Source: Flavivirga algicola
GTDB lineage: Bacteria > Bacteroidota > Bacteroidia > Flavobacteriales > Flavobacteriaceae
Length of the DNA: 64,000 nt
Assembly: GCF_012910715.1 (NCBI RefSeq)
Contig: NZ_JABBHF010000005.1
Span: 186,001 to 250,000 of the forward strand
Direction of reading: 5' to 3'
Shown here one piece after another: positions 1-64,000 of the stretch. The stretch's first letter is position 1; each line of letters starts with the position of its first letter. The translations under genes were made by a program, and so were the position numbers. The notes beneath the pieces were generated by a model. It was given only the letters and a program-made list of their open reading frames with translations, ran no database searches and was not told the origin of the DNA.

Positions 1-844
1 TGCTGCACATTAATGTCATTTCCTTAGAATGAACAGCAGGGTGATTATAGGTTAATTCTCCTTTTGAGAGCCCTACTAAGATAAATCTACCTCCATGCGA
101 CATATAGTTTGGCCCTGTTTCTAAAGCACCTTTGTGACCTGAGGCATCAAATACGGCAGTAGCCATATCTCCATTAGTGACTTCAGAGATTTGCTTTACG
201 GGATCATTACTAACATTTACCGTGTAGTCAACACCTATTTTATCTTTAGCATATTGTAAACGATCTTCATTTAGGTCTAAAGCAATAACCTTGGCTCCGG
301 CTATCTGTGCTAACTTCATGATGCCAATTCCAATAGGACCACAGCCTATAACGACTACAAACTCATCTTTTTTTATGTCAGCTCTTCTAACAGCATGCGC
401 ACCAATTGCTAAAGGTTCTACAATGGCCATTTCATCATTAGATAGATTATTGGCAGGAAGTAAAATATTAGTAGGTACAGTTATTTGTTCTTGCATACCA
501 CCATCTCCATGTACCCCAAGTACTGTTATGTTCGTACAGCAATTAGTTTTACCATTTCTACATGCAATACATTTACCGCAGCTAACATAAGGCATAACAA
601 CAACTTTATCGCCAGCTTTTATGCCTTGTGGATTTTCTCCTATTTCTAGAACTTCTGAAGCCAATTCATGCCCTAATATTCTAGGATAAGTAAAAAAAGC
701 TTGATTTCCAGAGTAGGCATGTAGATCTGTTCCACATATACCAACTTTATTTATTTGTAATAAAGCTTCATTTTCTTTTCTAATTGGAGCATCTTTTTCC
801 TTTAAAAGAAACTCTCCAGGCTTTTCGCAAACAATATATTTCAT
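1..844 (-). CDS. Zinc-dependent alcohol/polyol dehydrogenase (MDR superfamily), 3' part cut by window edge
   Basis: The reading frame opens at ATG 844-842 and stays open for 281 codons to the left edge, so the C-terminus is missing. The visible part has the layout of medium-chain zinc dehydrogenases: catalytic zinc ligands C37 (GICGTDLH) and H59/E60 (LGHE), structural zinc cysteines C89, C92, C95 and C103, then a Rossmann motif VIGCGPIGIG. The family oxidises alcohols, polyols or aldonates with NAD(P). Its nearest relatives by look are sorbitol, threonine and L-galactonate dehydrogenases, and I cannot choose between them. It is divergent from the AraC gene at 987, so that regulator may control it. 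A role in catabolism of a sugar released by this locus is inference. No signal peptide is visible, so it is cytoplasmic. Confidence 0.9.
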   Translation of the reverse strand, partial: MKYIVCEKPGEFLLKEKDAPIRKENEALLQINKVGICGTDLHAYSGNQAFFTYPRILGHELASEVLEIGENPQGIKAGDKVVVMPYVSCGKCIACRNGKTNCCTNITVLGVHGDGGMQEQITVPTNILLPANNLSNDEMAIVEPLAIGAHAVRRADIKKDEFVVVIGCGPIGIGIMKLAQIAGAKVIALDLNEDRLQYAKDKIGVDYTVNVSNDPVKQISEVTNGDMATAVFDASGHKGALETGPNYMSHGGRFILVGLSKGELTYNHPAVHSKEMTLMCS

Positions 845-986
845 AAAAAATTAATATTAAGAACACAAAATTAGACCGATTATCAAGTCAAATCTACCTC
901 ATAGAAGACATTTTTTGATACTTTAATTGCATTAAAAAAAATATTTGGGCTATTATTGCATTATAAGATCAATAAACAATGCTAAA

Positions 987-1862
987 ATGAAGCTCCATTT
1001 TATAGATAGAAGTGACTTAAATAACAATACTTTTACTGTTACGCATCACAACTATCCGTATTTTTTAAAAATTTGGCACCATCATAGGGAGTTAGAATTG
1101 GTTTTGTCTATTAAAAGTAAAGGAACCCGGTTTGTTGGTGATAGCATTCTTAAATTCGATGAGGGTGATTTGGTACTCATTGGTAAAGATTTGCCACATA
1201 TGTGGTTAAATGACGATGAATATTTTGAAGCATCGTCTAATTTAAAGGCCGAAGCGATTGCCATTCATTTCAAACAGGATTTTCTTGGGAGTGATTTTTT
1301 TAAAATTAATGAAATGAAACCCATTTTAGATTTAATAGAAAAGGCTAAGTATGGCATTAAATTCTTGAATATTAGCTCGAAATTAGTAGACAAAATAAAG
1401 ACACTTTCAAGCCTTAATGGGTTTCATAGAGTGATGCGTTTTATTGATATTTTAAATGATTTGGCTCATTGTGAAACTTTTCAACTTTTAGCAAGTAAAG
1501 GGTTTATAAACTCATTCAATAAAGGAAGCCATAGAAATTTAGACAAGGCCTATGAGTATATATTTAACAATTTTAAAGAACAAATAACGCTTGTTGATGT
1601 TGCGAAAATAGCTTGTATGAATCCATCTTCATTTAGTAGGCTGTTTAAAAAGGTAAATGGTAAATCGTTTTCAGAATATTTGAATGAAGTTAGAATTGGC
1701 TATGCTTGTAAACTTTTAATGGAAAGAAATAAAAATATTTCTAAAGTATGCTATGAATCTGGCTTTAACAATATTTCTAATTTTAATAGGAGGTTCAAGG
1801 CACTTATGCTAATGTCTCCTAAAGTTTATGTTCAACATTATAAAAAAGTTAAATATATGTAG
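987..1862 (+). CDS. AraC-family transcriptional regulator (cupin + HTH)
   Basis: The protein is 291 aa. An N-terminal cupin-like sensing domain (about residues 10-110, with IWHHHRELELV and FVGDSILKFDEGDLVLIG) precedes a C-terminal double HTH (about 185-285, with ITLVDVAKIACMNPSSFSRL and a second helix pair near SKVCYESGFNN). I start it at ATG 987 rather than the in-frame TTG at 945. The start at 987 aligns with the N-terminus of the paralogue at 16693-17553, and the upstream region resembles a promoter. Such regulators in polysaccharide loci usually sense a mono- or oligosaccharide and activate neighbouring genes. The partner gene could be the divergent dehydrogenase. Its own ligand is unknown. 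Confidence 0.93.
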   Translation: MKLHFIDRSDLNNNTFTVTHHNYPYFLKIWHHHRELELVLSIKSKGTRFVGDSILKFDEGDLVLIGKDLPHMWLNDDEYFEASSNLKAEAIAIHFKQDFLGSDFFKINEMKPILDLIEKAKYGIKFLNISSKLVDKIKTLSSLNGFHRVMRFIDILNDLAHCETFQLLASKGFINSFNKGSHRNLDKAYEYIFNNFKEQITLVDVAKIACMNPSSFSRLFKKVNGKSFSEYLNEVRIGYACKLLMERNKNISKVCYESGFNNISNFNRRFKALMLMSPKVYVQHYKKVKYM

Positions 1863-1888
1863 AAGAGGGATTCCCTTTTTTATATCGA

Positions 1889-1916
1889 AAAAGGGTGCAT
1901 TGAAATACACCCTTTT
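1889..1916. terminator. Bidirectional intrinsic terminator
   Basis: A perfect 9-bp stem (AAAAGGGTG / CACCCTTTT) with a 10-nt loop lies between the converging AraC gene (end 1862) and GH29 gene (end 1956). The A/T tracts at the stem ends let it act in both directions. Confidence 0.75.
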
Positions 1917-1955
1917 AATTAAACAAACAAAAAACTAAATAAACTATAAGTTTTA

Positions 1956-3491
1956 CTACATGGTAATTTCTAGTACAAATGCATGATCACAAGGTTTCTC
2001 GTGAGGCATTTCTACTGTTAAACTATCATCATTTTGGGACCATTTTATTTCTGCATTACTTCCAAGCATTTTAACCTGGGTAACAGAATCTTCAGTCTTT
2101 TTAACTGATTTAATACTAACTTTGTTATTCTCAGGCCAGGCCATCATAATGGCATATAGTTTCCCGTCTTTTTGTGTAAAACGAATATCCTGTCCCGTAA
2201 ACTCTTTATTGTTGCCTTCAGAGTGATGTCCTTTACTAACTTCAGTTGGGCCTTCTCCAAATACTTTCCAATATTTGGTGTCATAGATGGCCGTTCCATT
2301 AATTGATAGCCAATTACCTATTTCCAACAAAATGTCTTTTTGGTCATCTGGTATGGTACCGTCAGCTTTAGGACCAACATTTAATAAAAGATTTCCATTT
2401 TTGGATACGATATCTACTAAATCATCAATTAATTGATTAGCAGTTTTAGATTCCCAGTTGGATACATGGCTCCATGAATTCTTACCTATTGAGGTGTCTG
2501 TTTGCCATGGCAACTTTCTAATACCAGGTAGTTTTCCTCTTTCTAAATCATAAATAACGGTACCTTCAGGAAACGCATCATGATCGAAATTCTTGTCTTG
2601 AAGTACAACCTCTTTCCCCCATTCTATTCCTTTATTATAATAATAAGCGGCAATTTTTGGACGCATATCCTTATAGTCTGGAATATCTAAATAAAAATCG
2701 AACCAAAGGATGTCTGGTTGGTAATTATCAATTAAATCTACCGTTCTATCCCACCACTTTTTCTTAAACTCATCAGAAACTGGCTCGGTTAGATCTTTTC
2801 CTTTTGGAGAATATAAATCTGCATATTCAGGATCTGTAGTGTCAAAATGATCTTTTTTATTATAAAAAGACCAATTAAAAGCATAATGAGATGAAGCTCC
2901 CATAATTAAGCCTTTACTTCTACCTTCTTTAAAGAGTTCCCCTAAAATATCTCTTTTTGGTCCCATATCTACAGAATTCCAACGTGTGGTATTCGATTTG
3001 TACATGGCAAACCCATCATGGTGATCCGCTACAGGAACCACATATTTAGCTCCCGATTTTTTAAATAAGTCGATCCATTCTGCAGCATTAAATTTTTCTC
3101 CTTTAAACATAGGTACAAAATCCTTATAACCAAATGTTTTTTGATCTCCCCATGTTTCTTTATGATGAAGATAAGAAGCATTGGGACCTTCTTTTTGCAA
3201 ATTTAACTGGGCAGTAAATGTTGCTGTATCCATGTACATACGACGCGGATACCACTCTGATCCAAAAGCGGGAACAGAGTAAACCCCCCAATGTATAAAT
3301 ATTCCAAATTTTTGATTGTTGAACCACTCAGGATCCTTGTAATGTTTTTTAATAGATTCCCAGTTGGGTTGGAAAACCAGGAGGGAGTCTTTCTCAACTA
3401 CTTCAGCTAGTTTTTTGTCATTTTTTGATCCGCAAGAGACTAAAAAAATAAGAAGAAGTATTAATAATAAATGATTTTGCTTAAAAGCCAT
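1956..3491 (-). CDS. GH29 alpha-L-fucosidase-like lipoprotein
   Basis: The 511-aa protein starts with a lipoprotein signal (LLIFLVSC, Cys20), so it should be anchored in an outer or periplasmic membrane. GH29 hallmarks are present: KFGIFIHWGVYSVPAFGSEW near residue 61, HHDG at 157-160, and ILWFDF with the probable nucleophile D265. The segment that usually reads YYSxxEW here reads SHYAFNW, so the position often occupied by a family acid/base candidate differs. GH29 retaining enzymes release alpha-L-fucose, and in red-algal galactan loci may act on the stereochemically similar L-galactose. This link to the substrate is inference. It is separated from the SGNH esterase gene upstream by about 260 bp and is probably transcribed on its own or with it. 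Confidence 0.92.
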   Translation of the reverse strand: MAFKQNHLLLILLLIFLVSCGSKNDKKLAEVVEKDSLLVFQPNWESIKKHYKDPEWFNNQKFGIFIHWGVYSVPAFGSEWYPRRMYMDTATFTAQLNLQKEGPNASYLHHKETWGDQKTFGYKDFVPMFKGEKFNAAEWIDLFKKSGAKYVVPVADHHDGFAMYKSNTTRWNSVDMGPKRDILGELFKEGRSKGLIMGASSHYAFNWSFYNKKDHFDTTDPEYADLYSPKGKDLTEPVSDEFKKKWWDRTVDLIDNYQPDILWFDFYLDIPDYKDMRPKIAAYYYNKGIEWGKEVVLQDKNFDHDAFPEGTVIYDLERGKLPGIRKLPWQTDTSIGKNSWSHVSNWESKTANQLIDDLVDIVSKNGNLLLNVGPKADGTIPDDQKDILLEIGNWLSINGTAIYDTKYWKVFGEGPTEVSKGHHSEGNNKEFTGQDIRFTQKDGKLYAIMMAWPENNKVSIKSVKKTEDSVTQVKMLGSNAEIKWSQNDDSLTVEMPHEKPCDHAFVLEITM

Positions 3492-3749
3492 AAGGTATTT
3501 TATTTAATATGATTTATGGTTAGAGTTTATTTAAATACACTCATAATTTCTGCTGCTAAAGTCTAATTTTATTAGGTTTTATGACGTGTCGAATGTTGAA
3601 AACTATATAACAAATGGGTTTTTATTCTTTTTGTGCTGTTGGAGTTATTTGCTATTATGTTGAATAAGAGTGCTTTTTATTTAATGATGGTATAAATGAT
3701 TTGTTAAATAAAAAATAATTTGATTGAAATAGATCATGGTTTTTGGATA

Positions 3750-4847
3750 TTAATTAATCATTATTTTGCTTTTTATTAATTGTGTTAGGGCTTTTGCAAT
3801 TACTTTATGTTCTTCAACTTTTGGGTGTCCTTTAGTATTTTTATATGGCACAAAACAGGTATGGATTTTTTTATCATTTAGTGCATTAATTGCTGTTTGA
3901 ACATACTCTGGCCATAAAGATCCTTTTTTAGTGATGTCCATATTTCCAAGCACACATACAATACTGGCTGTTGGGTTTTTTTCTCGAAGCGTTTTTATAA
4001 AGGTTCCATAGGCCTTTATTATTTGTTTTTCATTAGGTTTTTGATCTTTAAACCTTTGTTTAAATTCAACATAATCTGGTCGGTTTAGAATCCAGGAGTC
4101 ATTTTGGAACAAATTAACAACCATGATATCTGCTTGTTTTTTAGAAAAATCCCATTTGCTGTTCACATCATTAGGATTTAATCTATAATACATTTCAGGC
4201 ATGATCATATTGAACCAGCTTACCATAATACCTATGCCTCCTCTGGCAATGCAAGAATATTCTGCATTGATATTACGAGCTGTCATTGCTGCATATGTAT
4301 TGTAGTTATTGGTAACGTCTCCCTCTGATTTATCATCTCCAGAATAATCTTCATTACCATGGCCAGTTGTAATGGAGTCGCCATAAAACTCTATGAATAC
4401 AGATTTTTCTTCATCTTTAGGTAATATTTTGGTCCCTAAAATTTCAAAACCATAAAAAAGAGTTGTACCATAGGTCCATTCATTTCTTTTGGTCAATTCA
4501 ACCGAATGCTTTCCAGAAGGTAAATCCTTAGCAAGTGTGTAAGTGTTTTTTTCTGGATTTAAACTCAACGTGTCAAACTTAGTACCGTCAATAATGACGT
4601 TAAAATAATTTTTGCCGTTTTCGTCTTTTAAAATTGCCTTTACGGTAGTACCTTCAAAATTAATTTTAATAGATGATCCAGACCAATATATTTCTTGAGC
4701 AGTGTGGTCAGCATTTTTACCTATTCTCCCTTCATATACAATGTTTTTGTCAGTATGATTTATTGACATAAAATGATTTTTGGCTATGGGAATTTTACAG
4801 TTTGTAAAGAGAAAAAATATGATTATATAAGCAAGGAAGTTTTTCAT
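3750..4847 (-). CDS. SGNH/GDSL carbohydrate esterase, CE2-like lipoprotein
   Basis: This 365-aa protein has a signal peptide with a plausible lipobox (FFLFTNC, Cys17). Residues about 30-135 look like the beta-sandwich that precedes the catalytic domain in CE2-type acetylxylan esterases. The SGNH domain follows, with the nucleophile motif FYGDSITTGHG, a block-III Asn in NLFQND and a C-terminal His in KGHPKVEEH. The family removes O-acetyl groups from polysaccharides. It is divergent from the kelch-sulfatase operon at 5072 and sits next to GH29, which fits removal of ester decorations before glycosidases act. The specific acyl group and sugar are not deducible. Confidence 0.82.
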   Translation of the reverse strand: MKNFLAYIIIFFLFTNCKIPIAKNHFMSINHTDKNIVYEGRIGKNADHTAQEIYWSGSSIKINFEGTTVKAILKDENGKNYFNVIIDGTKFDTLSLNPEKNTYTLAKDLPSGKHSVELTKRNEWTYGTTLFYGFEILGTKILPKDEEKSVFIEFYGDSITTGHGNEDYSGDDKSEGDVTNNYNTYAAMTARNINAEYSCIARGGIGIMVSWFNMIMPEMYYRLNPNDVNSKWDFSKKQADIMVVNLFQNDSWILNRPDYVEFKQRFKDQKPNEKQIIKAYGTFIKTLREKNPTASIVCVLGNMDITKKGSLWPEYVQTAINALNDKKIHTCFVPYKNTKGHPKVEEHKVIAKALTQLIKSKIMIN

Positions 4848-5071
4848 TATTTAAATCTACACTTACAAAATGACTATTGCAAACTAAAAAAATGGGCTAT
4901 TTGTCTTTGTTATAAAGAGAAATTTAGGCCAATGTGCTTTAATGTATATAAAAATGATCTCAAAAAAATACATTTGATATACATTAAAGATCATATTAAA
5001 TAAACATTCAACAGTATATTACGTAGTTTTATTTTTTATATTAACAGCTTAACATTTATAAAATTAAAAGT

Positions 5072-6061
5072 ATGTTTAAAAGTAACTGGATTTTAATATT
5101 ACTGTTTTTACTTATTTTATCCTGTAAAGGTTATAAGCAAGCCGATTTCAACCATAAAAAATCATGGCATCAGGTTGTTACGTCTGATGATTCTTCCCCA
5201 ATAGCGAGACATGAAGCAGCTTTTGTAAATGTAGGGGATAAGTTCTATCTATTGGGAGGAAGAGGTATAAGGTCTATTAGCATTTTTGATACAAAAACTC
5301 AAAAATGGTCTTTAGGGGAACAACCGCCTATTGAGTTTCATCATTTTCAACCCATTGTATTTGAAGATAAAGTATATATAATAGGCGCACTCACTGGTAA
5401 GTATCCTGCTGAAACTCCGGTCGAGAATGTTTACGCATATAATACAACAACCGATAGTTGGGAAAAAGGTGCCCCTATTCCTAAAGACAGGTTAAGAGGT
5501 TCTACAGGCAATGTTATTAAAGATGGTGTGGTTTATTTATCATGCGGTATTAGCAATGGCCATATAAGCGGACATAAAAAATGGTTAGACAGCTATAATC
5601 TTAAAACTGGGGAATGGAAAATACTTCCAGATGCCCCAAGAGCAAGGGATCATTTTCAGGCTGTAGAAAGCGATAATAAAATTTATGTACTAGCTGGGAG
5701 ATTATCCAAAGCACCAAGTGCAACATTTAAAGAAACCATAGCAGAGGTTGATGTATACGATATTAAAAAGAATATATGGGTAACATTAGAAAAAGAAATT
5801 CCCACCCAACGCGCTGGTAATATAGCATTATTATATAAAGATGATGTGCTGGTTATAGGAGGCGAGTCCGCTAGTCAAACTAAGGCACACAATGATGTTG
5901 AAGGTTTAAATACTAAAAACCATACATGGATAACATACCCTTCTTTATTACAAGGAAGACATGGTACGGGAGCCGTATTGTTTAATAATCACATATATAT
6001 AGCTTCTGGTTGTGGAAATAGAGGTGGCTCTCCAGAATTAAACACCATGGAAAAATATTGA
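5072..6061 (+). CDS. Kelch-repeat beta-propeller lipoprotein
   Basis: The 329-aa protein starts with a lipoprotein signal (LILSCKGYK, Cys18). Kelch-type repeats with GG and W spacing recur through its length (FYLLGGRGI, VYIIGAL, VYLSCGIS, IYVLAGRL, VLVIGGES, IYIASGCGNRGG). The predicted fold is a six-bladed propeller of the NanM/galactose-oxidase type, but copper-oxidase ligands are not evident. It is the first gene of a three-gene operon, with a 16-bp gap to the sulfatase. It could be a mutarotase/epimerase for a released sugar or a surface glycan-binding protein. The function is unproven. Confidence 0.85.
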   Translation: MFKSNWILILLFLLILSCKGYKQADFNHKKSWHQVVTSDDSSPIARHEAAFVNVGDKFYLLGGRGIRSISIFDTKTQKWSLGEQPPIEFHHFQPIVFEDKVYIIGALTGKYPAETPVENVYAYNTTTDSWEKGAPIPKDRLRGSTGNVIKDGVVYLSCGISNGHISGHKKWLDSYNLKTGEWKILPDAPRARDHFQAVESDNKIYVLAGRLSKAPSATFKETIAEVDVYDIKKNIWVTLEKEIPTQRAGNIALLYKDDVLVIGGESASQTKAHNDVEGLNTKNHTWITYPSLLQGRHGTGAVLFNNHIYIASGCGNRGGSPELNTMEKY

Positions 6062-6077
6062 TTTAAAATATGCTTTA

Positions 6078-7901
6078 ATGAAAAAGCCCATTAAAATAGT
6101 AGCCATACTCATCATTCTGATTTTAACAAGTTGTAAAACAAAAAGTGAAGAGGAAACAAAGAAGGCTAAAAGGCCAAATGTCATTTTAGTCATTACAGAT
6201 GACCAAGGTTATGGAGATATTGGAGCGCATGGAAACCAAATCATTAAAACACCAAATATTGATGCATTTTACAATGAAAGTTATCATTTAACAGATTTTC
6301 ATGTGAATCCAACCTGTGCGCCAACGCGATCGGCCTTAATGACAGGGAGATTTGCCAATAGTACGGGTGTTTGGCATACCGTAGGAGGAAGGTCGTTATT
6401 AAGAGAAGATGAAAAGACGCTGGCAGATATGTTTGCGGAAAATGGTTATGTAACAGGAGCTTTTGGAAAATGGCATATGGGAGATAATTACCCGTTTAGA
6501 GCCCATGATCGTGGATTTCAGGAAACAGTAATGCATTATGGAGGGGGTGTACAACAGACACCAGATTATTGGGGTAATAATTATTTTAATGATACATATT
6601 TTAAAAATGGAAAGCCTGTTAAGTACCATGGTTATTGTACAGATGTTTTTTTTCAGGAAGCAATACGGTTTATAGAATCGAATAAAGAAGCTCCTTTTTT
6701 TTGCTACATATCAACAAATGCACCCCACGGTCCTTATAATGTTCCTGTAAACTATTATAACATGTATAAAGATTTGAGTGGTGCTATTTTAGCAGATACT
6801 CAAAAACGTTTTTATGGAATGATTACCAATGTTGATGATAATTTTGGAAAGTTAAGAAACACCTTGAAAGCATTGAATATAGCTGATAATACGATTTTAA
6901 TTTTCATGACAGATAATGGAACATCTTCTGGGTACTATAGTAGAAATGGAAAAATTACTGGATTTAATGCAGAAATGAGAGGGATTAAAGGAAGTGAATA
7001 TGAAGGTGGTCACAGAGTCCCGTTTTTTATTCATTGGAAGGATGGGAATATTAACATCTCAAAGGATATTAATGAGCTAACGGCTCAAATAGATATCTTG
7101 CCAACATTGGCTGAGTTGTGCGATTTAAAATTACCTAAAGACCATTTAGAGATTCATGGACAAAGCTTGGTTTCTATGTTTTCAGATCCTGAAAGTGCAA
7201 ATAATAGAATGTTGGTTACAGATTCGCAGCGTTTGGAGATACCAAAAAAATGGAAAAATTCTTCGGTGATGCAAAATAAATGGCGACTGATTAATGGAAC
7301 TGAACTTTATAATATTGAGAATGATAAGGGGCAAATAGACAACGTGGCTTCCCAATATCCAGAAAGAGTAATGGACATGCGAAATTTTTATGAAAAATGG
7401 TGGACGCGCATATCTGGTAAATTCGACGAACAAATCTTCTTTAAAGTAGGTATTGAGGAGGAAAACCCTGTGACCTTAACGGCTCATGATGTCCATTCTG
7501 ATAAAGAAAATTACCCTTGGAATCAAATTCAAATAAGAAAGGGGAAGATAGGATCGGGGTATTGGAGCATTGATGTAAAACATGAAGGTGATTATGAGAT
7601 TTCTCTAAGAAGATATCCTAAAGAATCAGATCTGTTAATAAACACATCTGTACCTAAGGTAACTACAGAAGAGCTTCCAGGGTTAGAATTTGATATCCCC
7701 AAGGGTGTAGGCTTAAATTATACAGAGGCATCTATAATGATAGGGAATCAGATAAATGAAACGGTCCAGGTAGGAAATACTGATAAATCGGCAGATTTTA
7801 AGGTACATTTAAAATCCGGGAGAACTAAATTTACAGCTAAATTCATAAACTCTAAAGGTGAAGAAAATGTAGCTTATTATGCTTATGTTAAAAAAATATA
7901 A
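6078..7901 (+). CDS. Family S1 sulfatase (arylsulfatase type), lipoprotein
   Basis: The 607-aa protein has a lipobox (LILTSC, Cys19), metal-binding D41/D42 in ITDDQGYGD, and the formylglycine motif C80-A-P-T-R, so it needs maturation by a formylglycine-generating enzyme encoded elsewhere. GKWHMGDNYP supplies the usual Lys/His pair and FMTDNGT the second metal site. The catalytic part ends near residue 450. About 150 more residues form an extra beta-rich C-terminal domain seen in large arylsulfatase-A-like bacterial enzymes. It removes sulfate esters from an algal glycan, and the regiospecificity cannot be read. It lies between the kelch gene (16 bp) and the acetolactate-decarboxylase-like gene (10 bp). 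Confidence 0.95.
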   Translation: MKKPIKIVAILIILILTSCKTKSEEETKKAKRPNVILVITDDQGYGDIGAHGNQIIKTPNIDAFYNESYHLTDFHVNPTCAPTRSALMTGRFANSTGVWHTVGGRSLLREDEKTLADMFAENGYVTGAFGKWHMGDNYPFRAHDRGFQETVMHYGGGVQQTPDYWGNNYFNDTYFKNGKPVKYHGYCTDVFFQEAIRFIESNKEAPFFCYISTNAPHGPYNVPVNYYNMYKDLSGAILADTQKRFYGMITNVDDNFGKLRNTLKALNIADNTILIFMTDNGTSSGYYSRNGKITGFNAEMRGIKGSEYEGGHRVPFFIHWKDGNINISKDINELTAQIDILPTLAELCDLKLPKDHLEIHGQSLVSMFSDPESANNRMLVTDSQRLEIPKKWKNSSVMQNKWRLINGTELYNIENDKGQIDNVASQYPERVMDMRNFYEKWWTRISGKFDEQIFFKVGIEEENPVTLTAHDVHSDKENYPWNQIQIRKGKIGSGYWSIDVKHEGDYEISLRRYPKESDLLINTSVPKVTTEELPGLEFDIPKGVGLNYTEASIMIGNQINETVQVGNTDKSADFKVHLKSGRTKFTAKFINSKGEENVAYYAYVKKI

Positions 7902-7911
7902 ATTAAGAAAA

Positions 7912-8733
7912 ATGATATTTAAAAAAACACCCTCGCTGCTTTCTGTTTGTGCTTTTTTCGCACTTATTTTTTGCAGTGCTTGTATAAATGATGCCAAAAC
8001 ACCAGATGAACCAGCCGTCATTGAAAAAGCAAGTATCGATCGCGATTTATTTTACCATTATTCTATTTGGTATGCTTTTGTAAATAAAGTTTTTGAAGGA
8101 GACTTAACCGTATCTAAATTGAAAACAAAAGGCGATATAGGATTAGGATCTTATACAAAACTGGATGGCGAGTTGATTATGCTTGATGGAATTCCCTATA
8201 GGGCCACTGAAGATGGTCATGTTAGTATTGCAAAAGGTGCCGATAAGATTGTATATGTAAATACAACTTTTTTTGATGAAGATTTATCGTTTAAAATTAC
8301 TAATACCATAAATTATGATTCTTTAAGAGTTGAAATAAATAAACAACTTCCTTCAAAAAACATGTTTTATGCTTTCAAAATTCATGGAAAATTTAAAAAC
8401 ATCAAGTGTGGTGGTTTAAACAAACAGGAGCCGCCTTTTAAGGAAGGTTTAGATGTGTTGATTCCTAATAGACCTATTTTTAAGGCAGAAGAAATAGAGG
8501 GCACGATGGTTGGCTTTTACTGCCCTAAATTTATTGGAGATATAAATGTTGCGGGTTATCACTTGCATTTCATATCAGATGATAAAAAATTTGGAGGACA
8601 TGTTATGGAATTCAGTGCAGAATCCCTAAATGTTTCTATTGATGAAATGTATGAATATCAGTTCGTTTTACCTAATACAGACGCTTATAGGCATGTAGGT
8701 TTCGATAAACAATTCCAATACAAAAAGGATTGA
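7912..8733 (+). CDS. Alpha-acetolactate decarboxylase-like lipoprotein
   Basis: This is 273 aa from ATG 7912. An in-frame ATG at 7879 would overlap the sulfatase and place extra charged residues before the signal, so I prefer 7912. After a signal peptide ending near FCSAC (Cys24), the protein matches acetolactate decarboxylase along its length: GDIGLGSYTKLDGELIMLDG, then the zinc-site motif GYHLHF (H217, H219) and GGHV (H230). The family converts alpha-acetolactate to acetoin. Exported members exist in Gram-positive bacteria, but a membrane-anchored copy in a polysaccharide operon is odd. It may act on another beta-keto or branched carboxylate from the glycan. The assignment of fold is firm, the substrate is not. 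Confidence 0.85.
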   Translation: MIFKKTPSLLSVCAFFALIFCSACINDAKTPDEPAVIEKASIDRDLFYHYSIWYAFVNKVFEGDLTVSKLKTKGDIGLGSYTKLDGELIMLDGIPYRATEDGHVSIAKGADKIVYVNTTFFDEDLSFKITNTINYDSLRVEINKQLPSKNMFYAFKIHGKFKNIKCGGLNKQEPPFKEGLDVLIPNRPIFKAEEIEGTMVGFYCPKFIGDINVAGYHLHFISDDKKFGGHVMEFSAESLNVSIDEMYEYQFVLPNTDAYRHVGFDKQFQYKKD

Positions 8734-8880
8734 TTAAAACATTATTAAAAGCCAATTCAGTGTCGTTGATGTGAGGCTTTGTAAAAAGTCGTGGCAATCT
8801 TTTAAGTCAATTTGAAAGATTAGTACATTTAGACCACGCTCTGTGCTGGCTGACTCCTTTAAAGTAAGTTGATTAGATCA

Positions 8881-11082
8881 TTATATTTTTTTCTTGTCAG
8901 AATTCTTTTCTTCTTCGTAAGTTTTGATGTTTCTGGCAAAATCAACTTCTTTTTTAACGATTTCTAATTGTTTTTCCCAATCAAAGGTTCTTAAGCGCGC
9001 AAAGTTTTGACGTTCATATCTGGGAACATTAATATTTGTATATTTTTCCCAGCTTGCTGCGGCATTTTTAAGATGCTCAATAGCTTTTTCTTTATAGGAA
9101 GCCTCACCATTGTTTTTATAAAACTCTAATGCTACAGCGCCATTGATTTTATGGGCATAATATGCACCTAAAAAACTCATGGATTTAATGTCTAACAATG
9201 TTTGTTTTAATTCTTCGGAAGTTTTCCCAGCTAACAATGTATCAGCATTTTTAATGGCGTTGCTGGAATAGGTTGTTAAGTTGCTTACCACATCAAGAGG
9301 CGTTATTGATTTGATGTCTTTATTGTTTAAAACAGCTTTGACATAGTCTGAAACATTTAAAATGCCACTGCCCTCCATAGTAGGATTGGTTCTGAATTTA
9401 TCAACCGATTTTAAATCATTCCAAATCTCCATACAAGCCTCTGGTTGCCAGTGGAAGTCCCAATCTCCCCAAGCAAATCGTGTTACTTGCGGTATTATTT
9501 TTGAAGCTTCGGCCCAAGTATTCATTAATAATTCTGCATCGGTTTCCGGGTATTTGAACGCTAATATTTGTTGGAATCTATTTTTTGGAATATCGGGGTT
9601 ATATCCTAATCTTCCCCAAAGCATAAAATTATACCAGTGCTTATCGATCTCTAATTGTCTAGGAGTTGCAGGTTGTTTACTAATAAATTCCCTGCCCCAA
9701 ACATAACCGTCCGATCCCATATGATAACCTGCTGTTTGATCAAAGGGTAAGTGCTTAATAAAATCGCTGGCAAATTGTGGGTCTCCCCAACGGTGTATAA
9801 AAATATCATCATTTCTAAGGTTCCACCATGACTTTAAATTTTCTGTTTTCATCCATTCTGCAAATGGTTTGTAAAAAGGTGGATTGACGGCAGAATACAT
9901 ATGGGCTTTAGCGTATTTAAAACTCATCTCAAAAGGATCAGGATAATGGTCCCAATACTTGTTTACTATTTTCATATCTGTCCACCAAAAACGATGAATA
10001 AAATTTACGGTTCTGTCTGTTTGTGTTTTTTTAGCATCTAAAATACCTAAACCATACGTTTCCCAGAGCCATTTTTCCTTATCATCATCGTTCATGGGAG
10101 TCCGCATGTTTTCACCAGCAGTAACTCCGATACCTGTAACATCAGGATAATTTAAAAGAAACTGTTTTACAGATTTTCGTAAATAATCTTTACTAATCTC
10201 ATTTTTATAATCGTTAGTAATACCATATTTCCCAACTTGACCTTCATTTTCCCAGTTAGGTCCTGGAGGAGAAGCACCGTTTAAGCAAATGTTCCAGGTA
10301 ATAAAATATATATCAATACCTCTGTTTTTGGCATGTTTCATTACCTTTTGCCAAAACACAATCTTTTCGTCAATGGTCATTTTTTTGAGGACTTTCAAAT
10401 TAGCAATAATTTTACTGCTTGGCATTTCTGGAACATTCCAATAATTGCCATTTTCTTGAGGTTTAATCGTGGTTCCACAAACATCTTGTAATGCTACATC
10501 TGGATAGTCATCAAGTTTTACCATAGAAGAGAAGGGGTGAGCATTCCAGTAAGAAATGGTGTTGTAACGATGGCGCGCCATGTTGTCAAAAAATTGTTCC
10601 CAGAACTCCAGGTTCCACATATCGATAATGTTATTTTGGGCAGAATCTCCAGAGTCATCAAAACTTGAAGTTCTTACATCTAAAGGAATATTAAATTTGA
10701 TACCTCTTCTCTTTATGTAAGGCTTGTCATTAATTTTTGTAATTGAATGGATATCTTTTCCAATATTAATTAGTTCGGTAAGCTCTAAACCACCATACAT
10801 TAAACCATTTGCATCACTGGATTTTATAAGAATTTCAGAATCGGATACTTTTTCAATCTTAAAACCTTGCGAGGAGCTACTGTTTTCCTCTAGTTTGAAT
10901 TTAATTGTAAAATTACCATTGCTGGCTACTTTATAAGATTTTAGATGTAGTGCTTTCGTTAAATCTGTTACGGCAAAATCAACTTGAGGTATAGATGAAT
11001 CGTAAGCTATTTCAATTGTTTTTTCATTGGCACATGAAGTTAATGCTAGAAAACTAATAAGTAGTATTACAAAATGTTTCAT
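8881..11082 (-). CDS. Large GH67-like (alpha-glucuronidase-like) lipoprotein, family uncertain
   Basis: The 733-aa protein has a lipoprotein signal (FLALTSC, Cys17). Residues about 20-110 resemble the alpha/beta domain that precedes the barrel in GH67, GH20 and related enzymes (VKVSDSEILIKSSDANGLMYG-type pattern). A barrel-like region follows with MARHRYNTISYWNAHPF, DIYFITWNICL, GIGVTAGENM and FAWGDWDFHW. Several acidic residues lie in these strand ends but I cannot name the catalytic pair. The last 150 residues are helical. It is likely an exo-acting glycosidase for an acidic or anhydro sugar. That is inference. It is a monocistronic minus-strand gene between convergent and divergent neighbours. 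Confidence 0.6.
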   Translation of the reverse strand: MKHFVILLISFLALTSCANEKTIEIAYDSSIPQVDFAVTDLTKALHLKSYKVASNGNFTIKFKLEENSSSSQGFKIEKVSDSEILIKSSDANGLMYGGLELTELINIGKDIHSITKINDKPYIKRRGIKFNIPLDVRTSSFDDSGDSAQNNIIDMWNLEFWEQFFDNMARHRYNTISYWNAHPFSSMVKLDDYPDVALQDVCGTTIKPQENGNYWNVPEMPSSKIIANLKVLKKMTIDEKIVFWQKVMKHAKNRGIDIYFITWNICLNGASPPGPNWENEGQVGKYGITNDYKNEISKDYLRKSVKQFLLNYPDVTGIGVTAGENMRTPMNDDDKEKWLWETYGLGILDAKKTQTDRTVNFIHRFWWTDMKIVNKYWDHYPDPFEMSFKYAKAHMYSAVNPPFYKPFAEWMKTENLKSWWNLRNDDIFIHRWGDPQFASDFIKHLPFDQTAGYHMGSDGYVWGREFISKQPATPRQLEIDKHWYNFMLWGRLGYNPDIPKNRFQQILAFKYPETDAELLMNTWAEASKIIPQVTRFAWGDWDFHWQPEACMEIWNDLKSVDKFRTNPTMEGSGILNVSDYVKAVLNNKDIKSITPLDVVSNLTTYSSNAIKNADTLLAGKTSEELKQTLLDIKSMSFLGAYYAHKINGAVALEFYKNNGEASYKEKAIEHLKNAAASWEKYTNINVPRYERQNFARLRTFDWEKQLEIVKKEVDFARNIKTYEEEKNSDKKKI

Positions 11083-11403
11083 TTTAGGAACTAAAGATTG
11101 ATTACTGGCATAAATTTAGGTAATTAGAAGATATAATTTAGGCCAAGCCCTAGTTATAAGCCATTTGTTATAGAGAATAAAACACCTATTATTTATTTTA
11201 ACAAAGGTATTAAGGGTAATTCACTATTATTACTTGGATAAAAAATAACATTTAATTAGTTGTTAACATTTTTCTTTCTCCTTATTTTATTAGTGTTTTA
11301 CAATTTCTTTTTTGAGCCAATTTACTTTAAGGCAAAATGATGCAACGCATTGATTTTTTAAATGTCTATAGTAGGAAAAGTCATTAATTAAAAAATCAAG
11401 ATT
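11083..11403. other. Divergent intergenic region with possible promoters
   Basis: About 320 bp between the start of the GH67-like gene and the S41 peptidase gene. On the minus strand a TACCTTTG box (complement of CAAAGGTA at 11202-11209) fits the Bacteroidetes -7 consensus TAnnTTTG, about 120 bp from the GH67-like start. I see no matching -33 element and no other structure. Confidence 0.35.
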
Positions 11404-12804
11404 ATGAAACGACCTATTTTAAAGAAAGAAAAATTCGTAAAAACACTGAACAGATTATTTCTGTGCCTTTTATTTTTTTGCTGTTTTGCCTGTAAATCAG
11501 ATGATCATATACCTCCTCCTATCAATTCAACACACGGCTTTTGGTCGATAGCAGACAAAGGGTATATTTTAGAGATTGCAGATGATAAAAATATACTATA
11601 CAATACATCTTCTGCAGGGTGTTCAATTCTGGATAATGATTTTAGTATAGAAAAATCGAGCTTTGATTTAGAGGTGGTTGGTCCTGATGAACTTGCTGGA
11701 ATCTCAAAGATATCGCTTTCTAAACTAAAGCTAACCCGTTTAACCGATCTGGATAGTAGTTGCCTTCCAGATCAGATTTCTAATACTGAAGACGTAAAAG
11801 TTAATTTTGATCATTTTTGGTCTTTTTTTAACGACTATTATGCCTTTTTTGAATTAAGAGGTGTAAACTGGGCCAATTATAAAAATTATGGTAGTCAAGT
11901 TACAGAAGATAATTTTTACGATATTCTAGAAGAATTAATACTTTTATTTGAAGATGGGCATGTGAGTATTGATGATGATGAAAATGATATTTATGTAGAA
12001 TCTGGGATTCCAAGCTTAATTGAGAGATTGAATACAAATTTGCATGGAGATTTTGTTATAGAAGATGAAGACGATTTGGATGAAATTTTAGAACAAAAAG
12101 CAAAAGTTATTATCGAAAAGTACCTAGATGGAACCTTTGAACAAGATAGAGAAGAAAATATGTTATGGGGTTTTATAAATGATGATATAGCATACTTGAA
12201 TATTTTAGGAATGGGAGGATTTGGTACTGATTTAAACGATGAATTGGCTTCATTAAATTCTGTATTGGACGAAATTATGGAGGATATTAAAAATTCTGCT
12301 GTTTCTAAACTGATAATTGATATTCGTTTTAATGGAGGAGGCTTTGATAAAGTTTCATCAGAGATTGCATCACGTTTTACAAACCAAGATCGTGTGGTTT
12401 TTTCAAAAAAGGCGCGATTAGGGAATGGCTTTACGGAAGATCAAGTCATAACATTAGGTCCAAAAGGCGATTTCCAGTTTGATAAAGATATTGTTTTGTT
12501 AACGGGACCTTTAACTGCAAGTGCGGCTGAAATCTTCACTTTATATTTAAAAGATTTACCGTATGTCACTATTGTAGGCGAAAATACCAATGGTGTTTTT
12601 TCAGATATACTAACGCATGCATTACCAAATGGTGCATTAATAGGTTTGTCAAACGAAGTATATAGCGATACTAAAGGCATTATATATGAAGCCGTAGGTG
12701 TTGGGCCAGTTGAAGAAAATAAAGTGCCTTTTTTGTCTAATAATGATTTAACCAATAATACAGATGGAGGGATTGAAAAGGCCATTGAAGTGCTTAATAA
12801 TTAG
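11404..12804 (+). CDS. S41-family (C-terminal processing) peptidase, lipoprotein
   Basis: The 466-aa protein begins with a signal peptide ending near FCCFACKSD. The N-terminal half holds a domain of the type found in tricorn/CtpA-like secreted peptidases (FWSFFNDYYAFFELRGVNW, FYDILEELILLFEDGHVSI). The C-terminal half is the S41 catalytic core, with IDIRFNGGGFD and the serine-containing GPLTASAAEIF. No clear PDZ domain is visible. The family cleaves peptides at C-termini. Why it sits between glycan genes is unclear. It may process exported proteins or be unrelated. It is alone on the plus strand and followed by a terminator-like hairpin. Confidence 0.88.
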   Translation: MKRPILKKEKFVKTLNRLFLCLLFFCCFACKSDDHIPPPINSTHGFWSIADKGYILEIADDKNILYNTSSAGCSILDNDFSIEKSSFDLEVVGPDELAGISKISLSKLKLTRLTDLDSSCLPDQISNTEDVKVNFDHFWSFFNDYYAFFELRGVNWANYKNYGSQVTEDNFYDILEELILLFEDGHVSIDDDENDIYVESGIPSLIERLNTNLHGDFVIEDEDDLDEILEQKAKVIIEKYLDGTFEQDREENMLWGFINDDIAYLNILGMGGFGTDLNDELASLNSVLDEIMEDIKNSAVSKLIIDIRFNGGGFDKVSSEIASRFTNQDRVVFSKKARLGNGFTEDQVITLGPKGDFQFDKDIVLLTGPLTASAAEIFTLYLKDLPYVTIVGENTNGVFSDILTHALPNGALIGLSNEVYSDTKGIIYEAVGVGPVEENKVPFLSNNDLTNNTDGGIEKAIEVLNN

Positions 12805-12827
12805 GCTAGGTTAATTGAGAAATAATA

Positions 12828-12864
12828 AGACAGGAATCCATCCTGTTAAGGCTGATTCTTGTCT
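12828..12864. terminator. Probable terminator between convergent genes
   Basis: An 11-bp stem with one G-U pair (AGACAGGAATC / GATTCTTGTCT) and a 15-nt loop sits between the end of the S41 peptidase gene (12804) and the end of the DUF6786-like gene (12895). No long T tract follows, hence the modest confidence. Confidence 0.45.
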
Positions 12865-12894
12865 GTAAATAAGTATCTTACTAATCGAATAAAA

Positions 12895-14100
12895 CTATTT
12901 TATTTCATTGAGGTTAAAATTTAAAAGCTTTTCCGAAATATGGTTTAACTCATTAAAACTTCCAGAGAAATGATAGACTCTGTGAAAATGTGTTATAGTT
13001 TCATTGGGATGTAATACTTTCATGGCAGAGGTAGATTCTAATTCAAAAAAACTAATGTCATCCGTGGCAGAATAATCCATAGTACCATGATTGTAAATAG
13101 GAATAACTTCTCCTTGGTATGGATTTTTTTGAACAAAAACATTCGAATTAAAATAAAGGCTGTCGTTTGTTTTTCGGTATTGAATAATGGTTAGCCGCTG
13201 CTGGTCTTTAGAGTAGCAGCCATAAATTTCTGGAGCAAATTTGTGAGGAACTCCAATCTTACTTCTATACTTACCATCGGCTCTATAAAGCAATGTTTTG
13301 TTTTTGATATATAATCTTTTAGTATTTAAAGGTCCCATGTATTTGAACACATTGGATATAGAACCGTTGTTTTTTAAAGGAATAATAACCGTAGTACTAT
13401 CTCTACCCTTAAACATGCCAGCACTCCATATAGAAGCTAAGCCTGTTTCTTTTTTCCAACTAACAGAATCTATGTTTTTAAGGGTGTGAGAGCTATTGTA
13501 AGCAACAAAGTCAACGGTAGGGTTTAATTTAAACTTTAGGTTTTCTTCAATATTGCTTTTGTTTAAAATAGAGATATTGCGTTTTATGTTTAAGTTAAAA
13601 GTAGTGCCTTTAAAGTTGGTTAACTGTACGTTGCCCTCTAATAGTACCTGTGTACTTGTTTTAGACAATTCATTAAAGGTCATGTCCTCTAAAGTACTAG
13701 GTACTTGCCAATTTTTTTCATCTAATGGTTTGATTTGCTGGTAATAAAAGGAAAACTGTCCGCCTAATGGGCCAATCCAGATTCTGTCTTCGCCACCAAC
13801 TCCCTTTCCAGTTGGATTTTGCTTGTTTATAGCATTTCTGTTAAGCCATCCGTTGCTTTTTCCAGCCATACCATGGTAGGTACTTGTTATAATTTTTCCC
13901 TGATATTTTGGGCAAATTATAAGTCGGGATTTGCCTTCATTTGAGGTAAGCTCAACAAAATTGGTGTGTTCTTTTATGAGTTTTAGGTCATCTTCATAGC
14001 TACTTATATTGGTTTTATTATTGCAGCTAGCAACGATGCATATAATTATGAACAACTTTAACACTCTAAAACACGAAGTAAACAAAGACTCTAGCATCAA
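12895..14100 (-). CDS. DUF6786-like beta-sandwich lipoprotein
   Basis: This is 401 aa with a lipoprotein signal (IICIVASC). The motif VGGEDRIWIGPLGGQFSFYY and the aldose-epimerase-like beta content match the uncharacterised family I know as DUF6786 (from memory, not searched). It is the last gene of the minus-strand operon GH29 - GH16 - this gene, with only 5 bp after the GH16 stop codon. Its constant company with a galactanase suggests a role in binding or epimerising agar/porphyran oligosaccharides, such as a mutarotase. No catalytic residues can be assigned with confidence. Confidence 0.72.
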   Translation of the reverse strand: MMLESLFTSCFRVLKLFIIICIVASCNNKTNISSYEDDLKLIKEHTNFVELTSNEGKSRLIICPKYQGKIITSTYHGMAGKSNGWLNRNAINKQNPTGKGVGGEDRIWIGPLGGQFSFYYQQIKPLDEKNWQVPSTLEDMTFNELSKTSTQVLLEGNVQLTNFKGTTFNLNIKRNISILNKSNIEENLKFKLNPTVDFVAYNSSHTLKNIDSVSWKKETGLASIWSAGMFKGRDSTTVIIPLKNNGSISNVFKYMGPLNTKRLYIKNKTLLYRADGKYRSKIGVPHKFAPEIYGCYSKDQQRLTIIQYRKTNDSLYFNSNVFVQKNPYQGEVIPIYNHGTMDYSATDDISFFELESTSAMKVLHPNETITHFHRVYHFSGSFNELNHISEKLLNFNLNEIK

Positions 14101-14105
14101 ACTTA

Positions 14106-14984
14106 TTATTTTCGTTTCCAGGCCCTAAAATATTTAACATGGTATTCGCCATTTAAACGATTATCGTCTGGAAGTGCTCCAAACCATTTATTAGATTCAC
14201 AATTAAAATTCACTTCTAAAGGTTGATGCCAATGTGTGTTTTTAGCTTCTCTAAACAAGATGCCATCAATATAAAAACGAATAAACTCTGGTGTCCATTC
14301 TAAGCCCCAAACATGATAATCTGCTTGTAATTCTTCAGGGAAATAGTATTTTTTTGTTCTCGAAAAATGTTTTTTAATATTTCCTTTGTTTTTCGGGGTT
14401 CTAAAAACATGAATATTAGAATTTAGATCATGTCTGTTATAGTGTAGTCCTGGTGCATTTTCACAAATATCAATTTCTGTCCACCAATCTTTGCTAACAT
14501 TGGTCATCCAAAAACCAGAAACCCATGGTGCATCCATGAGTTTTGCTTCAGCTTCAAAATATCCATATAAAAATTGTTGTTTACTCTTAATAAATCCAGT
14601 GGTATGTGTGAAATTAGCAGGTAATTTTTCATTACCATGTTTATTGACTCTAATAACCAATTCGCCATTTTCTAAGCTCACATTAGATCCGTGAAAATAA
14701 GTGGGAGGTCTCCCTTTCCATTTAGGGTTGTTGGGATACCATCTTTTCTCATTCACTTTTTCTTCATTAAATTCATCGGAGTACTTTTTTAATAATACCC
14801 ACTGTTTAGAGTTGCTTTGATCTGATAAAGGGAACGTATTGTTACTTCTAATAATGGCGTTTTCTATATTGACAGAATCGACATAATTTTTTGGAGGGAT
14901 CGTCAAGTCCTGGCCTAGGATATCAACTATCGAACTAAGGCTTACTAAACACGCTAATAGAAGTTTTTTGTTATTATTGATCAT
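14106..14984 (-). CDS. GH16 endo-beta-galactanase (agarase/porphyranase type), secreted
   Basis: The 292-aa protein has a signal peptide (LLLACLVSLSSIVDILGQ) and one catalytic domain with no appended binding module. The GH16 signature is E170-I-D172-I-C-E175 in WWTEIDICENAPG, with E170 as nucleophile and E175 as acid/base. Substrate-cleft aromatics lie around GYFEAEAKLMDAPWVSGFW and VWGLEWTPEFIRFYIDG. GH16 enzymes of this size cleave beta-1,4 links in agar, porphyran or carrageenan. The neighbouring GH29, P450 and sulfatases favour porphyran, by inference. The gene is second in the operon, about 60 bp after the GH29 gene and 5 bp before the DUF6786-like gene. Confidence 0.92.
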   Translation of the reverse strand: MINNNKKLLLACLVSLSSIVDILGQDLTIPPKNYVDSVNIENAIIRSNNTFPLSDQSNSKQWVLLKKYSDEFNEEKVNEKRWYPNNPKWKGRPPTYFHGSNVSLENGELVIRVNKHGNEKLPANFTHTTGFIKSKQQFLYGYFEAEAKLMDAPWVSGFWMTNVSKDWWTEIDICENAPGLHYNRHDLNSNIHVFRTPKNKGNIKKHFSRTKKYYFPEELQADYHVWGLEWTPEFIRFYIDGILFREAKNTHWHQPLEVNFNCESNKWFGALPDDNRLNGEYHVKYFRAWKRK

Positions 14985-15046
14985 AAATTTATTGTTTTAT
15001 AGAAATTAAACCTAATCTATATCGGTCAGGTTTGATGTTATTACTT

Positions 15047-16570
15047 TTATATATCAAGGTCTATTTTATATACTAAAGCGGTGCCCGCTTTTAATGGCTT
15101 CTTTTTTGGTTGTTGTACTGATAGTCCATCTTTTGTTTTTTTCCAACGAATTGTTTCACCGCTACCTAAAACTGTAACCGATTTTATTTTTAGACTTTTA
15201 GCTTTGTTTGCAAATGTTTTGAAGGTTCTTTCGTTTTCTTTTTCATTCCAACCTAACTGAATAGCATAAACCGTTTTTCCGTTTTGTGTAAAACGAACGT
15301 CCTGTGCATTTAAGTTCTCCAAACCTTTCTTTATGGCTCCATATGCATTCCATGCATCTTGAGGATCCTTTTTTAAGATCGTTGTTCCTTCTCCATAAGC
15401 AACAAAAGGTCGTGTATTGTATATGGCCTCACCATATAGTTTAAGCCAGCCTCCAATATCATTTAATGCATCAACTTGTTCTTGTGGAATGGTTCCATCT
15501 GCCATTGGACCAGCAGAGAGAATCATAAAGCCATTTTTGCTCACGATGTCTGCCATCATACGAATGGCTTTTTTAGGGTTGATGGCCGTTCTCTTTTCCT
15601 TATTAAAGCACCACGAGCTTCCTAAAATAAAATCGGTTACCCAAATCTCTGGTGTAATGTCTTCCATAGTCGCTCTTTCTACATTCACTATAGCTAGGTC
15701 TGTAGGGAAAAAGGAACCTTTGGTATTAACAACAACACTCTTATTGAGTTCTTTGGCTTTATTAAAGTAATTAGCCAAAAATTGTTTCCTGTGGGATTCT
15801 TTGATATAACGCTGTCCAAAATCCATCCAGATATAATCTGGACAAAAATTGTCGATAACTTCATTAAGTTTGGTTAACCACCTGTTATTAAAATCATCAT
15901 ACGTTAAATTGTTGTATAGCGTTTTGTATTTTTCCTCTTTGGGGACTATACAAGAATCCTGAATAATGATATGTCTGGTTACAGGTAAAATCCATTTATT
16001 CTCTTCTTTAGGATAAAACACCAATCCAAAGCCATGATGAAAAGTGGCCATGAACTTTAAGTTACGTTTTTTTGTTTCCTGATATATTTCTTTTATGACA
16101 TCTATTTTTGGCCCCATTTTAGCAGAATTCCATTTGTTTACCTTACTATCCCATAAAGAAAAACCATCATGGTGTTCTGCAATAGAACCAACGACTTTAG
16201 CCCCAGCATTTTCAAATAGATCGACCCATTCTCTAGCGTTAAATTTTGGTGCTTTCCACATGGGAATAAAATCATGGTAATCAAACCCTTTTCCATAAGT
16301 TTTTTGATGATAATCATAAATTTTTTCTCCCCAACCAACCCGATTAGGGTCGTACATGAACCTAGGATACCATTCACTACCCCAGGCAGGAACAGAATAT
16401 ATGCCCCAATGAAAGTAGATTCCGAATTTGGCATCAGCAAACCATTCTGGAGAGGCTTTATGTACTTTCAAATCTTCCCATTCGGGTTTAAATGATTGTG
16501 CGTTCACAGCTTGAAAACTTGTTATTAATAACAAAAAAAGGAAGAAAGAAAGCATAAAGTTTTTGGCCAT
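15047..16570 (-). CDS. GH29 alpha-L-fucosidase-like enzyme, secreted
   Basis: I use ATG 16570, which gives 507 aa and an immediate signal peptide (LLLITSFQAVNAQ). An in-frame upstream start at 16648 would add 26 residues before it. GH29 motifs are clear: KFGIYFHWGIYSVPAWGSEW, EHHDGFSLW (H133, H134) and the nucleophile motif YIWMDFG (D250). Unlike the GH29 gene at 1956 it has a normal signal peptide and no lipobox, so the two paralogues probably act in different places or on different linkages. It heads the operon with GH16 and the DUF6786-like gene, so the likely substrate is an alpha-L-linked sugar (fucose or L-galactose type) at the end of galactan oligomers. That is inference. Confidence 0.92.
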   Translation of the reverse strand: MAKNFMLSFFLFLLLITSFQAVNAQSFKPEWEDLKVHKASPEWFADAKFGIYFHWGIYSVPAWGSEWYPRFMYDPNRVGWGEKIYDYHQKTYGKGFDYHDFIPMWKAPKFNAREWVDLFENAGAKVVGSIAEHHDGFSLWDSKVNKWNSAKMGPKIDVIKEIYQETKKRNLKFMATFHHGFGLVFYPKEENKWILPVTRHIIIQDSCIVPKEEKYKTLYNNLTYDDFNNRWLTKLNEVIDNFCPDYIWMDFGQRYIKESHRKQFLANYFNKAKELNKSVVVNTKGSFFPTDLAIVNVERATMEDITPEIWVTDFILGSSWCFNKEKRTAINPKKAIRMMADIVSKNGFMILSAGPMADGTIPQEQVDALNDIGGWLKLYGEAIYNTRPFVAYGEGTTILKKDPQDAWNAYGAIKKGLENLNAQDVRFTQNGKTVYAIQLGWNEKENERTFKTFANKAKSLKIKSVTVLGSGETIRWKKTKDGLSVQQPKKKPLKAGTALVYKIDLDI

Positions 16571-16692
16571 AACAGTAGCTTGTTTGAAGTTATAAAAGTA
16601 TATCCTTTTTGCATGATTGAAGAAAACAAATGTGCAAATAGATACCACATATTACATGTCAATACCAAATTGTAAAGTCCTTACAAAATGTT

Positions 16693-17553
16693 TTATTGAT
16701 ATTGCTTTTCTAATGCCTTTTTAAAATGTAGGGGCGAACAGTTCATGAATTTTTGAAATTGCTTGTAAAAGAAAGGTAGGCTTTCATAACCACATTCGTA
16801 CGCAATTTGCCTTACTTGCTTATTCGTTTCAGAAAGTAATTTGCAGGCTAAATTTATTCGATACTCATTTATAAAGGTAAAAAACGATTTGTTGAATGAC
16901 TTTTTAAAGAAACGACAAAAAGCCTCATCGCTCATAGAAACCAGGTTTGATACATCATTCAATTTTATTTTCTTATCATAATTATGTCTTACAAAATGAT
17001 AAACAGTTTCAATTCTATTGGTTGCTTTTCTGTTTAATATAGGCGTGAAGTTTGGAGAACATAGAATTTCGTATTCTTTAACATGGCTTAGTTCCTCTAG
17101 AAACTCTAAAAAACCAATCATTTTTTTAAATGGCGTCTGTTCTAATATGTTTTTTAGCCTTTCTAAATGTTTTTCAGCAGTTTTTTTATGAAATTTTATA
17201 CCTTTTGAAGCTCTATGCAGGAGTTTTTTAATTTCGGAAAATTCACGTTTTAAAATCCAATCGTTGCCTAAAAGATTTTCATCCCATTGAAAAATAATAG
17301 ATTCTACAAACCCTTCATTCGTTTCTGTATTTTTCCAGCAGTGAGGTAGGTTAGATCCGATTAAAACAAAATCACCTTCTTCAAATTTCTGAATATTATT
17401 ACCAACATAACGTATGCCTTTTCCTTTTACAATATAAGTGAGTTCAAATTCGGGATGAAAATGCCAGGGCGCATCAAATCTTTTATCTTCATAAATAAAT
17501 GATTTAAAGGAATTCTCTAAAGGAGCTGCTATTTTTTCAAACTGCGCTTTCAT
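16693..17553 (-). CDS. AraC-family transcriptional regulator (cupin + HTH)
   Basis: The 286-aa protein is a clear paralogue of the regulator at 987. It has an N-terminal cupin with WHFHPEFELTYI and FEEGDFVLIGSNLPHCW, and a C-terminal AraC HTH with KIKLNDVSNLVSMSDEAFCRFF and RQIAYECGYESLPFFYKQF. It is divergent from the demethylase operon at 17705, with a 150-bp shared promoter region, and lies just upstream of the GH29 - GH16 operon. It is therefore a good candidate activator of both, probably sensing a galactan sugar. Confidence 0.94.
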   Translation of the reverse strand: MKAQFEKIAAPLENSFKSFIYEDKRFDAPWHFHPEFELTYIVKGKGIRYVGNNIQKFEEGDFVLIGSNLPHCWKNTETNEGFVESIIFQWDENLLGNDWILKREFSEIKKLLHRASKGIKFHKKTAEKHLERLKNILEQTPFKKMIGFLEFLEELSHVKEYEILCSPNFTPILNRKATNRIETVYHFVRHNYDKKIKLNDVSNLVSMSDEAFCRFFKKSFNKSFFTFINEYRINLACKLLSETNKQVRQIAYECGYESLPFFYKQFQKFMNCSPLHFKKALEKQYQ

Positions 17554-17670
17554 TGCTTTTTGTAAATATGATGTTCAATTCTGACTTAAAATTTGAAATG
17601 AAAGATAAAAATAGTCAAAATACATTACTATTTGGTTAGGATACGTACTTTTTTAAAAACAGGGAATCTC

Positions 17671-17678
17671 TAATTTTG
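17671..17678 (+). promoter_or_regulatory. Bacteroidetes -7 promoter element for the demethylase operon
   Basis: TAATTTTG matches the consensus TAnnTTTG and lies 27 bp before the ADH start codon. That spacing leaves a short leader. No clear -33 TTTG is seen at the right distance, which would fit dependence on the divergent AraC activator. Confidence 0.5.
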
Positions 17679-17704
17679 TAAATTATTAGTAAAAAGACAA
17701 AGGT

Positions 17705-18823
17705 ATGAGTCTATTATGTAAAGCAGCCATTTCTCATGGAGATGGTACATTTTCTATTGAAACTATTGAAGTACAAAACCCTAAAAATGATGAGGTTTTA
17801 GTTGCCGTAAAAGCAGCTGGATTGTGCCACACGGATCATGATTCGTTAAATTGGGGAAAGCCTATAATAATGGGGCACGAAGGGGCTGGTATTGTTAAGG
17901 CTGTTGGTTCAAGCGTAAAAAGTGTCAAAGTTGGAGATGCTGTTATTTTAAATTGGGCAACGCCTTGTGGTACATGTTTTCAATGTGAAAATGAGAACGA
18001 GCATATTTGCGAAAACAATTCACCAGTAGTAGCGGGTGCCAACGGTTATACAGCAGGCCATGCGCATATAGAAGGCGCTACTTTAAACGGCACGCCGATT
18101 GAACGTTCTTTTAATATAGGAACCCTTTCCGAATATACGTTGGTAAAAGAGTCAGCTGTCGTTAAAAATCCTATTCAAGATATGTCCTTTAGTGCAGCTA
18201 GTATTGTAAGTTGTGGTGTTATGACAGGTTTTGGATCTGCTGTAAATACAGCTCAGGTAGCCGCTAATACTTCGGCTGTGGTTTTAGGAACGGGAGGTGT
18301 TGGTTTAAATGTTATACAAGGGATTAAAGTATCCAAAGCATCAAAAATCATTGCAATAGATATTAATCAAACACGATTGGATATGGCTGTCGAATTTGGT
18401 GCTACCCATACTATTTTAGCAGATAAAGATGATAAAGGCTTGTTAAAAGCTGCTGAAAAAGTAAAAGAAATGACCGATGGACGAGGAGCAGATTATGCTT
18501 TCGAATGTACGGCGATTCCAGAACTGGGAGCAGCACCGCTAGCGATGGTTAGAAATGCAGGTACTGCAGTTCAAGTAAGTGGTATTGAACAAGAAGTGTT
18601 AATAAATATGGAACTGTTTGAATGGGATAAAAAATACATCAATCCTTTATATGGAAAATGTAATCCTCAAAAGGACTTTCCTAAAATAATTGAGCACTAT
18701 AAAAACGGTGAGATTAAATTAGACGAAATGATTACCAGAACGTATTCGTTGGATGATCTACAACAAGCATTTGATGATATGTTAACTGGTAAAAATGCCA
18801 AAGGGGTTATCGTATTCGAATAG
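17705..18823 (+). CDS. Class III-type zinc alcohol dehydrogenase (formaldehyde oxidation)
   Basis: The 372-aa protein has the full set of zinc ligands: C41 and H58/E59 for the catalytic zinc, and C88, C91, C94 and C102 for the structural zinc. The NAD-binding motif is GTGGVGLNV. Length and sequence fit S-(hydroxymethyl)-thiol (class III) dehydrogenases. The thiol cofactor in this organism is unknown. It is the first gene of an operon with an esterase (14 bp downstream) and the P450 set, so the natural job is oxidation of the formaldehyde made by sugar demethylation. Published work on marine flavobacteria, as I recall it, links such ADHs to P450 demethylation. I have not checked it. Confidence 0.88.
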   Translation: MSLLCKAAISHGDGTFSIETIEVQNPKNDEVLVAVKAAGLCHTDHDSLNWGKPIIMGHEGAGIVKAVGSSVKSVKVGDAVILNWATPCGTCFQCENENEHICENNSPVVAGANGYTAGHAHIEGATLNGTPIERSFNIGTLSEYTLVKESAVVKNPIQDMSFSAASIVSCGVMTGFGSAVNTAQVAANTSAVVLGTGGVGLNVIQGIKVSKASKIIAIDINQTRLDMAVEFGATHTILADKDDKGLLKAAEKVKEMTDGRGADYAFECTAIPELGAAPLAMVRNAGTAVQVSGIEQEVLINMELFEWDKKYINPLYGKCNPQKDFPKIIEHYKNGEIKLDEMITRTYSLDDLQQAFDDMLTGKNAKGVIVFE

Positions 18824-18837
18824 AAAAGAGAAAATTC

Positions 18838-19638
18838 ATGTCAAAATTTAAGACTACCGAAATATCAGACCCTCGTTTTGAAGCAAATCATTTGCGACAT
18901 ATTACTGTAAAAAGTAAACATTTAAAAAATCGAGGCGATATTACTGTTTTCATTCCGCCAGGAGAGGACTTAACCGATTTGCCCATCGTCATTTTATTAC
19001 ATGGCGTGTATGGAAGTCACTGGATATGGTCTCAGAAAACAGGCATCCATCTAAAAATGAAAACGTGGATAGAAAATGGAGATATTGCACCTATGATTAT
19101 AGCCATGCCCTCAGATGGATTATGGGGAGATGGTAGTGGTTATCTTCCTCATAAAGATTCCGATTTCGAAAAATGGATCGTAGACGATGTGCCTAACGCT
19201 GTTGTCGAATTAATTCCTCAGGCAAGTGACCAATCTAAATTATTTATAGCAGGTCTGTCTATGGGAGGTTTTGGGGCTTTACGTTTAGGAATCAAACACC
19301 ATGATAAATTTTCAGGTGTATCTGGGTTATCTTCTATTACAGTTGTTAATGAGATGGCCTTGTTTGTTGAAGAACCGCTTAGTGACTATAATCAAGAAGC
19401 AGTAGAAAATGAGTCTGTTTATGCTACGATATTAAAATATAAAAACAGCTTACCGCCTTTTAGATTCGATTGTGGTAAAGAAGATGAACTTATTGAAGGA
19501 AACAGAAAGTTACATCAACAATTAAATGATTTAAATATACCCCATACCTATAAAGAAAATCCAGGAAAGCATGAGTGGATTTATTGGGAAACACATATTA
19601 AGGAAACCATAGCGTTTTTTAATGGAATTTTAAAATAA
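18838..19638 (+). CDS. Alpha/beta-hydrolase esterase (esterase D / S-formyl-thiol hydrolase-like)
   Basis: This 266-aa cytoplasmic protein (no signal peptide) has an oxyanion motif LLHGVYGSHWIW, nucleophile Ser141 in GLSMGGFG, a likely Asp near DCGKED (211-216) and His245 in GKHEW. It belongs to the esterase D/feruloyl-esterase-like group that includes S-formylglutathione hydrolases. Placed 14 bp after the class III ADH and 13 bp before the P450, it could hydrolyse the S-formyl thioester to formate and complete formaldehyde disposal. A deacetylase role on imported sugars is the main alternative. Confidence 0.78.
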   Translation: MSKFKTTEISDPRFEANHLRHITVKSKHLKNRGDITVFIPPGEDLTDLPIVILLHGVYGSHWIWSQKTGIHLKMKTWIENGDIAPMIIAMPSDGLWGDGSGYLPHKDSDFEKWIVDDVPNAVVELIPQASDQSKLFIAGLSMGGFGALRLGIKHHDKFSGVSGLSSITVVNEMALFVEEPLSDYNQEAVENESVYATILKYKNSLPPFRFDCGKEDELIEGNRKLHQQLNDLNIPHTYKENPGKHEWIYWETHIKETIAFFNGILK

Positions 19639-19651
19639 TAAACATAAATAC

Positions 19652-20809
19652 ATGAAAAAGAGTGCACTTCCAGATCCGTTTGAAGAAGCCAGAGTTAATA
19701 AAGGATATGGCGAAATGGATGACCAAAATGATCCAGTTACTATGGTCTTGGGTTTAAAAGATCTACGTAAATGTGCGCATAATTGGAAAACATTTCAATC
19801 GGGGGCAACACCAGGGCGTATTGTAATACCTTCAGAAGTTAATATTCGTGATACACGTCAAATACCATTTGAAGTAGACCCGCCAGAACATAAAGACTTT
19901 CGTGCTTTAGTGGAACCCTGGTTTAAAAGACCACTAGAAGCAGATTACAAGGCCACTTTAACGCAGCAAATTAACGATATTGTAGATGAGGTGCTTGCGA
20001 AAGATTCTGTTGAAGTGGTGGAAGAATTCTCATTGCGTTTACAATCGCGTGCGCTAACCTTATTATTGAACATACCTTATGAGGAATCTGAAACATGGAT
20101 TTCTTGGGGCACCCATGTATTTAGAAGTGAAGGCGAGGCACTGGATGGTGATAAGGCTAATATTCTTTATGACTATATCGATGAAAGAATAACTCAGGCA
20201 ATTGAAAGCCCAGGAGCCGATTTATATTCCATGCTTTTGGCGGCAACCGTAAACGGTAAAAAGTTAACACGGGAGGAAGTTAAAGGCGTCATGATTTTAA
20301 CCTTTGCAGGTGGACGTGACACGGTTATTAATGCTGTTACAAATTCTATAGCTTACTTTGCCGAACATCCGGAATCATTAGATAGGTTGCAAAACGAACC
20401 AGATATCACGGGTAGGGCTGTTGAAGAATTGATTCGTTATTTTTCACCATTAACACAAATGGGGCGTGTGGTGACCGAGGATACTCAAGTTTGTGAACAC
20501 GCCGTAAAAGAAGATACGCGTATTTCATTATGCTGGGCATCGGCAAACCGAGATGCTAAAGTGTTTGAAAATCCCAATGATATTGTTTTAGACCGAAAAA
20601 TCAATCCGCATGTGGCTTTTGGTTTTAGTCATCATAACTGTTTAGGAGCAACACATGCCCGTCAGATTATGAATATTTTGTTAACAACATTGGCTAAAAA
20701 AATAAAATCAATTGATATTGTAGATTACAAAGAAAATATAGAAGAATTAGGTGAATTTAAGCGTAAGGTAGGTTACGACAATTTAACTGTTAAATTTAAG
20801 GGAAGGTAA
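19652..20809 (+). CDS. Cytochrome P450, 6-O-methyl-D-galactose demethylase type
   Basis: The 385-aa soluble P450 has the I-helix motif AGGRDT (219-224), the ExxR pair E259/R262, and the heme-binding loop FGFSHHNCLG with ligand Cys330. There is no membrane anchor, as usual for bacterial P450s. Its own ferredoxin and reductase follow in the same operon. In marine flavobacteria this trio converts 6-O-methyl-D-galactose from porphyran to D-galactose and formaldehyde (established for the CYP236A group). I assign this role from context and general similarity, not from a subfamily search. The operon also supplies the formaldehyde-handling ADH and a GH2. Confidence 0.9.
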   Translation: MKKSALPDPFEEARVNKGYGEMDDQNDPVTMVLGLKDLRKCAHNWKTFQSGATPGRIVIPSEVNIRDTRQIPFEVDPPEHKDFRALVEPWFKRPLEADYKATLTQQINDIVDEVLAKDSVEVVEEFSLRLQSRALTLLLNIPYEESETWISWGTHVFRSEGEALDGDKANILYDYIDERITQAIESPGADLYSMLLAATVNGKKLTREEVKGVMILTFAGGRDTVINAVTNSIAYFAEHPESLDRLQNEPDITGRAVEELIRYFSPLTQMGRVVTEDTQVCEHAVKEDTRISLCWASANRDAKVFENPNDIVLDRKINPHVAFGFSHHNCLGATHARQIMNILLTTLAKKIKSIDIVDYKENIEELGEFKRKVGYDNLTVKFKGR

Positions 20810-20860
20810 TCCGTTTAAAAACCTTATTTTACAAACTCATTTACATTTAAAATTAAAATT

Positions 20861-21175
20861 ATGGCAAAAATAACTTTCATAACAACAGATGATAAAACAA
20901 TAACTTTAGAAGGTACTTCAGGCTCTGTAATGCAATTAGCGGTAGATAATAGTGTGCCAGGAATCGATGGTGATTGCGGCGGCGTTTGTTCCTGTGCTAC
21001 ATGTCACGTGCATGTCGCTCCAGAGCATATCGAAAAAACAGGCGTAGCCAGTGAAATAGAAGAAGATATGTTGGATTTAAACGATTATTCAAATGAACGT
21101 AGTCGCTTGTGCTGTCAACTTGAAATTAGTGAAGCACTTGATGGCTTGGTATTGCAGGTAGCAGAATCGGACTAG
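20861..21175 (+). CDS. [2Fe-2S] ferredoxin (adrenodoxin/putidaredoxin type)
   Basis: The 104-aa protein carries the cluster ligands C39, C45, C48 and C85 in GDCGGVCSCATC and RLCCQL, spaced as in P450-partner ferredoxins. Extra cysteines at 43 and 84 lie inside the motif. It lies between the P450 and the FAD reductase genes, so it should shuttle electrons from the reductase to the P450. Confidence 0.95.
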   Translation: MAKITFITTDDKTITLEGTSGSVMQLAVDNSVPGIDGDCGGVCSCATCHVHVAPEHIEKTGVASEIEEDMLDLNDYSNERSRLCCQLEISEALDGLVLQVAESD

Positions 21176-21193
21176 GTCCTTAAAGTATATTTG

Positions 21194-22450
21194 ATGTCAA
21201 ATAATCAGACTAAAAAACGTGTTTGCGCTGTCATTGGTGCAAGTCACGCAGGGGTAAACTTTGCATTTTCATTACGTAAAGAAGGTTGGGAAGGAGATAT
21301 TGTTCTTTTTGATAAAGATCCTGTGCTTCCTTATCACCGTCCACCACTTTCAAAAGCATATTTAACCAGTGAAGATGGTATTGAAAAAAACTTATTGAAA
21401 TCTGCAGAAAGCTACGAAAAAGAGAACATCCACTTGAATTTAGGAGTTTTGGTTAGTTCGATAAACCGTGAAGATAAAACACTTCGTTTAAGTGATGGTA
21501 GGATTCAGGACTACGATAAGCTCGTCATTGCTACAGGAGCACGGCCTGTTATACCACCAATTCCAGGAATAGATATGGCAACTAATATCTACCCCTTGCG
21601 TACGGCAGAAGATGTTGAGAATATCCGTCATGCATTTAATGCAAGTTCTAATAAGCGTATAATCATTATAGGAGGTGGTTATATTGGTTTAGAAACAGCT
21701 GCTTCTTTGAAAAAACTGGGAGGGGCTGTAACTGTTTTAGAGCGAGAAGAACGTATTTTGGCGCGTGTTACAGCTCCAGAAATGTCAAACTTCTTTATGC
21801 AATTGCATACTCAAAATGGAGTAGATGTATTAACCAATAAAAATGTCGTTTCCATAAAACCTGTTAATGATGTTAATATGGTTGTTTGTGAAGATGGATC
21901 TGAGTTTGAAGCAGATATTATTGTAGTTGGCGTTGGTATTCGAGTTAATTTAGAATTGGCAAAAGATGCAGGTTTGCATATAGAAAATGGTATTGCAGTT
22001 GATGAAACGGCTTGTACAAATGATAAAAATATTTATGCCATAGGCGATTGTACATATCATTATAATCCGCATTACAAACGTCGCGTACGATTAGAATCTG
22101 TTCAAAACGCCGTAGATCAAGCTAAAGTGGCCGCAGCTGCAATTTGCGAAAAGGCTCCAGTTTATGATACGATTCCTTGGTTTTGGTCAGATCAATATGA
22201 TGTTAAACTACAAATGGTTGGATTATCGGAAGGTTATAACAATATCTTAATTAGAAAAGAAGAAAGCGATGGTGTTAAATTTTCTATATGGTATTTTAAA
22301 GATGATACTTTGTTGGCTGTAGATGCTGTAAATAATGCAAAAGCTTATGTTTTGGGAACAAAATTTATAAAAGGCCATAATAAAATAGATCAATCGAAAT
22401 TGGCAGATAATTCTGTGCCTTTTAAACCAGCTAATTTACTGATGCAGTAA
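21194..22450 (+). CDS. FAD-dependent ferredoxin reductase
   Basis: This is 418 aa from ATG 21194. A TTG one codon upstream is unlikely to be the start. Two dinucleotide folds are visible: FAD-binding near the start (VIGASHAGVNFA) and NAD-binding in the middle (IIIGGGYIGLETAASL). The ATGARP motif and the C-terminal FAD motif IYAIGDC are also present. It matches putidaredoxin/rhodocoxin reductases, which pass electrons from NAD(P)H to a [2Fe-2S] ferredoxin. It completes the three-component P450 system. Confidence 0.95.
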   Translation: MSNNQTKKRVCAVIGASHAGVNFAFSLRKEGWEGDIVLFDKDPVLPYHRPPLSKAYLTSEDGIEKNLLKSAESYEKENIHLNLGVLVSSINREDKTLRLSDGRIQDYDKLVIATGARPVIPPIPGIDMATNIYPLRTAEDVENIRHAFNASSNKRIIIIGGGYIGLETAASLKKLGGAVTVLEREERILARVTAPEMSNFFMQLHTQNGVDVLTNKNVVSIKPVNDVNMVVCEDGSEFEADIIVVGVGIRVNLELAKDAGLHIENGIAVDETACTNDKNIYAIGDCTYHYNPHYKRRVRLESVQNAVDQAKVAAAAICEKAPVYDTIPWFWSDQYDVKLQMVGLSEGYNNILIRKEESDGVKFSIWYFKDDTLLAVDAVNNAKAYVLGTKFIKGHNKIDQSKLADNSVPFKPANLLMQ

Positions 22451-22504
22451 TATCGTGTATTAACTTAACAGTTATTTTTTGTATAATTCAATAAAAGCAA
22501 AATT

Positions 22505-25045
22505 ATGAGAATCGTTGGATTTTTTCTTTCCTTATTAATACTGATTTCATGCCATAAACCTGTTGATTCTGTTAGAGAGATTGAAGATTTTAATTATGAT
22601 TGGAAATTTCATTTAATAGATGATGACTCAGCTTCAGAACCAAGTTTTGATGATGCCAGTTGGAAAAAAATTAATGTACCTCACGATTGGAGTATTGAAG
22701 CGGGCTATCAAAAGGAAAAAGGAGCGGCAAGTACAGGATTTGTGGCAGGAGGAATAGGTTGGTATCGAAAAGCCTTTGCACTTTCACAAGCTGATGAGGC
22801 CAAAGTAATCCGTATTACTTTTGATGGTGTTTATAATAATTCAAGTGTTTGGATAAATGGTCATCTTTTAGGAAAAAGGCCTTATGGGTATAGCACGTTC
22901 TCTTATAATTTATCGGAACACTTAAAATTTGATGGATCGAACAATGTGATTGCTGTTAAAGTTGATAGAACAGCTTATGTAGATTCTCGCTGGTATACAG
23001 GTTCTGGAATTTATAGAAAAGTACAGTTGATAAAAACCAGCCCTTTACACGTTAAGCAATGGGGCGTTCAAATTACTACGCCAAAAGTGTCTTCAAATGT
23101 TGCTGAGGTTCATGTCATTACCAAAGTTGAAAATTCGAATGATGAACCTATTGAAAACGGCTCCGTAAAATATTCTATTCTAGGTGTTAATGGAAACCTT
23201 GTGGCTGAAAAAGTTATTGCTATGGATTTAAAAACATCTAATAAGGCAATATTATCTGTGGAGACCCCAGAATTATGGGGTGTAAACACTCCAAATCTAT
23301 ATACTTTAAACACCCAATTATTTATAGGGGATAAACTCATTGATAATGTTTCAGAAGTATTTGGAATTCGTATATTTAATTTTGACGCTAATAATGGCTT
23401 TTCCTTAAACGGTGAAAATTTTAAAATAAAAGGAGTGAATCTGCACCATGATGCAGGGGCTCTCGGAGCTGCAGTTCCAAAAGCCATATGGGAATATCGT
23501 ATCGACCAGTTAAAATCTATTGGTGTAAATGCAGTACGTATGGCTCATAATCCTCATGCTGTTGAATTGATGGAAGTTTGTGATGAAAAAGGTTTATTGG
23601 TAATGGCGGAGGCTTTTGATGAATGGAGTAATCCGAAAGGAAAAAGTTTGATCTATCTTGGAGATAATGCAGCACCAAAAGAATCAGCAAAGGCCTATCC
23701 AGAGATGTTTAATGAATGGGCCGAAAGAGATTTGAAAGATTTGATTTTACGTGATTTTAATCATCCTTCAGTAATCATGTGGAGTATTGGCAATGAAATA
23801 GAATGGACGTTTCCCCATTATTCTAAAACATTTAATGATGTTAATATTGAGTCTCGTGCAGATGGCTATAATTTTGCTCCAAATTATGATCCAAAAATTA
23901 TAAAAGAAGCTTTCGACAAAAATATTGAGGGAATAGACCCATTAGCAACTACGGCTAAGCAATTGGTCGATTGGGTTAAAGAAATTGATACAAGTCGTCC
24001 TACCGTTTGTGGTAGTGTACTTCCCTCAATTGCAATGGCTAGTGGTTATGGAAAGGCTGTAGATATCTTAGGTTTTAATTACAGGTTAGCAGATTATGAT
24101 GCTGCACATAAACAATATCCTGATTTAAAAATTTTAGGATCTGAGAATTGGGGTGCCTATAAAGAATGGAAAGCGTGTACAGACCGTGATTTTGTCGCTG
24201 GTATTTTTGCATGGACGGGTTTTGCATATCTTGGAGAAGCTGGACCTTGGCCTAGAAAAGGCCTGGAGATTTCATTTTTCGATTATGCAGGCTTTAAAAC
24301 ACCTAGAGGGCACTTTTTTGAATGTTTATGGAAGGAAGATCCGAAAGTATATATGGTAACAATACCTGTTTCTGAGTCCGAATTTTCTTTTAATGAAGAT
24401 GATGGGTGGAAATTCGACATACAATTAACACCGCCTCCAGTGTGGAAAAATCTGCGTTTGTGGGAATGGTATAAAGTGAACTCAAAATGGCATTATACTG
24501 AAGATGAATCTATTGTTGTTCAGGCTTATACGAATTGTGAAGAAGCCGAATTGTTTTTGAATGGGACTTCATTAGGGAGGCAAAAACGCTCGGATTTTGA
24601 AGATGATAATATTATTAAATGGTTGGTTCCGTATAAAGATGGGGAGCTTAAAGTTATAGGTTATAACAATGGTGAGCAGACAGATGAATATATTTTAAAT
24701 ACTCAAGGGGAGCTTTCAAAAATAGCCATGTCGTCCAATAAACAAACGGTAAAGGCTAATGATTATGATGTGGCAGTTGTTACTGTTGAATTATTGGATA
24801 ATAACGGTGAATTAATAACAGATGCAGAAGAGGATATTACTTTTAGTATGGAAGGTGATGCAAAAAATCTGGGCGTAGATAATGGCTGGGAAAAAAATGT
24901 ATCACTACATAAAAGTAATACAGTAACCACGCGTCTTGGAAAAGCTGTGATTTTTGTACAATCGACTAAGAAAAAAGGTGATGTGATAATAAAAGCATCA
25001 AATAGTAAAGGGTTATCTGGAAGCATGGTCTTAAAAATAAATTGA
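22505..25045 (+). CDS. GH2 beta-galactosidase-like lipoprotein
   Basis: The 846-aa protein has a lipobox (LLILISC, Cys16) and the GH2 domain order: sugar-binding jelly roll (about 25-180), immunoglobulin-like domain (about 180-295), TIM barrel (about 295-600), then extra C-terminal Ig/DUF4982-like domains. The acid/base is E431 in MWSIGNEIEW and the probable nucleophile is the Glu in ILGSENWG near residue 548. It ends the P450 operon. A beta-galactosidase able to release galactose or 6-O-methyl-galactose from porphyran oligomers fits the context, by inference. Confidence 0.9.
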   Translation: MRIVGFFLSLLILISCHKPVDSVREIEDFNYDWKFHLIDDDSASEPSFDDASWKKINVPHDWSIEAGYQKEKGAASTGFVAGGIGWYRKAFALSQADEAKVIRITFDGVYNNSSVWINGHLLGKRPYGYSTFSYNLSEHLKFDGSNNVIAVKVDRTAYVDSRWYTGSGIYRKVQLIKTSPLHVKQWGVQITTPKVSSNVAEVHVITKVENSNDEPIENGSVKYSILGVNGNLVAEKVIAMDLKTSNKAILSVETPELWGVNTPNLYTLNTQLFIGDKLIDNVSEVFGIRIFNFDANNGFSLNGENFKIKGVNLHHDAGALGAAVPKAIWEYRIDQLKSIGVNAVRMAHNPHAVELMEVCDEKGLLVMAEAFDEWSNPKGKSLIYLGDNAAPKESAKAYPEMFNEWAERDLKDLILRDFNHPSVIMWSIGNEIEWTFPHYSKTFNDVNIESRADGYNFAPNYDPKIIKEAFDKNIEGIDPLATTAKQLVDWVKEIDTSRPTVCGSVLPSIAMASGYGKAVDILGFNYRLADYDAAHKQYPDLKILGSENWGAYKEWKACTDRDFVAGIFAWTGFAYLGEAGPWPRKGLEISFFDYAGFKTPRGHFFECLWKEDPKVYMVTIPVSESEFSFNEDDGWKFDIQLTPPPVWKNLRLWEWYKVNSKWHYTEDESIVVQAYTNCEEAELFLNGTSLGRQKRSDFEDDNIIKWLVPYKDGELKVIGYNNGEQTDEYILNTQGELSKIAMSSNKQTVKANDYDVAVVTVELLDNNGELITDAEEDITFSMEGDAKNLGVDNGWEKNVSLHKSNTVTTRLGKAVIFVQSTKKKGDVIIKASNSKGLSGSMVLKIN

Positions 25046-25068
25046 GATTTTTAAGAAACAAATTATGA

Positions 25069-25105
25069 AAAGAGGATACATTTTAATTTATAGTGTATCC
25101 TCTTT
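25069..25105. terminator. Bidirectional intrinsic terminator
   Basis: A perfect 12-bp stem (AAGAGGATACA core with its complement TGTATCCTCTT) with a 13-nt loop separates the converging GH2 (end 25045) and lipoprotein (end 25122) genes. A-rich and T-rich flanks suit termination in both directions. Confidence 0.75.
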
Positions 25106-25121
25106 CACTTAGTTAGAGTAA

Positions 25122-25907
25122 TTATGGTTTTTGCTCTGTGAGTTTAAAAGCATCTATAGCATGAAAATCTGATCTCGCTGCAATCTCTATAATATATTTT
25201 TTAGCTTCATTAAAGGTGGCATAAATTTGATGGGCATTATTATCTGAGGTGCTACTAATCATTGACCATTTGTCGACATCATTCATATATACTTTAAAAA
25301 AGCCATTCCCGTTTTCACCAGCAGGATTTGGTGTTTTCCCAGAACCCTTAGGGTAAAGTGTATTTCCGTCCCGTTTTGCAAAGAAATCATCTGCATCAGG
25401 AAATTTAAGCCAAGTATCATTGTGTTCTGCCCAAGGCTTCTCATCTGCTTTTTTAGCTATGTAAGATCGCCATTGAAAAAGATAAGTTCCTGCTTTAAGA
25501 ACATCAATAGTATAGGTTAATTTTCCAACTTCTCCTATATTGCCTTTCCATGTCTGTCCAGGTCCTTCCCAAACGATATAACCTTCTCCTGTATAATCGG
25601 CTATAGAAGTTCGTTTTTTCCAATCACCAGTCAAGGTAACAACAGAAGCATCTACTTCTATCACAGCGGCAACAAATTCTTCACACTCGCAAGTGTCTGC
25701 ATTTAAAATAAAATTACCATCACAGGTTTTGGTACAGGCCTCTTTTTCACATTCACAGGTATCCGTATTAAGTATAAAGCCTGTTGAACAGGTTTTGGTA
25801 CAGTCTTCAGATTTTGGGTCAGGGTGAGAGTCACTGCCCGAGCATGAAAAGAGTAGAAAGAGACCTGACAAAACCATTGCTAACGATAATTTTTTTAGTG
25901 TTTTCAT
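25122..25907 (-). CDS. Lipoprotein with tandem Cys repeats and a carbohydrate-binding-like C-terminus
   Basis: The 261-aa protein has a lipobox (LFLLFSC, Cys22). Residues 36-53 and 58-75 are two near-identical 18-residue repeats of pattern CTKTC-x-x-x-FILN-x-DTCEC, with four cysteines each, resembling small EGF-like knots. The rest (about 80-261) is beta-rich, with YIVWEGPGQTWKGN, GTYLFQWRSYIA and ARSDFHAIDAFKL, like C-terminal binding modules attached to agarases. It has no catalytic signature. A surface glycan-binding protein on a Cys-knot stalk is the best guess. The gene is monocistronic and converges with the demethylase operon. Confidence 0.75.
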   Translation of the reverse strand: MKTLKKLSLAMVLSGLFLLFSCSGSDSHPDPKSEDCTKTCSTGFILNTDTCECEKEACTKTCDGNFILNADTCECEEFVAAVIEVDASVVTLTGDWKKRTSIADYTGEGYIVWEGPGQTWKGNIGEVGKLTYTIDVLKAGTYLFQWRSYIAKKADEKPWAEHNDTWLKFPDADDFFAKRDGNTLYPKGSGKTPNPAGENGNGFFKVYMNDVDKWSMISSTSDNNAHQIYATFNEAKKYIIEIAARSDFHAIDAFKLTEQKP

Positions 25908-26059
25908 TTTTAAATTTTGATTTGAGGTTTAAACAATAAATGTGTTTCTTTAAATTACATTGCGTATTCAAAAAATAAAGTTAAAGAAGCGATGCTGTTA
26001 TTTGAGTAACATTTGTTTTAAATAAGGGAGCATATGGTTTTCAATAAAATAAATTGAAG

Positions 26060-26830
26060 TTAACTTCCAATTAACTGATTTATATCAAGTTGCGTTTTTT
26101 TAAGCATATTAATTACAGTGTCAATATTTATATCCTCTTCTAAACTGGAAGAAAAAATTGAAATAGCCAAAACGGCATGTATATAAGAATTTTTAGAGCC
26201 TAATGGTACAGCGATATCGGTAACGCCACTGGTGAGTTTGCTTTTAGAGCATCTATAACCATCTTTTTCTATGTCTTCAATAGTAGATAAAAGCTGCTCT
26301 TTTTCTTTTTTGTTCCATGTTTTGAAGTGTTTGTCCCTCGATAAAATTGACAGTCGTTTTTCTTTTGAAAACATAGATAGTAAAGTGCTGCCAGAAGTAG
26401 TCATCGATAAAGGAAAGTGCGTGCCTTCTTCAATGGATAATGATACGGGGCTAGGACTCCTCATCTGATAGATTACTAATAATTGATCATTATTCATGAT
26501 GCTCAAATGGCAGGACTGTCTGGTCGTTTCAGATAAATATTGCATAGGATATCTCGCTACACGTTTTAACTCATCAAAAGGGGTGTGCGTATGCGATAGA
26601 TTATACATTTTCAATGACAGCCTGTATTTACCTGCATTAGTTCCTCTTATTAAATAACCGCGTTCTTCAAGGCATATTAGCATTCTATATATTTCACTAG
26701 GTGTTCTGTCTATACCTTGTGCTATTTCGGCTTGGGTTAAAGGGATGCCTTCTTGAGACAAATACTCTATGATATCAAGGCCTTTGTCCAATGCAGGAGC
26801 GTTGTATTTTGTTGAGGTTGTTTTGGTCAT
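26060..26830 (-). CDS. IclR-family transcriptional regulator
   Basis: The 256-aa protein has an N-terminal winged helix (about 12-75, LTQAEIAQGIDRTPSEIYRML) and a C-terminal IclR effector domain (about 80-250, with SCHLSIMNNDQLLVIYQ and SGVTDIAVPLG). IclR regulators often repress catabolic operons and respond to small acids. KdgR is the example for keto-deoxy sugar acids. It is divergent from the transporter/CoA-transferase operon at 26946, and a palindrome covering that promoter is a likely binding site. Confidence 0.94.
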   Translation of the reverse strand: MTKTTSTKYNAPALDKGLDIIEYLSQEGIPLTQAEIAQGIDRTPSEIYRMLICLEERGYLIRGTNAGKYRLSLKMYNLSHTHTPFDELKRVARYPMQYLSETTRQSCHLSIMNNDQLLVIYQMRSPSPVSLSIEEGTHFPLSMTTSGSTLLSMFSKEKRLSILSRDKHFKTWNKKEKEQLLSTIEDIEKDGYRCSKSKLTSGVTDIAVPLGSKNSYIHAVLAISIFSSSLEEDINIDTVINMLKKTQLDINQLIGS

Positions 26831-26875
26831 TTACAAGTGTTCTATAATGCAATATTAATAAAAACTATTTGGTTG

Positions 26876-26906
26876 TTGTGTTTTTCATATATAAAATATA
26901 TTTTTG
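26876..26906 (+). promoter_or_regulatory. Bacteroidetes-type promoter of the RhaT/CoA-transferase operon
   Basis: TTG at 26876-26878 (-33 region) and TATTTTTG at 26899-26906 (-7 region, consensus TAnnTTTG) are 20 bp apart, close to the usual spacing. The start codon of the transporter gene lies 40 bp downstream. Confidence 0.6.
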
Positions 26907-26912
26907 TATATG
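26886..26912. promoter_or_regulatory. Imperfect palindrome, candidate IclR operator
   Basis: CATATA-T-AAAA and TTTT-G-TATATG form an inverted repeat with 11-nt arms, ten of them paired, around a 5-nt centre. It overlaps the -7 element, so a bound protein would block transcription of the operon starting at 26946. Confidence 0.45.
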
Positions 26913-26945
26913 AAATTTAAAAATTAATTTATTATCTAAATAATT

Positions 26946-28013
26946 ATGGCAAACCCTTTAATAGGTACCTTGATTCATGCAGTTGGAGGTGTCGCAGCTT
27001 CTACATGTTATGTGCCTTTTCAAAAAGTTAAAAAATGGTCTTGGGACTCTTATTGGATTGTTCAAGCATCTTTTGCATGGTTTATTTTTCCTTTTTTAAT
27101 TGGGTTTTTAACAGTGCCTAATTTATTAGATGTCTTTAGTGAATCACCAACAGATGTTTTGGTAAATGCCACCTTGCTAGGTGCAATTTATGGTTTTGGA
27201 GGTATGTGTTTTGGTTTTGCCATTAGACATATAGGATATTCACTTACATATACCATATCAATTGGTATTTCTGCAATATTGGGAACTATAGTACCTTTAA
27301 TTCAGGAGGGTACTTTATTTAAAAAATTTAATGAGCCTGGAGGAGGTATTATCTTTTTTGGAATGTTTGTGGCGCTTATCGGAATTGTTTTTTGTGGTTT
27401 AGCGGGGTATAGGAAAGAAAAAGATTTAAAAGCAAATAATACCAATAAAGAGGAAGCTTTAACCTTTAATATGAAAAAAGGGTTGACGCTAACTTTAATT
27501 GCAGGTGTCTTATCGGCAGTTTTTGGTATCTCATTAACAGTGGGGGCACCTGTGGCTGAAATAGCAGGAGAATATGGCGCTGGTAATTTTGAAGGAAATG
27601 CTAATTTAATACTGTCAACAGGTGGTGCGTTTATAACAAACTTCATTTGGTTTACAATAGCTGGTTTAAAAAACGGAACATTAAAAGAAATTATTGATGT
27701 TAAAGGTGTGGGTAAAAAGCATTTTACACTTAATCTAGGAATGTCCATTTTAAGTGGTGCTTTATGGTACGGACAGTTTTTCTTTTATGGAATCGGCCAT
27801 GTTCAAATGGGGGATTATGGCTATGCAAGTTGGGTAATCCATATGTCCATGCTAATTTTCTTTAGCTACATAGTTGGTGTTATAATGAAAGAATGGGTTC
27901 AGGTAACTAAAAAAACAAATATGACATTGTTAATAGCCTTAGCAATACTAATTATATCGTTTATAATAATGGCATATGGAACAGTATTAGGAGAAGAAGT
28001 AGTAGCACATTAA
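26946..28013 (+). CDS. RhaT-like sugar/H+ symporter (DMT-type inner-membrane permease)
   Basis: The 355-aa protein is hydrophobic throughout, with about ten membrane helices, and has the L-rhamnose/proton symporter layout (HAVGGVAASTCYVPFQKVKKWSWDSYW near the N-terminus, SLTVGAPVAEIAGEYGAGNFEGN in the middle, ALWYGQFFFYGIGHVQMGDYG later). It would bring a monosaccharide from periplasm to cytoplasm. It is the first gene of the CoA-transferase operon, 9 bp before the next gene. Rhamnose is the family reference substrate, but no rhamnose isomerase or kinase is nearby, so another sugar or sugar acid is likely. Confidence 0.88.
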   Translation: MANPLIGTLIHAVGGVAASTCYVPFQKVKKWSWDSYWIVQASFAWFIFPFLIGFLTVPNLLDVFSESPTDVLVNATLLGAIYGFGGMCFGFAIRHIGYSLTYTISIGISAILGTIVPLIQEGTLFKKFNEPGGGIIFFGMFVALIGIVFCGLAGYRKEKDLKANNTNKEEALTFNMKKGLTLTLIAGVLSAVFGISLTVGAPVAEIAGEYGAGNFEGNANLILSTGGAFITNFIWFTIAGLKNGTLKEIIDVKGVGKKHFTLNLGMSILSGALWYGQFFFYGIGHVQMGDYGYASWVIHMSMLIFFSYIVGVIMKEWVQVTKKTNMTLLIALAILIISFIIMAYGTVLGEEVVAH

Positions 28014-28022
28014 AATATAAAA

Positions 28023-29174
28023 ATGAGTACAAAAAGAATACAGCTAAAAGGAATAACATGGAACCATAGTAGAGGATTTACATCTATGGTAGCCACGGCA
28101 CAGCGTTTTTCGGAATTAAACCCAAACGTTGACATTACATGGGAAAAAAGATCATTACAAGCTTTTGCAGATGAACCAATAAATGAGTTAGCAAAAAGAT
28201 ACGACTTGCTTATTATTGATCATCCTTGGGCAGGATTTGCAGGTAAGAATAATGTGATTCTGCCTTTAGATAAATATTTACCAAAAGCATACATGGACGA
28301 CCTCGCCGAAAATACTGTAGGGCGTTCCCATGAAAGCTATTCGTCAAACGGTCACCAATGGGCGTTGGCGGTTGATGCTGCAACACCAGTAGCATCAAGC
28401 AGACCAGATATTCTTGCAGAAAAAGGACTTGAACTTCCAAAAACATATGACGATTTATTAGCTTTAGCTAAAGTTAACTTGGTTATTATGCCAGGAATTC
28501 CACAAGACACATTAATGAATTTTTATATGATGTGTTGTAATTTAGGAGAAACTGTTTGTACTTCCAAAGAGCATGTGGTTAGTGAAGACATTGGAATAAA
28601 AGCGTTGCAGTTATTACGTGCGTTGGCAGTAGAAATGGATCCACAAATTTACGATTGGAATCCTATTCAAGTATATGAAGCCATGACGCTAACCGATAAA
28701 TATGCATATTGCCCCTGGGCTTATGGATACACAAACTACAGCAGAAATGGTTATGCCCGAAAACTATTGCATTTTCATGATATGGTGAAAATTAATGGGG
28801 TAGGTGCAATTTCTACGCTTGGGGGAACAGGTTTGGCAGTTTCTGCAGACACAGAAGAGATAGAAACAGCCATGAAATATGTAGAATATGTTGGATCAGA
28901 AGCGTGTCAAAAGACAGTGTTTTTTGACAATGGTGGTCAACCAGGTCATAGAAAGGCATGGACGGACGAACATACAAATAGTTTAACTGCAAATTTCTTT
29001 AAAAATACATTGCCAGGTTTAGACCGTGCTTTTTTACGACCACGTTATAACGGACATATGTATTTTCAAGATAGGGCAGGGGCGCCAATTAGAGATTATT
29101 TAATGCATGGAGGTGATGAAAAAGAATTGCTTTCGCATTTAAATGAATTATATAAAAAATCATTACATAAATAA
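28023..29174 (+). CDS. Solute-binding-protein-like protein without signal peptide
   Basis: The 383-aa protein matches the fold pattern of type I/II sugar-binding proteins of ABC importers ([26 protein letters not shown] at the start, [14 protein letters not shown] and [24 protein letters not shown] later). The N-terminus [10 protein letters not shown] is charged and directly enters strand 1, so there is no signal peptide or lipobox. No ABC permease or ATPase is near. It therefore should sit in the cytoplasm, perhaps as a binding protein or as an enzyme on the same fold. It is one base from the next gene, in a tight operon with CoA-transferases. Function unknown. Confidence 0.75.
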
Positions 29175-29175
29175 T

Positions 29176-30318
29176 ATGAGACCATTAGAGGGTGTTTTAG
29201 TTCTAGAGTTTGCCCAATTCATGGCGGGGCCTTCCGCGGGTTTGAGGTTGGCGGATTTAGGAGCTAGAGTTATAAAAATAGAAAGACCAGACAGAGGAGA
29301 GGCAGGAAGACAAATCGCACTAAAGAATTTGTTTTTAGATGGTAGTAGTTTAGTTTTTCATACTGTCAATAGAAATAAAGATTCTTACGCTGCAAACCTT
29401 AAGGATCCTGAAGATTTAGAACGTATTAAAAAGTTAATTGGCCAAGCAGATGTTATGACACATAATTTCCGGCCAGGGGTCATGGAAAAAATAGGTTTAG
29501 ACTATGAAACGGTAAAAGAGATTAACTCAAAATTAATATATGCTACTGTTACAGGATATGGTACTATAGGTCCCTGGTCCAAAAAACCAGGCCAAGATTT
29601 ATTAATACAATCGATGTCTGGTTTTGCTAATTTGACAGGAAATAAGGAGGATGCCCCTGTGCCTGTTGGAGCAGCAGTTTCAGATATAATTACAGGAACC
29701 CATTTAGCTCATGGAGTGTTAGCCAGCTTGATAAAAAGAGAGAAAACCAATAAGGGTTCATTAGTTGAGGTAAGTTTATTAGAATCTACTTTAGATTTTC
29801 AGTTTGAAGTGATTACAACATATTTAAATGATGGCCACCAACGTCCAGAAAGAGCAAAACAAGGTTCTGCTCATGCTTATTTGGGGGCGCCTTATGGTAT
29901 TTACAAAACAAAGGATGGGTATATATCTATTGCGATGGGCTCTTTGTTAAAATTAGGTGAGGTTCTGGACTGTTCAGAATTAAGCGTGTATACAGATCCA
30001 GATTCTTGGTTTACAAAACGTAACGAAATCATGGACATATTAAGATCTTTTTTAATAAAGGGAAATACATCTCAATGGTTGGATATTTTGGAATCTGAAG
30101 GAATATGGAGTTCAGATGTTTTTGATTATAAAACATTATTGAATCATGAGGCTTACAAAGTACTACAAATGGATCAAAAATTGTCTTTGCTTTCAGGGGA
30201 AGAAGTTCATACTTTAAGATGTCCTATAAGAGTAAATGATCAACGAATATTTTCTAATAAACCTGCCCCACGGGTTGGACAACATACAGAAGACCTTATT
30301 AAAGAATTTAATCTATAA
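29176..30318 (+). CDS. Family III (CaiB/BaiF) CoA-transferase
   Basis: This is 380 aa from ATG 29176. That start matches the paralogue at 30904, whereas an in-frame TTG-type start further upstream would overlap the previous gene. Family motifs are [42 protein letters not shown] and the catalytic Asp170 in AAVSDIITG. The family moves CoA between carboxylic acids, as in carnitine, oxalate, mesaconate or itaconate metabolism. Here it would activate an acid derived from the imported compound. The acceptor is unknown. The gene lies one base after the solute-binding-like gene and 15 bp before the MaoC gene. Confidence 0.92.
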
Positions 30319-30333
30319 AATACAAAGAAAATT

Positions 30334-30837
30334 ATGCCAGAAAACACGCCTTTGGAGCAACACGAAAACATTCCTGTATATAATACGGAAAACTGGATGT
30401 ATGAAGATTTTAAAATTGGACAAAAGGACCGTTCTATTAGAAGAACAATTTCAGAAGGAGAGGCCATGTTGTTCAATGGCTTGGTACTTGATATGCATCC
30501 TTATGTTGGAGATCAGGTTTTTGCTGAAGAAGATGGTCTATTCGGAAAGCGTCTGGTCGCAGGAGCTATGGTCTTTAGTTTGGGACTAGGTCTTATGGCC
30601 AACAATAATGTAAATACTTTCAGTTATGGCTATGATAAGCTTCGGTTTATAAAACCTGTATTTATAGGTGACACAATTTATACAGTACGAACCCATTTAA
30701 ATAAAACTCCAAAATATGATGAAATGGGTTTGATTACCGTTAGTTATGAAGTCTATAAGCATCCTGGGGAATTAGTTTTGTATTGCGAACACTTACAAAC
30801 AGTTAAATATCGAGACCCAAAAAACCATAAAAAATGA
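30334..30837 (+). CDS. MaoC-like hydratase/dehydratase homologue with altered active site
   Basis: The 167-aa hot-dog protein resembles the MaoC protein at 39228, sharing the tail motif [20 protein letters not shown]. In active MaoC/R-hydratases the site reads D-x-N-P-x-H-x-D. Here the matching stretch reads D53-M-H-P-Y-V-G-D60, so the catalytic His position is Val58 and a His sits at the Asn position. It may have shifted chemistry or act as a partner of the intact copy. Mesaconyl- and itaconyl-CoA hydratases are the closest functional analogues by context with CoA-transferases. Confidence 0.85.
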
Positions 30838-30903
30838 GGGGTTTAGATATATTTCATACGTTAAAAATGAGCACAAAAATAATAGTATTCACAATTAGTT
30901 GAG

Positions 30904-32046
30904 ATGAAACCATTAGAAGATATATTAATTATAGATTTAAGTCAGTTTTTATCTGCTCCATCGGCAACATTACGATTAGCAGATTTAGGAGCTCGAGTTA
31001 TAAAAGTTGAAAGACCAGAAATCGGTGACATTTGCAGACAGCTTTATGTTTCAAATGTTCGCTTAAATGGTGAATCAACAATTTTTAGGGCAATTAATAG
31101 AAATAAGGAAAGTTTTCAGGCAGACTTAAAGAATGAAGTTGATAAGCAACGTGTTTTTAAACTTATAGAAAAGGCAGATGTTTTGGTGCATAATTTCAGA
31201 CCAGGTGTCATCGAAAGATTAGGATTAGACTATGAAACTGTCAAAAATATAAATCCAAATATTGTTTATGGAGATATTTCTGGATATGGAACAGAAGGCC
31301 CTTGGAAATCTAAACCTGGACAGGATTTATTACTACAATCCTTGTCTGGCCTAACAGCACTAAACGGAATTGAAGGAAATGGACCTACTCCTGTTGGGTT
31401 AGCAATCGTAGATATATTATCGGGTGCACATTTAGTTCAAGGTATTTTAGCGGCATTGTTAAAACGGGCAAAAACAGGAAAAGGCAGTAAAATATCTGTT
31501 AGCATGTTGGAGTCTATCTTAGATTTTCAATTTGAGTCAATCACAACGTTCTATCACGATGGTGGTCAGCCAACGGTTCGTCCAAAAAGCAACAGTGCTC
31601 ACGCATATTTAGGAGCACCGTATGGTGTATATCAAACAACTAATGGATATATAGCATTAGCAATGGGTTCAATTCCAGTACTTGGTGAACTGTTGGGATG
31701 TAAACCATTAACGCATTATAAAGATGTAGGGTCTTGGTTTACTAAAAGAGATGAGATTAAAAAGATTTTGGCAGATCATTTAAGCACAGATACTACAGAA
31801 AAATGGCTTTCAATTTTAGAGCCGGCTGATATTTGGTGTGCAAGTATTATGGATTGGGATACCTTATTCGCTCAAGATGGTTTTAAAATCTTGGAGATGA
31901 TACAGAACGTGAAAATGGGAGATGGTTTTGAATATAAAACAACGCGCTGTCCTATTAAGATTGATGGAGAATATTTAACATCATCGTTAGGCTCACCCGC
32001 ACTAGGAGAGCACACAAAAGCTATTATAAATGAATTAATTTCATAG
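30904..32046 (+). CDS. Family III (CaiB/BaiF) CoA-transferase, second copy
   Basis: This 380-aa protein has the same length as the protein at 29176 and is clearly related to it (shared [39 protein letters not shown]). The catalytic Asp170 is kept in LAIVDILSG. The N-terminal active-site region differs ([12 protein letters not shown] against [12 protein letters not shown]), so the two may form a heteromer or act on different acids. It lies 66 bp after the MaoC gene and 5 bp before the second solute-binding-like gene. Confidence 0.92.
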
Positions 32047-32051
32047 AAACG

Positions 32052-33281
32052 GTGAACAATAAGTTTAGAATAGCCGTTCGCAAGTTTGATGCCTTTGAAA
32101 CAGGAATTGATAAAATTTGGAAATTATTTTGCAAAAAAACAGGCTGTAAATTAGAATTAGAAGCTGTTCCATTAGACCTACATCCTTTATACGATACCAT
32201 CTTAAAAGACGAGGGGTTAAAACACGGAACTTGGGATGTGTCCTTAATAAATACAGATTGGATTACCGAGGCTTACACAAACAATGCTATCGAAGATTTA
32301 ACACCATATATTGCTAAAAGCCCACCTCATAACTTTCCTGATGGCTGGTCTGGATCTTTATTGTCCAAGCAAGAATTTGATACTAAAACAGTAGGTCTTC
32401 CTTTTCACGATGGACCAGAATGTCTGATCTATAGAAAAGATCTATTCGAATCTGTTGAAGAAAAAACCAATTTCTATAAAGAATATGAAAAACGGTTAGA
32501 GGTTCCAAAAACCTGGGACGATTTAATAGAAGTCGCAGAATTTTTTAACAGACCAAAAGATAATTTATACGGGACTACTTTTGCGGCATATCCAGATGGA
32601 CATAACACGGTGTTTGATTTTTGCCTGCAATTATGGACCCGTGGTGGTGAATTGTTCGATGATGTCAAGAAAATCAAATTAAATTCAGAACAAGCTGTTG
32701 AAGGTATGGCGTTTTACAGAAAGGCACTTAAAAATTTAAAGGCTATTCACCCAGAATCAAGAGATTTCGATTCTGTGAAATCAGGTATGGCTTTTGCCAA
32801 CGGCAATTTAGCAATGATGGTTAACTGGTTTGGATTTGCTTCTATGTGTGAGTTTCTTGAAGGTTCAAAAGTGAAAGGAAAAGTAGATATTGCGAATGTA
32901 CCAGCGGGACCTAATGGAGAAGGTGCCTCTTTAAATGCCTATTGGATGTATGTTATAGGTAGTGGGAGTAAACATAAAGATTTAGCATACGAATTTATTA
33001 AGTTTGCAGTTAACGAAGAGAATGATAAGTTGCTAACATTGGAAGGAGCTATAGGTTGCCGTAAGTCTACATGGCACGATGCAGATGTTAATAAAGAAGT
33101 CCCTTATTATCACAAATTAGAAGAATTACATAAAAATACGCGATCACTTCCCAGAAAGAGTAATTGGTCCAAAATAGCCAATATTATTGATCAGTTGGTG
33201 TTAGAGGTCATCAATACTTCAAAAGACATTACGTTAATTCTGGACAACGCCCAAAAAGAAGTTGATTTTATAGAAAAATAA
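32052..33281 (+). CDS. Second solute-binding-protein-like protein without signal peptide
   Basis: The 409-aa protein starts at GTG 32052, 5 bp after the CoA-transferase stop. It has features of sugar-binding proteins of ABC systems: TWDVSLINTDWITEAYTNNAIEDLTPYI, VPKTWDDLIEVAEFFNRPK, and the C-lobe ASLNAYWMYVIGSGSKHKDLAYEFIKF. As with the protein at 28023, the N-terminus MNNKFRIAVRKFDAF has no signal sequence and no transporter subunits are near. The two are distant from each other, so they may bind or convert two different molecules in the cytoplasm. Confidence 0.75.
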   Translation: MNNKFRIAVRKFDAFETGIDKIWKLFCKKTGCKLELEAVPLDLHPLYDTILKDEGLKHGTWDVSLINTDWITEAYTNNAIEDLTPYIAKSPPHNFPDGWSGSLLSKQEFDTKTVGLPFHDGPECLIYRKDLFESVEEKTNFYKEYEKRLEVPKTWDDLIEVAEFFNRPKDNLYGTTFAAYPDGHNTVFDFCLQLWTRGGELFDDVKKIKLNSEQAVEGMAFYRKALKNLKAIHPESRDFDSVKSGMAFANGNLAMMVNWFGFASMCEFLEGSKVKGKVDIANVPAGPNGEGASLNAYWMYVIGSGSKHKDLAYEFIKFAVNEENDKLLTLEGAIGCRKSTWHDADVNKEVPYYHKLEELHKNTRSLPRKSNWSKIANIIDQLVLEVINTSKDITLILDNAQKEVDFIEK

Positions 33282-33287
33282 TTAATT

Positions 33288-34358
33288 ATGCAATTAGTTT
33301 ACAAACCAGAATTACCAAAAGAAAAACGCCCAATTTATATTATTGGAGCGGGTGGGATTGTTCGTGATGCACATTTACCAGCATATAGAAATGCAGGTTT
33401 TGTGGTAAAAGGCATTACTAACAGAACCAAACAAAGAGCTACAGATTTAGCTAAATCATTTAATATTCCCAATGTTTATGATAATGTAGAGGAGATGGTA
33501 TCTGCGGCATCAACAAATGCCGTTTTTGACCTAACATTGATGCCTAACCAATTTGTAGCTACTTTAGAATTATTACCAGACGAATCGGCAGTATTGATTC
33601 AGAAGCCAATGGGTGATGATTATAAGCAGACTATAGAGATTTTAGAAGTTTGCAGAAGAAAAAAATTAAAAGCAGCTATCAATTGTCAAATGCGTTTTGC
33701 TCCGTATGTTATGGCAGCAAAGTATTTGATTGATCAAGGGTTAATAGGTGAATTATACGATTTTGAAGTTCGACTAACAATTTACACCCCATGGGAGTAT
33801 TTTCCAAATGTAGTGAATCATCCACGTTTAGAAATTCAGCAACACAGCATTCACTATATTGATTTAATCCGTTCGTTTTTAGGAAATCCAAAAAAAGTAT
33901 ATTCAAAAACGTTGCGGAATCCAATAAAACCAATGTCATCAACACGCACTACTACCATTATGGATTATAACGATGCGATGCGTGCCATTATTAATACCAA
34001 TCACGATCATAACTTTGGAGAGAAGAACCAAGAAAGTTTTGTGAAATGGGAGGGAACAAAAGGAGCCATTAAAGCAAGAATAGGGTTGTTGTTGGATTAC
34101 CCTAACGGAAAACCAGATTTATTTCAATATTGTATAGTTAAAGATGGGGAAGAACCAAATTGGGTTGAGGTTGCATTAGAAGGCTCATGGTTTCCTGATG
34201 CTTTTGTAGGAACTATGGCATCTTTAATGCGCTATGTAGAAGGTTCTACGGATGAGCTTCCAACCAGTGTTGAAGATGTTGTGCATTCAATGGCTATAGT
34301 TGAATCTGCTTACCAATCTAATAATGATGGCGGTATTACGCCAAATTACAATGTGTGA
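33288..34358 (+). CDS. Gfo/Idh/MocA-family NAD(P)-dependent oxidoreductase
   Basis: The 356-aa protein has the nucleotide-binding motif IYIIGAGGIVRDAHLPAY near the start and the catalytic Lys in VLIQKPMGDDY, where the usual EKP reads QKP. A His-containing motif HSIHYIDLIRSFLG follows. The family oxidises or reduces hydroxyls of sugars, inositols or sugar acids. It is the last gene of the operon, 6 bp after the solute-binding-like gene. It may carry out the first oxidation of the imported sugar or regenerate a keto group needed before CoA activation. Confidence 0.9.
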   Translation: MQLVYKPELPKEKRPIYIIGAGGIVRDAHLPAYRNAGFVVKGITNRTKQRATDLAKSFNIPNVYDNVEEMVSAASTNAVFDLTLMPNQFVATLELLPDESAVLIQKPMGDDYKQTIEILEVCRRKKLKAAINCQMRFAPYVMAAKYLIDQGLIGELYDFEVRLTIYTPWEYFPNVVNHPRLEIQQHSIHYIDLIRSFLGNPKKVYSKTLRNPIKPMSSTRTTTIMDYNDAMRAIINTNHDHNFGEKNQESFVKWEGTKGAIKARIGLLLDYPNGKPDLFQYCIVKDGEEPNWVEVALEGSWFPDAFVGTMASLMRYVEGSTDELPTSVEDVVHSMAIVESAYQSNNDGGITPNYNV

Positions 34359-34458
34359 GAGGGTTGGCTTTCAATACAATATAAAGCTGGACAGTTAACT
34401 CGGGTCTCACTAAAAGAATGTGTTTGTAATATGTTCAGCATCATCTCAAGTCATAACA

Positions 34459-34477
34459 TTTTCACTGAAAACAGGGT
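34459..34477 (+). repeat. 19-bp dispersed repeat, copy 1
   Basis: The 19-bp segment of form TTTTCACTG-R-AAAC-R-GGGT recurs at 36172-36190 with 17 of 19 bases identical. Both copies lie in non-coding DNA flanking the DUF1963/hypothetical genes. Confidence 0.5.
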
Positions 34478-34534
34478 GTTGTAAGTAATCAATGCAGGGT
34501 ATTTTCGCTTCTATAATAATTAGAAAATATTCCC

Positions 34535-35398
34535 ATGATCGACAAGAAAAAACATTTAAAAATACTTAAGAAGAAATTTGATAAAATTAAATGGGAAAAT
34601 CGAAAAACTTTAGAGAAGTCTTATTTCGATTTTATCGAATCGGAAACTGTTCCAGCTATAAAAATTGAAGAGGAAGTTTCAAAAAAAGTAACCTTAGGAA
34701 TATCAAAAATAGGTGGCACTCCGCATTTGGCACCTCATATGAAATGGCCTGAGTTTGAAAATGCTCCCATGGTGTTTTTTGCACAGCTGAATTTATCGGA
34801 CATAGCATCATATCACATCGAAGATCTCCTGCCCAAAAGAGGAATTTTATATTTCTTTGCACATTATGAAGAACCAGTAAATGAATATGGTGCAGAATTT
34901 GATTTTATACAACCTAAAGAAAAATATCAGGTGCTTTTTTTTGAGGGAGATGATATGGGGCAACTGAAGGATACGTCTTTTCCAGAAACAATGCCTCGTT
35001 GTTACCAATTTAAAGAATCTACCATGCGCTTTGAGCCTTTTTATGAGGTTCCAAACGATATTTATAACTATACAGAATTTGAGGATAATCTTTCTGGCAA
35101 TGATTATAATCGTATTATCGAATTTCACGAAACAATATCAAAAGATTTAGATGTTAGCCAAATATTAGGAGTTCCTGCAGCGGTTCAGGATGATGTAGCT
35201 ATCGATTGGGCATATGCATATATGGAAGAAGAGGAATGTGATGAGGATGAAGATGAATTGGCAGCTGAATTTGTTAACATATTAACCATGCCTATTTTTA
35301 GCAATATTGGTGGTGCACAAGGGTATTTTGGAATTCGAAAGGAAGATTTAGCAGACAAAAACTTTGATGCATGCATTTTTGTTATGCAAGACTCCTAG
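34535..35398 (+). CDS. DUF1963 (YwqG-like) protein
   Basis: The 287-aa cytoplasmic protein has the DUF1963 pattern: SKIGGTPHLAPHMKWPEF, MVFFAQLNLSDI, LLPKRGILYFFAHYEE, and a C-terminal GGAQGYFGIRKEDL. An acidic run (EEEECDEDEDE) precedes the last strand. The family is uncharacterised and often found in toxin/immunity neighbourhoods. It starts a group of genes without link to sugar catabolism that splits the CoA operon from the SDR/MaoC pair. Confidence 0.85.
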   Translation: MIDKKKHLKILKKKFDKIKWENRKTLEKSYFDFIESETVPAIKIEEEVSKKVTLGISKIGGTPHLAPHMKWPEFENAPMVFFAQLNLSDIASYHIEDLLPKRGILYFFAHYEEPVNEYGAEFDFIQPKEKYQVLFFEGDDMGQLKDTSFPETMPRCYQFKESTMRFEPFYEVPNDIYNYTEFEDNLSGNDYNRIIEFHETISKDLDVSQILGVPAAVQDDVAIDWAYAYMEEEECDEDEDELAAEFVNILTMPIFSNIGGAQGYFGIRKEDLADKNFDACIFVMQDS

Positions 35399-35439
35399 TT
35401 TAAGAAGGTTATGCCAATGAGTCAAGTCAATAGAAATAG

Positions 35440-35976
35440 ATGAAAATAATATACTTTTTTTGGATACTTCATGGCTTAATTTACAATGCCCAACAAAAAA
35501 AATATGGCTGTAATGATATCACTTATAAAGGCGGTTATTTCTATGAAATAAAGTCTGGCAATTTAGCAAATGGAGTGCTGGAATGCGTAGAAGCTATTAA
35601 CAATGATGGATATGTCTATAGGGATTTCGCGCATTATAAAAACGGTGTCAAGGTTGGGAAATGGTTGTATACTGAGGGAAATGATACGTTGCAACATGGA
35701 GAAATAATTCTAGATACAAAATTAAGCAGATTACTTTCCCAAAAATTTAGTGCTAAGCACATAGGTCTTGAAATATCTCATGAAAGAGGACTTATTAAAT
35801 TTAATTTAAAGGTTTATGAGCCTAAAAAGGTGCTTGGTTCAATTGAAATTCAAAATATAGTAAATACCGATCTAAGAGGATTTATGATTGTAAACCAGGT
35901 AAATAAGGTTCGTATTTTTATTTTAAATAGTGATGGGTATTGGAGTGACGAAGATTTTTATAAACTAGAAGAATAA
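35440..35976 (+). CDS. Hypothetical exported protein, MORN-like start
   Basis: The 178-aa protein begins with a short hydrophobic segment (IIYFFWILHGLIYNAQ) that may be a signal peptide. DFAHYKNGVKVGKWLYTEGND resembles a MORN/YwqK-type repeat. No family can be named with certainty. It follows the DUF1963 gene by 41 bp and is probably co-transcribed. Confidence 0.6.
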   Translation: MKIIYFFWILHGLIYNAQQKKYGCNDITYKGGYFYEIKSGNLANGVLECVEAINNDGYVYRDFAHYKNGVKVGKWLYTEGNDTLQHGEIILDTKLSRLLSQKFSAKHIGLEISHERGLIKFNLKVYEPKKVLGSIEIQNIVNTDLRGFMIVNQVNKVRIFILNSDGYWSDEDFYKLEE

Positions 35977-35977
35977 A

Positions 35978-36103
35978 ATGTCTACCAAAAGATATAAGGT
36001 TGAAGTTTCAAATCAAATTTTTAAAAACATAGCTAATAAAAAAATTATAAGCCCTATTACAACGGAGGGTGACAAAACAAAATGCTTATCCATCTGTTTG
36101 TAG
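35978..36103 (+). CDS. Short candidate ORF, 41 aa
   Basis: The ATG lies one base after the stop codon of the preceding gene, in a position that allows translational coupling. The peptide (starting MSTKRYKVEVSNQIF) is Lys-rich and has no recognisable family. It may be a real small protein or the remnant of a decayed gene. Confidence 0.3.
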   Translation: MSTKRYKVEVSNQIFKNIANKKIISPITTEGDKTKCLSICL

Positions 36104-36427
36104 TCATTATAAGAGATGTTTAACGGCTATTTTTCTAACTACTAATTATACAATATCATAAAAAATAGGAATTTTCACTGGAAACGGGGTATTTTAATTA
36201 GCTAAAACAAGATATTTTAGTAGTTATTAATATATGTCTTGATCGATAAGGAAGGACTATTTGAACGGCCTTAGGGTGCAATCACGTACATCATTTCAAA
36301 AATAAAAAGATACTACGTCAATAATATTTCAAACAACTAATGTAAAAGGCTTCAAAATAACTTTTTATTTAGACTGTTACGCTTATTTAGAAAATTAAAA
36401 TAGATAAAAACAAATTAATATATAATT
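36104..36427. other. Intergenic region without recognised gene
   Basis: About 320 bp of AT-rich DNA between the short ORF and the lipoprotein gene at 36428. It carries the second 19-bp repeat copy. I see no other conserved element. Confidence 0.4.
36172..36190 (+). repeat. 19-bp dispersed repeat, copy 2
   Basis: This is the second copy of the segment at 34459-34477, differing at two positions (G for A twice). Confidence 0.5.
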
Positions 36428-37141
36428 ATGAAAAAAATATCTTTAGCAAGTCTATTAATCCTAATAGCATTACTTGCTTCCTGTAACAAGAATAAAGAAC
36501 CTAATACCATAAAAGAGGATGTTGGTATGGTTGACAATTCTAAAACTTTAGTAAAAGAAAGCTTAGATTTAAACAAACCAGAGCTTTATTGCGAAATAGA
36601 GCTAGAAAGCACAAAGCAACAAGCTTCGAATTATGAACTTAAAAGTTTTAATGCATTGAAAAAGGGAGCTATCACTACGACATTCAGTATTAGTTTGAAT
36701 GAAGACATGTATAACCGGAATCCTCTGGAAATTGAGCTCATAATGATTCGAGAATCAAATTCACCAAAGTTAATCACAGGAACCTATCCTATAAAATCTT
36801 TGATGGAATCTGAAAAAGGATTAGTGCGTTATTTTGATTTTGTAGGTAATGTTATTAGTATGGAGACATACAAGAATGCCATTGCCGTTGATCTTTTAGA
36901 AGATATAGAAGAGGATTTTGTATTTCTATCTGAGGGAACAAATAAATTAATTATAGAATCGGTAGAGGGAATTAATATTGAGGAAGAAGAGAATGGGGTA
37001 TATGAATCTGGAAAACAGTTATTAACGGGAAGTTTACAGGTTTCCTTGTTAAAAGTATCCAATAAAGAAAAAATTCAGCTGAAAGTTGACTTTAGGGTCA
37101 ACCACGATTGGATATTAGTAAATATGGATAACAAAAAATAA
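36428..37141 (+). CDS. Hypothetical lipoprotein
   Basis: The 237-aa protein has a clear lipobox (LIALLASC, Cys19). The mature part is predicted beta-rich, with many acidic residues and no cysteine motif, transmembrane segment or catalytic signature. I do not recognise the family. It sits in the group of non-catabolic genes between 34.5 and 38.1 kb, 86 bp before the next gene. Confidence 0.7.
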   Translation: MKKISLASLLILIALLASCNKNKEPNTIKEDVGMVDNSKTLVKESLDLNKPELYCEIELESTKQQASNYELKSFNALKKGAITTTFSISLNEDMYNRNPLEIELIMIRESNSPKLITGTYPIKSLMESEKGLVRYFDFVGNVISMETYKNAIAVDLLEDIEEDFVFLSEGTNKLIIESVEGINIEEEENGVYESGKQLLTGSLQVSLLKVSNKEKIQLKVDFRVNHDWILVNMDNKK

Positions 37142-37227
37142 CTGTCCACTAAACAAGGTTTACAAAATGAAGAAAACCTGAATTCCTATATTATTGCTTA
37201 AATCATATAGCTAATTAAAATTAAGAT

Positions 37228-38118
37228 ATGAAAGAAGTAACAGCTAAAAACTTATTTGAGATTTTTTGTGAAAAATTTGCAGAAGTAAATGATGGTACAA
37301 AATCATTTCCAACAACACTAATCATAGAGTTTTTATATGGGACAGAAATTGTATTTTACCCTGAAGAATCAGAATGGTTTAAAATGAGTTTTAGTTCTAT
37401 TGAAGACTACTATTCTGACTATGATATGGGTTCCAATTATGCTTATGAAATAAGTGCTATTATTATAAATTATAAATACAGTGAGAATTCGATTGATTTT
37501 GAGAATTTAAGAAATCAATTTGATCAAATTCAAGATCATACAGGCTTCTCTCATACAAATTCAATAGCTGTCGATGAGGCGGGCATAGATCATGTTATTG
37601 CCCTAACACATTTTGAACACCTTACTTTACAAAGGCCTGAAGATTATGAAAATATGATCTTCAATCACACGCTTAGCACATTATCAAACTCATATAATCA
37701 ATACCAAAAACCAATATTTTCAGAATTTCGTTTAAATAAAAAAATACATACTTTTACCTTGCGTTGGTGGGAATCTAATATTGGTTATAGTTTGCATTTC
37801 GACGATGATACCAAAGTGAACTTTGACCAGGTATTGTATGCCGAAAATGATGTAGAATTAATGTTGGAGCATACTCATGGAGATCAAGAAGCCTTTTTTT
37901 CCATTTGGTTGATTTTGTACAGGATCTGTGTTAAGTTAAAGAGTGCTTTGGCAGACCATCCTATGTTTCTACCAAATTTTGAATGTTATCCTACTTTTTT
38001 CGATCATTTTCAACAAAATGAGGTTTACGGCTTATTTGCTGAAAAACATAAAGATTTAGACATTAACGAATATGTGAATCTCCTTTTGAAAACATTAAAA
38101 AAACCTCAAAATTTCTAA
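37228..38118 (+). CDS. Hypothetical cytoplasmic protein
   Basis: The 296-aa protein has no signal peptide, is acidic and aromatic-rich (EDYYSDYDMGSNYAYE, HTFTLRWWESNIGYSLHFDDD), and has no motif I can name. Its company with DUF1963 suggests an accessory or immunity-type gene group, but this is only a guess from context. Confidence 0.6.
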   Translation: MKEVTAKNLFEIFCEKFAEVNDGTKSFPTTLIIEFLYGTEIVFYPEESEWFKMSFSSIEDYYSDYDMGSNYAYEISAIIINYKYSENSIDFENLRNQFDQIQDHTGFSHTNSIAVDEAGIDHVIALTHFEHLTLQRPEDYENMIFNHTLSTLSNSYNQYQKPIFSEFRLNKKIHTFTLRWWESNIGYSLHFDDDTKVNFDQVLYAENDVELMLEHTHGDQEAFFSIWLILYRICVKLKSALADHPMFLPNFECYPTFFDHFQQNEVYGLFAEKHKDLDINEYVNLLLKTLKKPQNF

Positions 38119-38199
38119 ATTATAGTAATCAAAGAATGACCATAGGGCACTAAACAAAAAGTATCAAAAATTCACATTGTTTATGCTGTTAATGAATAG

Positions 38200-38340
38200 C
38201 TAAAGCAAGTGTTGATATGTTTGTTTTGTTAAGTTGTCAATTTCTTCTTGATTGCCCGCTACTAATGAAGAAAATTCAATAAAATCGTTTGTATTTAAGA
38301 TAGCGTTATTAGCGCTTTCTGTAAGAGAAGAAAGTACCAT
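38200..38340 (-). CDS. Short minus-strand ORF, possible gene remnant
   Basis: The frame of 46 codons starts at ATG 38340, directly after an in-frame TAA, and encodes a plausible helical peptide (FIEFSSLVAGNQEEIDN). It fills part of a 315-bp gap between the hypothetical gene at 37228 and the SDR gene at 38434. No family is recognised. It may be the rest of a decayed gene, and the remaining gap shows nothing else. Confidence 0.25.
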   Translation of the reverse strand: MVLSSLTESANNAILNTNDFIEFSSLVAGNQEEIDNLTKQTYQHLL

Positions 38341-38433
38341 TTAGGGACAAGATTTTAAGGAACTTTATTTAACTTCGCCGCAAGTAAAACTTTAGTCTAA
38401 AAAGCAAAAAAAACAATAAATAAGAATTATATA

Positions 38434-39204
38434 ATGGGTATTTTGAACAAATTTAGTTTAGAAGGCAAAACAGCATTAGTAACAGGATGTAAAAGAGGTA
38501 TTGGAAAGGCTATGGCAGTAGGTTTAGCAGAAGCGGGAGCCAATATTATTGGAGTGTCGGCTTCGTTAGAATTGGAAGGTAGTAATGTTGAAAAAGAAGT
38601 TCAAGCTGTGGGCAAAAGTTTTAAAGCTTATCAATGTGATTTTTCTAATAGAAAAGACTTGTATACTTTTATAGAAGAAGTTAAAAAGGATAATCCGGTT
38701 ATAGATATCTTAGTAAATAATGCAGGAACTATTTTAAGAGCACCAGCTGTGGAGCATTCTGATGATTTGTGGGATAAGGTGATTGAAGTAAATCAAAATG
38801 CTCAGTTTATTTTAACCAGAGAAATTGGTAAAGATATGGTATCTAGAGGTGCTGGAAAAGTAATATTTACCGCATCGTTATTAACATTTCAAGGAGGTAT
38901 AACAGTACCTGGGTATGCAGCAAGTAAAGGTGCTATAGGGCAATTAACGATGGCTTTTTCTAACGAATGGGCGGGTAAAGGAGTTAATGTAAACGCTATT
39001 GCTCCTGGTTATATTTCGACAGATAATACAGAAGCTTTACGAAATGACCAGGCTAGAGCTAATTCTATTTTATCTCGTATTCCAGCTGGAAGATGGGGTA
39101 AAGCTGAAGATTTTGCTGGGCCAACGGTATTTTTAGCTTCTGAAGCAGCTGCTTATATGAATGGAGCCATCGTACTTGTAGATGGTGGATGGATGGGCAG
39201 ATAA
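38434..39204 (+). CDS. kduD: KduD-like SDR dehydrogenase (2-deoxy-D-gluconate 3-dehydrogenase type)
   Basis: The 256-aa classical SDR has the cofactor motif TGCKRGIGKAMA, NNAG, a catalytic Ser in FTASLL, and Tyr/Lys in GYAASKG. The tail RIPAGRWGKAEDFAGPTVFL and the DGGWMGR end are typical of KduD. KduD interconverts 2,5-diketo-3-deoxygluconate and 2-keto-3-deoxygluconate, following KduI. A kduI gene is present at 42872. Here it lies 23 bp before a MaoC gene, so a role on a CoA-linked or other intermediate is also possible. Cytoplasmic. Confidence 0.85.
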   Translation: MGILNKFSLEGKTALVTGCKRGIGKAMAVGLAEAGANIIGVSASLELEGSNVEKEVQAVGKSFKAYQCDFSNRKDLYTFIEEVKKDNPVIDILVNNAGTILRAPAVEHSDDLWDKVIEVNQNAQFILTREIGKDMVSRGAGKVIFTASLLTFQGGITVPGYAASKGAIGQLTMAFSNEWAGKGVNVNAIAPGYISTDNTEALRNDQARANSILSRIPAGRWGKAEDFAGPTVFLASEAAAYMNGAIVLVDGGWMGR

Positions 39205-39227
39205 TTTAATCATAAAAATATCAAGAT

Positions 39228-39680
39228 ATGCATATTGTATCAAGGTTTTACGAGGATTACGAATTAGGTAGTAAAAGAGAGACTTTAGGAAGAACAATTA
39301 CAGAAACAGATTTTGTTGTTCATGCTGGACATACAGGCGACTATTTTCCACATCATATGGACGCCGAATGGTGCAAAACACAACCTTTTAAGCAACGAAT
39401 TGCTCATGGTACACTTACGTTTAGTGTAGGTATTGGTATGACGGCTACAGAAATAAACCCTGAGGCTTTTTCTAAAGGATATGACCGATTGCGTTTTATA
39501 AAACCCGTATATATAGGTGATACCATTAGGGTTGTAGTCACAGTTAGCGAAAAGAAAGCATCTAAACGTCCTGAATTAGGCCATGTTAATGAGCATGTTG
39601 AAATATTTAATCAGCGAGATGAATTGGTTTTGGTTTGTGATCATATTTTACTCGCTAAGAAAAAGGAATTCGAGACCTAA
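39228..39680 (+). CDS. MaoC-like acyl-CoA hydratase/dehydratase
   Basis: The 150-aa hot-dog protein has the catalytic dyad intact: D38 and H43 in GDYFPHHMD, followed by [14 protein letters not shown]. The tail [20 protein letters not shown] mirrors the protein at 30334, which lacks the His. The family hydrates or dehydrates enoyl-CoA, as with mesaconyl- and itaconyl-CoA. Lying 23 bp after the KduD-like gene, it probably belongs to the same route as the CoA-transferases 5 kb upstream. Confidence 0.88.
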
Positions 39681-39683
39681 ACT

Positions 39684-39848
39684 TTTTAAACTAGTTTGTT
39701 TAAAATAGTTTTATGCCAGTTTAAGCATAAGTAAGGAATATTAGTTATAGGTATTGATCATATAGTAGAGATCAGTATTTAATCATATTCTTAGCTTTGC
39801 TTAATCTGGCATTTATTTTATATATTTTATTAAACTAGTTTAAAACTT
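39684..39848. repeat. Long imperfect inverted repeat (about 165 bp), hairpin or MITE-like
   Basis: The outer arms share TTTTAAACTAGTTT and its complement, and the right arm alone contains the 14-bp perfect palindrome TTAAACTAGTTTAA (39830-39843). Further in, ATGCCAG-T-TTAAGCA on the left pairs with TGCTTAA-T-CTGGCAT on the right, and the innermost GATC blocks also pair around a short loop. It fills the whole gap between the MaoC and sulfatase genes. Confidence 0.6.
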
Positions 39849-39858
39849 TAGAAAAAGA

Positions 39859-41481
39859 ATGATGAAAATTAAATTTCCTATAATGGTTTTTGGACCATTA
39901 TTTTGTGTATTGTTATTTGTTTCTTGTAAGCAAGCAGAAGAAAAAGCTGATAAAAAGCAAAAACCAAACATTATCTATATTATGACAGACGATCATGCTG
40001 CTGGTGCAACTGGCATGTATGGAGGCCGTTTGGCAAGTTTAAACCCTACGCCAAATCTGGATAAGTTAGGAAGTGAAGGGATGGTTTTCGATAATTGCTT
40101 TGTTACAAATTCCATCTGTACTCCAAGTAGGGCGTCTATCATGACAGGACAATACAGCCAGACAAACGGAGTTTTAGATTTGTGGAACGAATTAGATACG
40201 GAAAAGCAATATCTTCCACAGGAAATGAAGAAATTGGGGTATCATACGGCCATGATAGGAAAATGGCATTTGCACAACGAACCAAAAGCTTTCGATTATT
40301 ATAAGGTACTACCAGGACAGGGGAAATATTTTGATCCCGTATTTAGAGTACGTGGTGAAAAAGAATGGCCCAATAATACAGTGGAATATAAGGGCCATAG
40401 TACAGATGTTATTACGGATCAAGTACTGGATTGGTTTGAAAATATAAAAGGTAATGATGGTGCGCCTTTCTTTTTAATGTATCACCTTAAGGCGCCACAT
40501 GATATGTTTGAATTCAATCCCAAATATGCCAATTATTTAGAAAATAAATTTATTCCCGAGCCTGAAAGTTTGTATAACCAACCACTTTGGGGGTCTGAAG
40601 CAACTCGTGGAAAAAATGACAGCTTAATAAATACAATAGGGTCTTCCATTTCTAAAAGGCATCCATATCGTAGCTATGTTAATGTTTATAAAACAGGTGG
40701 CCAACCTACGGAAAAGGAAGCGACCAGTGCTGCTTACCAGGAATATTTAAAGAGATATTTAAGATGTGTAAAAGGTGTAGATGATAACCTAGGACGTTTT
40801 TTTGATTATTTAAAAAAGAAAGGTTTATGGGAAAACACTATTATAGTATACACATCCGACCAAGGGATGATGTTGGGCGAGCATGATTTTGAAGATAAGA
40901 GATGGATGTATGAAGAATCAATTCATATGCCGTTAATAGTACGCTATCCAGACATGGTAAAGAAAGGTTCTAGAACAGATTTAATGGTAAATAATACAGA
41001 TTTTGCACCTACTTTAATAGAATTGGCTGGAGGTAAACAGCCAGATTACATGCAAGGAGAGAGTATGGTAGATATCTTAAAAGGGCATGCACCAGACGAT
41101 TGGAGAACAAGTACCTATTACCGCTATTGGATGCAAATGGTTCATCATGATATTCCAGCCCATTTCGGGATAAGAAGCAAAGAACACAAATTGATTTTCT
41201 TTTATGGGAGGTACCATAATTTAGAAAAAGAGGGCACGCTTTCTATGTACTGGAATGATGAGGCACATTCCAATAAAGTGGGGATAACACCAGCAGCTTG
41301 GGAATTTTATGATTTAAAGAATGATCCAGATGAGCTGGTAAATCAATATAATAACCCGGCATATAAAGAAGTTATCGATAAGATGAAGGCTGAATTGAAA
41401 GAAACCAGAAAAGAGTTAAATGAAGAAGATCATGATTATCCGCATTTAAAAGAAATCATTGATAAACACTGGGATGATTAA
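39859..41481 (+). CDS. Family S1 sulfatase lipoprotein
   Basis: The 540-aa protein has a lipobox (LLFVSC, Cys23), metal ligands D44/D45 in IMTDDHAAG, and the formylglycine motif C87-T-P-S-R. IGKWHLHNEP and YTSDQGMMLGEHDFEDK complete the active site. It resembles iduronate- and choline-sulfatase-like enzymes with a C-terminal subdomain (RYHNLEKEGTLSMYW). Sulfate position is not deducible. It is separated from the MaoC gene by the large inverted repeat and ends at a strong terminator. Confidence 0.95.
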   Translation: MMKIKFPIMVFGPLFCVLLFVSCKQAEEKADKKQKPNIIYIMTDDHAAGATGMYGGRLASLNPTPNLDKLGSEGMVFDNCFVTNSICTPSRASIMTGQYSQTNGVLDLWNELDTEKQYLPQEMKKLGYHTAMIGKWHLHNEPKAFDYYKVLPGQGKYFDPVFRVRGEKEWPNNTVEYKGHSTDVITDQVLDWFENIKGNDGAPFFLMYHLKAPHDMFEFNPKYANYLENKFIPEPESLYNQPLWGSEATRGKNDSLINTIGSSISKRHPYRSYVNVYKTGGQPTEKEATSAAYQEYLKRYLRCVKGVDDNLGRFFDYLKKKGLWENTIIVYTSDQGMMLGEHDFEDKRWMYEESIHMPLIVRYPDMVKKGSRTDLMVNNTDFAPTLIELAGGKQPDYMQGESMVDILKGHAPDDWRTSTYYRYWMQMVHHDIPAHFGIRSKEHKLIFFYGRYHNLEKEGTLSMYWNDEAHSNKVGITPAAWEFYDLKNDPDELVNQYNNPAYKEVIDKMKAELKETRKELNEEDHDYPHLKEIIDKHWDD

Positions 41482-41521
41482 TTTTATGGATTAAATAACA
41501 TCATGATAGTTTTTTAATAAA

Positions 41522-41547
41522 AAAACCTGCGCTACTGCGCAGGTTTT
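41522..41547. terminator. Strong bidirectional intrinsic terminator
   Basis: A perfect 11-bp stem (AAAACCTGCGC / GCGCAGGTTTT) with a TACT tetraloop sits between the converging sulfatase (end 41481) and DUF4861 (end 41676) genes. Confidence 0.9.
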
Positions 41548-41675
41548 GCTTTTTAATAGGTTAGAGCTTTATTAAGAAAGAACCAACTTGTATGGTTTTC
41601 TTAATTTAAAGAGTTTGCATTTGGTAAAACATAAATAGTACCATGTAGGTTGTTTCGAATTTATGCTGACTTAGA

Positions 41676-42851
41676 TTATGGGTTACTCTCTAATTTTATA
41701 ATGAATGGGTTGTTGATTTTTAACGAAAATTGATTCAAATAGTTTTCCCATGCTTTTTTATTTTCAAATTGCCCACTTTTTTTCCAACCAAATCCAGCAT
41801 AATATTCAACCTTATCATTTATAACGTTCAGGTTTGCAAATGCATTACTTAAATCTTTTTTATCGGTATCATATTTTTCAGAATCTATAAAATATTTTTT
41901 TGTGGCTACTATAGCTGTTCCAAGTTCAGAATCGCCATGTGGTTGCCAATAGCTTACCCAATAGTTGTCGTCATTGCTTACAACTTCTCCATCTTTTTCA
42001 TGTAAGGTTAAACCAGCCAAAACTGAATCAGATCCGTTTAAAGATATTTCGAATTTCGATAAGTTACTTCCCAGGTCCAAGCTTATGATTCTGGACTCTT
42101 TTATAGTATGTCCATTAGCATCCCAATCTTCATATTTTAAATAAAAACTAGTTCTAATTGGCCCGGTTGTTATGGTTTTCCAATGTGTGAAGTTTTTAGA
42201 TAAATAAAAAGAATCTTCATGTTTTATAGTAATTCCTCCAACACCTCTGCTTATTCCAACATGAAAGTTGTCTAGACCTTCTCCATTATCTTCATGGTAA
42301 GATCCGCCATCTGTATTTTTTTTATACCATTTGTTTATAATAGGATAGTTAACCCTTTTAAGCCATGCGTCAACACCACTGGATAAAGTACCACCAGGTA
42401 TACTATCTTCAACCATTTTTTGAGCGGTAGGGCCAAAAACCCGAAATGCTACTTTGTCGTTTTCCCAAGCATAATCATCTGTTCGTTCTGGTACAAAACG
42501 AGAAAAACAAATGTCCTGTGCTTTAGTTTTTGATTCCAAAGGAATAGCTACTATTTCATATTTCTTTACCGAATTAGCGGCTACTTTAGGTTGGAACAAT
42601 AAAACATCGTATACACCATCCTCATTATTATCAACGAGTTGAGATAACATCAGTGCATTCGAATCTGTATCCTTTACACCCAAGTATGTTAAAGAGTCAA
42701 CTTTTAAAAATTCTTTTGTTAACTCTACGGTTTCAAACGTTCTTTCAATGTTTAATGTGTTTTTAACGGTGATTATTTTGCGTTCCTCTTTCGTACAAGC
42801 AGAAAAAATTAATACGCAAAAACTGAAAATACATAGTTTTTTAACGACCAT
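41676..42851 (-). CDS. DUF4861 lipoprotein
   Basis: The 391-aa protein has a lipobox (CVLIFSAC, Cys19) and the DUF4861 pattern (LLFQPKVAANSVKKYEIV, FRVFGPTAQKM, GVDAWLKRVNYPIINKWY, YHEDNGEGLDNFHVG). The fold is probably beta-rich like mutarotases or lyase-associated sandwiches. The family is common beside kduI and polysaccharide lyases in Bacteroidetes and may handle unsaturated or acidic sugars. It lies 20 bp after kduI in a two-gene operon. Confidence 0.82.
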   Translation of the reverse strand: MVVKKLCIFSFCVLIFSACTKEERKIITVKNTLNIERTFETVELTKEFLKVDSLTYLGVKDTDSNALMLSQLVDNNEDGVYDVLLFQPKVAANSVKKYEIVAIPLESKTKAQDICFSRFVPERTDDYAWENDKVAFRVFGPTAQKMVEDSIPGGTLSSGVDAWLKRVNYPIINKWYKKNTDGGSYHEDNGEGLDNFHVGISRGVGGITIKHEDSFYLSKNFTHWKTITTGPIRTSFYLKYEDWDANGHTIKESRIISLDLGSNLSKFEISLNGSDSVLAGLTLHEKDGEVVSNDDNYWVSYWQPHGDSELGTAIVATKKYFIDSEKYDTDKKDLSNAFANLNVINDKVEYYAGFGWKKSGQFENKKAWENYLNQFSLKINNPFIIKLESNP

Positions 42852-42871
42852 AGTTGGAGATTTAATATTAT

Positions 42872-43714
42872 TTATCTTAATTCATTTATTTTACAAGTGT
42901 CCATATCACTGTAATCTAAATTCTCGCCAGCCATACCCCATATAAATGTATAACTACTGGTTCCAGATCCTGAGTGAATTGACCATGGCGGAGAAATTAC
43001 AGCTTGGTTATTAGCCATCCAGATATGTCTTGTTTCATTTGGTTGGCCCATAAAATGACAAACAGCCTGATCTTCTGGTACTTCAATGTAAAAATAGATT
43101 TCCATCCTTCTATCATGTACATGTGCAGGCATGGTATTCCAAACACTCCCTTGTTTTAAGGTAGTCATTCCCATTTGTAATTGGCAAACATCGACAACAC
43201 TATTCACAATGTATTTTCTTAAAGTACGTGCATTAGCTGTTTCTGGAGAGCCCAATTCTACAACTTCAACATCATTTATTCCAATTTTTTTATTTGGAAA
43301 AGCTTTGTGAGCTGGTGTTGAGTTTAAATAAAACTGTGCAGGACTATCGCTGGATTTACTAGAAAAAACAACTTTTTTATTCCCTTGGCCCAGATATAAT
43401 GCTTCTTTATGCTCAAGTGTGTATTCTGTCCCGTCTACAGTTACCGTACCAGTATTTCCAATATTGATAATGCCAAGTTCTCTTCTGTCCAAAAAGTTTT
43501 CAGATTTCAAAGGATCTATTGATTCAAGTTCAACAGATTTATTAACAGGAACAACGCCGCTGATCATATATCTGTCATAATGAGAATACACCCATTTCAG
43601 CATGTCCTCGTTCATAACATTTTCCACTAAAAATTCATTACGTAATGCTTTAGTATCATATTGTTTTACAGCTTCAGGGCTTGAAGCATACCTAACTTCA
43701 TAATTGTTGTTCAT
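42872..43714 (-). CDS. kduI: 5-keto-4-deoxyuronate isomerase
   Basis: The 280-aa cytoplasmic cupin protein has length and sequence of KduI. Zinc ligands are H198, H200 and E205 in MPAHVHDRRMEIY, and H247 in WSIHSG. KduI converts 5-keto-4-deoxyuronate, formed from unsaturated uronates, to 2,5-diketo-3-deoxygluconate. The next enzyme, KduD, is encoded at 38434. Its presence shows that this region handles uronate from a lyase-cleaved polymer, though no lyase is in the window. It is divergent from the GH2 gene at 44147. Confidence 0.94.
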   Translation of the reverse strand: MNNNYEVRYASSPEAVKQYDTKALRNEFLVENVMNEDMLKWVYSHYDRYMISGVVPVNKSVELESIDPLKSENFLDRRELGIINIGNTGTVTVDGTEYTLEHKEALYLGQGNKKVVFSSKSSDSPAQFYLNSTPAHKAFPNKKIGINDVEVVELGSPETANARTLRKYIVNSVVDVCQLQMGMTTLKQGSVWNTMPAHVHDRRMEIYFYIEVPEDQAVCHFMGQPNETRHIWMANNQAVISPPWSIHSGSGTSSYTFIWGMAGENLDYSDMDTCKINELR

Positions 43715-44146
43715 TTCTATAATTTGTTTAAAAATTCATTATTAGATTTAATTAAGCTTTGCTAAAATACTATAAAGACCACTTAATTAATTGTTTGATC
43801 ATTAATTCTATTAATTATGAACTATATGTACATCTATTTAGAACAATTTGTGTATGTGTTGAAAACTACTAATCGTCTTTTTGTTACATGTTTTAAGTTT
43901 TAGTATAAAGTATGGTTAATTCATTTTATGAAATAAATTATGGTAAAATGTGTTTAGTGAAAAAGTGAAACATATGTTGTTTTATTAAAATAGCACCTGT
44001 TTATCTCAAAGAATTAAATCAAGTGTTTTTTTTTATGCAACAAATGTGTTTTTTAGGAAAATTGTATCCGTTATTTTTTATTAAAGAATAGGTATAAATT
44101 ATATTTACTATAAACATATTAGTACAATTCAAAAAACAATAGTTAT
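43715..44146. other. Divergent intergenic region between kduI and GH2
   Basis: About 430 bp of AT-rich DNA that should hold promoters for both the kduI pair and the GH2-sulfatase-GH28 run. A TATATTTA box near 44100 is one base off the -7 consensus. I see no ORF or strong hairpin. Confidence 0.35.
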
Positions 44147-46627
44147 ATGAAGATTTTTAAGTGGATTTGTTCAACGATTTTTTTAGTAGTGGCAGTTTCT
44201 TTTTTTTCTTGTGATGCTCCTAAAAAATCAACTTCAATAGAAGATCGGAACTTTAATAAAGATTGGCTTTTCTCTAAAGGTTCTTTTGATGAAGGCGCAT
44301 CAATTGATTTTGATGATTCTGGTTGGAGAAAATTAAACTTACCACATGATTGGGCCATAGAAGGACCTTTTGATAGTATTTATAATGCCAGAACAGGTGG
44401 TCTTCCTGTTCATGGTGAAGGCTGGTATAGAAAGCATTTCAGTATAGCTAAAGAAAATAAAGATAAACAGATATCTATTGAATTTGATGGCGCCATGAAC
44501 GAGGCCAAAGTTTGGCTTAATGGCCATTATGTTGGTGAACGCCCTTATGGATATATTGGTTTTGAATTGGATTTAACCAAACATATAAAATTTGATGAAG
44601 ATAATGTGATAGCGGTACAACTAACTCCAAAAGATTTAGCTGCTCGTTGGTATTCTGGAGCTGGAATTTATAGAAATGTTCGATTAAAAATTAATGAAGC
44701 AATTCATATTCCGCAATACGGAACCTTTGTAACAACTCCAGAGGTTTCCAAAGAAAAAGCACTGATAAATATTGAAACTAAAATTGCCAATTTTAGTAGA
44801 ATAGTTTCAGAAGTATTGTTAAAAACGGAGGTTAAAAATGCAAAAGGTGATGTGGTAGCCGAAAATAGTTCAACAATTAAGGTTGATAAAGAATCAACCG
44901 AAAACATTAAGTTAACCGTCAATACCCCAGAATTATGGGATATTACAAGTCCAACATTATATGAAGCTATAAGTACAGTAACCGTAGATGGAAACGTTGT
45001 AGATCGATACACCACTAATTTTGGAATTAGAACGATAGAATTTGATAGAAACAAAGGTTTTTTACTCAATGGAAATTCGGTTGAGTTGAATGGTGTTTGT
45101 ATGCATCATGACCAAGGACCCTTGGGAGCGGCAATTAACTTTAGAGCGAAACAACGCCAAATGCAAATTATGCAAAGTATGGGGGTAAATGCTCTGCGAA
45201 CAAGTCATAATCCGCCTTCTCCCGAAATATTGAAAGCTTGCGACGAATTGGGCATTGTGGTTATTGTTGAAGCTTTTGACGAATGGAAAATAGGCAAAGT
45301 AAAGAATGGCTATAACAAATATTTTGATGAATGGCATGAAACGGATTTGAGGGATATGATTAAGCGTGATCGAAATCATCCATCAGTAATCATGTGGAGT
45401 ATTGGTAACGAGATTTTAGAACAGGCGAAAGCAGATGGATGGAAATTAACCAAACATTTAAATGACATTTGCCATGATGAAGATAATACGAGGCCAACCA
45501 CTATAGGATTTAATCATTTTCCAGCGCCATTTATAAACAAATTAGCAGAACAAGTAGATATCGTTGGGATGAATTATTGGCCAGAGCAGTATAAGTCAAT
45601 TCTTGAAAAGAACCCAGACATGATTGTTTATGGTTCGGAGACTTCATCTTTAACCAGTAGCCGAGGTGTCTACCATTTGCCTATTGAATTTACTCAAAAG
45701 CATGAAACCACTCATGTGAGCAGTTACGACGTTATTGTTGGTCCACCATGGGCTTATGCACCAGATGTTGAGTTTGATGCTCAGGCTAAAGAACCCAGGT
45801 CTTTAGGAGAATTTATCTGGACAGGTTTTGATTACTTGGGAGAGCCTACACCTTATGGAGGGCGAGATAATTCAACAAATGGTTATTGGAATGACGATTG
45901 GCCCGCACGTTCATCGTATTTTGCTCCAGTCGATTTATGTGGCTTTCCAAAAGATAGGTACTATTTATATCAAAGTCAATGGACTACAAAGCCTATGGTG
46001 CATGTACTGCCACATTGGAATTGGGAAGATAAAGAAGGAGAAAAAATTCCAGTATTTGCTTATACCAATGCTGAAGAGGTTGAATTATTTGTAAACGGAA
46101 AGTCCTATGGAAAAAAAGCTAAGGGAAAAGATCTCACAGAAATTCCATCAGAATATCATGATTTTGAACGTGGCATGTACAAATCCAAATATCGTCTTTC
46201 ATGGGATGTGCCTTATCAACCTGGGACACTTAAAGTTGTGGCCTATAAAAAAGGAAAGGAAGTCGCTGCAAAAGAAATAAAGACAGCAGGAGCGCCTGCC
46301 AAAGTGAAATTAATAGCCGATAGAACTCTGATTAATGCAGATGGCAATGATTTATCTTTTGTAACAGTAAGAATAGAAGATGCAGATGGCAATATTTGCC
46401 CAGTGGCAGATAATTTGGTGAATTTTAATATCGAAGGGGAAGGTATATTAGCAGCAGTGGGCAATGGAGATCAAACATCATTAGCTTCTTTTCAGGCTCA
46501 TAACAGAAAAGCATTTAATGGGCTGTGTATGCTTGTGGTAAAATCTACTGAAAAGGCAGGTGAGATAACTATTACCGCAACTTCAGATAAATTAAAACCT
46601 GAGTCCATCACTGTCCAAACAAAATAA
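44147..46627 (+). CDS. GH2 beta-glycosidase lipoprotein
   Basis: The 826-aa protein has a lipobox (VSFFSC, Cys22 area) and GH2 architecture: jelly roll (NFNKDWLFSKG to about 180), Ig-like domain, TIM barrel, then DUF4982/Ig-like domains. The acid/base is the Glu in MWSIGNEILE and the nucleophile is the Glu in MIVYGSETSS. It is a paralogue of the GH2 gene at 22505 but is linked to sulfatases and GH28. Beta-galactosidase or beta-glucuronidase activity is possible. It starts a run of seven same-strand genes with short gaps. Confidence 0.92.
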   Translation: MKIFKWICSTIFLVVAVSFFSCDAPKKSTSIEDRNFNKDWLFSKGSFDEGASIDFDDSGWRKLNLPHDWAIEGPFDSIYNARTGGLPVHGEGWYRKHFSIAKENKDKQISIEFDGAMNEAKVWLNGHYVGERPYGYIGFELDLTKHIKFDEDNVIAVQLTPKDLAARWYSGAGIYRNVRLKINEAIHIPQYGTFVTTPEVSKEKALINIETKIANFSRIVSEVLLKTEVKNAKGDVVAENSSTIKVDKESTENIKLTVNTPELWDITSPTLYEAISTVTVDGNVVDRYTTNFGIRTIEFDRNKGFLLNGNSVELNGVCMHHDQGPLGAAINFRAKQRQMQIMQSMGVNALRTSHNPPSPEILKACDELGIVVIVEAFDEWKIGKVKNGYNKYFDEWHETDLRDMIKRDRNHPSVIMWSIGNEILEQAKADGWKLTKHLNDICHDEDNTRPTTIGFNHFPAPFINKLAEQVDIVGMNYWPEQYKSILEKNPDMIVYGSETSSLTSSRGVYHLPIEFTQKHETTHVSSYDVIVGPPWAYAPDVEFDAQAKEPRSLGEFIWTGFDYLGEPTPYGGRDNSTNGYWNDDWPARSSYFAPVDLCGFPKDRYYLYQSQWTTKPMVHVLPHWNWEDKEGEKIPVFAYTNAEEVELFVNGKSYGKKAKGKDLTEIPSEYHDFERGMYKSKYRLSWDVPYQPGTLKVVAYKKGKEVAAKEIKTAGAPAKVKLIADRTLINADGNDLSFVTVRIEDADGNICPVADNLVNFNIEGEGILAAVGNGDQTSLASFQAHNRKAFNGLCMLVVKSTEKAGEITITATSDKLKPESITVQTK

Positions 46628-46637
46628 ACCTTTTAAA

Positions 46638-48014
46638 ATGAAGTGCCAATTAAAAATAATATTATTCATTTTCTTGTGCATTTCAATAAATGCACAAGAA
46701 AAACCTAATATAATCTTGGTCTTAACAGATGACCAAGGGTGGGCTGACGTTGGTTTTAATGGGAGTACTGATATTCCAACGCCTCATCTCGATAGAATGG
46801 CTTCTCAGGGTGTGATCTTTTCAAATGGTTACGTATCCCATCCTTATTGTAGTCCTTCTAGAGCGGGATTATTAACAGGCAGGTACCAAGCACGTTTTGG
46901 ACACGATTGCAATATGCCATATAAAGAAGAGAATGACGCATCTGTTGGAACTCCATTATCAGAAAAAATGATTTCTGAAGCTTTAAAGGGGCAAGGGTAT
47001 AGAACAAGTGCTATTGGAAAATGGCACGTAGGAGACCATCCAAGTTTATATCCACCAGCTCAAGGGTTCGACCATTGGTTTGGTTTTCCTGGAGGAAACA
47101 TGAATTATTGGGGGTATCCTGCTAATCCTTTACAAACCATATATCGTAACAGAAAAGAAGTTTCCCAAAGTGAATTATCGTACTTAACAGATGATTTTAC
47201 TAATGAGGCTATTGATTTTATTGCTCGAGAAGACGATAGACCTTTCTTTATCTATTTAGCATATAATGCTCCCCATTCCCCAGACCATACCACTAAAGAA
47301 TATCTTGAAAAAACACAGCATATTGAATATGGAGGTAGAAATGTTTATGCTTCAATGGTTAATGCAGTCGATACTGGAATAGGAAAAATAGACTCTACTT
47401 TAATCGCTAATAATATGAAAGAGAACACCATTGTTGTGTTTTTAAGCGATAATGGCGGAAGGGTAGAACATGCCGACAATAGGCCTTTTAGAGGACATAA
47501 AGGGATGTTGTTTGAAGGCGGAATTAAAGTCCCCTTTTTTATCAATTGGCCAAAAAAGCTAAAAGGGAATCAGGTGTATGATAAACCGGTTATTTCCTTG
47601 GATCTGTTCCCTACTTTTTTGCAAGCAGCTCATGGAGATGTTTCCAAAGAAACAGATTTAGATGGTAAAAGTTTGTTGCCTTATATCTCTAATGAAAATA
47701 AAGACAATCCTCATAATATTTTATTTTGGCGTTCTGTTGGAGGATTTGAATATGCGGTGAGGAAAGGAGATTATAAATTGTATAAAAGTGCTTATAAAAA
47801 TAAGACGTTATTATTTAATTTAAAAAAAGATAGCTATGAACGTTACGATATTGCGGACGAAAACCCTGAAATTATAGCGCAGCTCGAGGCAGATTATATA
47901 GAATGGGATTCGAAGAACATAGTGCCAGGTTGGGTAGATCCACATCCTGAAAATGTCATTAAAGAAGAAAAAAGATTACAGAAAAGTCTTAAAAAATCAA
48001 TAAGAAGTAAATAA
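46638..48014 (+). CDS. Family S1 sulfatase, secreted
   Basis: The 458-aa protein has a Sec signal peptide (IFLCISINAQ), metal ligands D31/D32 in LTDDQGWAD, and the formylglycine motif C71-S-P-S-R. IGKWHVGDHP and LSDNGGRVEH complete the site. It looks like the compact arylsulfatase/GalNAc-6-sulfatase-like group. It starts 10 bp after the GH2 gene and lies 10 bp before the next sulfatase, so all are co-transcribed. Periplasmic location is expected. Confidence 0.95.
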   Translation: MKCQLKIILFIFLCISINAQEKPNIILVLTDDQGWADVGFNGSTDIPTPHLDRMASQGVIFSNGYVSHPYCSPSRAGLLTGRYQARFGHDCNMPYKEENDASVGTPLSEKMISEALKGQGYRTSAIGKWHVGDHPSLYPPAQGFDHWFGFPGGNMNYWGYPANPLQTIYRNRKEVSQSELSYLTDDFTNEAIDFIAREDDRPFFIYLAYNAPHSPDHTTKEYLEKTQHIEYGGRNVYASMVNAVDTGIGKIDSTLIANNMKENTIVVFLSDNGGRVEHADNRPFRGHKGMLFEGGIKVPFFINWPKKLKGNQVYDKPVISLDLFPTFLQAAHGDVSKETDLDGKSLLPYISNENKDNPHNILFWRSVGGFEYAVRKGDYKLYKSAYKNKTLLFNLKKDSYERYDIADENPEIIAQLEADYIEWDSKNIVPGWVDPHPENVIKEEKRLQKSLKKSIRSK

Positions 48015-48024
48015 ACATCATAAA

Positions 48025-49686
48025 ATGAAACTTAAAGTTTTTGTTTTATTATTATTAATTATTAATGAAGTAATAGCACAGGAACGTCCTAATATTATAT
48101 TCATTTTAACAGACGATCAATCATATGGTTTATTAGGATGTACGGGTAACAAGACTGTAAAAACACCACATATAGATAAACTGGCAGACCAGGGAATTTT
48201 GTTTACAAACGCTCATATAACAAGTGCCATATGTACACCAAGTAGAATTTCTATTTTGTTGAGTCAATTTGAACGTAAGCACAGTGTGAATTTTAACTCA
48301 GGAACAAGTGTGTCTGCAGAAGCCTGGGAACAGTCTTACCCTGATTTGATGCGAAAAGGGGGGTATTATACAGGTTGGATTGGTAAAAACCATGCGCCTG
48401 TTGGTGAAGGAGGTTATCAAAGTGGCCTCATGGAAAAGAGCTTTGATTATTGGTATGCAGGTCATGGACATTTAGGTTTTTATCCAAAAGACAGGCATAA
48501 AATATTTAATGATGCAATAGCCCATACGCAACCTGAAATTATTACTGAAGGGGTTCGTTCTTTTTTAGATAATAATGAGCGAAGATTAGAAGGGGCTATT
48601 GAATTTTTGGAAAAACGCCCAGAAAATAAACCTTTTCTACTGTCTATAAATTTTAATTTGCCACATGGTGCTGGTACTAGTTCTATGCAATTAAAACCAG
48701 AAGACGATGCTATTTACAAAACGCTTTATCGAGATATGGAAATTCCGCTTCCCGATGGTTATATTGCAAAAGCAGCTATCAAAACCCCGAAATTACCTGA
48801 AGATTTACTTCGTACCGAAGATAGGCAGAAAGGCTATAATTATGTAGATACGCCCGAAGCGACTAAAGAACGCTATATACGTCAGTTGCAAGCCATGACT
48901 GGTATAGATCGTATGGTTGGGAACTTAGTAAAAAAGCTAAAAGCATTAAATTTAAATAAAAATACAATCATAATCTTTACATCAGACCATGGTTTGTTTA
49001 TGGGAGAGCAAGGTTTGGGAGGCAAGGCGCTTTGTTATGAGAAAGTGACCCACGTTCCTTTAATTATTATGGATCCAAGAGTGAAAAAGAAATATAAAGG
49101 AATTAGAAGTAGTGCTTTGGTTCAGAGTATTGACATAGCGCCGACTATGCTTTCGATGGGAAAAATGTCCATCCCATCGACATTTCAAGGAAAAGATATT
49201 TCTGGGCTCCTTAGTGGAGGTACACAGGAGCCACGCAATTATGTATTCACCGAAAATTTATGGTCAACTCAATTTGGTAACCCCCGTTGTGAAGCCGTTC
49301 AAAATAAAGAATGGAAATATATTAGGTATTATGAGAACAATACGTTTTCTGCTAGTAAAAAAATAGCTGCAGCTAAACAGTTGGGAATCAATGAAAACAA
49401 GATGTTATATGCAGTCCATGACACTGATGTTGCGATTTACCGAGATTATATTGAATCACCTTTAAACGGAGAGAAACCTGTTTATGAAGAACTGTATAAT
49501 TTAAGAGATGATCCAGCAGAGTTGAATAATCTTATATATAAACCAGAACATAAAAATGTCCTAAAAACGCTGAAATCCGCTTGGATAAATAAAATTGAGT
49601 TTGCCCGTGGGGAAGAAGCTCCTAAGGTTAACAGGTATACAATTGATAGTCAGTTAGAATCGAATAAAAAAGTACACTTAGAATGA
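48025..49686 (+). CDS. Family S1 sulfatase, secreted (N-sulfoglucosamine-sulfohydrolase-like)
   Basis: The 553-aa protein has a signal peptide (VFVLLLLIINEVIAQ), metal ligands near LTDDQSYG and the formylglycine motif C70-T-P-S-R. WIGKNHAPVGEGGY differs from the more usual GKWH, as Lys-Asn-His. TSDHGLFMGEQGLGGKAL supplies the second metal half. It belongs to another S1 subfamily than its neighbours, so it probably removes sulfate from another position. Confidence 0.94.
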   Translation: MKLKVFVLLLLIINEVIAQERPNIIFILTDDQSYGLLGCTGNKTVKTPHIDKLADQGILFTNAHITSAICTPSRISILLSQFERKHSVNFNSGTSVSAEAWEQSYPDLMRKGGYYTGWIGKNHAPVGEGGYQSGLMEKSFDYWYAGHGHLGFYPKDRHKIFNDAIAHTQPEIITEGVRSFLDNNERRLEGAIEFLEKRPENKPFLLSINFNLPHGAGTSSMQLKPEDDAIYKTLYRDMEIPLPDGYIAKAAIKTPKLPEDLLRTEDRQKGYNYVDTPEATKERYIRQLQAMTGIDRMVGNLVKKLKALNLNKNTIIIFTSDHGLFMGEQGLGGKALCYEKVTHVPLIIMDPRVKKKYKGIRSSALVQSIDIAPTMLSMGKMSIPSTFQGKDISGLLSGGTQEPRNYVFTENLWSTQFGNPRCEAVQNKEWKYIRYYENNTFSASKKIAAAKQLGINENKMLYAVHDTDVAIYRDYIESPLNGEKPVYEELYNLRDDPAELNNLIYKPEHKNVLKTLKSAWINKIEFARGEEAPKVNRYTIDSQLESNKKVHLE

Positions 49687-49787
49687 AACCTGTGAGATTA
49701 AATTCATCTTTAAACATAACAGTAGAACGGTTGTCTTAATCATCAACTTGTCATATCCAATAATTAAAAATCAATACATATAAACAC

Positions 49788-51083
49788 ATGAAAAAAGTTA
49801 TATACATCTTACTATTTGGTTTAACTACTGGTGTTTTTAATGCGCAAAGTCACCCTAACATTGTATTTATAGAATCCGACGATCAGAGTAATCAGGCTCT
49901 GGGTGCTTTTGGAAATCCGTCTATGGTAACTCCAAATATGGACACGCTTGTAAAAGAAGGTGTTTCGTTTACATCGGCTTACAATATGGGCTGTTGGTCT
50001 CCCGCAGTATGCATACCAAGTAGGACTATGCTTTTTTATGGACAGTATTTGTGGGATTCACAAAAAATCAACAAAAAAAATGCACCAATTTCTTTACCCG
50101 AAATATTAAAAGAGCAAGGGTACAATACCTATATGACAGGCAAGTGGCATGCTATGGGGAATCATCCTAATGATATTTTTGACCAAACAGGCTCAATACT
50201 TGCAGGACAACTTAAAACGTATTACACAGATAAAGGACATGCTACAGATCTTGTAGGACATGAAGCTGCTCAATACATAAAAACATACAATAGCGATAAA
50301 CCTTTCTTTGTTTATGCTGCTTTTAATGCACCGCATGTGCCTAGACAAACAGAGCAGAAATATTACGATTTATATCCTACCAATAAGGTTGAACTTCCAC
50401 CAAGTGTGGCCGATGACAGTCCATTAAACCCCAATATAAAATACAATTATACCAAAGCCCCATTAAAAGCTAAAACTATGAAATCCAGAGTGCAGCAAAA
50501 CAATGCGATGGTTACTCACATGGATGAACGTATTGGTGAGATATTAAAAGCTTTAAAGGAAAAAGGAATGTATGATAATACAATTATTGTTTTCATGTCC
50601 GATCACGGTATCAGTTTTGGGGAAAATGGTGTTGCTGGTAAAGTATGCCTTTATGAACCAAGTGTTACGGCACCACTTATTATAAAGGCGCCAAACATTG
50701 CTGCAAATAAAAGAATAAATGAAAGGGTGTATCTTCAAGATGTACTCCCAACCTTATTGGAATTAGCCGATGTTAAAACTGAAGCTAATTTTGATTTTCA
50801 AAGTTTGAATCCGCTTATCAATGAAACCAATAAGGCCAGAGAATCTATTTATCTGGCTATGTTTGATGACCAAAGAGGGATTATTTCAAATAATAATAAG
50901 CTTATTATTTACCCAAAAACGGGCGATGTTGAACTATATGATTTAGAAAAAGATCCCTGGGAAACAACAAACCTTAAAGACTCTAAAAAAGGAAAAAAAG
51001 AATTTAAGAAACTCCATAAAGAGCTCATGAACTGGCAAGAAAAAGTGGGAGATACTGTAAACTTAAAATTTATAAAACTCTAA
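49788..51083 (+). CDS. Family S1 sulfatase, secreted
   Basis: The 431-aa protein has a signal peptide (LLFGLTTGVFNAQ), metal ligands D31/D32 (ESDDQSNQ) and the formylglycine motif C75-I-P-S-R preceded by GCWSPAV. TGKWHAMGNH and MSDHGISFGENGVAGK complete the active site. Together with the enzymes at 53893 and 56937 it shares the motif SDxQ...NMG-x-W/F-S, a group of related sulfatases in this locus. It ends 10 bp before the first GH28 gene. Confidence 0.95.
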   Translation: MKKVIYILLFGLTTGVFNAQSHPNIVFIESDDQSNQALGAFGNPSMVTPNMDTLVKEGVSFTSAYNMGCWSPAVCIPSRTMLFYGQYLWDSQKINKKNAPISLPEILKEQGYNTYMTGKWHAMGNHPNDIFDQTGSILAGQLKTYYTDKGHATDLVGHEAAQYIKTYNSDKPFFVYAAFNAPHVPRQTEQKYYDLYPTNKVELPPSVADDSPLNPNIKYNYTKAPLKAKTMKSRVQQNNAMVTHMDERIGEILKALKEKGMYDNTIIVFMSDHGISFGENGVAGKVCLYEPSVTAPLIIKAPNIAANKRINERVYLQDVLPTLLELADVKTEANFDFQSLNPLINETNKARESIYLAMFDDQRGIISNNNKLIIYPKTGDVELYDLEKDPWETTNLKDSKKGKKEFKKLHKELMNWQEKVGDTVNLKFIKL

Positions 51084-51093
51084 AGTGTTTATT

Positions 51094-52476
51094 ATGAAAA
51101 AATGCCTGCTATTTTTATTTATTACTACATCCATTTACGCTAAAGATTTTAATGTAAGAGATTTTGGAGCAAAAGCAGATGGAGTTAGTCTGGACACCCA
51201 ATCTGTGCAAGAAGCTATAGATGCATGTACTAAAAATGGAGGAGGAAGGGTGATTATACCTTCAGGGAAAACTGTGCTTATTGGTACTATTTATTTAAAA
51301 GATTTTGTGACGCTACATATTGAAAATGGAGCAACCTTATTAGGTAGTACAAATATAGATGACTATGCTACAGATACACATAAGAACATGTATAAAAACG
51401 AGCCTCATATGGACCGCTGTTTAATTTTTGCCCAAGGAGCAACATCTTTTGCTATTGAAGGTTATGGTACTATAGATGGCAATGGTTATTTTAAAAACTT
51501 TACTAGGGAAACTGGTAGACCTATGCTTATAAGGTTTATGAATAGTAATAATATTCATTTAAAAGATGTGACTATTAAAAACCCTGCAGCTTGGACTTCA
51601 GCATGGCTATATTGCAATAATATTGTTGTAGATGGTATAACAATACATAGTAGAGCAAATAATAATGGGGATGGGTTAGATTTTGACGGCTGCACAAATG
51701 TACGAGTATCAAATAGTTCTTTTGATACTAGTGATGATTCTATTTGTATTCAAGCGTCATTACAAGATAAGCCCAGTAAAAATATTGTTGTTACCAATTG
51801 TACTTTTACGAGCAAATGGGCTGGGATGCGTATTGGATTGCTTTCTAGGGGAAATATAGAATCCGTTACTGTTACCAATTGTACGTTTAATGATATTGAT
51901 GATTCAGGCTTAAAAATTCAGCTAAATGAGGGTGGGGAAATGAAGCAAATGACTTTTTCTAATCTAGTCATGAAAAATGTACCGAGGCCTATTTTCATGA
52001 CTTTTGCACAACAAAAAGCATGTGTGGATGCTCCCGAAGCCATGTACCCCATGAAGGCGATGCATCATTTTATTTTCAATGGTATTATAGCAGATAATAG
52101 AGGTCTTGATAAAAATTCAGCTATTTTTATTACAGGGATGCCCGATAATTATATTACAGATATTCAATTAAATAATATTCAAATGACTGTTTCTGGAGGA
52201 GGAACAGAGGAAGACGCTAAAAAAACAGAGTTTAAGGAGTATACTTTAGATGTTTTAGGTGGTTGGTGGCCAGAGTTTCATTTAGTGGGAACGCTTCCTG
52301 CTTATGGTATTTTTGCACGTCATGTTAAGAGCATTTCTATCAATAATGTCCAGGTTAATACCGTAAAGGAAGACCAAAGACCACCTATAGTTTTTGATGA
52401 TGTTATGCATAGTGATATTCAAAATACAAAAGCTAATAATTCTTTAATAAATAGAGCTAAATACATAAATCAATGA
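51094..52476 (+). CDS. GH28 polygalacturonase-like glycosidase, secreted
   Basis: This is 460 aa from ATG 51094. A GTG nine bases earlier would not change the signal peptide. It is a parallel beta-helix with a pectate-lyase-3-like N-terminus (VRDFGAKADGVSLDTQSVQEAI) and GH28 sites: NNGDGLDFDG (first Asp), TSDDSICIQ (Asp pair) and WAGMRIG, where the usual His of GHG is absent. The family hydrolyses alpha-galacturonide links by inversion. In a sulfatase-rich locus the substrate may be a modified uronan. Its stop overlaps the next GH28 start. Confidence 0.88.
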   Translation: MKKCLLFLFITTSIYAKDFNVRDFGAKADGVSLDTQSVQEAIDACTKNGGGRVIIPSGKTVLIGTIYLKDFVTLHIENGATLLGSTNIDDYATDTHKNMYKNEPHMDRCLIFAQGATSFAIEGYGTIDGNGYFKNFTRETGRPMLIRFMNSNNIHLKDVTIKNPAAWTSAWLYCNNIVVDGITIHSRANNNGDGLDFDGCTNVRVSNSSFDTSDDSICIQASLQDKPSKNIVVTNCTFTSKWAGMRIGLLSRGNIESVTVTNCTFNDIDDSGLKIQLNEGGEMKQMTFSNLVMKNVPRPIFMTFAQQKACVDAPEAMYPMKAMHHFIFNGIIADNRGLDKNSAIFITGMPDNYITDIQLNNIQMTVSGGGTEEDAKKTEFKEYTLDVLGGWWPEFHLVGTLPAYGIFARHVKSISINNVQVNTVKEDQRPPIVFDDVMHSDIQNTKANNSLINRAKYINQ

Positions 52477-53870
52477 CAAACTTCAAACTCTTTATAATTG
52501 GGCTGTCGGTTTTAATACTTGCTGCTTGTAATCATAAAACAACAACATATACTATTACAGATTATGGAGCAAAAGGTGATAGTCTCACTATAAATACAGC
52601 CTTTATTCAAAAAGCAATAGATGTTTGTTTCCAAAATGGAGGCGGTACCGTTTTTATTGAAAATGGTATTTACTTAAGTGGTACTATTCTCTTGAAAAAC
52701 AATGTCACTCTTCATATTTCAGAAGATGCCAAGTTAGTTGGAAGTTCTAACCCCCAGGATTACCAAAGTATCGATACTTTTGTTGATGCTACGGGTCAAG
52801 AACGTGGAAATTGTTTAATTGGTGCTACAGATGCTTCCAATATTGGTATTTCAGGTAATGGGATCATTGATGGTAATGGGAAAGCTTTTTTGCATAAAAA
52901 TATTCAACAAAAAATAAAAGAATTAGGCATTGATAAGAGCGAACAGAAAAAATTTGGCGCCAACCGTCCTTTTTTACTTCGTTTTGTACGTTCTAGCGCT
53001 ATAAAACTAAAAAATGTAAGCTTAAGACAACCAGCCGCATGGACCTGCCATTTCTATCAGTCTAAAAATATTGAAGTGGATAGCATTAGTATATACAGCC
53101 ATGCTCATCATAATAACGATGGCATAGATTTAGATTCAAGTCACGATGTCGTAATTACCAACAGCCACATCGATACTGGAGATGATGCTATTTGCGTAAA
53201 AGCGACTTCGGCATTGCCGACTCACCACGTAAAAGTAAGCCGATGTAAACTAAAAAGTGATTGGGGGGCTCTTAAGTTTGGTACAGAATCCATGGGTGAC
53301 TTTTACGCTATTTCGATTAAAGATTGTGAAATTTATAACACTAAGGGTGGGGGGATAAAACTCTTAAGTGTAGATGGAGCCAATATTTATGATATTGAAA
53401 TTGATAACATTAAGATGAACAAGGTTGACATGCCCATTTTTATTCGTTTGGGAGAACGTCTTCGTACGTATAGAAATGCAGAAAAACTATCCGTAGGTTC
53501 TATTAAAAATGTCCATATAAAAAATATCACGGCAACTACTCAGAATTTAGAAAATTCAAGGGTGTCCTCACCTTCAGGAATTTTTATAACAGGAACTCCA
53601 AACCATAAGATTGGTTCGGTTTTTTTAGAAAATATCTCGATGGTACTTCCAGGAAGTGAAGAAAATTTGGTGCTAACAGATGTAGAAGAGCAAGAAACTG
53701 CTTACCCTGAGTTTAGTTTTTTTAAAACTTTGCCAGCTTATGGCTTGTATGGTAGGCATATAGATACGCTTCAGCTTTCAAAAGTAAATTTTAAGCTGAA
53801 GGCTAAAGATATTAGAGAGAAAGAGGTCTTTGAGGATGCGGATGTCATTTTAATGACAGATAAAAAATAG
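52473..53870 (+). CDS. GH28 polygalacturonase-like lipoprotein
   Basis: The 465-aa protein overlaps the previous gene by ATGA, which suggests translational coupling. The signal has a lipobox (VLILAAC, Cys19). The beta-helix shows YGAKGDSLTINTAFIQKAI, HHNNDGIDLDSS, DTGDDAICVKA and WGALKFGTES. The two GH28 proteins are paralogues with different anchoring, which suggests sequential or linkage-specific cleavage of the same polymer. Confidence 0.9.
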   Translation: MTNFKLFIIGLSVLILAACNHKTTTYTITDYGAKGDSLTINTAFIQKAIDVCFQNGGGTVFIENGIYLSGTILLKNNVTLHISEDAKLVGSSNPQDYQSIDTFVDATGQERGNCLIGATDASNIGISGNGIIDGNGKAFLHKNIQQKIKELGIDKSEQKKFGANRPFLLRFVRSSAIKLKNVSLRQPAAWTCHFYQSKNIEVDSISIYSHAHHNNDGIDLDSSHDVVITNSHIDTGDDAICVKATSALPTHHVKVSRCKLKSDWGALKFGTESMGDFYAISIKDCEIYNTKGGGIKLLSVDGANIYDIEIDNIKMNKVDMPIFIRLGERLRTYRNAEKLSVGSIKNVHIKNITATTQNLENSRVSSPSGIFITGTPNHKIGSVFLENISMVLPGSEENLVLTDVEEQETAYPEFSFFKTLPAYGLYGRHIDTLQLSKVNFKLKAKDIREKEVFEDADVILMTDKK

Positions 53871-53892
53871 ATTAAAAAGAAATTTACTGTAT

Positions 53893-55443
53893 ATGAAATT
53901 ATTAAAGTTAGCTTTTGTACTTATAGTTTGTTTAACATGCATACCAACTATTGCTCAAAAGAAAAAGGGTAAAAAGCCCAATGTTTTGGTTATTTATACC
54001 GACGATCATCGTTTTTCAGGAGTGCATGCATTGGGAGGCATGGAAGTTAAGACACCTAATATAGATCACTTGGTAGACGATGGCATCGCCTTTACAAATA
54101 CATACTTAATGGGTGCTTTTTCAGGAGCCACCTGCATTCCAAGTAGGGCCATGCTGCTTTCAGGACGTCACCTTTTTAAACTAGAAGGGCAAGGGCATGT
54201 CATTCCAGATGAACACATAACCATGGGTGAGGCATTTAAAGAGGCAGGTTACAACACACATATTGTAGGTAAATGGCATAACGATAATAAATCATTGGTA
54301 CGTTCATTCGATTCTGGCGATAAAATCATGGGAAGAGGTGTTTATTTAGTAGATCACTTCAGGATGCCTTTCTGGGATTGGGATAAATCTGGCGCATTCA
54401 AAAAAGAAGATGCCTACCTGTTAACTTTTGATGCTAAAGGAAAGGAAATTCAAAGACCATTGACAAAAAATGATAAGAGAGGCCCAGTTGGAACAGAATT
54501 AGAAGGTCCACATACTTCGGAAGTTTTTGCAAGACATGCGGCTCAATACATAAAAAAGAAAAAGGACAAAAAACCTTTTTTTATGTATGTAGCGTTTCAT
54601 GCACCTCATGATCCCCGACAAGCTCCTAAGAAATATAGAGATATGTACAATCCAGAAACTATTAGTCTGCCACCTTCTTATGCGGCTCAACACCCTTTTG
54701 ATAATGGTCATATGTTTCTAAGAGATGAAGAGTTAGCCCCATGGCCTCGAACAGAGGAGGTTGCAAAAGAGCATTTGGCCGATTATTATGCAATTATTTC
54801 ACATTTAGACCACCAAATTGGAAAAATAATTTCAGCTTTAAAAGAAAGTGGCGCCTATGAAAATACATTAATTGTTTTTGCAGGTGATAGTGGTTTGGCA
54901 GTTGGAAACCATGGATTAATTGGTAAACAAAATGTCTATGATGAAGATGGTATCCATGTACCTTTTGTACTTTCAGGAAACCTCATTAAAGATAAAGGGA
55001 GGAAAATAGATGCGCTTAGCTATATTCATGATATTTTTCCAACGGTTTGTGAAATGGCCAATATAACCATGCCTAATTCGGTTAATGGTAAAAGTCTAGT
55101 GCCAGTTATTGAGAATAAAACAGCACAAGTAAGAAATGAGACATATCATGCGTATAAACAATTTCAAAGAGCTTACAGAAAAGGAGATTATAAGTTAATT
55201 GAATATGTAAGAGCAAACGATTTACATTGGAAATATGGAGAGCAAATTACAGGTTCCAGAGTCACTCAACTTTTCAATATAAAAAAGGATCCTTGGGAAA
55301 CTCAGGATCTTTCCTTTTTTCCAGAAAACAAAGAATTACTTCTAAAAATGCGAAATGAAATGAAAGCAAAAGCATTAGAGCTAGGAGATAAAAAAGAAAA
55401 TATAAAAGGTGAAAAGTATGATTTTTGGAATTTTTATTATTAA
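53893..55443 (+). CDS. Family S1 sulfatase, secreted
   Basis: The 516-aa protein has a signal peptide (LIVCLTCIPTIAQ), metal ligands in IYTDDHRF and the formylglycine motif C81-I-P-S-R. VGKWHNDNKSL and AGDSGLAVGNHGLIGKQN complete the site. It is close to the enzyme at 56937 (shared YVAFHAPHDPRQAPKKYRDMY and LIGKQNVYD). It is the last gene of the plus-strand run that starts with GH2 at 44147. Confidence 0.95.
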   Translation: MKLLKLAFVLIVCLTCIPTIAQKKKGKKPNVLVIYTDDHRFSGVHALGGMEVKTPNIDHLVDDGIAFTNTYLMGAFSGATCIPSRAMLLSGRHLFKLEGQGHVIPDEHITMGEAFKEAGYNTHIVGKWHNDNKSLVRSFDSGDKIMGRGVYLVDHFRMPFWDWDKSGAFKKEDAYLLTFDAKGKEIQRPLTKNDKRGPVGTELEGPHTSEVFARHAAQYIKKKKDKKPFFMYVAFHAPHDPRQAPKKYRDMYNPETISLPPSYAAQHPFDNGHMFLRDEELAPWPRTEEVAKEHLADYYAIISHLDHQIGKIISALKESGAYENTLIVFAGDSGLAVGNHGLIGKQNVYDEDGIHVPFVLSGNLIKDKGRKIDALSYIHDIFPTVCEMANITMPNSVNGKSLVPVIENKTAQVRNETYHAYKQFQRAYRKGDYKLIEYVRANDLHWKYGEQITGSRVTQLFNIKKDPWETQDLSFFPENKELLLKMRNEMKAKALELGDKKENIKGEKYDFWNFYY

Positions 55444-55511
55444 ATCAATCTCATCTTTTCATCTTTGCCTAATATTAAAAATTAAATAATAAGGACTCCT
55501 AAAAGTTCGGT

Positions 55512-56579
55512 TTAGTACTGGAGGTTTATTGTTGAAGTGACACAGACAGGAGAAATGATGTTATAATTACGGGATCGTTCCAGTAGTTTGCCACTTGATG
55601 TTATTTCGTAGGCAATCACTTCATCAGAATCTTGTAAACAAGCTATCAGCCATTTACCATTTAAAATAATATTAAATGCTCTTAATGTTTTTCCTTCTGT
55701 AGGTTGAAATGATAGCAATTCTAAGTCTTCACCATGAATTTTGAATATAGTAATAGCATCTAAAGTTCTATTTCCAGCATATAAATACTTACCGTTTGGA
55801 TGTATCCTAATAGCAGAACCACTTGGTATTTCTTTATAAGAAGCTGGTAAAGATTTAACAGATTTAAGAAAAGTAAATGTACCCTCTTTTTGTTTTAAAA
55901 TAGAGATGTCACCAGTTAGTTCATTTATTAAATATCCTAAATCACCATTTTTATTAAAGACCATATGCCTTGGGCCACCACCTTTATCAACAGCAATATC
56001 ATTGCTTTTAATAGCGCTTAAAGCATTGTTATGAAACCTGTAAGCCTTAATTAAATCAATACCTAAATCTGGGACAAAAACATCTGTTCCATTAGGATGA
56101 ACAACCGCTTGATGGGCATGGGGGGCTTCTTGTCTTGCTAAATTGATACTGTTTCCTTGATGTTTAAAATTTTGGGTGCTCGGTAGCACCTCTCCATTAT
56201 CTTTTGTAGGGAATAAAAGTATATTACCAGAGCCATAACAAGCAATTAATAAGCCGTTATTGGCATAAGTAATATGGCATGGCAAATCGCCATCAATAGT
56301 TTGTTCGTTGATCAATTGTAACGAGTAATCCTCTTGTATTTTAAATGCTTTTACTTTTGGGTTTTCGTTAATGGAAACCTCGGTTAATGCGTATAAATAT
56401 TGATGGTTTTTGCTTAATACCAAATAGGCAGGATTTGTTGTTGAGTACATGTGAAGCACCCTCATTTTTCCACTAGTATTATTTATTTCAATAGTATATA
56501 TACCATCACCCTTGCCGCCAAAATCTTGAGAGAGCATTTGTGTATAACATCCAATATAGAAAATAGAATTCATTGTCAT
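55512..56579 (-). CDS. Lactonase-family seven-bladed propeller protein (YkgB/Pgl type)
   Basis: The 355-aa protein has repeated blade motifs (FYIGCYTQ, NPAYLVLSKNHQYLYALTE, APHAHQAVVHPNGTDVFVPDLG, GGPRHMVFNKNGDLGYLINEL, AIRIHPNGKYLYAGNR) typical of the lactonase family that includes E. coli 6-phosphogluconolactonase. There is no signal peptide, so it is cytoplasmic. It could open aldonolactones made by the Gfo/Idh or zinc dehydrogenases in this window. It is a single minus-strand gene, divergent from the sulfatase at 56937. Confidence 0.87.
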   Translation of the reverse strand: MTMNSIFYIGCYTQMLSQDFGGKGDGIYTIEINNTSGKMRVLHMYSTTNPAYLVLSKNHQYLYALTEVSINENPKVKAFKIQEDYSLQLINEQTIDGDLPCHITYANNGLLIACYGSGNILLFPTKDNGEVLPSTQNFKHQGNSINLARQEAPHAHQAVVHPNGTDVFVPDLGIDLIKAYRFHNNALSAIKSNDIAVDKGGGPRHMVFNKNGDLGYLINELTGDISILKQKEGTFTFLKSVKSLPASYKEIPSGSAIRIHPNGKYLYAGNRTLDAITIFKIHGEDLELLSFQPTEGKTLRAFNIILNGKWLIACLQDSDEVIAYEITSSGKLLERSRNYNIISPVCVTSTINLQY

Positions 56580-56936
56580 TTAATATTATCAGTTCTGGTA
56601 TTTTGTTCTACAGTTTTCTAACTGCATTGTACAAATAAAACAATTTATTAATTGAGTATGTATATTAATTTTAACATTAACATTAAAAAGGGACAGGATA
56701 AAATAATAAGGGTAATCGGAAATAGATATGGTTTATAACTCTATAAATATATGGATGTACAAGCGTTTTAGTACTATTTTGTTAGTTTTAGAGGTGTTTT
56801 TGAATTTATAGAAGTAGTGAATTATCTCATTTTTTGTTTCTTTGAACATTAGTTATATCGATTAATTCATTTGTTATAATAAATGCCATTTAATTGGATG
56901 ATATTTGATTTTGTATTATTAAAAAGTTTTAAAAGA
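56580..56936. other. Divergent intergenic region
   Basis: About 355 bp of AT-rich DNA between the lactonase-family and sulfatase genes. It should carry both promoters. A TATTTTG box near 56780 is close to, but not, the -7 consensus. Nothing else is recognised. Confidence 0.3.
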
Positions 56937-61746
<4,810 letters not shown>

Positions 61747-61819
61747 TATTAAATATGAGTAGCTAGGTATATTGGGTTTAATAATATAAAAAATTAAAGA
61801 GGCACCAAAAAAGTTCACA

Positions 61820-61912
61820 AATTGTTATTTTGAGCACAGTCGAAAAATCTTAAATTAAGTAGATAAACGTTTAATTTTTAAAAGATTCTTCACTACGTTC
61901 TGAACGTTATTT
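61820..61912. repeat. Palindromic intergenic repeat of flavobacterial type
   Basis: TTTTGAGCACAGTCGAAAAATCTT on the left is matched in reverse by AAAGATTCTTCACTACGTTCTGAA on the right, split as arms of about 26 nt around a 35-nt centre with several mismatches. It follows the common flavobacterial pattern GAGC-x-x-AGTCGA-x-x-AATCT. It sits between convergent GH2 and GH36 genes and may act as a terminator. Confidence 0.55.
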
Positions 61913-62051
61913 TTTAGACTCCTCTTTAATTTCTTTAAGAAAAATTGATCTTCAACCTAGTAATACACGGTATATTATACGGTCATTTTAAATAAGGAAC
62001 AGTATAAATTTCGAATAGGTATTGGACTGGTTATATAGTATTACCAAAGTT

Positions 62052-64000
62052 TTACAATTCGTATTTTAGAAACAGATATTGTGCGGGTTTATCAATAAAA
62101 AATCTTACATTTCCATTCAATCCAGCCCGTACTTGTTTAATAGTATTGTTCTCTTCTAAATCAATCAATTTTATTTTTTTGTTCTTCAAAAACTTAAGCT
62201 TAATTTCTTTGCTGTTTTCATTGTTATGTAGTTCTCTGAAAATCATCAAAAATCCAGTGTTTTTATCAGGGTTATATATTTGAAAACCTGACCAAGAATG
62301 ATTATTAGGCTCTTCTCCTATAGGAAAAACGTAGCTTTGAAAAATATCTTTGCGATGTTCTTTGTAAATTGAAATAAGCTGTCTTAATTCGTCGCGTTCC
62401 TTGGTTTGTAATAGCTGAGTAAGCATAAAACAAGAAGGCGCTGCCATGAAAGCACTCATTGCTGCATACGATTGGCTGTGTAAATGGGCATCAGAGAACC
62501 TTGGATTTGTACGAGATGTATTCTGCCAATGTGTTTGTAAATCATTCATATTATAATACTTAGATATCATCCAGTGATGTCTTAACGTAATATATGGAAC
62601 GTATACCAAATGATTTGGTAAATTATTTTGAATGTTTTGAAAATACATAGGACCTACCTCCCTAACGGGGCTATACCATCCATAACGCTGGTCATCATAC
62701 TCAGGACACCATGAAATTTGAGTGCTATAGTCTGTTTCTTTTATAAAATCCCTTGATTTTTTTAATCGGTTTGCAAAGGCATCATGATTTTCAAGTTTAT
62801 CAAAATCAAATTTCCATGTGGCTACATCCAGTTTTTTCTGATTATCCAACAATTCTTCAGGAGTTATAAATAACGCTGCCGCCCACAACCCTATGCCTAC
62901 ATTATATTCTTCTGATAATTTTTTTATTTTGATCCAATTTGCATCATATCCAACTTTAGTATTAGGATGCCATGAATCTTTACTTTTGGTTCTTCCATCT
63001 TGCCAACCATCATCAATTCGTACAATATCAATGCCTAGATCTGATGCTGATTTTATTTCTTTTTCTATTATTGAAAACTCTGAATTCTCTCGCCCATAAA
63101 TCTTGTCAAAGTTTCCTTTCTGCCAGTCACTACCCCAGGTATCAATTAAAATGTGCATATCTAAGTCAAGATTCACTGGGTAACGAATGCGGTCAAACCT
63201 TTTTAAAGCTAATTGTGAGGCAGCGTCACCGCCAGCGTACAATATACTCCAAGTAGCCCATGTTCGTTTAAATTCTGATGAAATTTCGTTTGGTTTCAAC
63301 CCCCAACCAGTAACTTCTATGCCTGTAGGAGTACAGTAAAAAGCACCTGTTTGAATACCGTATTTATTAACTGTTTTATTCGATTCCTTTAAAACGATTA
63401 AGCCCTCGTTGTCTTTTTGTATGACAACACCATTTGCCCATGTGTTTTCTTCGTCTTGAAAAATGGGGTATCCAGTTACAATTCTTTCCTTAACCATATT
63501 TTCTGTATTGACACGATTTCCTGGATTGTTATAAATACCCCAATACTTACGTTGATTTTTTTTCGAAAAATCGACAGGAATAAATTCGTTACGTGCTATT
63601 TTAACAGGTTGGTTGGAACCATAAGATTTCTTATAAGCTAAATCCTCAGGAATACCTTCCGTAGAAAAAGTATTATCAGATTTCACTTCAAGGGCGGTCC
63701 ATATGCCAGGAGAATCAGGATAAACACGAATTAAGAACTTTAAATCAATACCAATTTGATAATGTATATATGCGGTTACCAACAAATGGGGTGAAGTGAA
63801 TTTTTCATCATTACTTTCTAATACTTCCAAAGACACTAATTCGGCTTTAGTTGCTGAAGTAATTTTAGTGGGTAAATCCCAATCGCATGTAAAAGTATGA
63901 TTGGATTCGGCCCATTCTTTTCCAGATACAGTATTCTTATAGCTGGTAGTTATAAAACCAAAACCTGTCCAACGCCATTTTCTTTTAACCTCACCTGTTT
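62052..64000 (-). CDS. GH36 alpha-galactosidase, 5' part cut by window edge
   Basis: The frame is open from the stop at 62052 to the right edge (649 codons), so the true start lies outside. An internal GTG at 63836 is not the start, because coding sequence continues before it (VKRKWRWTGFGF). Motifs are IDTWGSDW, DIVRIDDGWQDG, the nucleophile Asp in TWKFDFDKL and the acid/base Asp region in SWCPEYDDQRYGWYSP. The family releases alpha-galactose. In this locus it may act on alpha-linked galactose units of algal galactan. It converges with the GH2 gene. Confidence 0.9.
   Translation of the reverse strand, partial: TGEVKRKWRWTGFGFITTSYKNTVSGKEWAESNHTFTCDWDLPTKITSATKAELVSLEVLESNDEKFTSPHLLVTAYIHYQIGIDLKFLIRVYPDSPGIWTALEVKSDNTFSTEGIPEDLAYKKSYGSNQPVKIARNEFIPVDFSKKNQRKYWGIYNNPGNRVNTENMVKERIVTGYPIFQDEENTWANGVVIQKDNEGLIVLKESNKTVNKYGIQTGAFYCTPTGIEVTGWGLKPNEISSEFKRTWATWSILYAGGDAASQLALKRFDRIRYPVNLDLDMHILIDTWGSDWQKGNFDKIYGRENSEFSIIEKEIKSASDLGIDIVRIDDGWQDGRTKSKDSWHPNTKVGYDANWIKIKKLSEEYNVGIGLWAAALFITPEELLDNQKKLDVATWKFDFDKLENHDAFANRLKKSRDFIKETDYSTQISWCPEYDDQRYGWYSPVREVGPMYFQNIQNNLPNHLVYVPYITLRHHWMISKYYNMNDLQTHWQNTSRTNPRFSDAHLHSQSYAAMSAFMAAPSCFMLTQLLQTKERDELRQLISIYKEHRKDIFQSYVFPIGEEPNNHSWSGFQIYNPDKNTGFLMIFRELHNNENSKEIKLKFLKNKKIKLIDLEENNTIKQVRAGLNGNVRFFIDKPAQYLFLKYEL

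Follow-up and report, generated by a model that had tools for sequence, protein, structure and literature searches.

The enzymes known to dehydrate sugar acids depend on a metal or an iron-sulfur cluster and act on the free acid, and a locus of Flavivirga algicola that sets two CoA-transferases and two MaoC-like proteins among genes for sugar import and oxidation raises the question of whether a sugar acid can instead be dehydrated as its CoA thioester. The window, meaning the whole stretch of DNA analysed, comprises 64,000 nucleotides (GCF_012910715.1, contig NZ_JABBHF010000005.1, positions 186,001-250,000 of the forward strand). An earlier note on this DNA had read the locus as a CoA-thioester pathway for an imported sugar; that reading is supported, and more widely than it was proposed. 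The operon genes it named were located as open reading frames with their families confirmed by Pfam, all on the plus strand: a RhaT-family sugar/proton symporter (26946..28013; 187 bits); SBP1 (28023..29174), which has a solute-binding-protein (SBP) fold and no export signal; the family III CoA-transferase CaiB1 (29143..30318 as listed); MaoC1 (30334..30837), an optional MaoC-like protein; a second family III CoA-transferase, CaiB2 (30904..32046); SBP2 (32052..33281), a second SBP-fold protein without export signal that begins at GTG; and a Gfo/Idh/MocA oxidoreductase (33288..34358) that is a candidate sugar dehydrogenase. The gaps across this seven-gene run are short (9, ~1, 15, 66, 5 and 6 bases); the CaiB1 frame as listed overlaps SBP1, and an in-frame ATG at 29176 (MRPLEG..., compare MKPLED... 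of CaiB2) is the likelier start. An IclR-family regulator (26060..26830, minus strand; Pfam) diverges from the operon and has a relative of at least 40% identity in 25 of 30 related loci.

Downstream, an insert (34535..38118, plus strand) encodes a DUF1963 protein and ORFs of unknown function; 14 of the 30 related loci hold a zinc dehydrogenase, ADH338, there instead, and in the equivalent slot of loci L038 and L039 a DUF1963 gene follows a 739-aa ORF. Beyond the insert lie, as had been claimed, a KduD-like short-chain dehydrogenase/reductase (SDR; 38434..39204, plus strand) and the hydratase/dehydratase MaoC2 (39228..39680, plus strand). Every family call exceeds the curated Pfam cut-off (RhaT, SBPs, CaiBs, MaoCs, Gfo/Idh/MocA and SDR): the two CaiBs match CoA_transf_3 (PF02515) over their full length with 316.5 and 316.7 bits, the window's two MaoC_dehydratas (PF01575) matches score 48 and 82 bits, and the SBPs match PF01547/PF13416 (SBP_bac_1/8). 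The scan, which covered all but ORFs 945-1862, 35440-35976, 36428-37141, 37228-38118 and small nested ORFs, found neither a thiolase nor an HpcH/HpaI lyase (by Pfam; 55512-56579 by NCBIfam), in agreement with the earlier note.

Catalytic residues are intact in the enzymes proposed for oxidation, CoA transfer and dehydration. The full-length PF02515 matches and a conserved Asp place both CaiBs in family III; Asp occupies the catalytic position throughout the pooled CaiB alignment (127/127 rows); in CaiB2 it is Asp170, which lines up with the residue of solved transferases that we take to be catalytic, also an Asp. MaoC2 has the Asp/His dyad of the MaoC (R)-hydratases, presumably catalytic, with D38 in 52/52 rows and H43 in 44/44 after removal of 8 MaoC1-type rows. 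MaoC1 lacks the dyad: Val replaces the usual catalytic His in all eight MaoC1-type rows, the window's own included, and the reading of MaoC1 as a normal hydratase was rejected on this ground. The two Glu of the crotonase found in sister cassettes are conserved in 27/27 rows, and K106, H189 and D192 of Gfo in 63/63.

Conservation of the ordered set had been named beforehand as a check, and the set is kept in Flavobacteriaceae, Flammeovirga, Fulvivirga, Saccharicrinis and Persicobacter. A search confined to close relatives placed the cassette on 30 public Bacteroidota contigs, out of 225 places with the pattern; because the ORF caller drops overlapping ORFs, absences were counted by tblastn. SBP1, CaiB1 and CaiB2 are each found in 30/30, the presence of SBP1 being by construction since the loci were retrieved by SBP1 similarity; Gfo is found in 29, SBP2 in 28 and RhaT in 29 (27 on the cassette strand). 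MaoC2 is counted in 19; some of the other 11 loci are truncated by contig ends, and the end of L044 gives a partial match. A true copy of MaoC1 is found in 4, ADH338 and the KduD-like SDR in 14 each, and both together in 13. Aldolases also occur, RraA-like after MaoC2 in L040, L041 and L049 and DHDPS-type in L070 and L073. Less bias attaches to a profile of 299 genomes of the family, sampled from a larger group, in which CaiB2 is found in 21 (E up to 1e-70), all within the 23 that have SBP1 (E up to 1e-10, the limits differing between searches); the hypergeometric value of 2.7e-30 is no true probability, the genomes being related. Of 70 loci with an SBP1-family gene, 58 have CaiB no more than 300 bases away and 57 have a MaoC or crotonase within 12 kb; nearly all of these loci were retrieved by SBP1 similarity, and some share a genome or stem from closely related ones. 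Constant pairing of SBP1 with CaiB does not hold in distant loci (L076, L077, L078, L080 and L082; SBP1 35-38% identical), where CaiB was not found in the DNA searched around SBP1; a UxuA-like dehydratase is encoded at most of them. Sister cassettes, found also in Jannaschia (aldehyde dehydrogenase 60% identical), combine CaiB with an aldehyde dehydrogenase and a crotonase, and at L133 a CaiB pair with both enzymes has no adjoining SBP1. The CaiB tree was flagged for long branches and no conclusion is drawn from it.

The core of the set extends beyond the scope of the earlier note. Alphaproteobacteria and one Streptomyces locus also have a family III CoA-transferase beside a non-exported SBP-fold protein, together with a MaoC or crotonase hydratase, and in most cases genes of sugar oxidation surround them; the bacteria concerned, the Bacteroidota included, are seaweed degraders and soil dwellers. 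Alphaproteobacterial loci of L-fucose type encode relatives of CaiB, SBP, Gfo and MaoC2 beside a mutarotase and mostly a lactonase, and an annotated L-fuconate dehydratase except in Thalassospira and in the Qingshengfaniella stretch examined; CaiB/MaoC genes lie near that dehydratase in Nitratireductor, Roseibium, Pararhizobium, Shinella and Sinorhizobium. The window's Gfo is 44-46% identical to the copies in these loci, MaoC2 is 64-65% identical to those of Sinorhizobium, Thalassospira and Roseibium, and MaoC1 is 71% identical to that of Roseibium. The retrieved gene tables, which are incomplete and for L168 and L174 empty, show no classical sugar-acid dehydratase at L165, L169 and L173 (CaiB-SBP-crotonase) or L166 (SBP, CaiB, MaoC); a FAH-family enzyme is encoded at L165, L166 and L169. 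Locus L068 of genome G127 has the fucose-type oxidative set with no dehydratase beside it; this genome has four enolase-superfamily places, of which ORFs compared at two gave no match to L-fuconate dehydratase and the fourth (434 aa) was taken as enolase on size alone.

The genes at the end of the cassette point to the product. In all nine classical anhydrogalactose loci the dehydrogenase shares 77-90% identity with ADH338 of locus L030, and in four of the nine (L138-L141) the SDR is 81-88% identical to that of the window, although the SDR of this genome's own anhydrogalactose locus is only 37% identical; the gene order with matching enzyme names is listed in the excerpted text of PMC10163077. 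The window SDR scores ~318 bits (318.5) against the KduD model (NCBIfam TIGR01832), below the 338.85 cut-off, but given its identity to those four SDRs it may act like KduD and is probably a 2,5-diketo-3-deoxy-L-galactonate 5-reductase. Since ADH338 and the SDR resemble the anhydrogalactose pair, the product of the cassette is probably 2-keto-3-deoxy-L-galactonate. We favour, with a probability of roughly 0.55, a cassette that turns an L-galactose-like sugar into 2-keto-3-deoxy-L-galactonate via CoA esters. L-galactose freed from porphyran is the likeliest substrate, with L-fucose or a methylated relative as possibilities. Directly after MaoC2, in the same orientation, 6 of the 30 related loci encode a glycosidase of family GH29, to which the porphyran alpha-L-galactosidase belongs (excerpt of PMC12316285); against this substrate, no more than 7 of the 30 have a GH29 gene near the cassette.

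The CoA module often sits beside, not instead of, a classical dehydratase or cycloisomerase. In this genome a classical L-fucose/L-galactose set lies upstream of the window; there is also a classical anhydrogalactose locus, whose aldehyde dehydrogenase and cycloisomerase (637 bits to solved 5xd7) are absent among the scanned window genes and both lie on another contig. A cassette serving as CoA replacement for the cycloisomerase was rejected: Flammeovirga pacifica WPAGA1 (L058) has both, according to excerpts of PMC6581685 and PMC5385347, and all seven of the 299 genomes that have the crotonase also keep the cycloisomerase. This coexistence, like that of CaiB with L-fuconate dehydratase, indicates that the CoA route is no simple replacement and may serve another substrate. 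The CoA branch might thus be a parallel route for a modified sugar that the classical dehydratase or cycloisomerase refuses, such as O-methylated L-fucose, L-galactose or 3,6-anhydro-L-galactose, and a second aldehyde dehydrogenase, which shares ~50% identity with the cycloisomerase's neighbour, makes a related aldehyde likely. However, the gene tables without a classical dehydratase (L165, L166, L169 and L173) speak against a merely parallel role, the core genes counted in the 30 loci include no demethylating enzyme, and a 2-O-methyl group would by our reasoning bring a CoA route no evident chemical advantage; we consider such a parallel branch for a modified sugar unlikely.

Another reading takes the sugar acid through a route resembling beta-oxidation, in which the SDR would serve as 3-hydroxyacyl-CoA dehydrogenase and a thiolase encoded elsewhere would cleave off a two-carbon unit. 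SDR and MaoC enzymes can both act on 3-hydroxyacyl-CoA; PdxA and a C4-acid kinase or relative at some loci look as if C4 acids were handled. Such a route is improbable in view of the SDR's closeness to the anhydrogalactose enzymes and to KduD, and the sole thiolase in the annotated loci (Roseibium) belongs to an apparently separate aromatic cluster. It is just as doubtful that the CoA genes serve an ordinary acid (glutarate, itaconate, mesaconate, or a pyruvate or acetyl substituent of the glycan) and have sugar genes as neighbours by coincidence. The nearest named or solved transferases do act on dicarboxylates and oxalate/formate, and no NCBIfam family III subfamily model (glutarate, mesaconate, oxalate, carnitine) reaches its cut-off for the CaiBs, the best score being 226.9 bits against 750 (succinate-glutarate) and the mesaconate model giving 171 and 191 bits against 700; but the module stays mostly with sugar-oxidation genes across three phyla and differing sugars, and the SBP fold is nearest to sugar-binding proteins.

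The two solute-binding-like proteins of the earlier note do have the SBP fold; they carry no export signal, have no linked ABC transporter among the scanned window genes and seem from their sequences to work with the CoA-transferases in the cytoplasm, not in transport. Export was judged by hydropathy of the N-terminus, the best values being 0.39 and 0.24 compared with 1.84-2.44 in six exported controls. A structural model of SBP1 (mean pLDDT 68.8, middling confidence) matches sugar SBPs in Foldseek with a best E of 3.7e-15 and TM of ~0.4-0.5; the structure alignment took in 26 of the 30 related loci. The N-terminal motif is W-[NDS]-H-x-R-G, and W13, R17, G18, D61, D66, Y106 and D118 are found in 87/87 aligned rows; mapping of the invariant residues onto a cleft was dropped because the model is too weak in the conserved loops, with pLDDT below 50 in most of 98-121 and in 236-246, 260-268 and 301-345. 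Export of SBP1 and SBP2 by another route to feed a transporter, with a separate function for the CoA genes, is hardly credible despite the fold and the exported SBP with ABC transporter encoded nearby in Alphaproteobacteria, because SBP1-family rows from three phyla lack a hydrophobic N-terminus, W-x-H-x-R-G is near-invariant at the protein start, the CaiB gene shares 4 bases with the SBP gene in Roseibium and Sinorhizobium, and no ABC permease is among the window genes scanned with Pfam.

For the preferred conversion of an L-galactose-like sugar, the succession of import, oxidation, CoA transfer and dehydration outlined in the earlier note can be filled in as follows. RhaT would import the sugar; Gfo, with lactonases encoded nearby in some genomes, would oxidise it to an aldonic acid, on which CaiB1 and CaiB2, aided by the non-exported and putatively sugar-binding SBP1 and SBP2, would place CoA; the thioester would acidify the C2 proton, so that MaoC2 (the crotonase in sister cassettes) could take off the C3 hydroxyl; the enol product would become the 2-keto-3-deoxy acyl-CoA, which would hand its CoA to the next acid as in the carnitine cycle; and ADH338 and the KduD-like SDR, a proposed pathway member best placed after the CoA steps, would convert 2-keto-3-deoxy-L-galactonate to KDG. 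All functional evidence is by association. The sequences show gene content, linkage, conservation, intact catalytic residues and SBPs that lack a hydrophobic N-terminus; we infer which sugar is used, each reaction and the way it runs, how CoA is recycled and what the SBPs do.

More tentatively, the module may represent a widespread, undescribed form of sugar catabolism in Bacteroidota, Alphaproteobacteria and at least one actinomycete, in which aldonic acids (hexonates, 6-deoxyhexonates, pentonates and anhydro-hexonates) would be dehydrated or ring-opened as CoA thioesters by CaiB and a cytoplasmic SBP-fold subunit of the W-x-H-x-R-G family, catalytic or substrate-presenting, with MaoC and crotonase interchangeable. 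Among the matches listed in a literature search, titles and abstract openings describe neither the pathway nor the gene set; excerpts of PMC5698469, PMC11219438, PMC5943477 and PMC5613140 provided further background. If correct, the CoA-ester route would be a new entry into sugar catabolism, would make sense of a family of sugar-binding proteins that are not exported but bear transport annotations, and would close a gap in the bacterial use of red-algal galactans and plant L-sugars. It offers testable functions for genes in Sinorhizobium, Roseibium, Streptomyces and marine Bacteroidota.

Several known systems bear comparison. In the CaiB/CaiD carnitine cycle a transferase activates a hydroxy acid, a hydratase dehydrates the CoA ester and CoA is passed to the next acid. 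The scheme proposed here is the same, the tested likeness being the CaiB family match alone, whereas the substrate would be a sugar acid, the hydratase MaoC2 or another crotonase, and the setting includes an SBP-fold partner and sugar oxidation genes. Succinyl-CoA:mesaconate CoA-transferase with mesaconyl-CoA hydratase, and itaconate degradation, likewise follow a CaiB-type transferase with a MaoC-type enzyme, but here the mesaconate model is far below cut-off, the scanned ORFs hold no HpcH/HpaI-type lyase and the context is one of sugars. MaoC2 is related to the C-terminal hydratase domain of PaaZ but stands alone, in a sugar locus; a Sinorhizobium (S. meliloti) MaoC2 copy differs by one letter from solved 4ffu, an entry listed as 'oxidase'. 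The non-phosphorylative oxidative L-fucose/L-rhamnose pathway shares the sugar dehydrogenase, lactonase and mutarotase that lead to a 2-keto-3-deoxy acid, and relatives of CaiB, SBP, Gfo and MaoC2 lie in such alphaproteobacterial loci; to our knowledge that route uses no CoA, the free acid being dehydrated by an enolase-superfamily or other dehydratase, in contrast with the CoA ester proposed here. From catabolism of 3,6-anhydro-L-galactose (AHG dehydrogenase, cycloisomerase, KDGal 5-dehydrogenase, DDGal 5-reductase, KDG) the proposed route differs by its CoA-transferases and hydratase, which stand beside, or in place of, the enolase-superfamily cycloisomerase; a related aldehyde dehydrogenase occurs in the sister cassettes, and close relatives of the last two oxidoreductases of the anhydrogalactose pathway are shared, so that L-KDGal is probably an intermediate common to the cassette and the anhydrogalactose route.

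The genes from which the earlier note had proposed a CoA-thioester pathway for an imported sugar or sugar acid were all found where it had placed them, and Pfam searches confirmed the families it had named. A RhaT symporter, a protein of solute-binding fold (SBP1), a family III CoA-transferase (CaiB1), a MaoC-type protein (MaoC1), a second transferase (CaiB2), a second solute-binding-fold protein (SBP2) and a Gfo/Idh/MocA oxidoreductase (Gfo) are encoded in this order on the plus strand, separated by short gaps (26946-34358); an IclR regulator gene is divergent from the operon, and a KduD-like SDR and a second MaoC-type protein, MaoC2 (38434-39680), lie downstream of an insert. Between Gfo and the SDR, the insert (34535-38118) holds a DUF1963 gene together with short, unassigned ORFs; in two related loci (L038, L039) a 739-aa ORF plus DUF1963 takes the same slot. 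The 5.02 Mb genome was hit by a CaiB1 query (E ≤0.001) in two places only, CaiB1 and CaiB2, and none of the NCBIfam CoA-transferase models reached its cut-off for either protein; their sub-family is thus unnamed. MaoC1 (30334-30837) has Val in place of the usual catalytic His, and its 65-71% identity, despite this loss, to the Roseibium, Pararhizobium and Sinorhizobium copies suggests retention for some other role.

The window also encodes two GH29, three GH2, two GH28 and one GH16 proteins, seven sulfatases and a P450 set. In the last, zinc ADH, esterase, P450 and ferredoxin reductase genes are consecutive (17705-22450), as they are upstream of the cassette in three other loci (L034, L038, L039); the row resembles the set with which porphyran users demethylate 6-O-methyl-D-galactose. 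An alpha-acetolactate decarboxylase-like protein (7879-8733) is encoded in a glycan locus by a gene that overlaps the end of a sulfatase gene, and two ORFs, 8881-11082 (733 aa) and 62052-63836 (594 aa), match no Pfam family at E 0.001.

Genomes of 84,980 species were scanned with an SBP1 pattern, a method that detects close relatives only, and 30 loci were returned. Among the carriers are Lutibacter agarilyticus, Flammeovirga, Saccharicrinis and Tamlana fucoidanivorans; Flavobacterium saccharophilum is a carrier of a reduced set. Among these loci, some of which are cut by contig ends, SBP1, CaiB1 and CaiB2 are each present in 30, Gfo and RhaT in 29, SBP2 in 28, IclR in 25, MaoC2 in 19, a zinc dehydrogenase (ADH338) and the SDR in 14 each (together in 13), GH29 and a crotonase in seven each, an aldehyde dehydrogenase in six, MaoC1 in four and an RraA-like aldolase in three. 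SBP1 occurs in 23 of 299 family genomes, and the 21 genomes with CaiB2 and the seven with the crotonase all fall among these 23 (hypergeometric P of 2.7e-30 and 6.2e-9, respectively, both overstated since the genomes are kin). The cycloisomerase of 3,6-anhydro-L-galactose (AHG) was found in 24 of the 299, ten of them with SBP1 (odds ratio 14, p 9e-7).

Judged by N-terminal hydropathy, neither SBP1 nor SBP2 has an evident export signal: the value is at most 1.36 among the SBP rows (the maximum coming from a cut-off fragment) versus 1.84-2.44 in six exported controls. The SBP1 family begins directly at the motif W-[NDS]-H-x-R-G, of which W13, R17 and G18 are conserved in 87 of 87 aligned family rows and H15 in 85; D61, D66, Y106, D118, Y236, Y239, Q296, Q306 and R339 are likewise found in all 87. 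The predicted fold of SBP1, in a model of middling confidence, is similar to that of sugar-binding SBPs.

In 58 of 70 loci no more than 300 bases separate a CaiB gene from SBP1; CaiB is more distant in seven and was not found in five. Sister cassettes differ in their enzymes. One type (L065-L067, L129-L131) joins SBP1, CaiB1 and CaiB2 to the crotonase and an aldehyde dehydrogenase, with no Gfo, SBP2 or MaoC2 seen in the DNA of these loci; a further locus (L133), in a genome that also has the cassette described here, holds the CaiB pair, crotonase and aldehyde dehydrogenase without adjoining SBP1. Another type (L075, L077-L081) combines a distant SBP1 (35-38%) with an SDR, a beta-propeller lactonase and a UxuA-like dehydratase, with a crotonase in five of six and a CaiB relative in three of six. 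The oxidation enzyme and the hydratase therefore vary, SBP1 with CaiB being the usual core, to which distant SBP1 members are the exception. Distant SBP1-family genes stand in L076, L077, L078, L080 and L082, where CaiB was not found in the locus DNA examined and most have a UxuA-like dehydratase. The window also encodes a 6-phosphogluconolactonase-like lactonase (55512-56579), relatives of which adjoin or sit one or two genes from distant SBP1 in L075-L081; another such lactonase is encoded past the cassette in Persicobacter and four Flammeovirga loci.

In plasmid searches an SBP1-family gene turned up in 145-153 records, of which Sinorhizobium accounts for 90. Nineteen SBP1 places were examined, 17 with a gene table and three with an extended stretch. 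CaiB is directly beside SBP1 in 15 of the 17 and within 5 kb in Jannaschia and Streptomyces; all 17 also have an annotated MaoC or crotonase if the extended stretches are included for two Sinorhizobium loci, in which ~10 kb separates the CaiB-SBP pair from the fucose genes. Persicobacter and Rufibacter have the Bacteroidota cassette. L-fucose-type loci, with a mutarotase and relatives of Gfo and MaoC2, occur in Sinorhizobium, Nitratireductor, Roseibium and Pararhizobium (plus lactonase, SDR, FAH and L-fuconate dehydratase), Shinella (without adjoining amidohydrolase and FAH), Thalassospira (neither FAH nor L-fuconate dehydratase within the stretches seen) and Qingshengfaniella (where the stretch stops at MaoC). 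Identities between the window and the fucose-locus copies are 64-65% for MaoC2, 53% for CaiB2, 44-46% for Gfo and 36-39% for SBP1; the structure of the Sinorhizobium meliloti relative of MaoC2 has been solved (4ffu). Pseudosulfitobacter, a second Pararhizobium locus and Rhizobium Q54 combine CaiB, SBP and crotonase with an SDR and/or FAH enzyme, with no classical dehydratase in the gene table. The remaining arrangements are MaoC-CaiB-SBP with PdxA and a four-carbon acid kinase (Methylobacterium nodulans); SBP, FAH, CaiB, MaoC and NADP aldehyde dehydrogenase (Streptomyces); two CaiB, SBP, MaoC, Gfo and beta-galactosidase (Croceibacterium); and aldehyde dehydrogenase, CaiB, crotonase, SBP, SDR and zinc dehydrogenase (Jannaschia), of which the SDR is only 34% and the zinc dehydrogenase only 25% identical to those of the cassette.

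The aspartate on which CoA is carried in family III transferases aligns with Asp170 of CaiB2 (conserved in 127 of 127 rows). The Asp/His dyad of MaoC2 is likewise intact (Asp in 52 of 52 rows; His in 44 of 44, excluding eight MaoC1-type rows that all have Val), as are both glutamates of the crotonase (27 of 27). In an aldonic acid the oxygen at C3 is beta to the carboxyl group, and the CoA ester of such an acid could lose water by ordinary hydratase chemistry, by which the 3,6-anhydro ring of a CoA ester could also open; either would lead to a 2-keto-3-deoxy acid, and transfer of CoA to the next acid would make the dehydration catalytic in CoA, as with carnitine. We infer this mechanism from the chemistry of the families; the paired CaiB and SBP genes might encode a putative hetero-complex.

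The most likely product is 2-keto-3-deoxy-L-galactonate (L-KDGal), because ADH338 and the KduD-like SDR resemble the last oxidoreductases of the family's classical AHG locus, where their close relatives adjoin an aldehyde dehydrogenase and the cycloisomerase. Across nine AHG loci (L125, L127, L128, L137-L142; the L128 stretch stops short of the cycloisomerase), the dehydrogenase shares 77-90% identity with that of one cassette locus (L030) in all nine. Identity of the SDR to that of the window is 81-88% in four (L138-L141) and 35-37% in four others, and the ninth has no such SDR. Published work on Aquimarina assigns to this gene order the functions KDGal 5-dehydrogenase, DDGal 5-dehydrogenase, AHG dehydrogenase and AHG cycloisomerase (PMC10163077), and the same pathway is given elsewhere (PMC5943477). 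The cycloisomerase encoded in the window's genome scores 637 bits against the solved structure 5xd7. In this genome the close relative of ADH338 is in the AHG locus and the SDR of the closer kind is in the window, a split that suggests that the two loci share lower-pathway enzymes. On another contig, at about 160-171 kb (L125 and L126), the classical AHG genes are adjoined by a divergent crotonase and second aldehyde dehydrogenase. The earlier note's point that a lyase to finish the route is missing is answered for relatives, though not for the window itself: in two loci (L070, domain-scanned; L073, by similarity) genes for a DHDPS-family aldolase, an iron alcohol dehydrogenase, PdxA and a DUF1537-type kinase domain come first instead, and an RraA-like aldolase follows MaoC2 in three (L049, domain-scanned; L040 and L041, 87% identical). 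Enzymes of these kinds would be expected to take keto-deoxy or hydroxy acids further.

L-galactose is the favoured candidate substrate: GH29, the family that includes an alpha-L-galactosidase of porphyran use (PMC12316285), follows MaoC2 on the same strand in six of the 30 loci, with 33-126 bases between matches in five and ~1.7 kb in the sixth; the lower pathway points to an L-galacto-series hexonate; and the alphaproteobacterial relatives stand beside genes for L-fucose, which has the same configuration. Against L-galactose count the absence of GH29 from 23 of the 30 loci and another likely L-fucose/L-galactose route upstream in the genome. The locus concerned (L083), 20 kb upstream of the window, encodes FucP and L-fucose dehydrogenase, both over NCBIfam cut-offs, together with a fuconolactonase-like amidohydrolase, GH29, tagaturonate reductase, a member of the altronate/galactarate dehydratase family and L-rhamnose mutarotase, and is likely to be a classical oxidative route.

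Among the matches listed from open-licence literature, we found no description of CoA esters of sugar acids in catabolism or of this gene set, and there is a real chance that the module represents a new class of sugar catabolism. Its logic is common to the CaiB/CaiD carnitine system, from which it differs in the class of substrate (sugar acids), in having an SBP partner that is not exported and in how widely the module occurs, features for which we know of no precedent.
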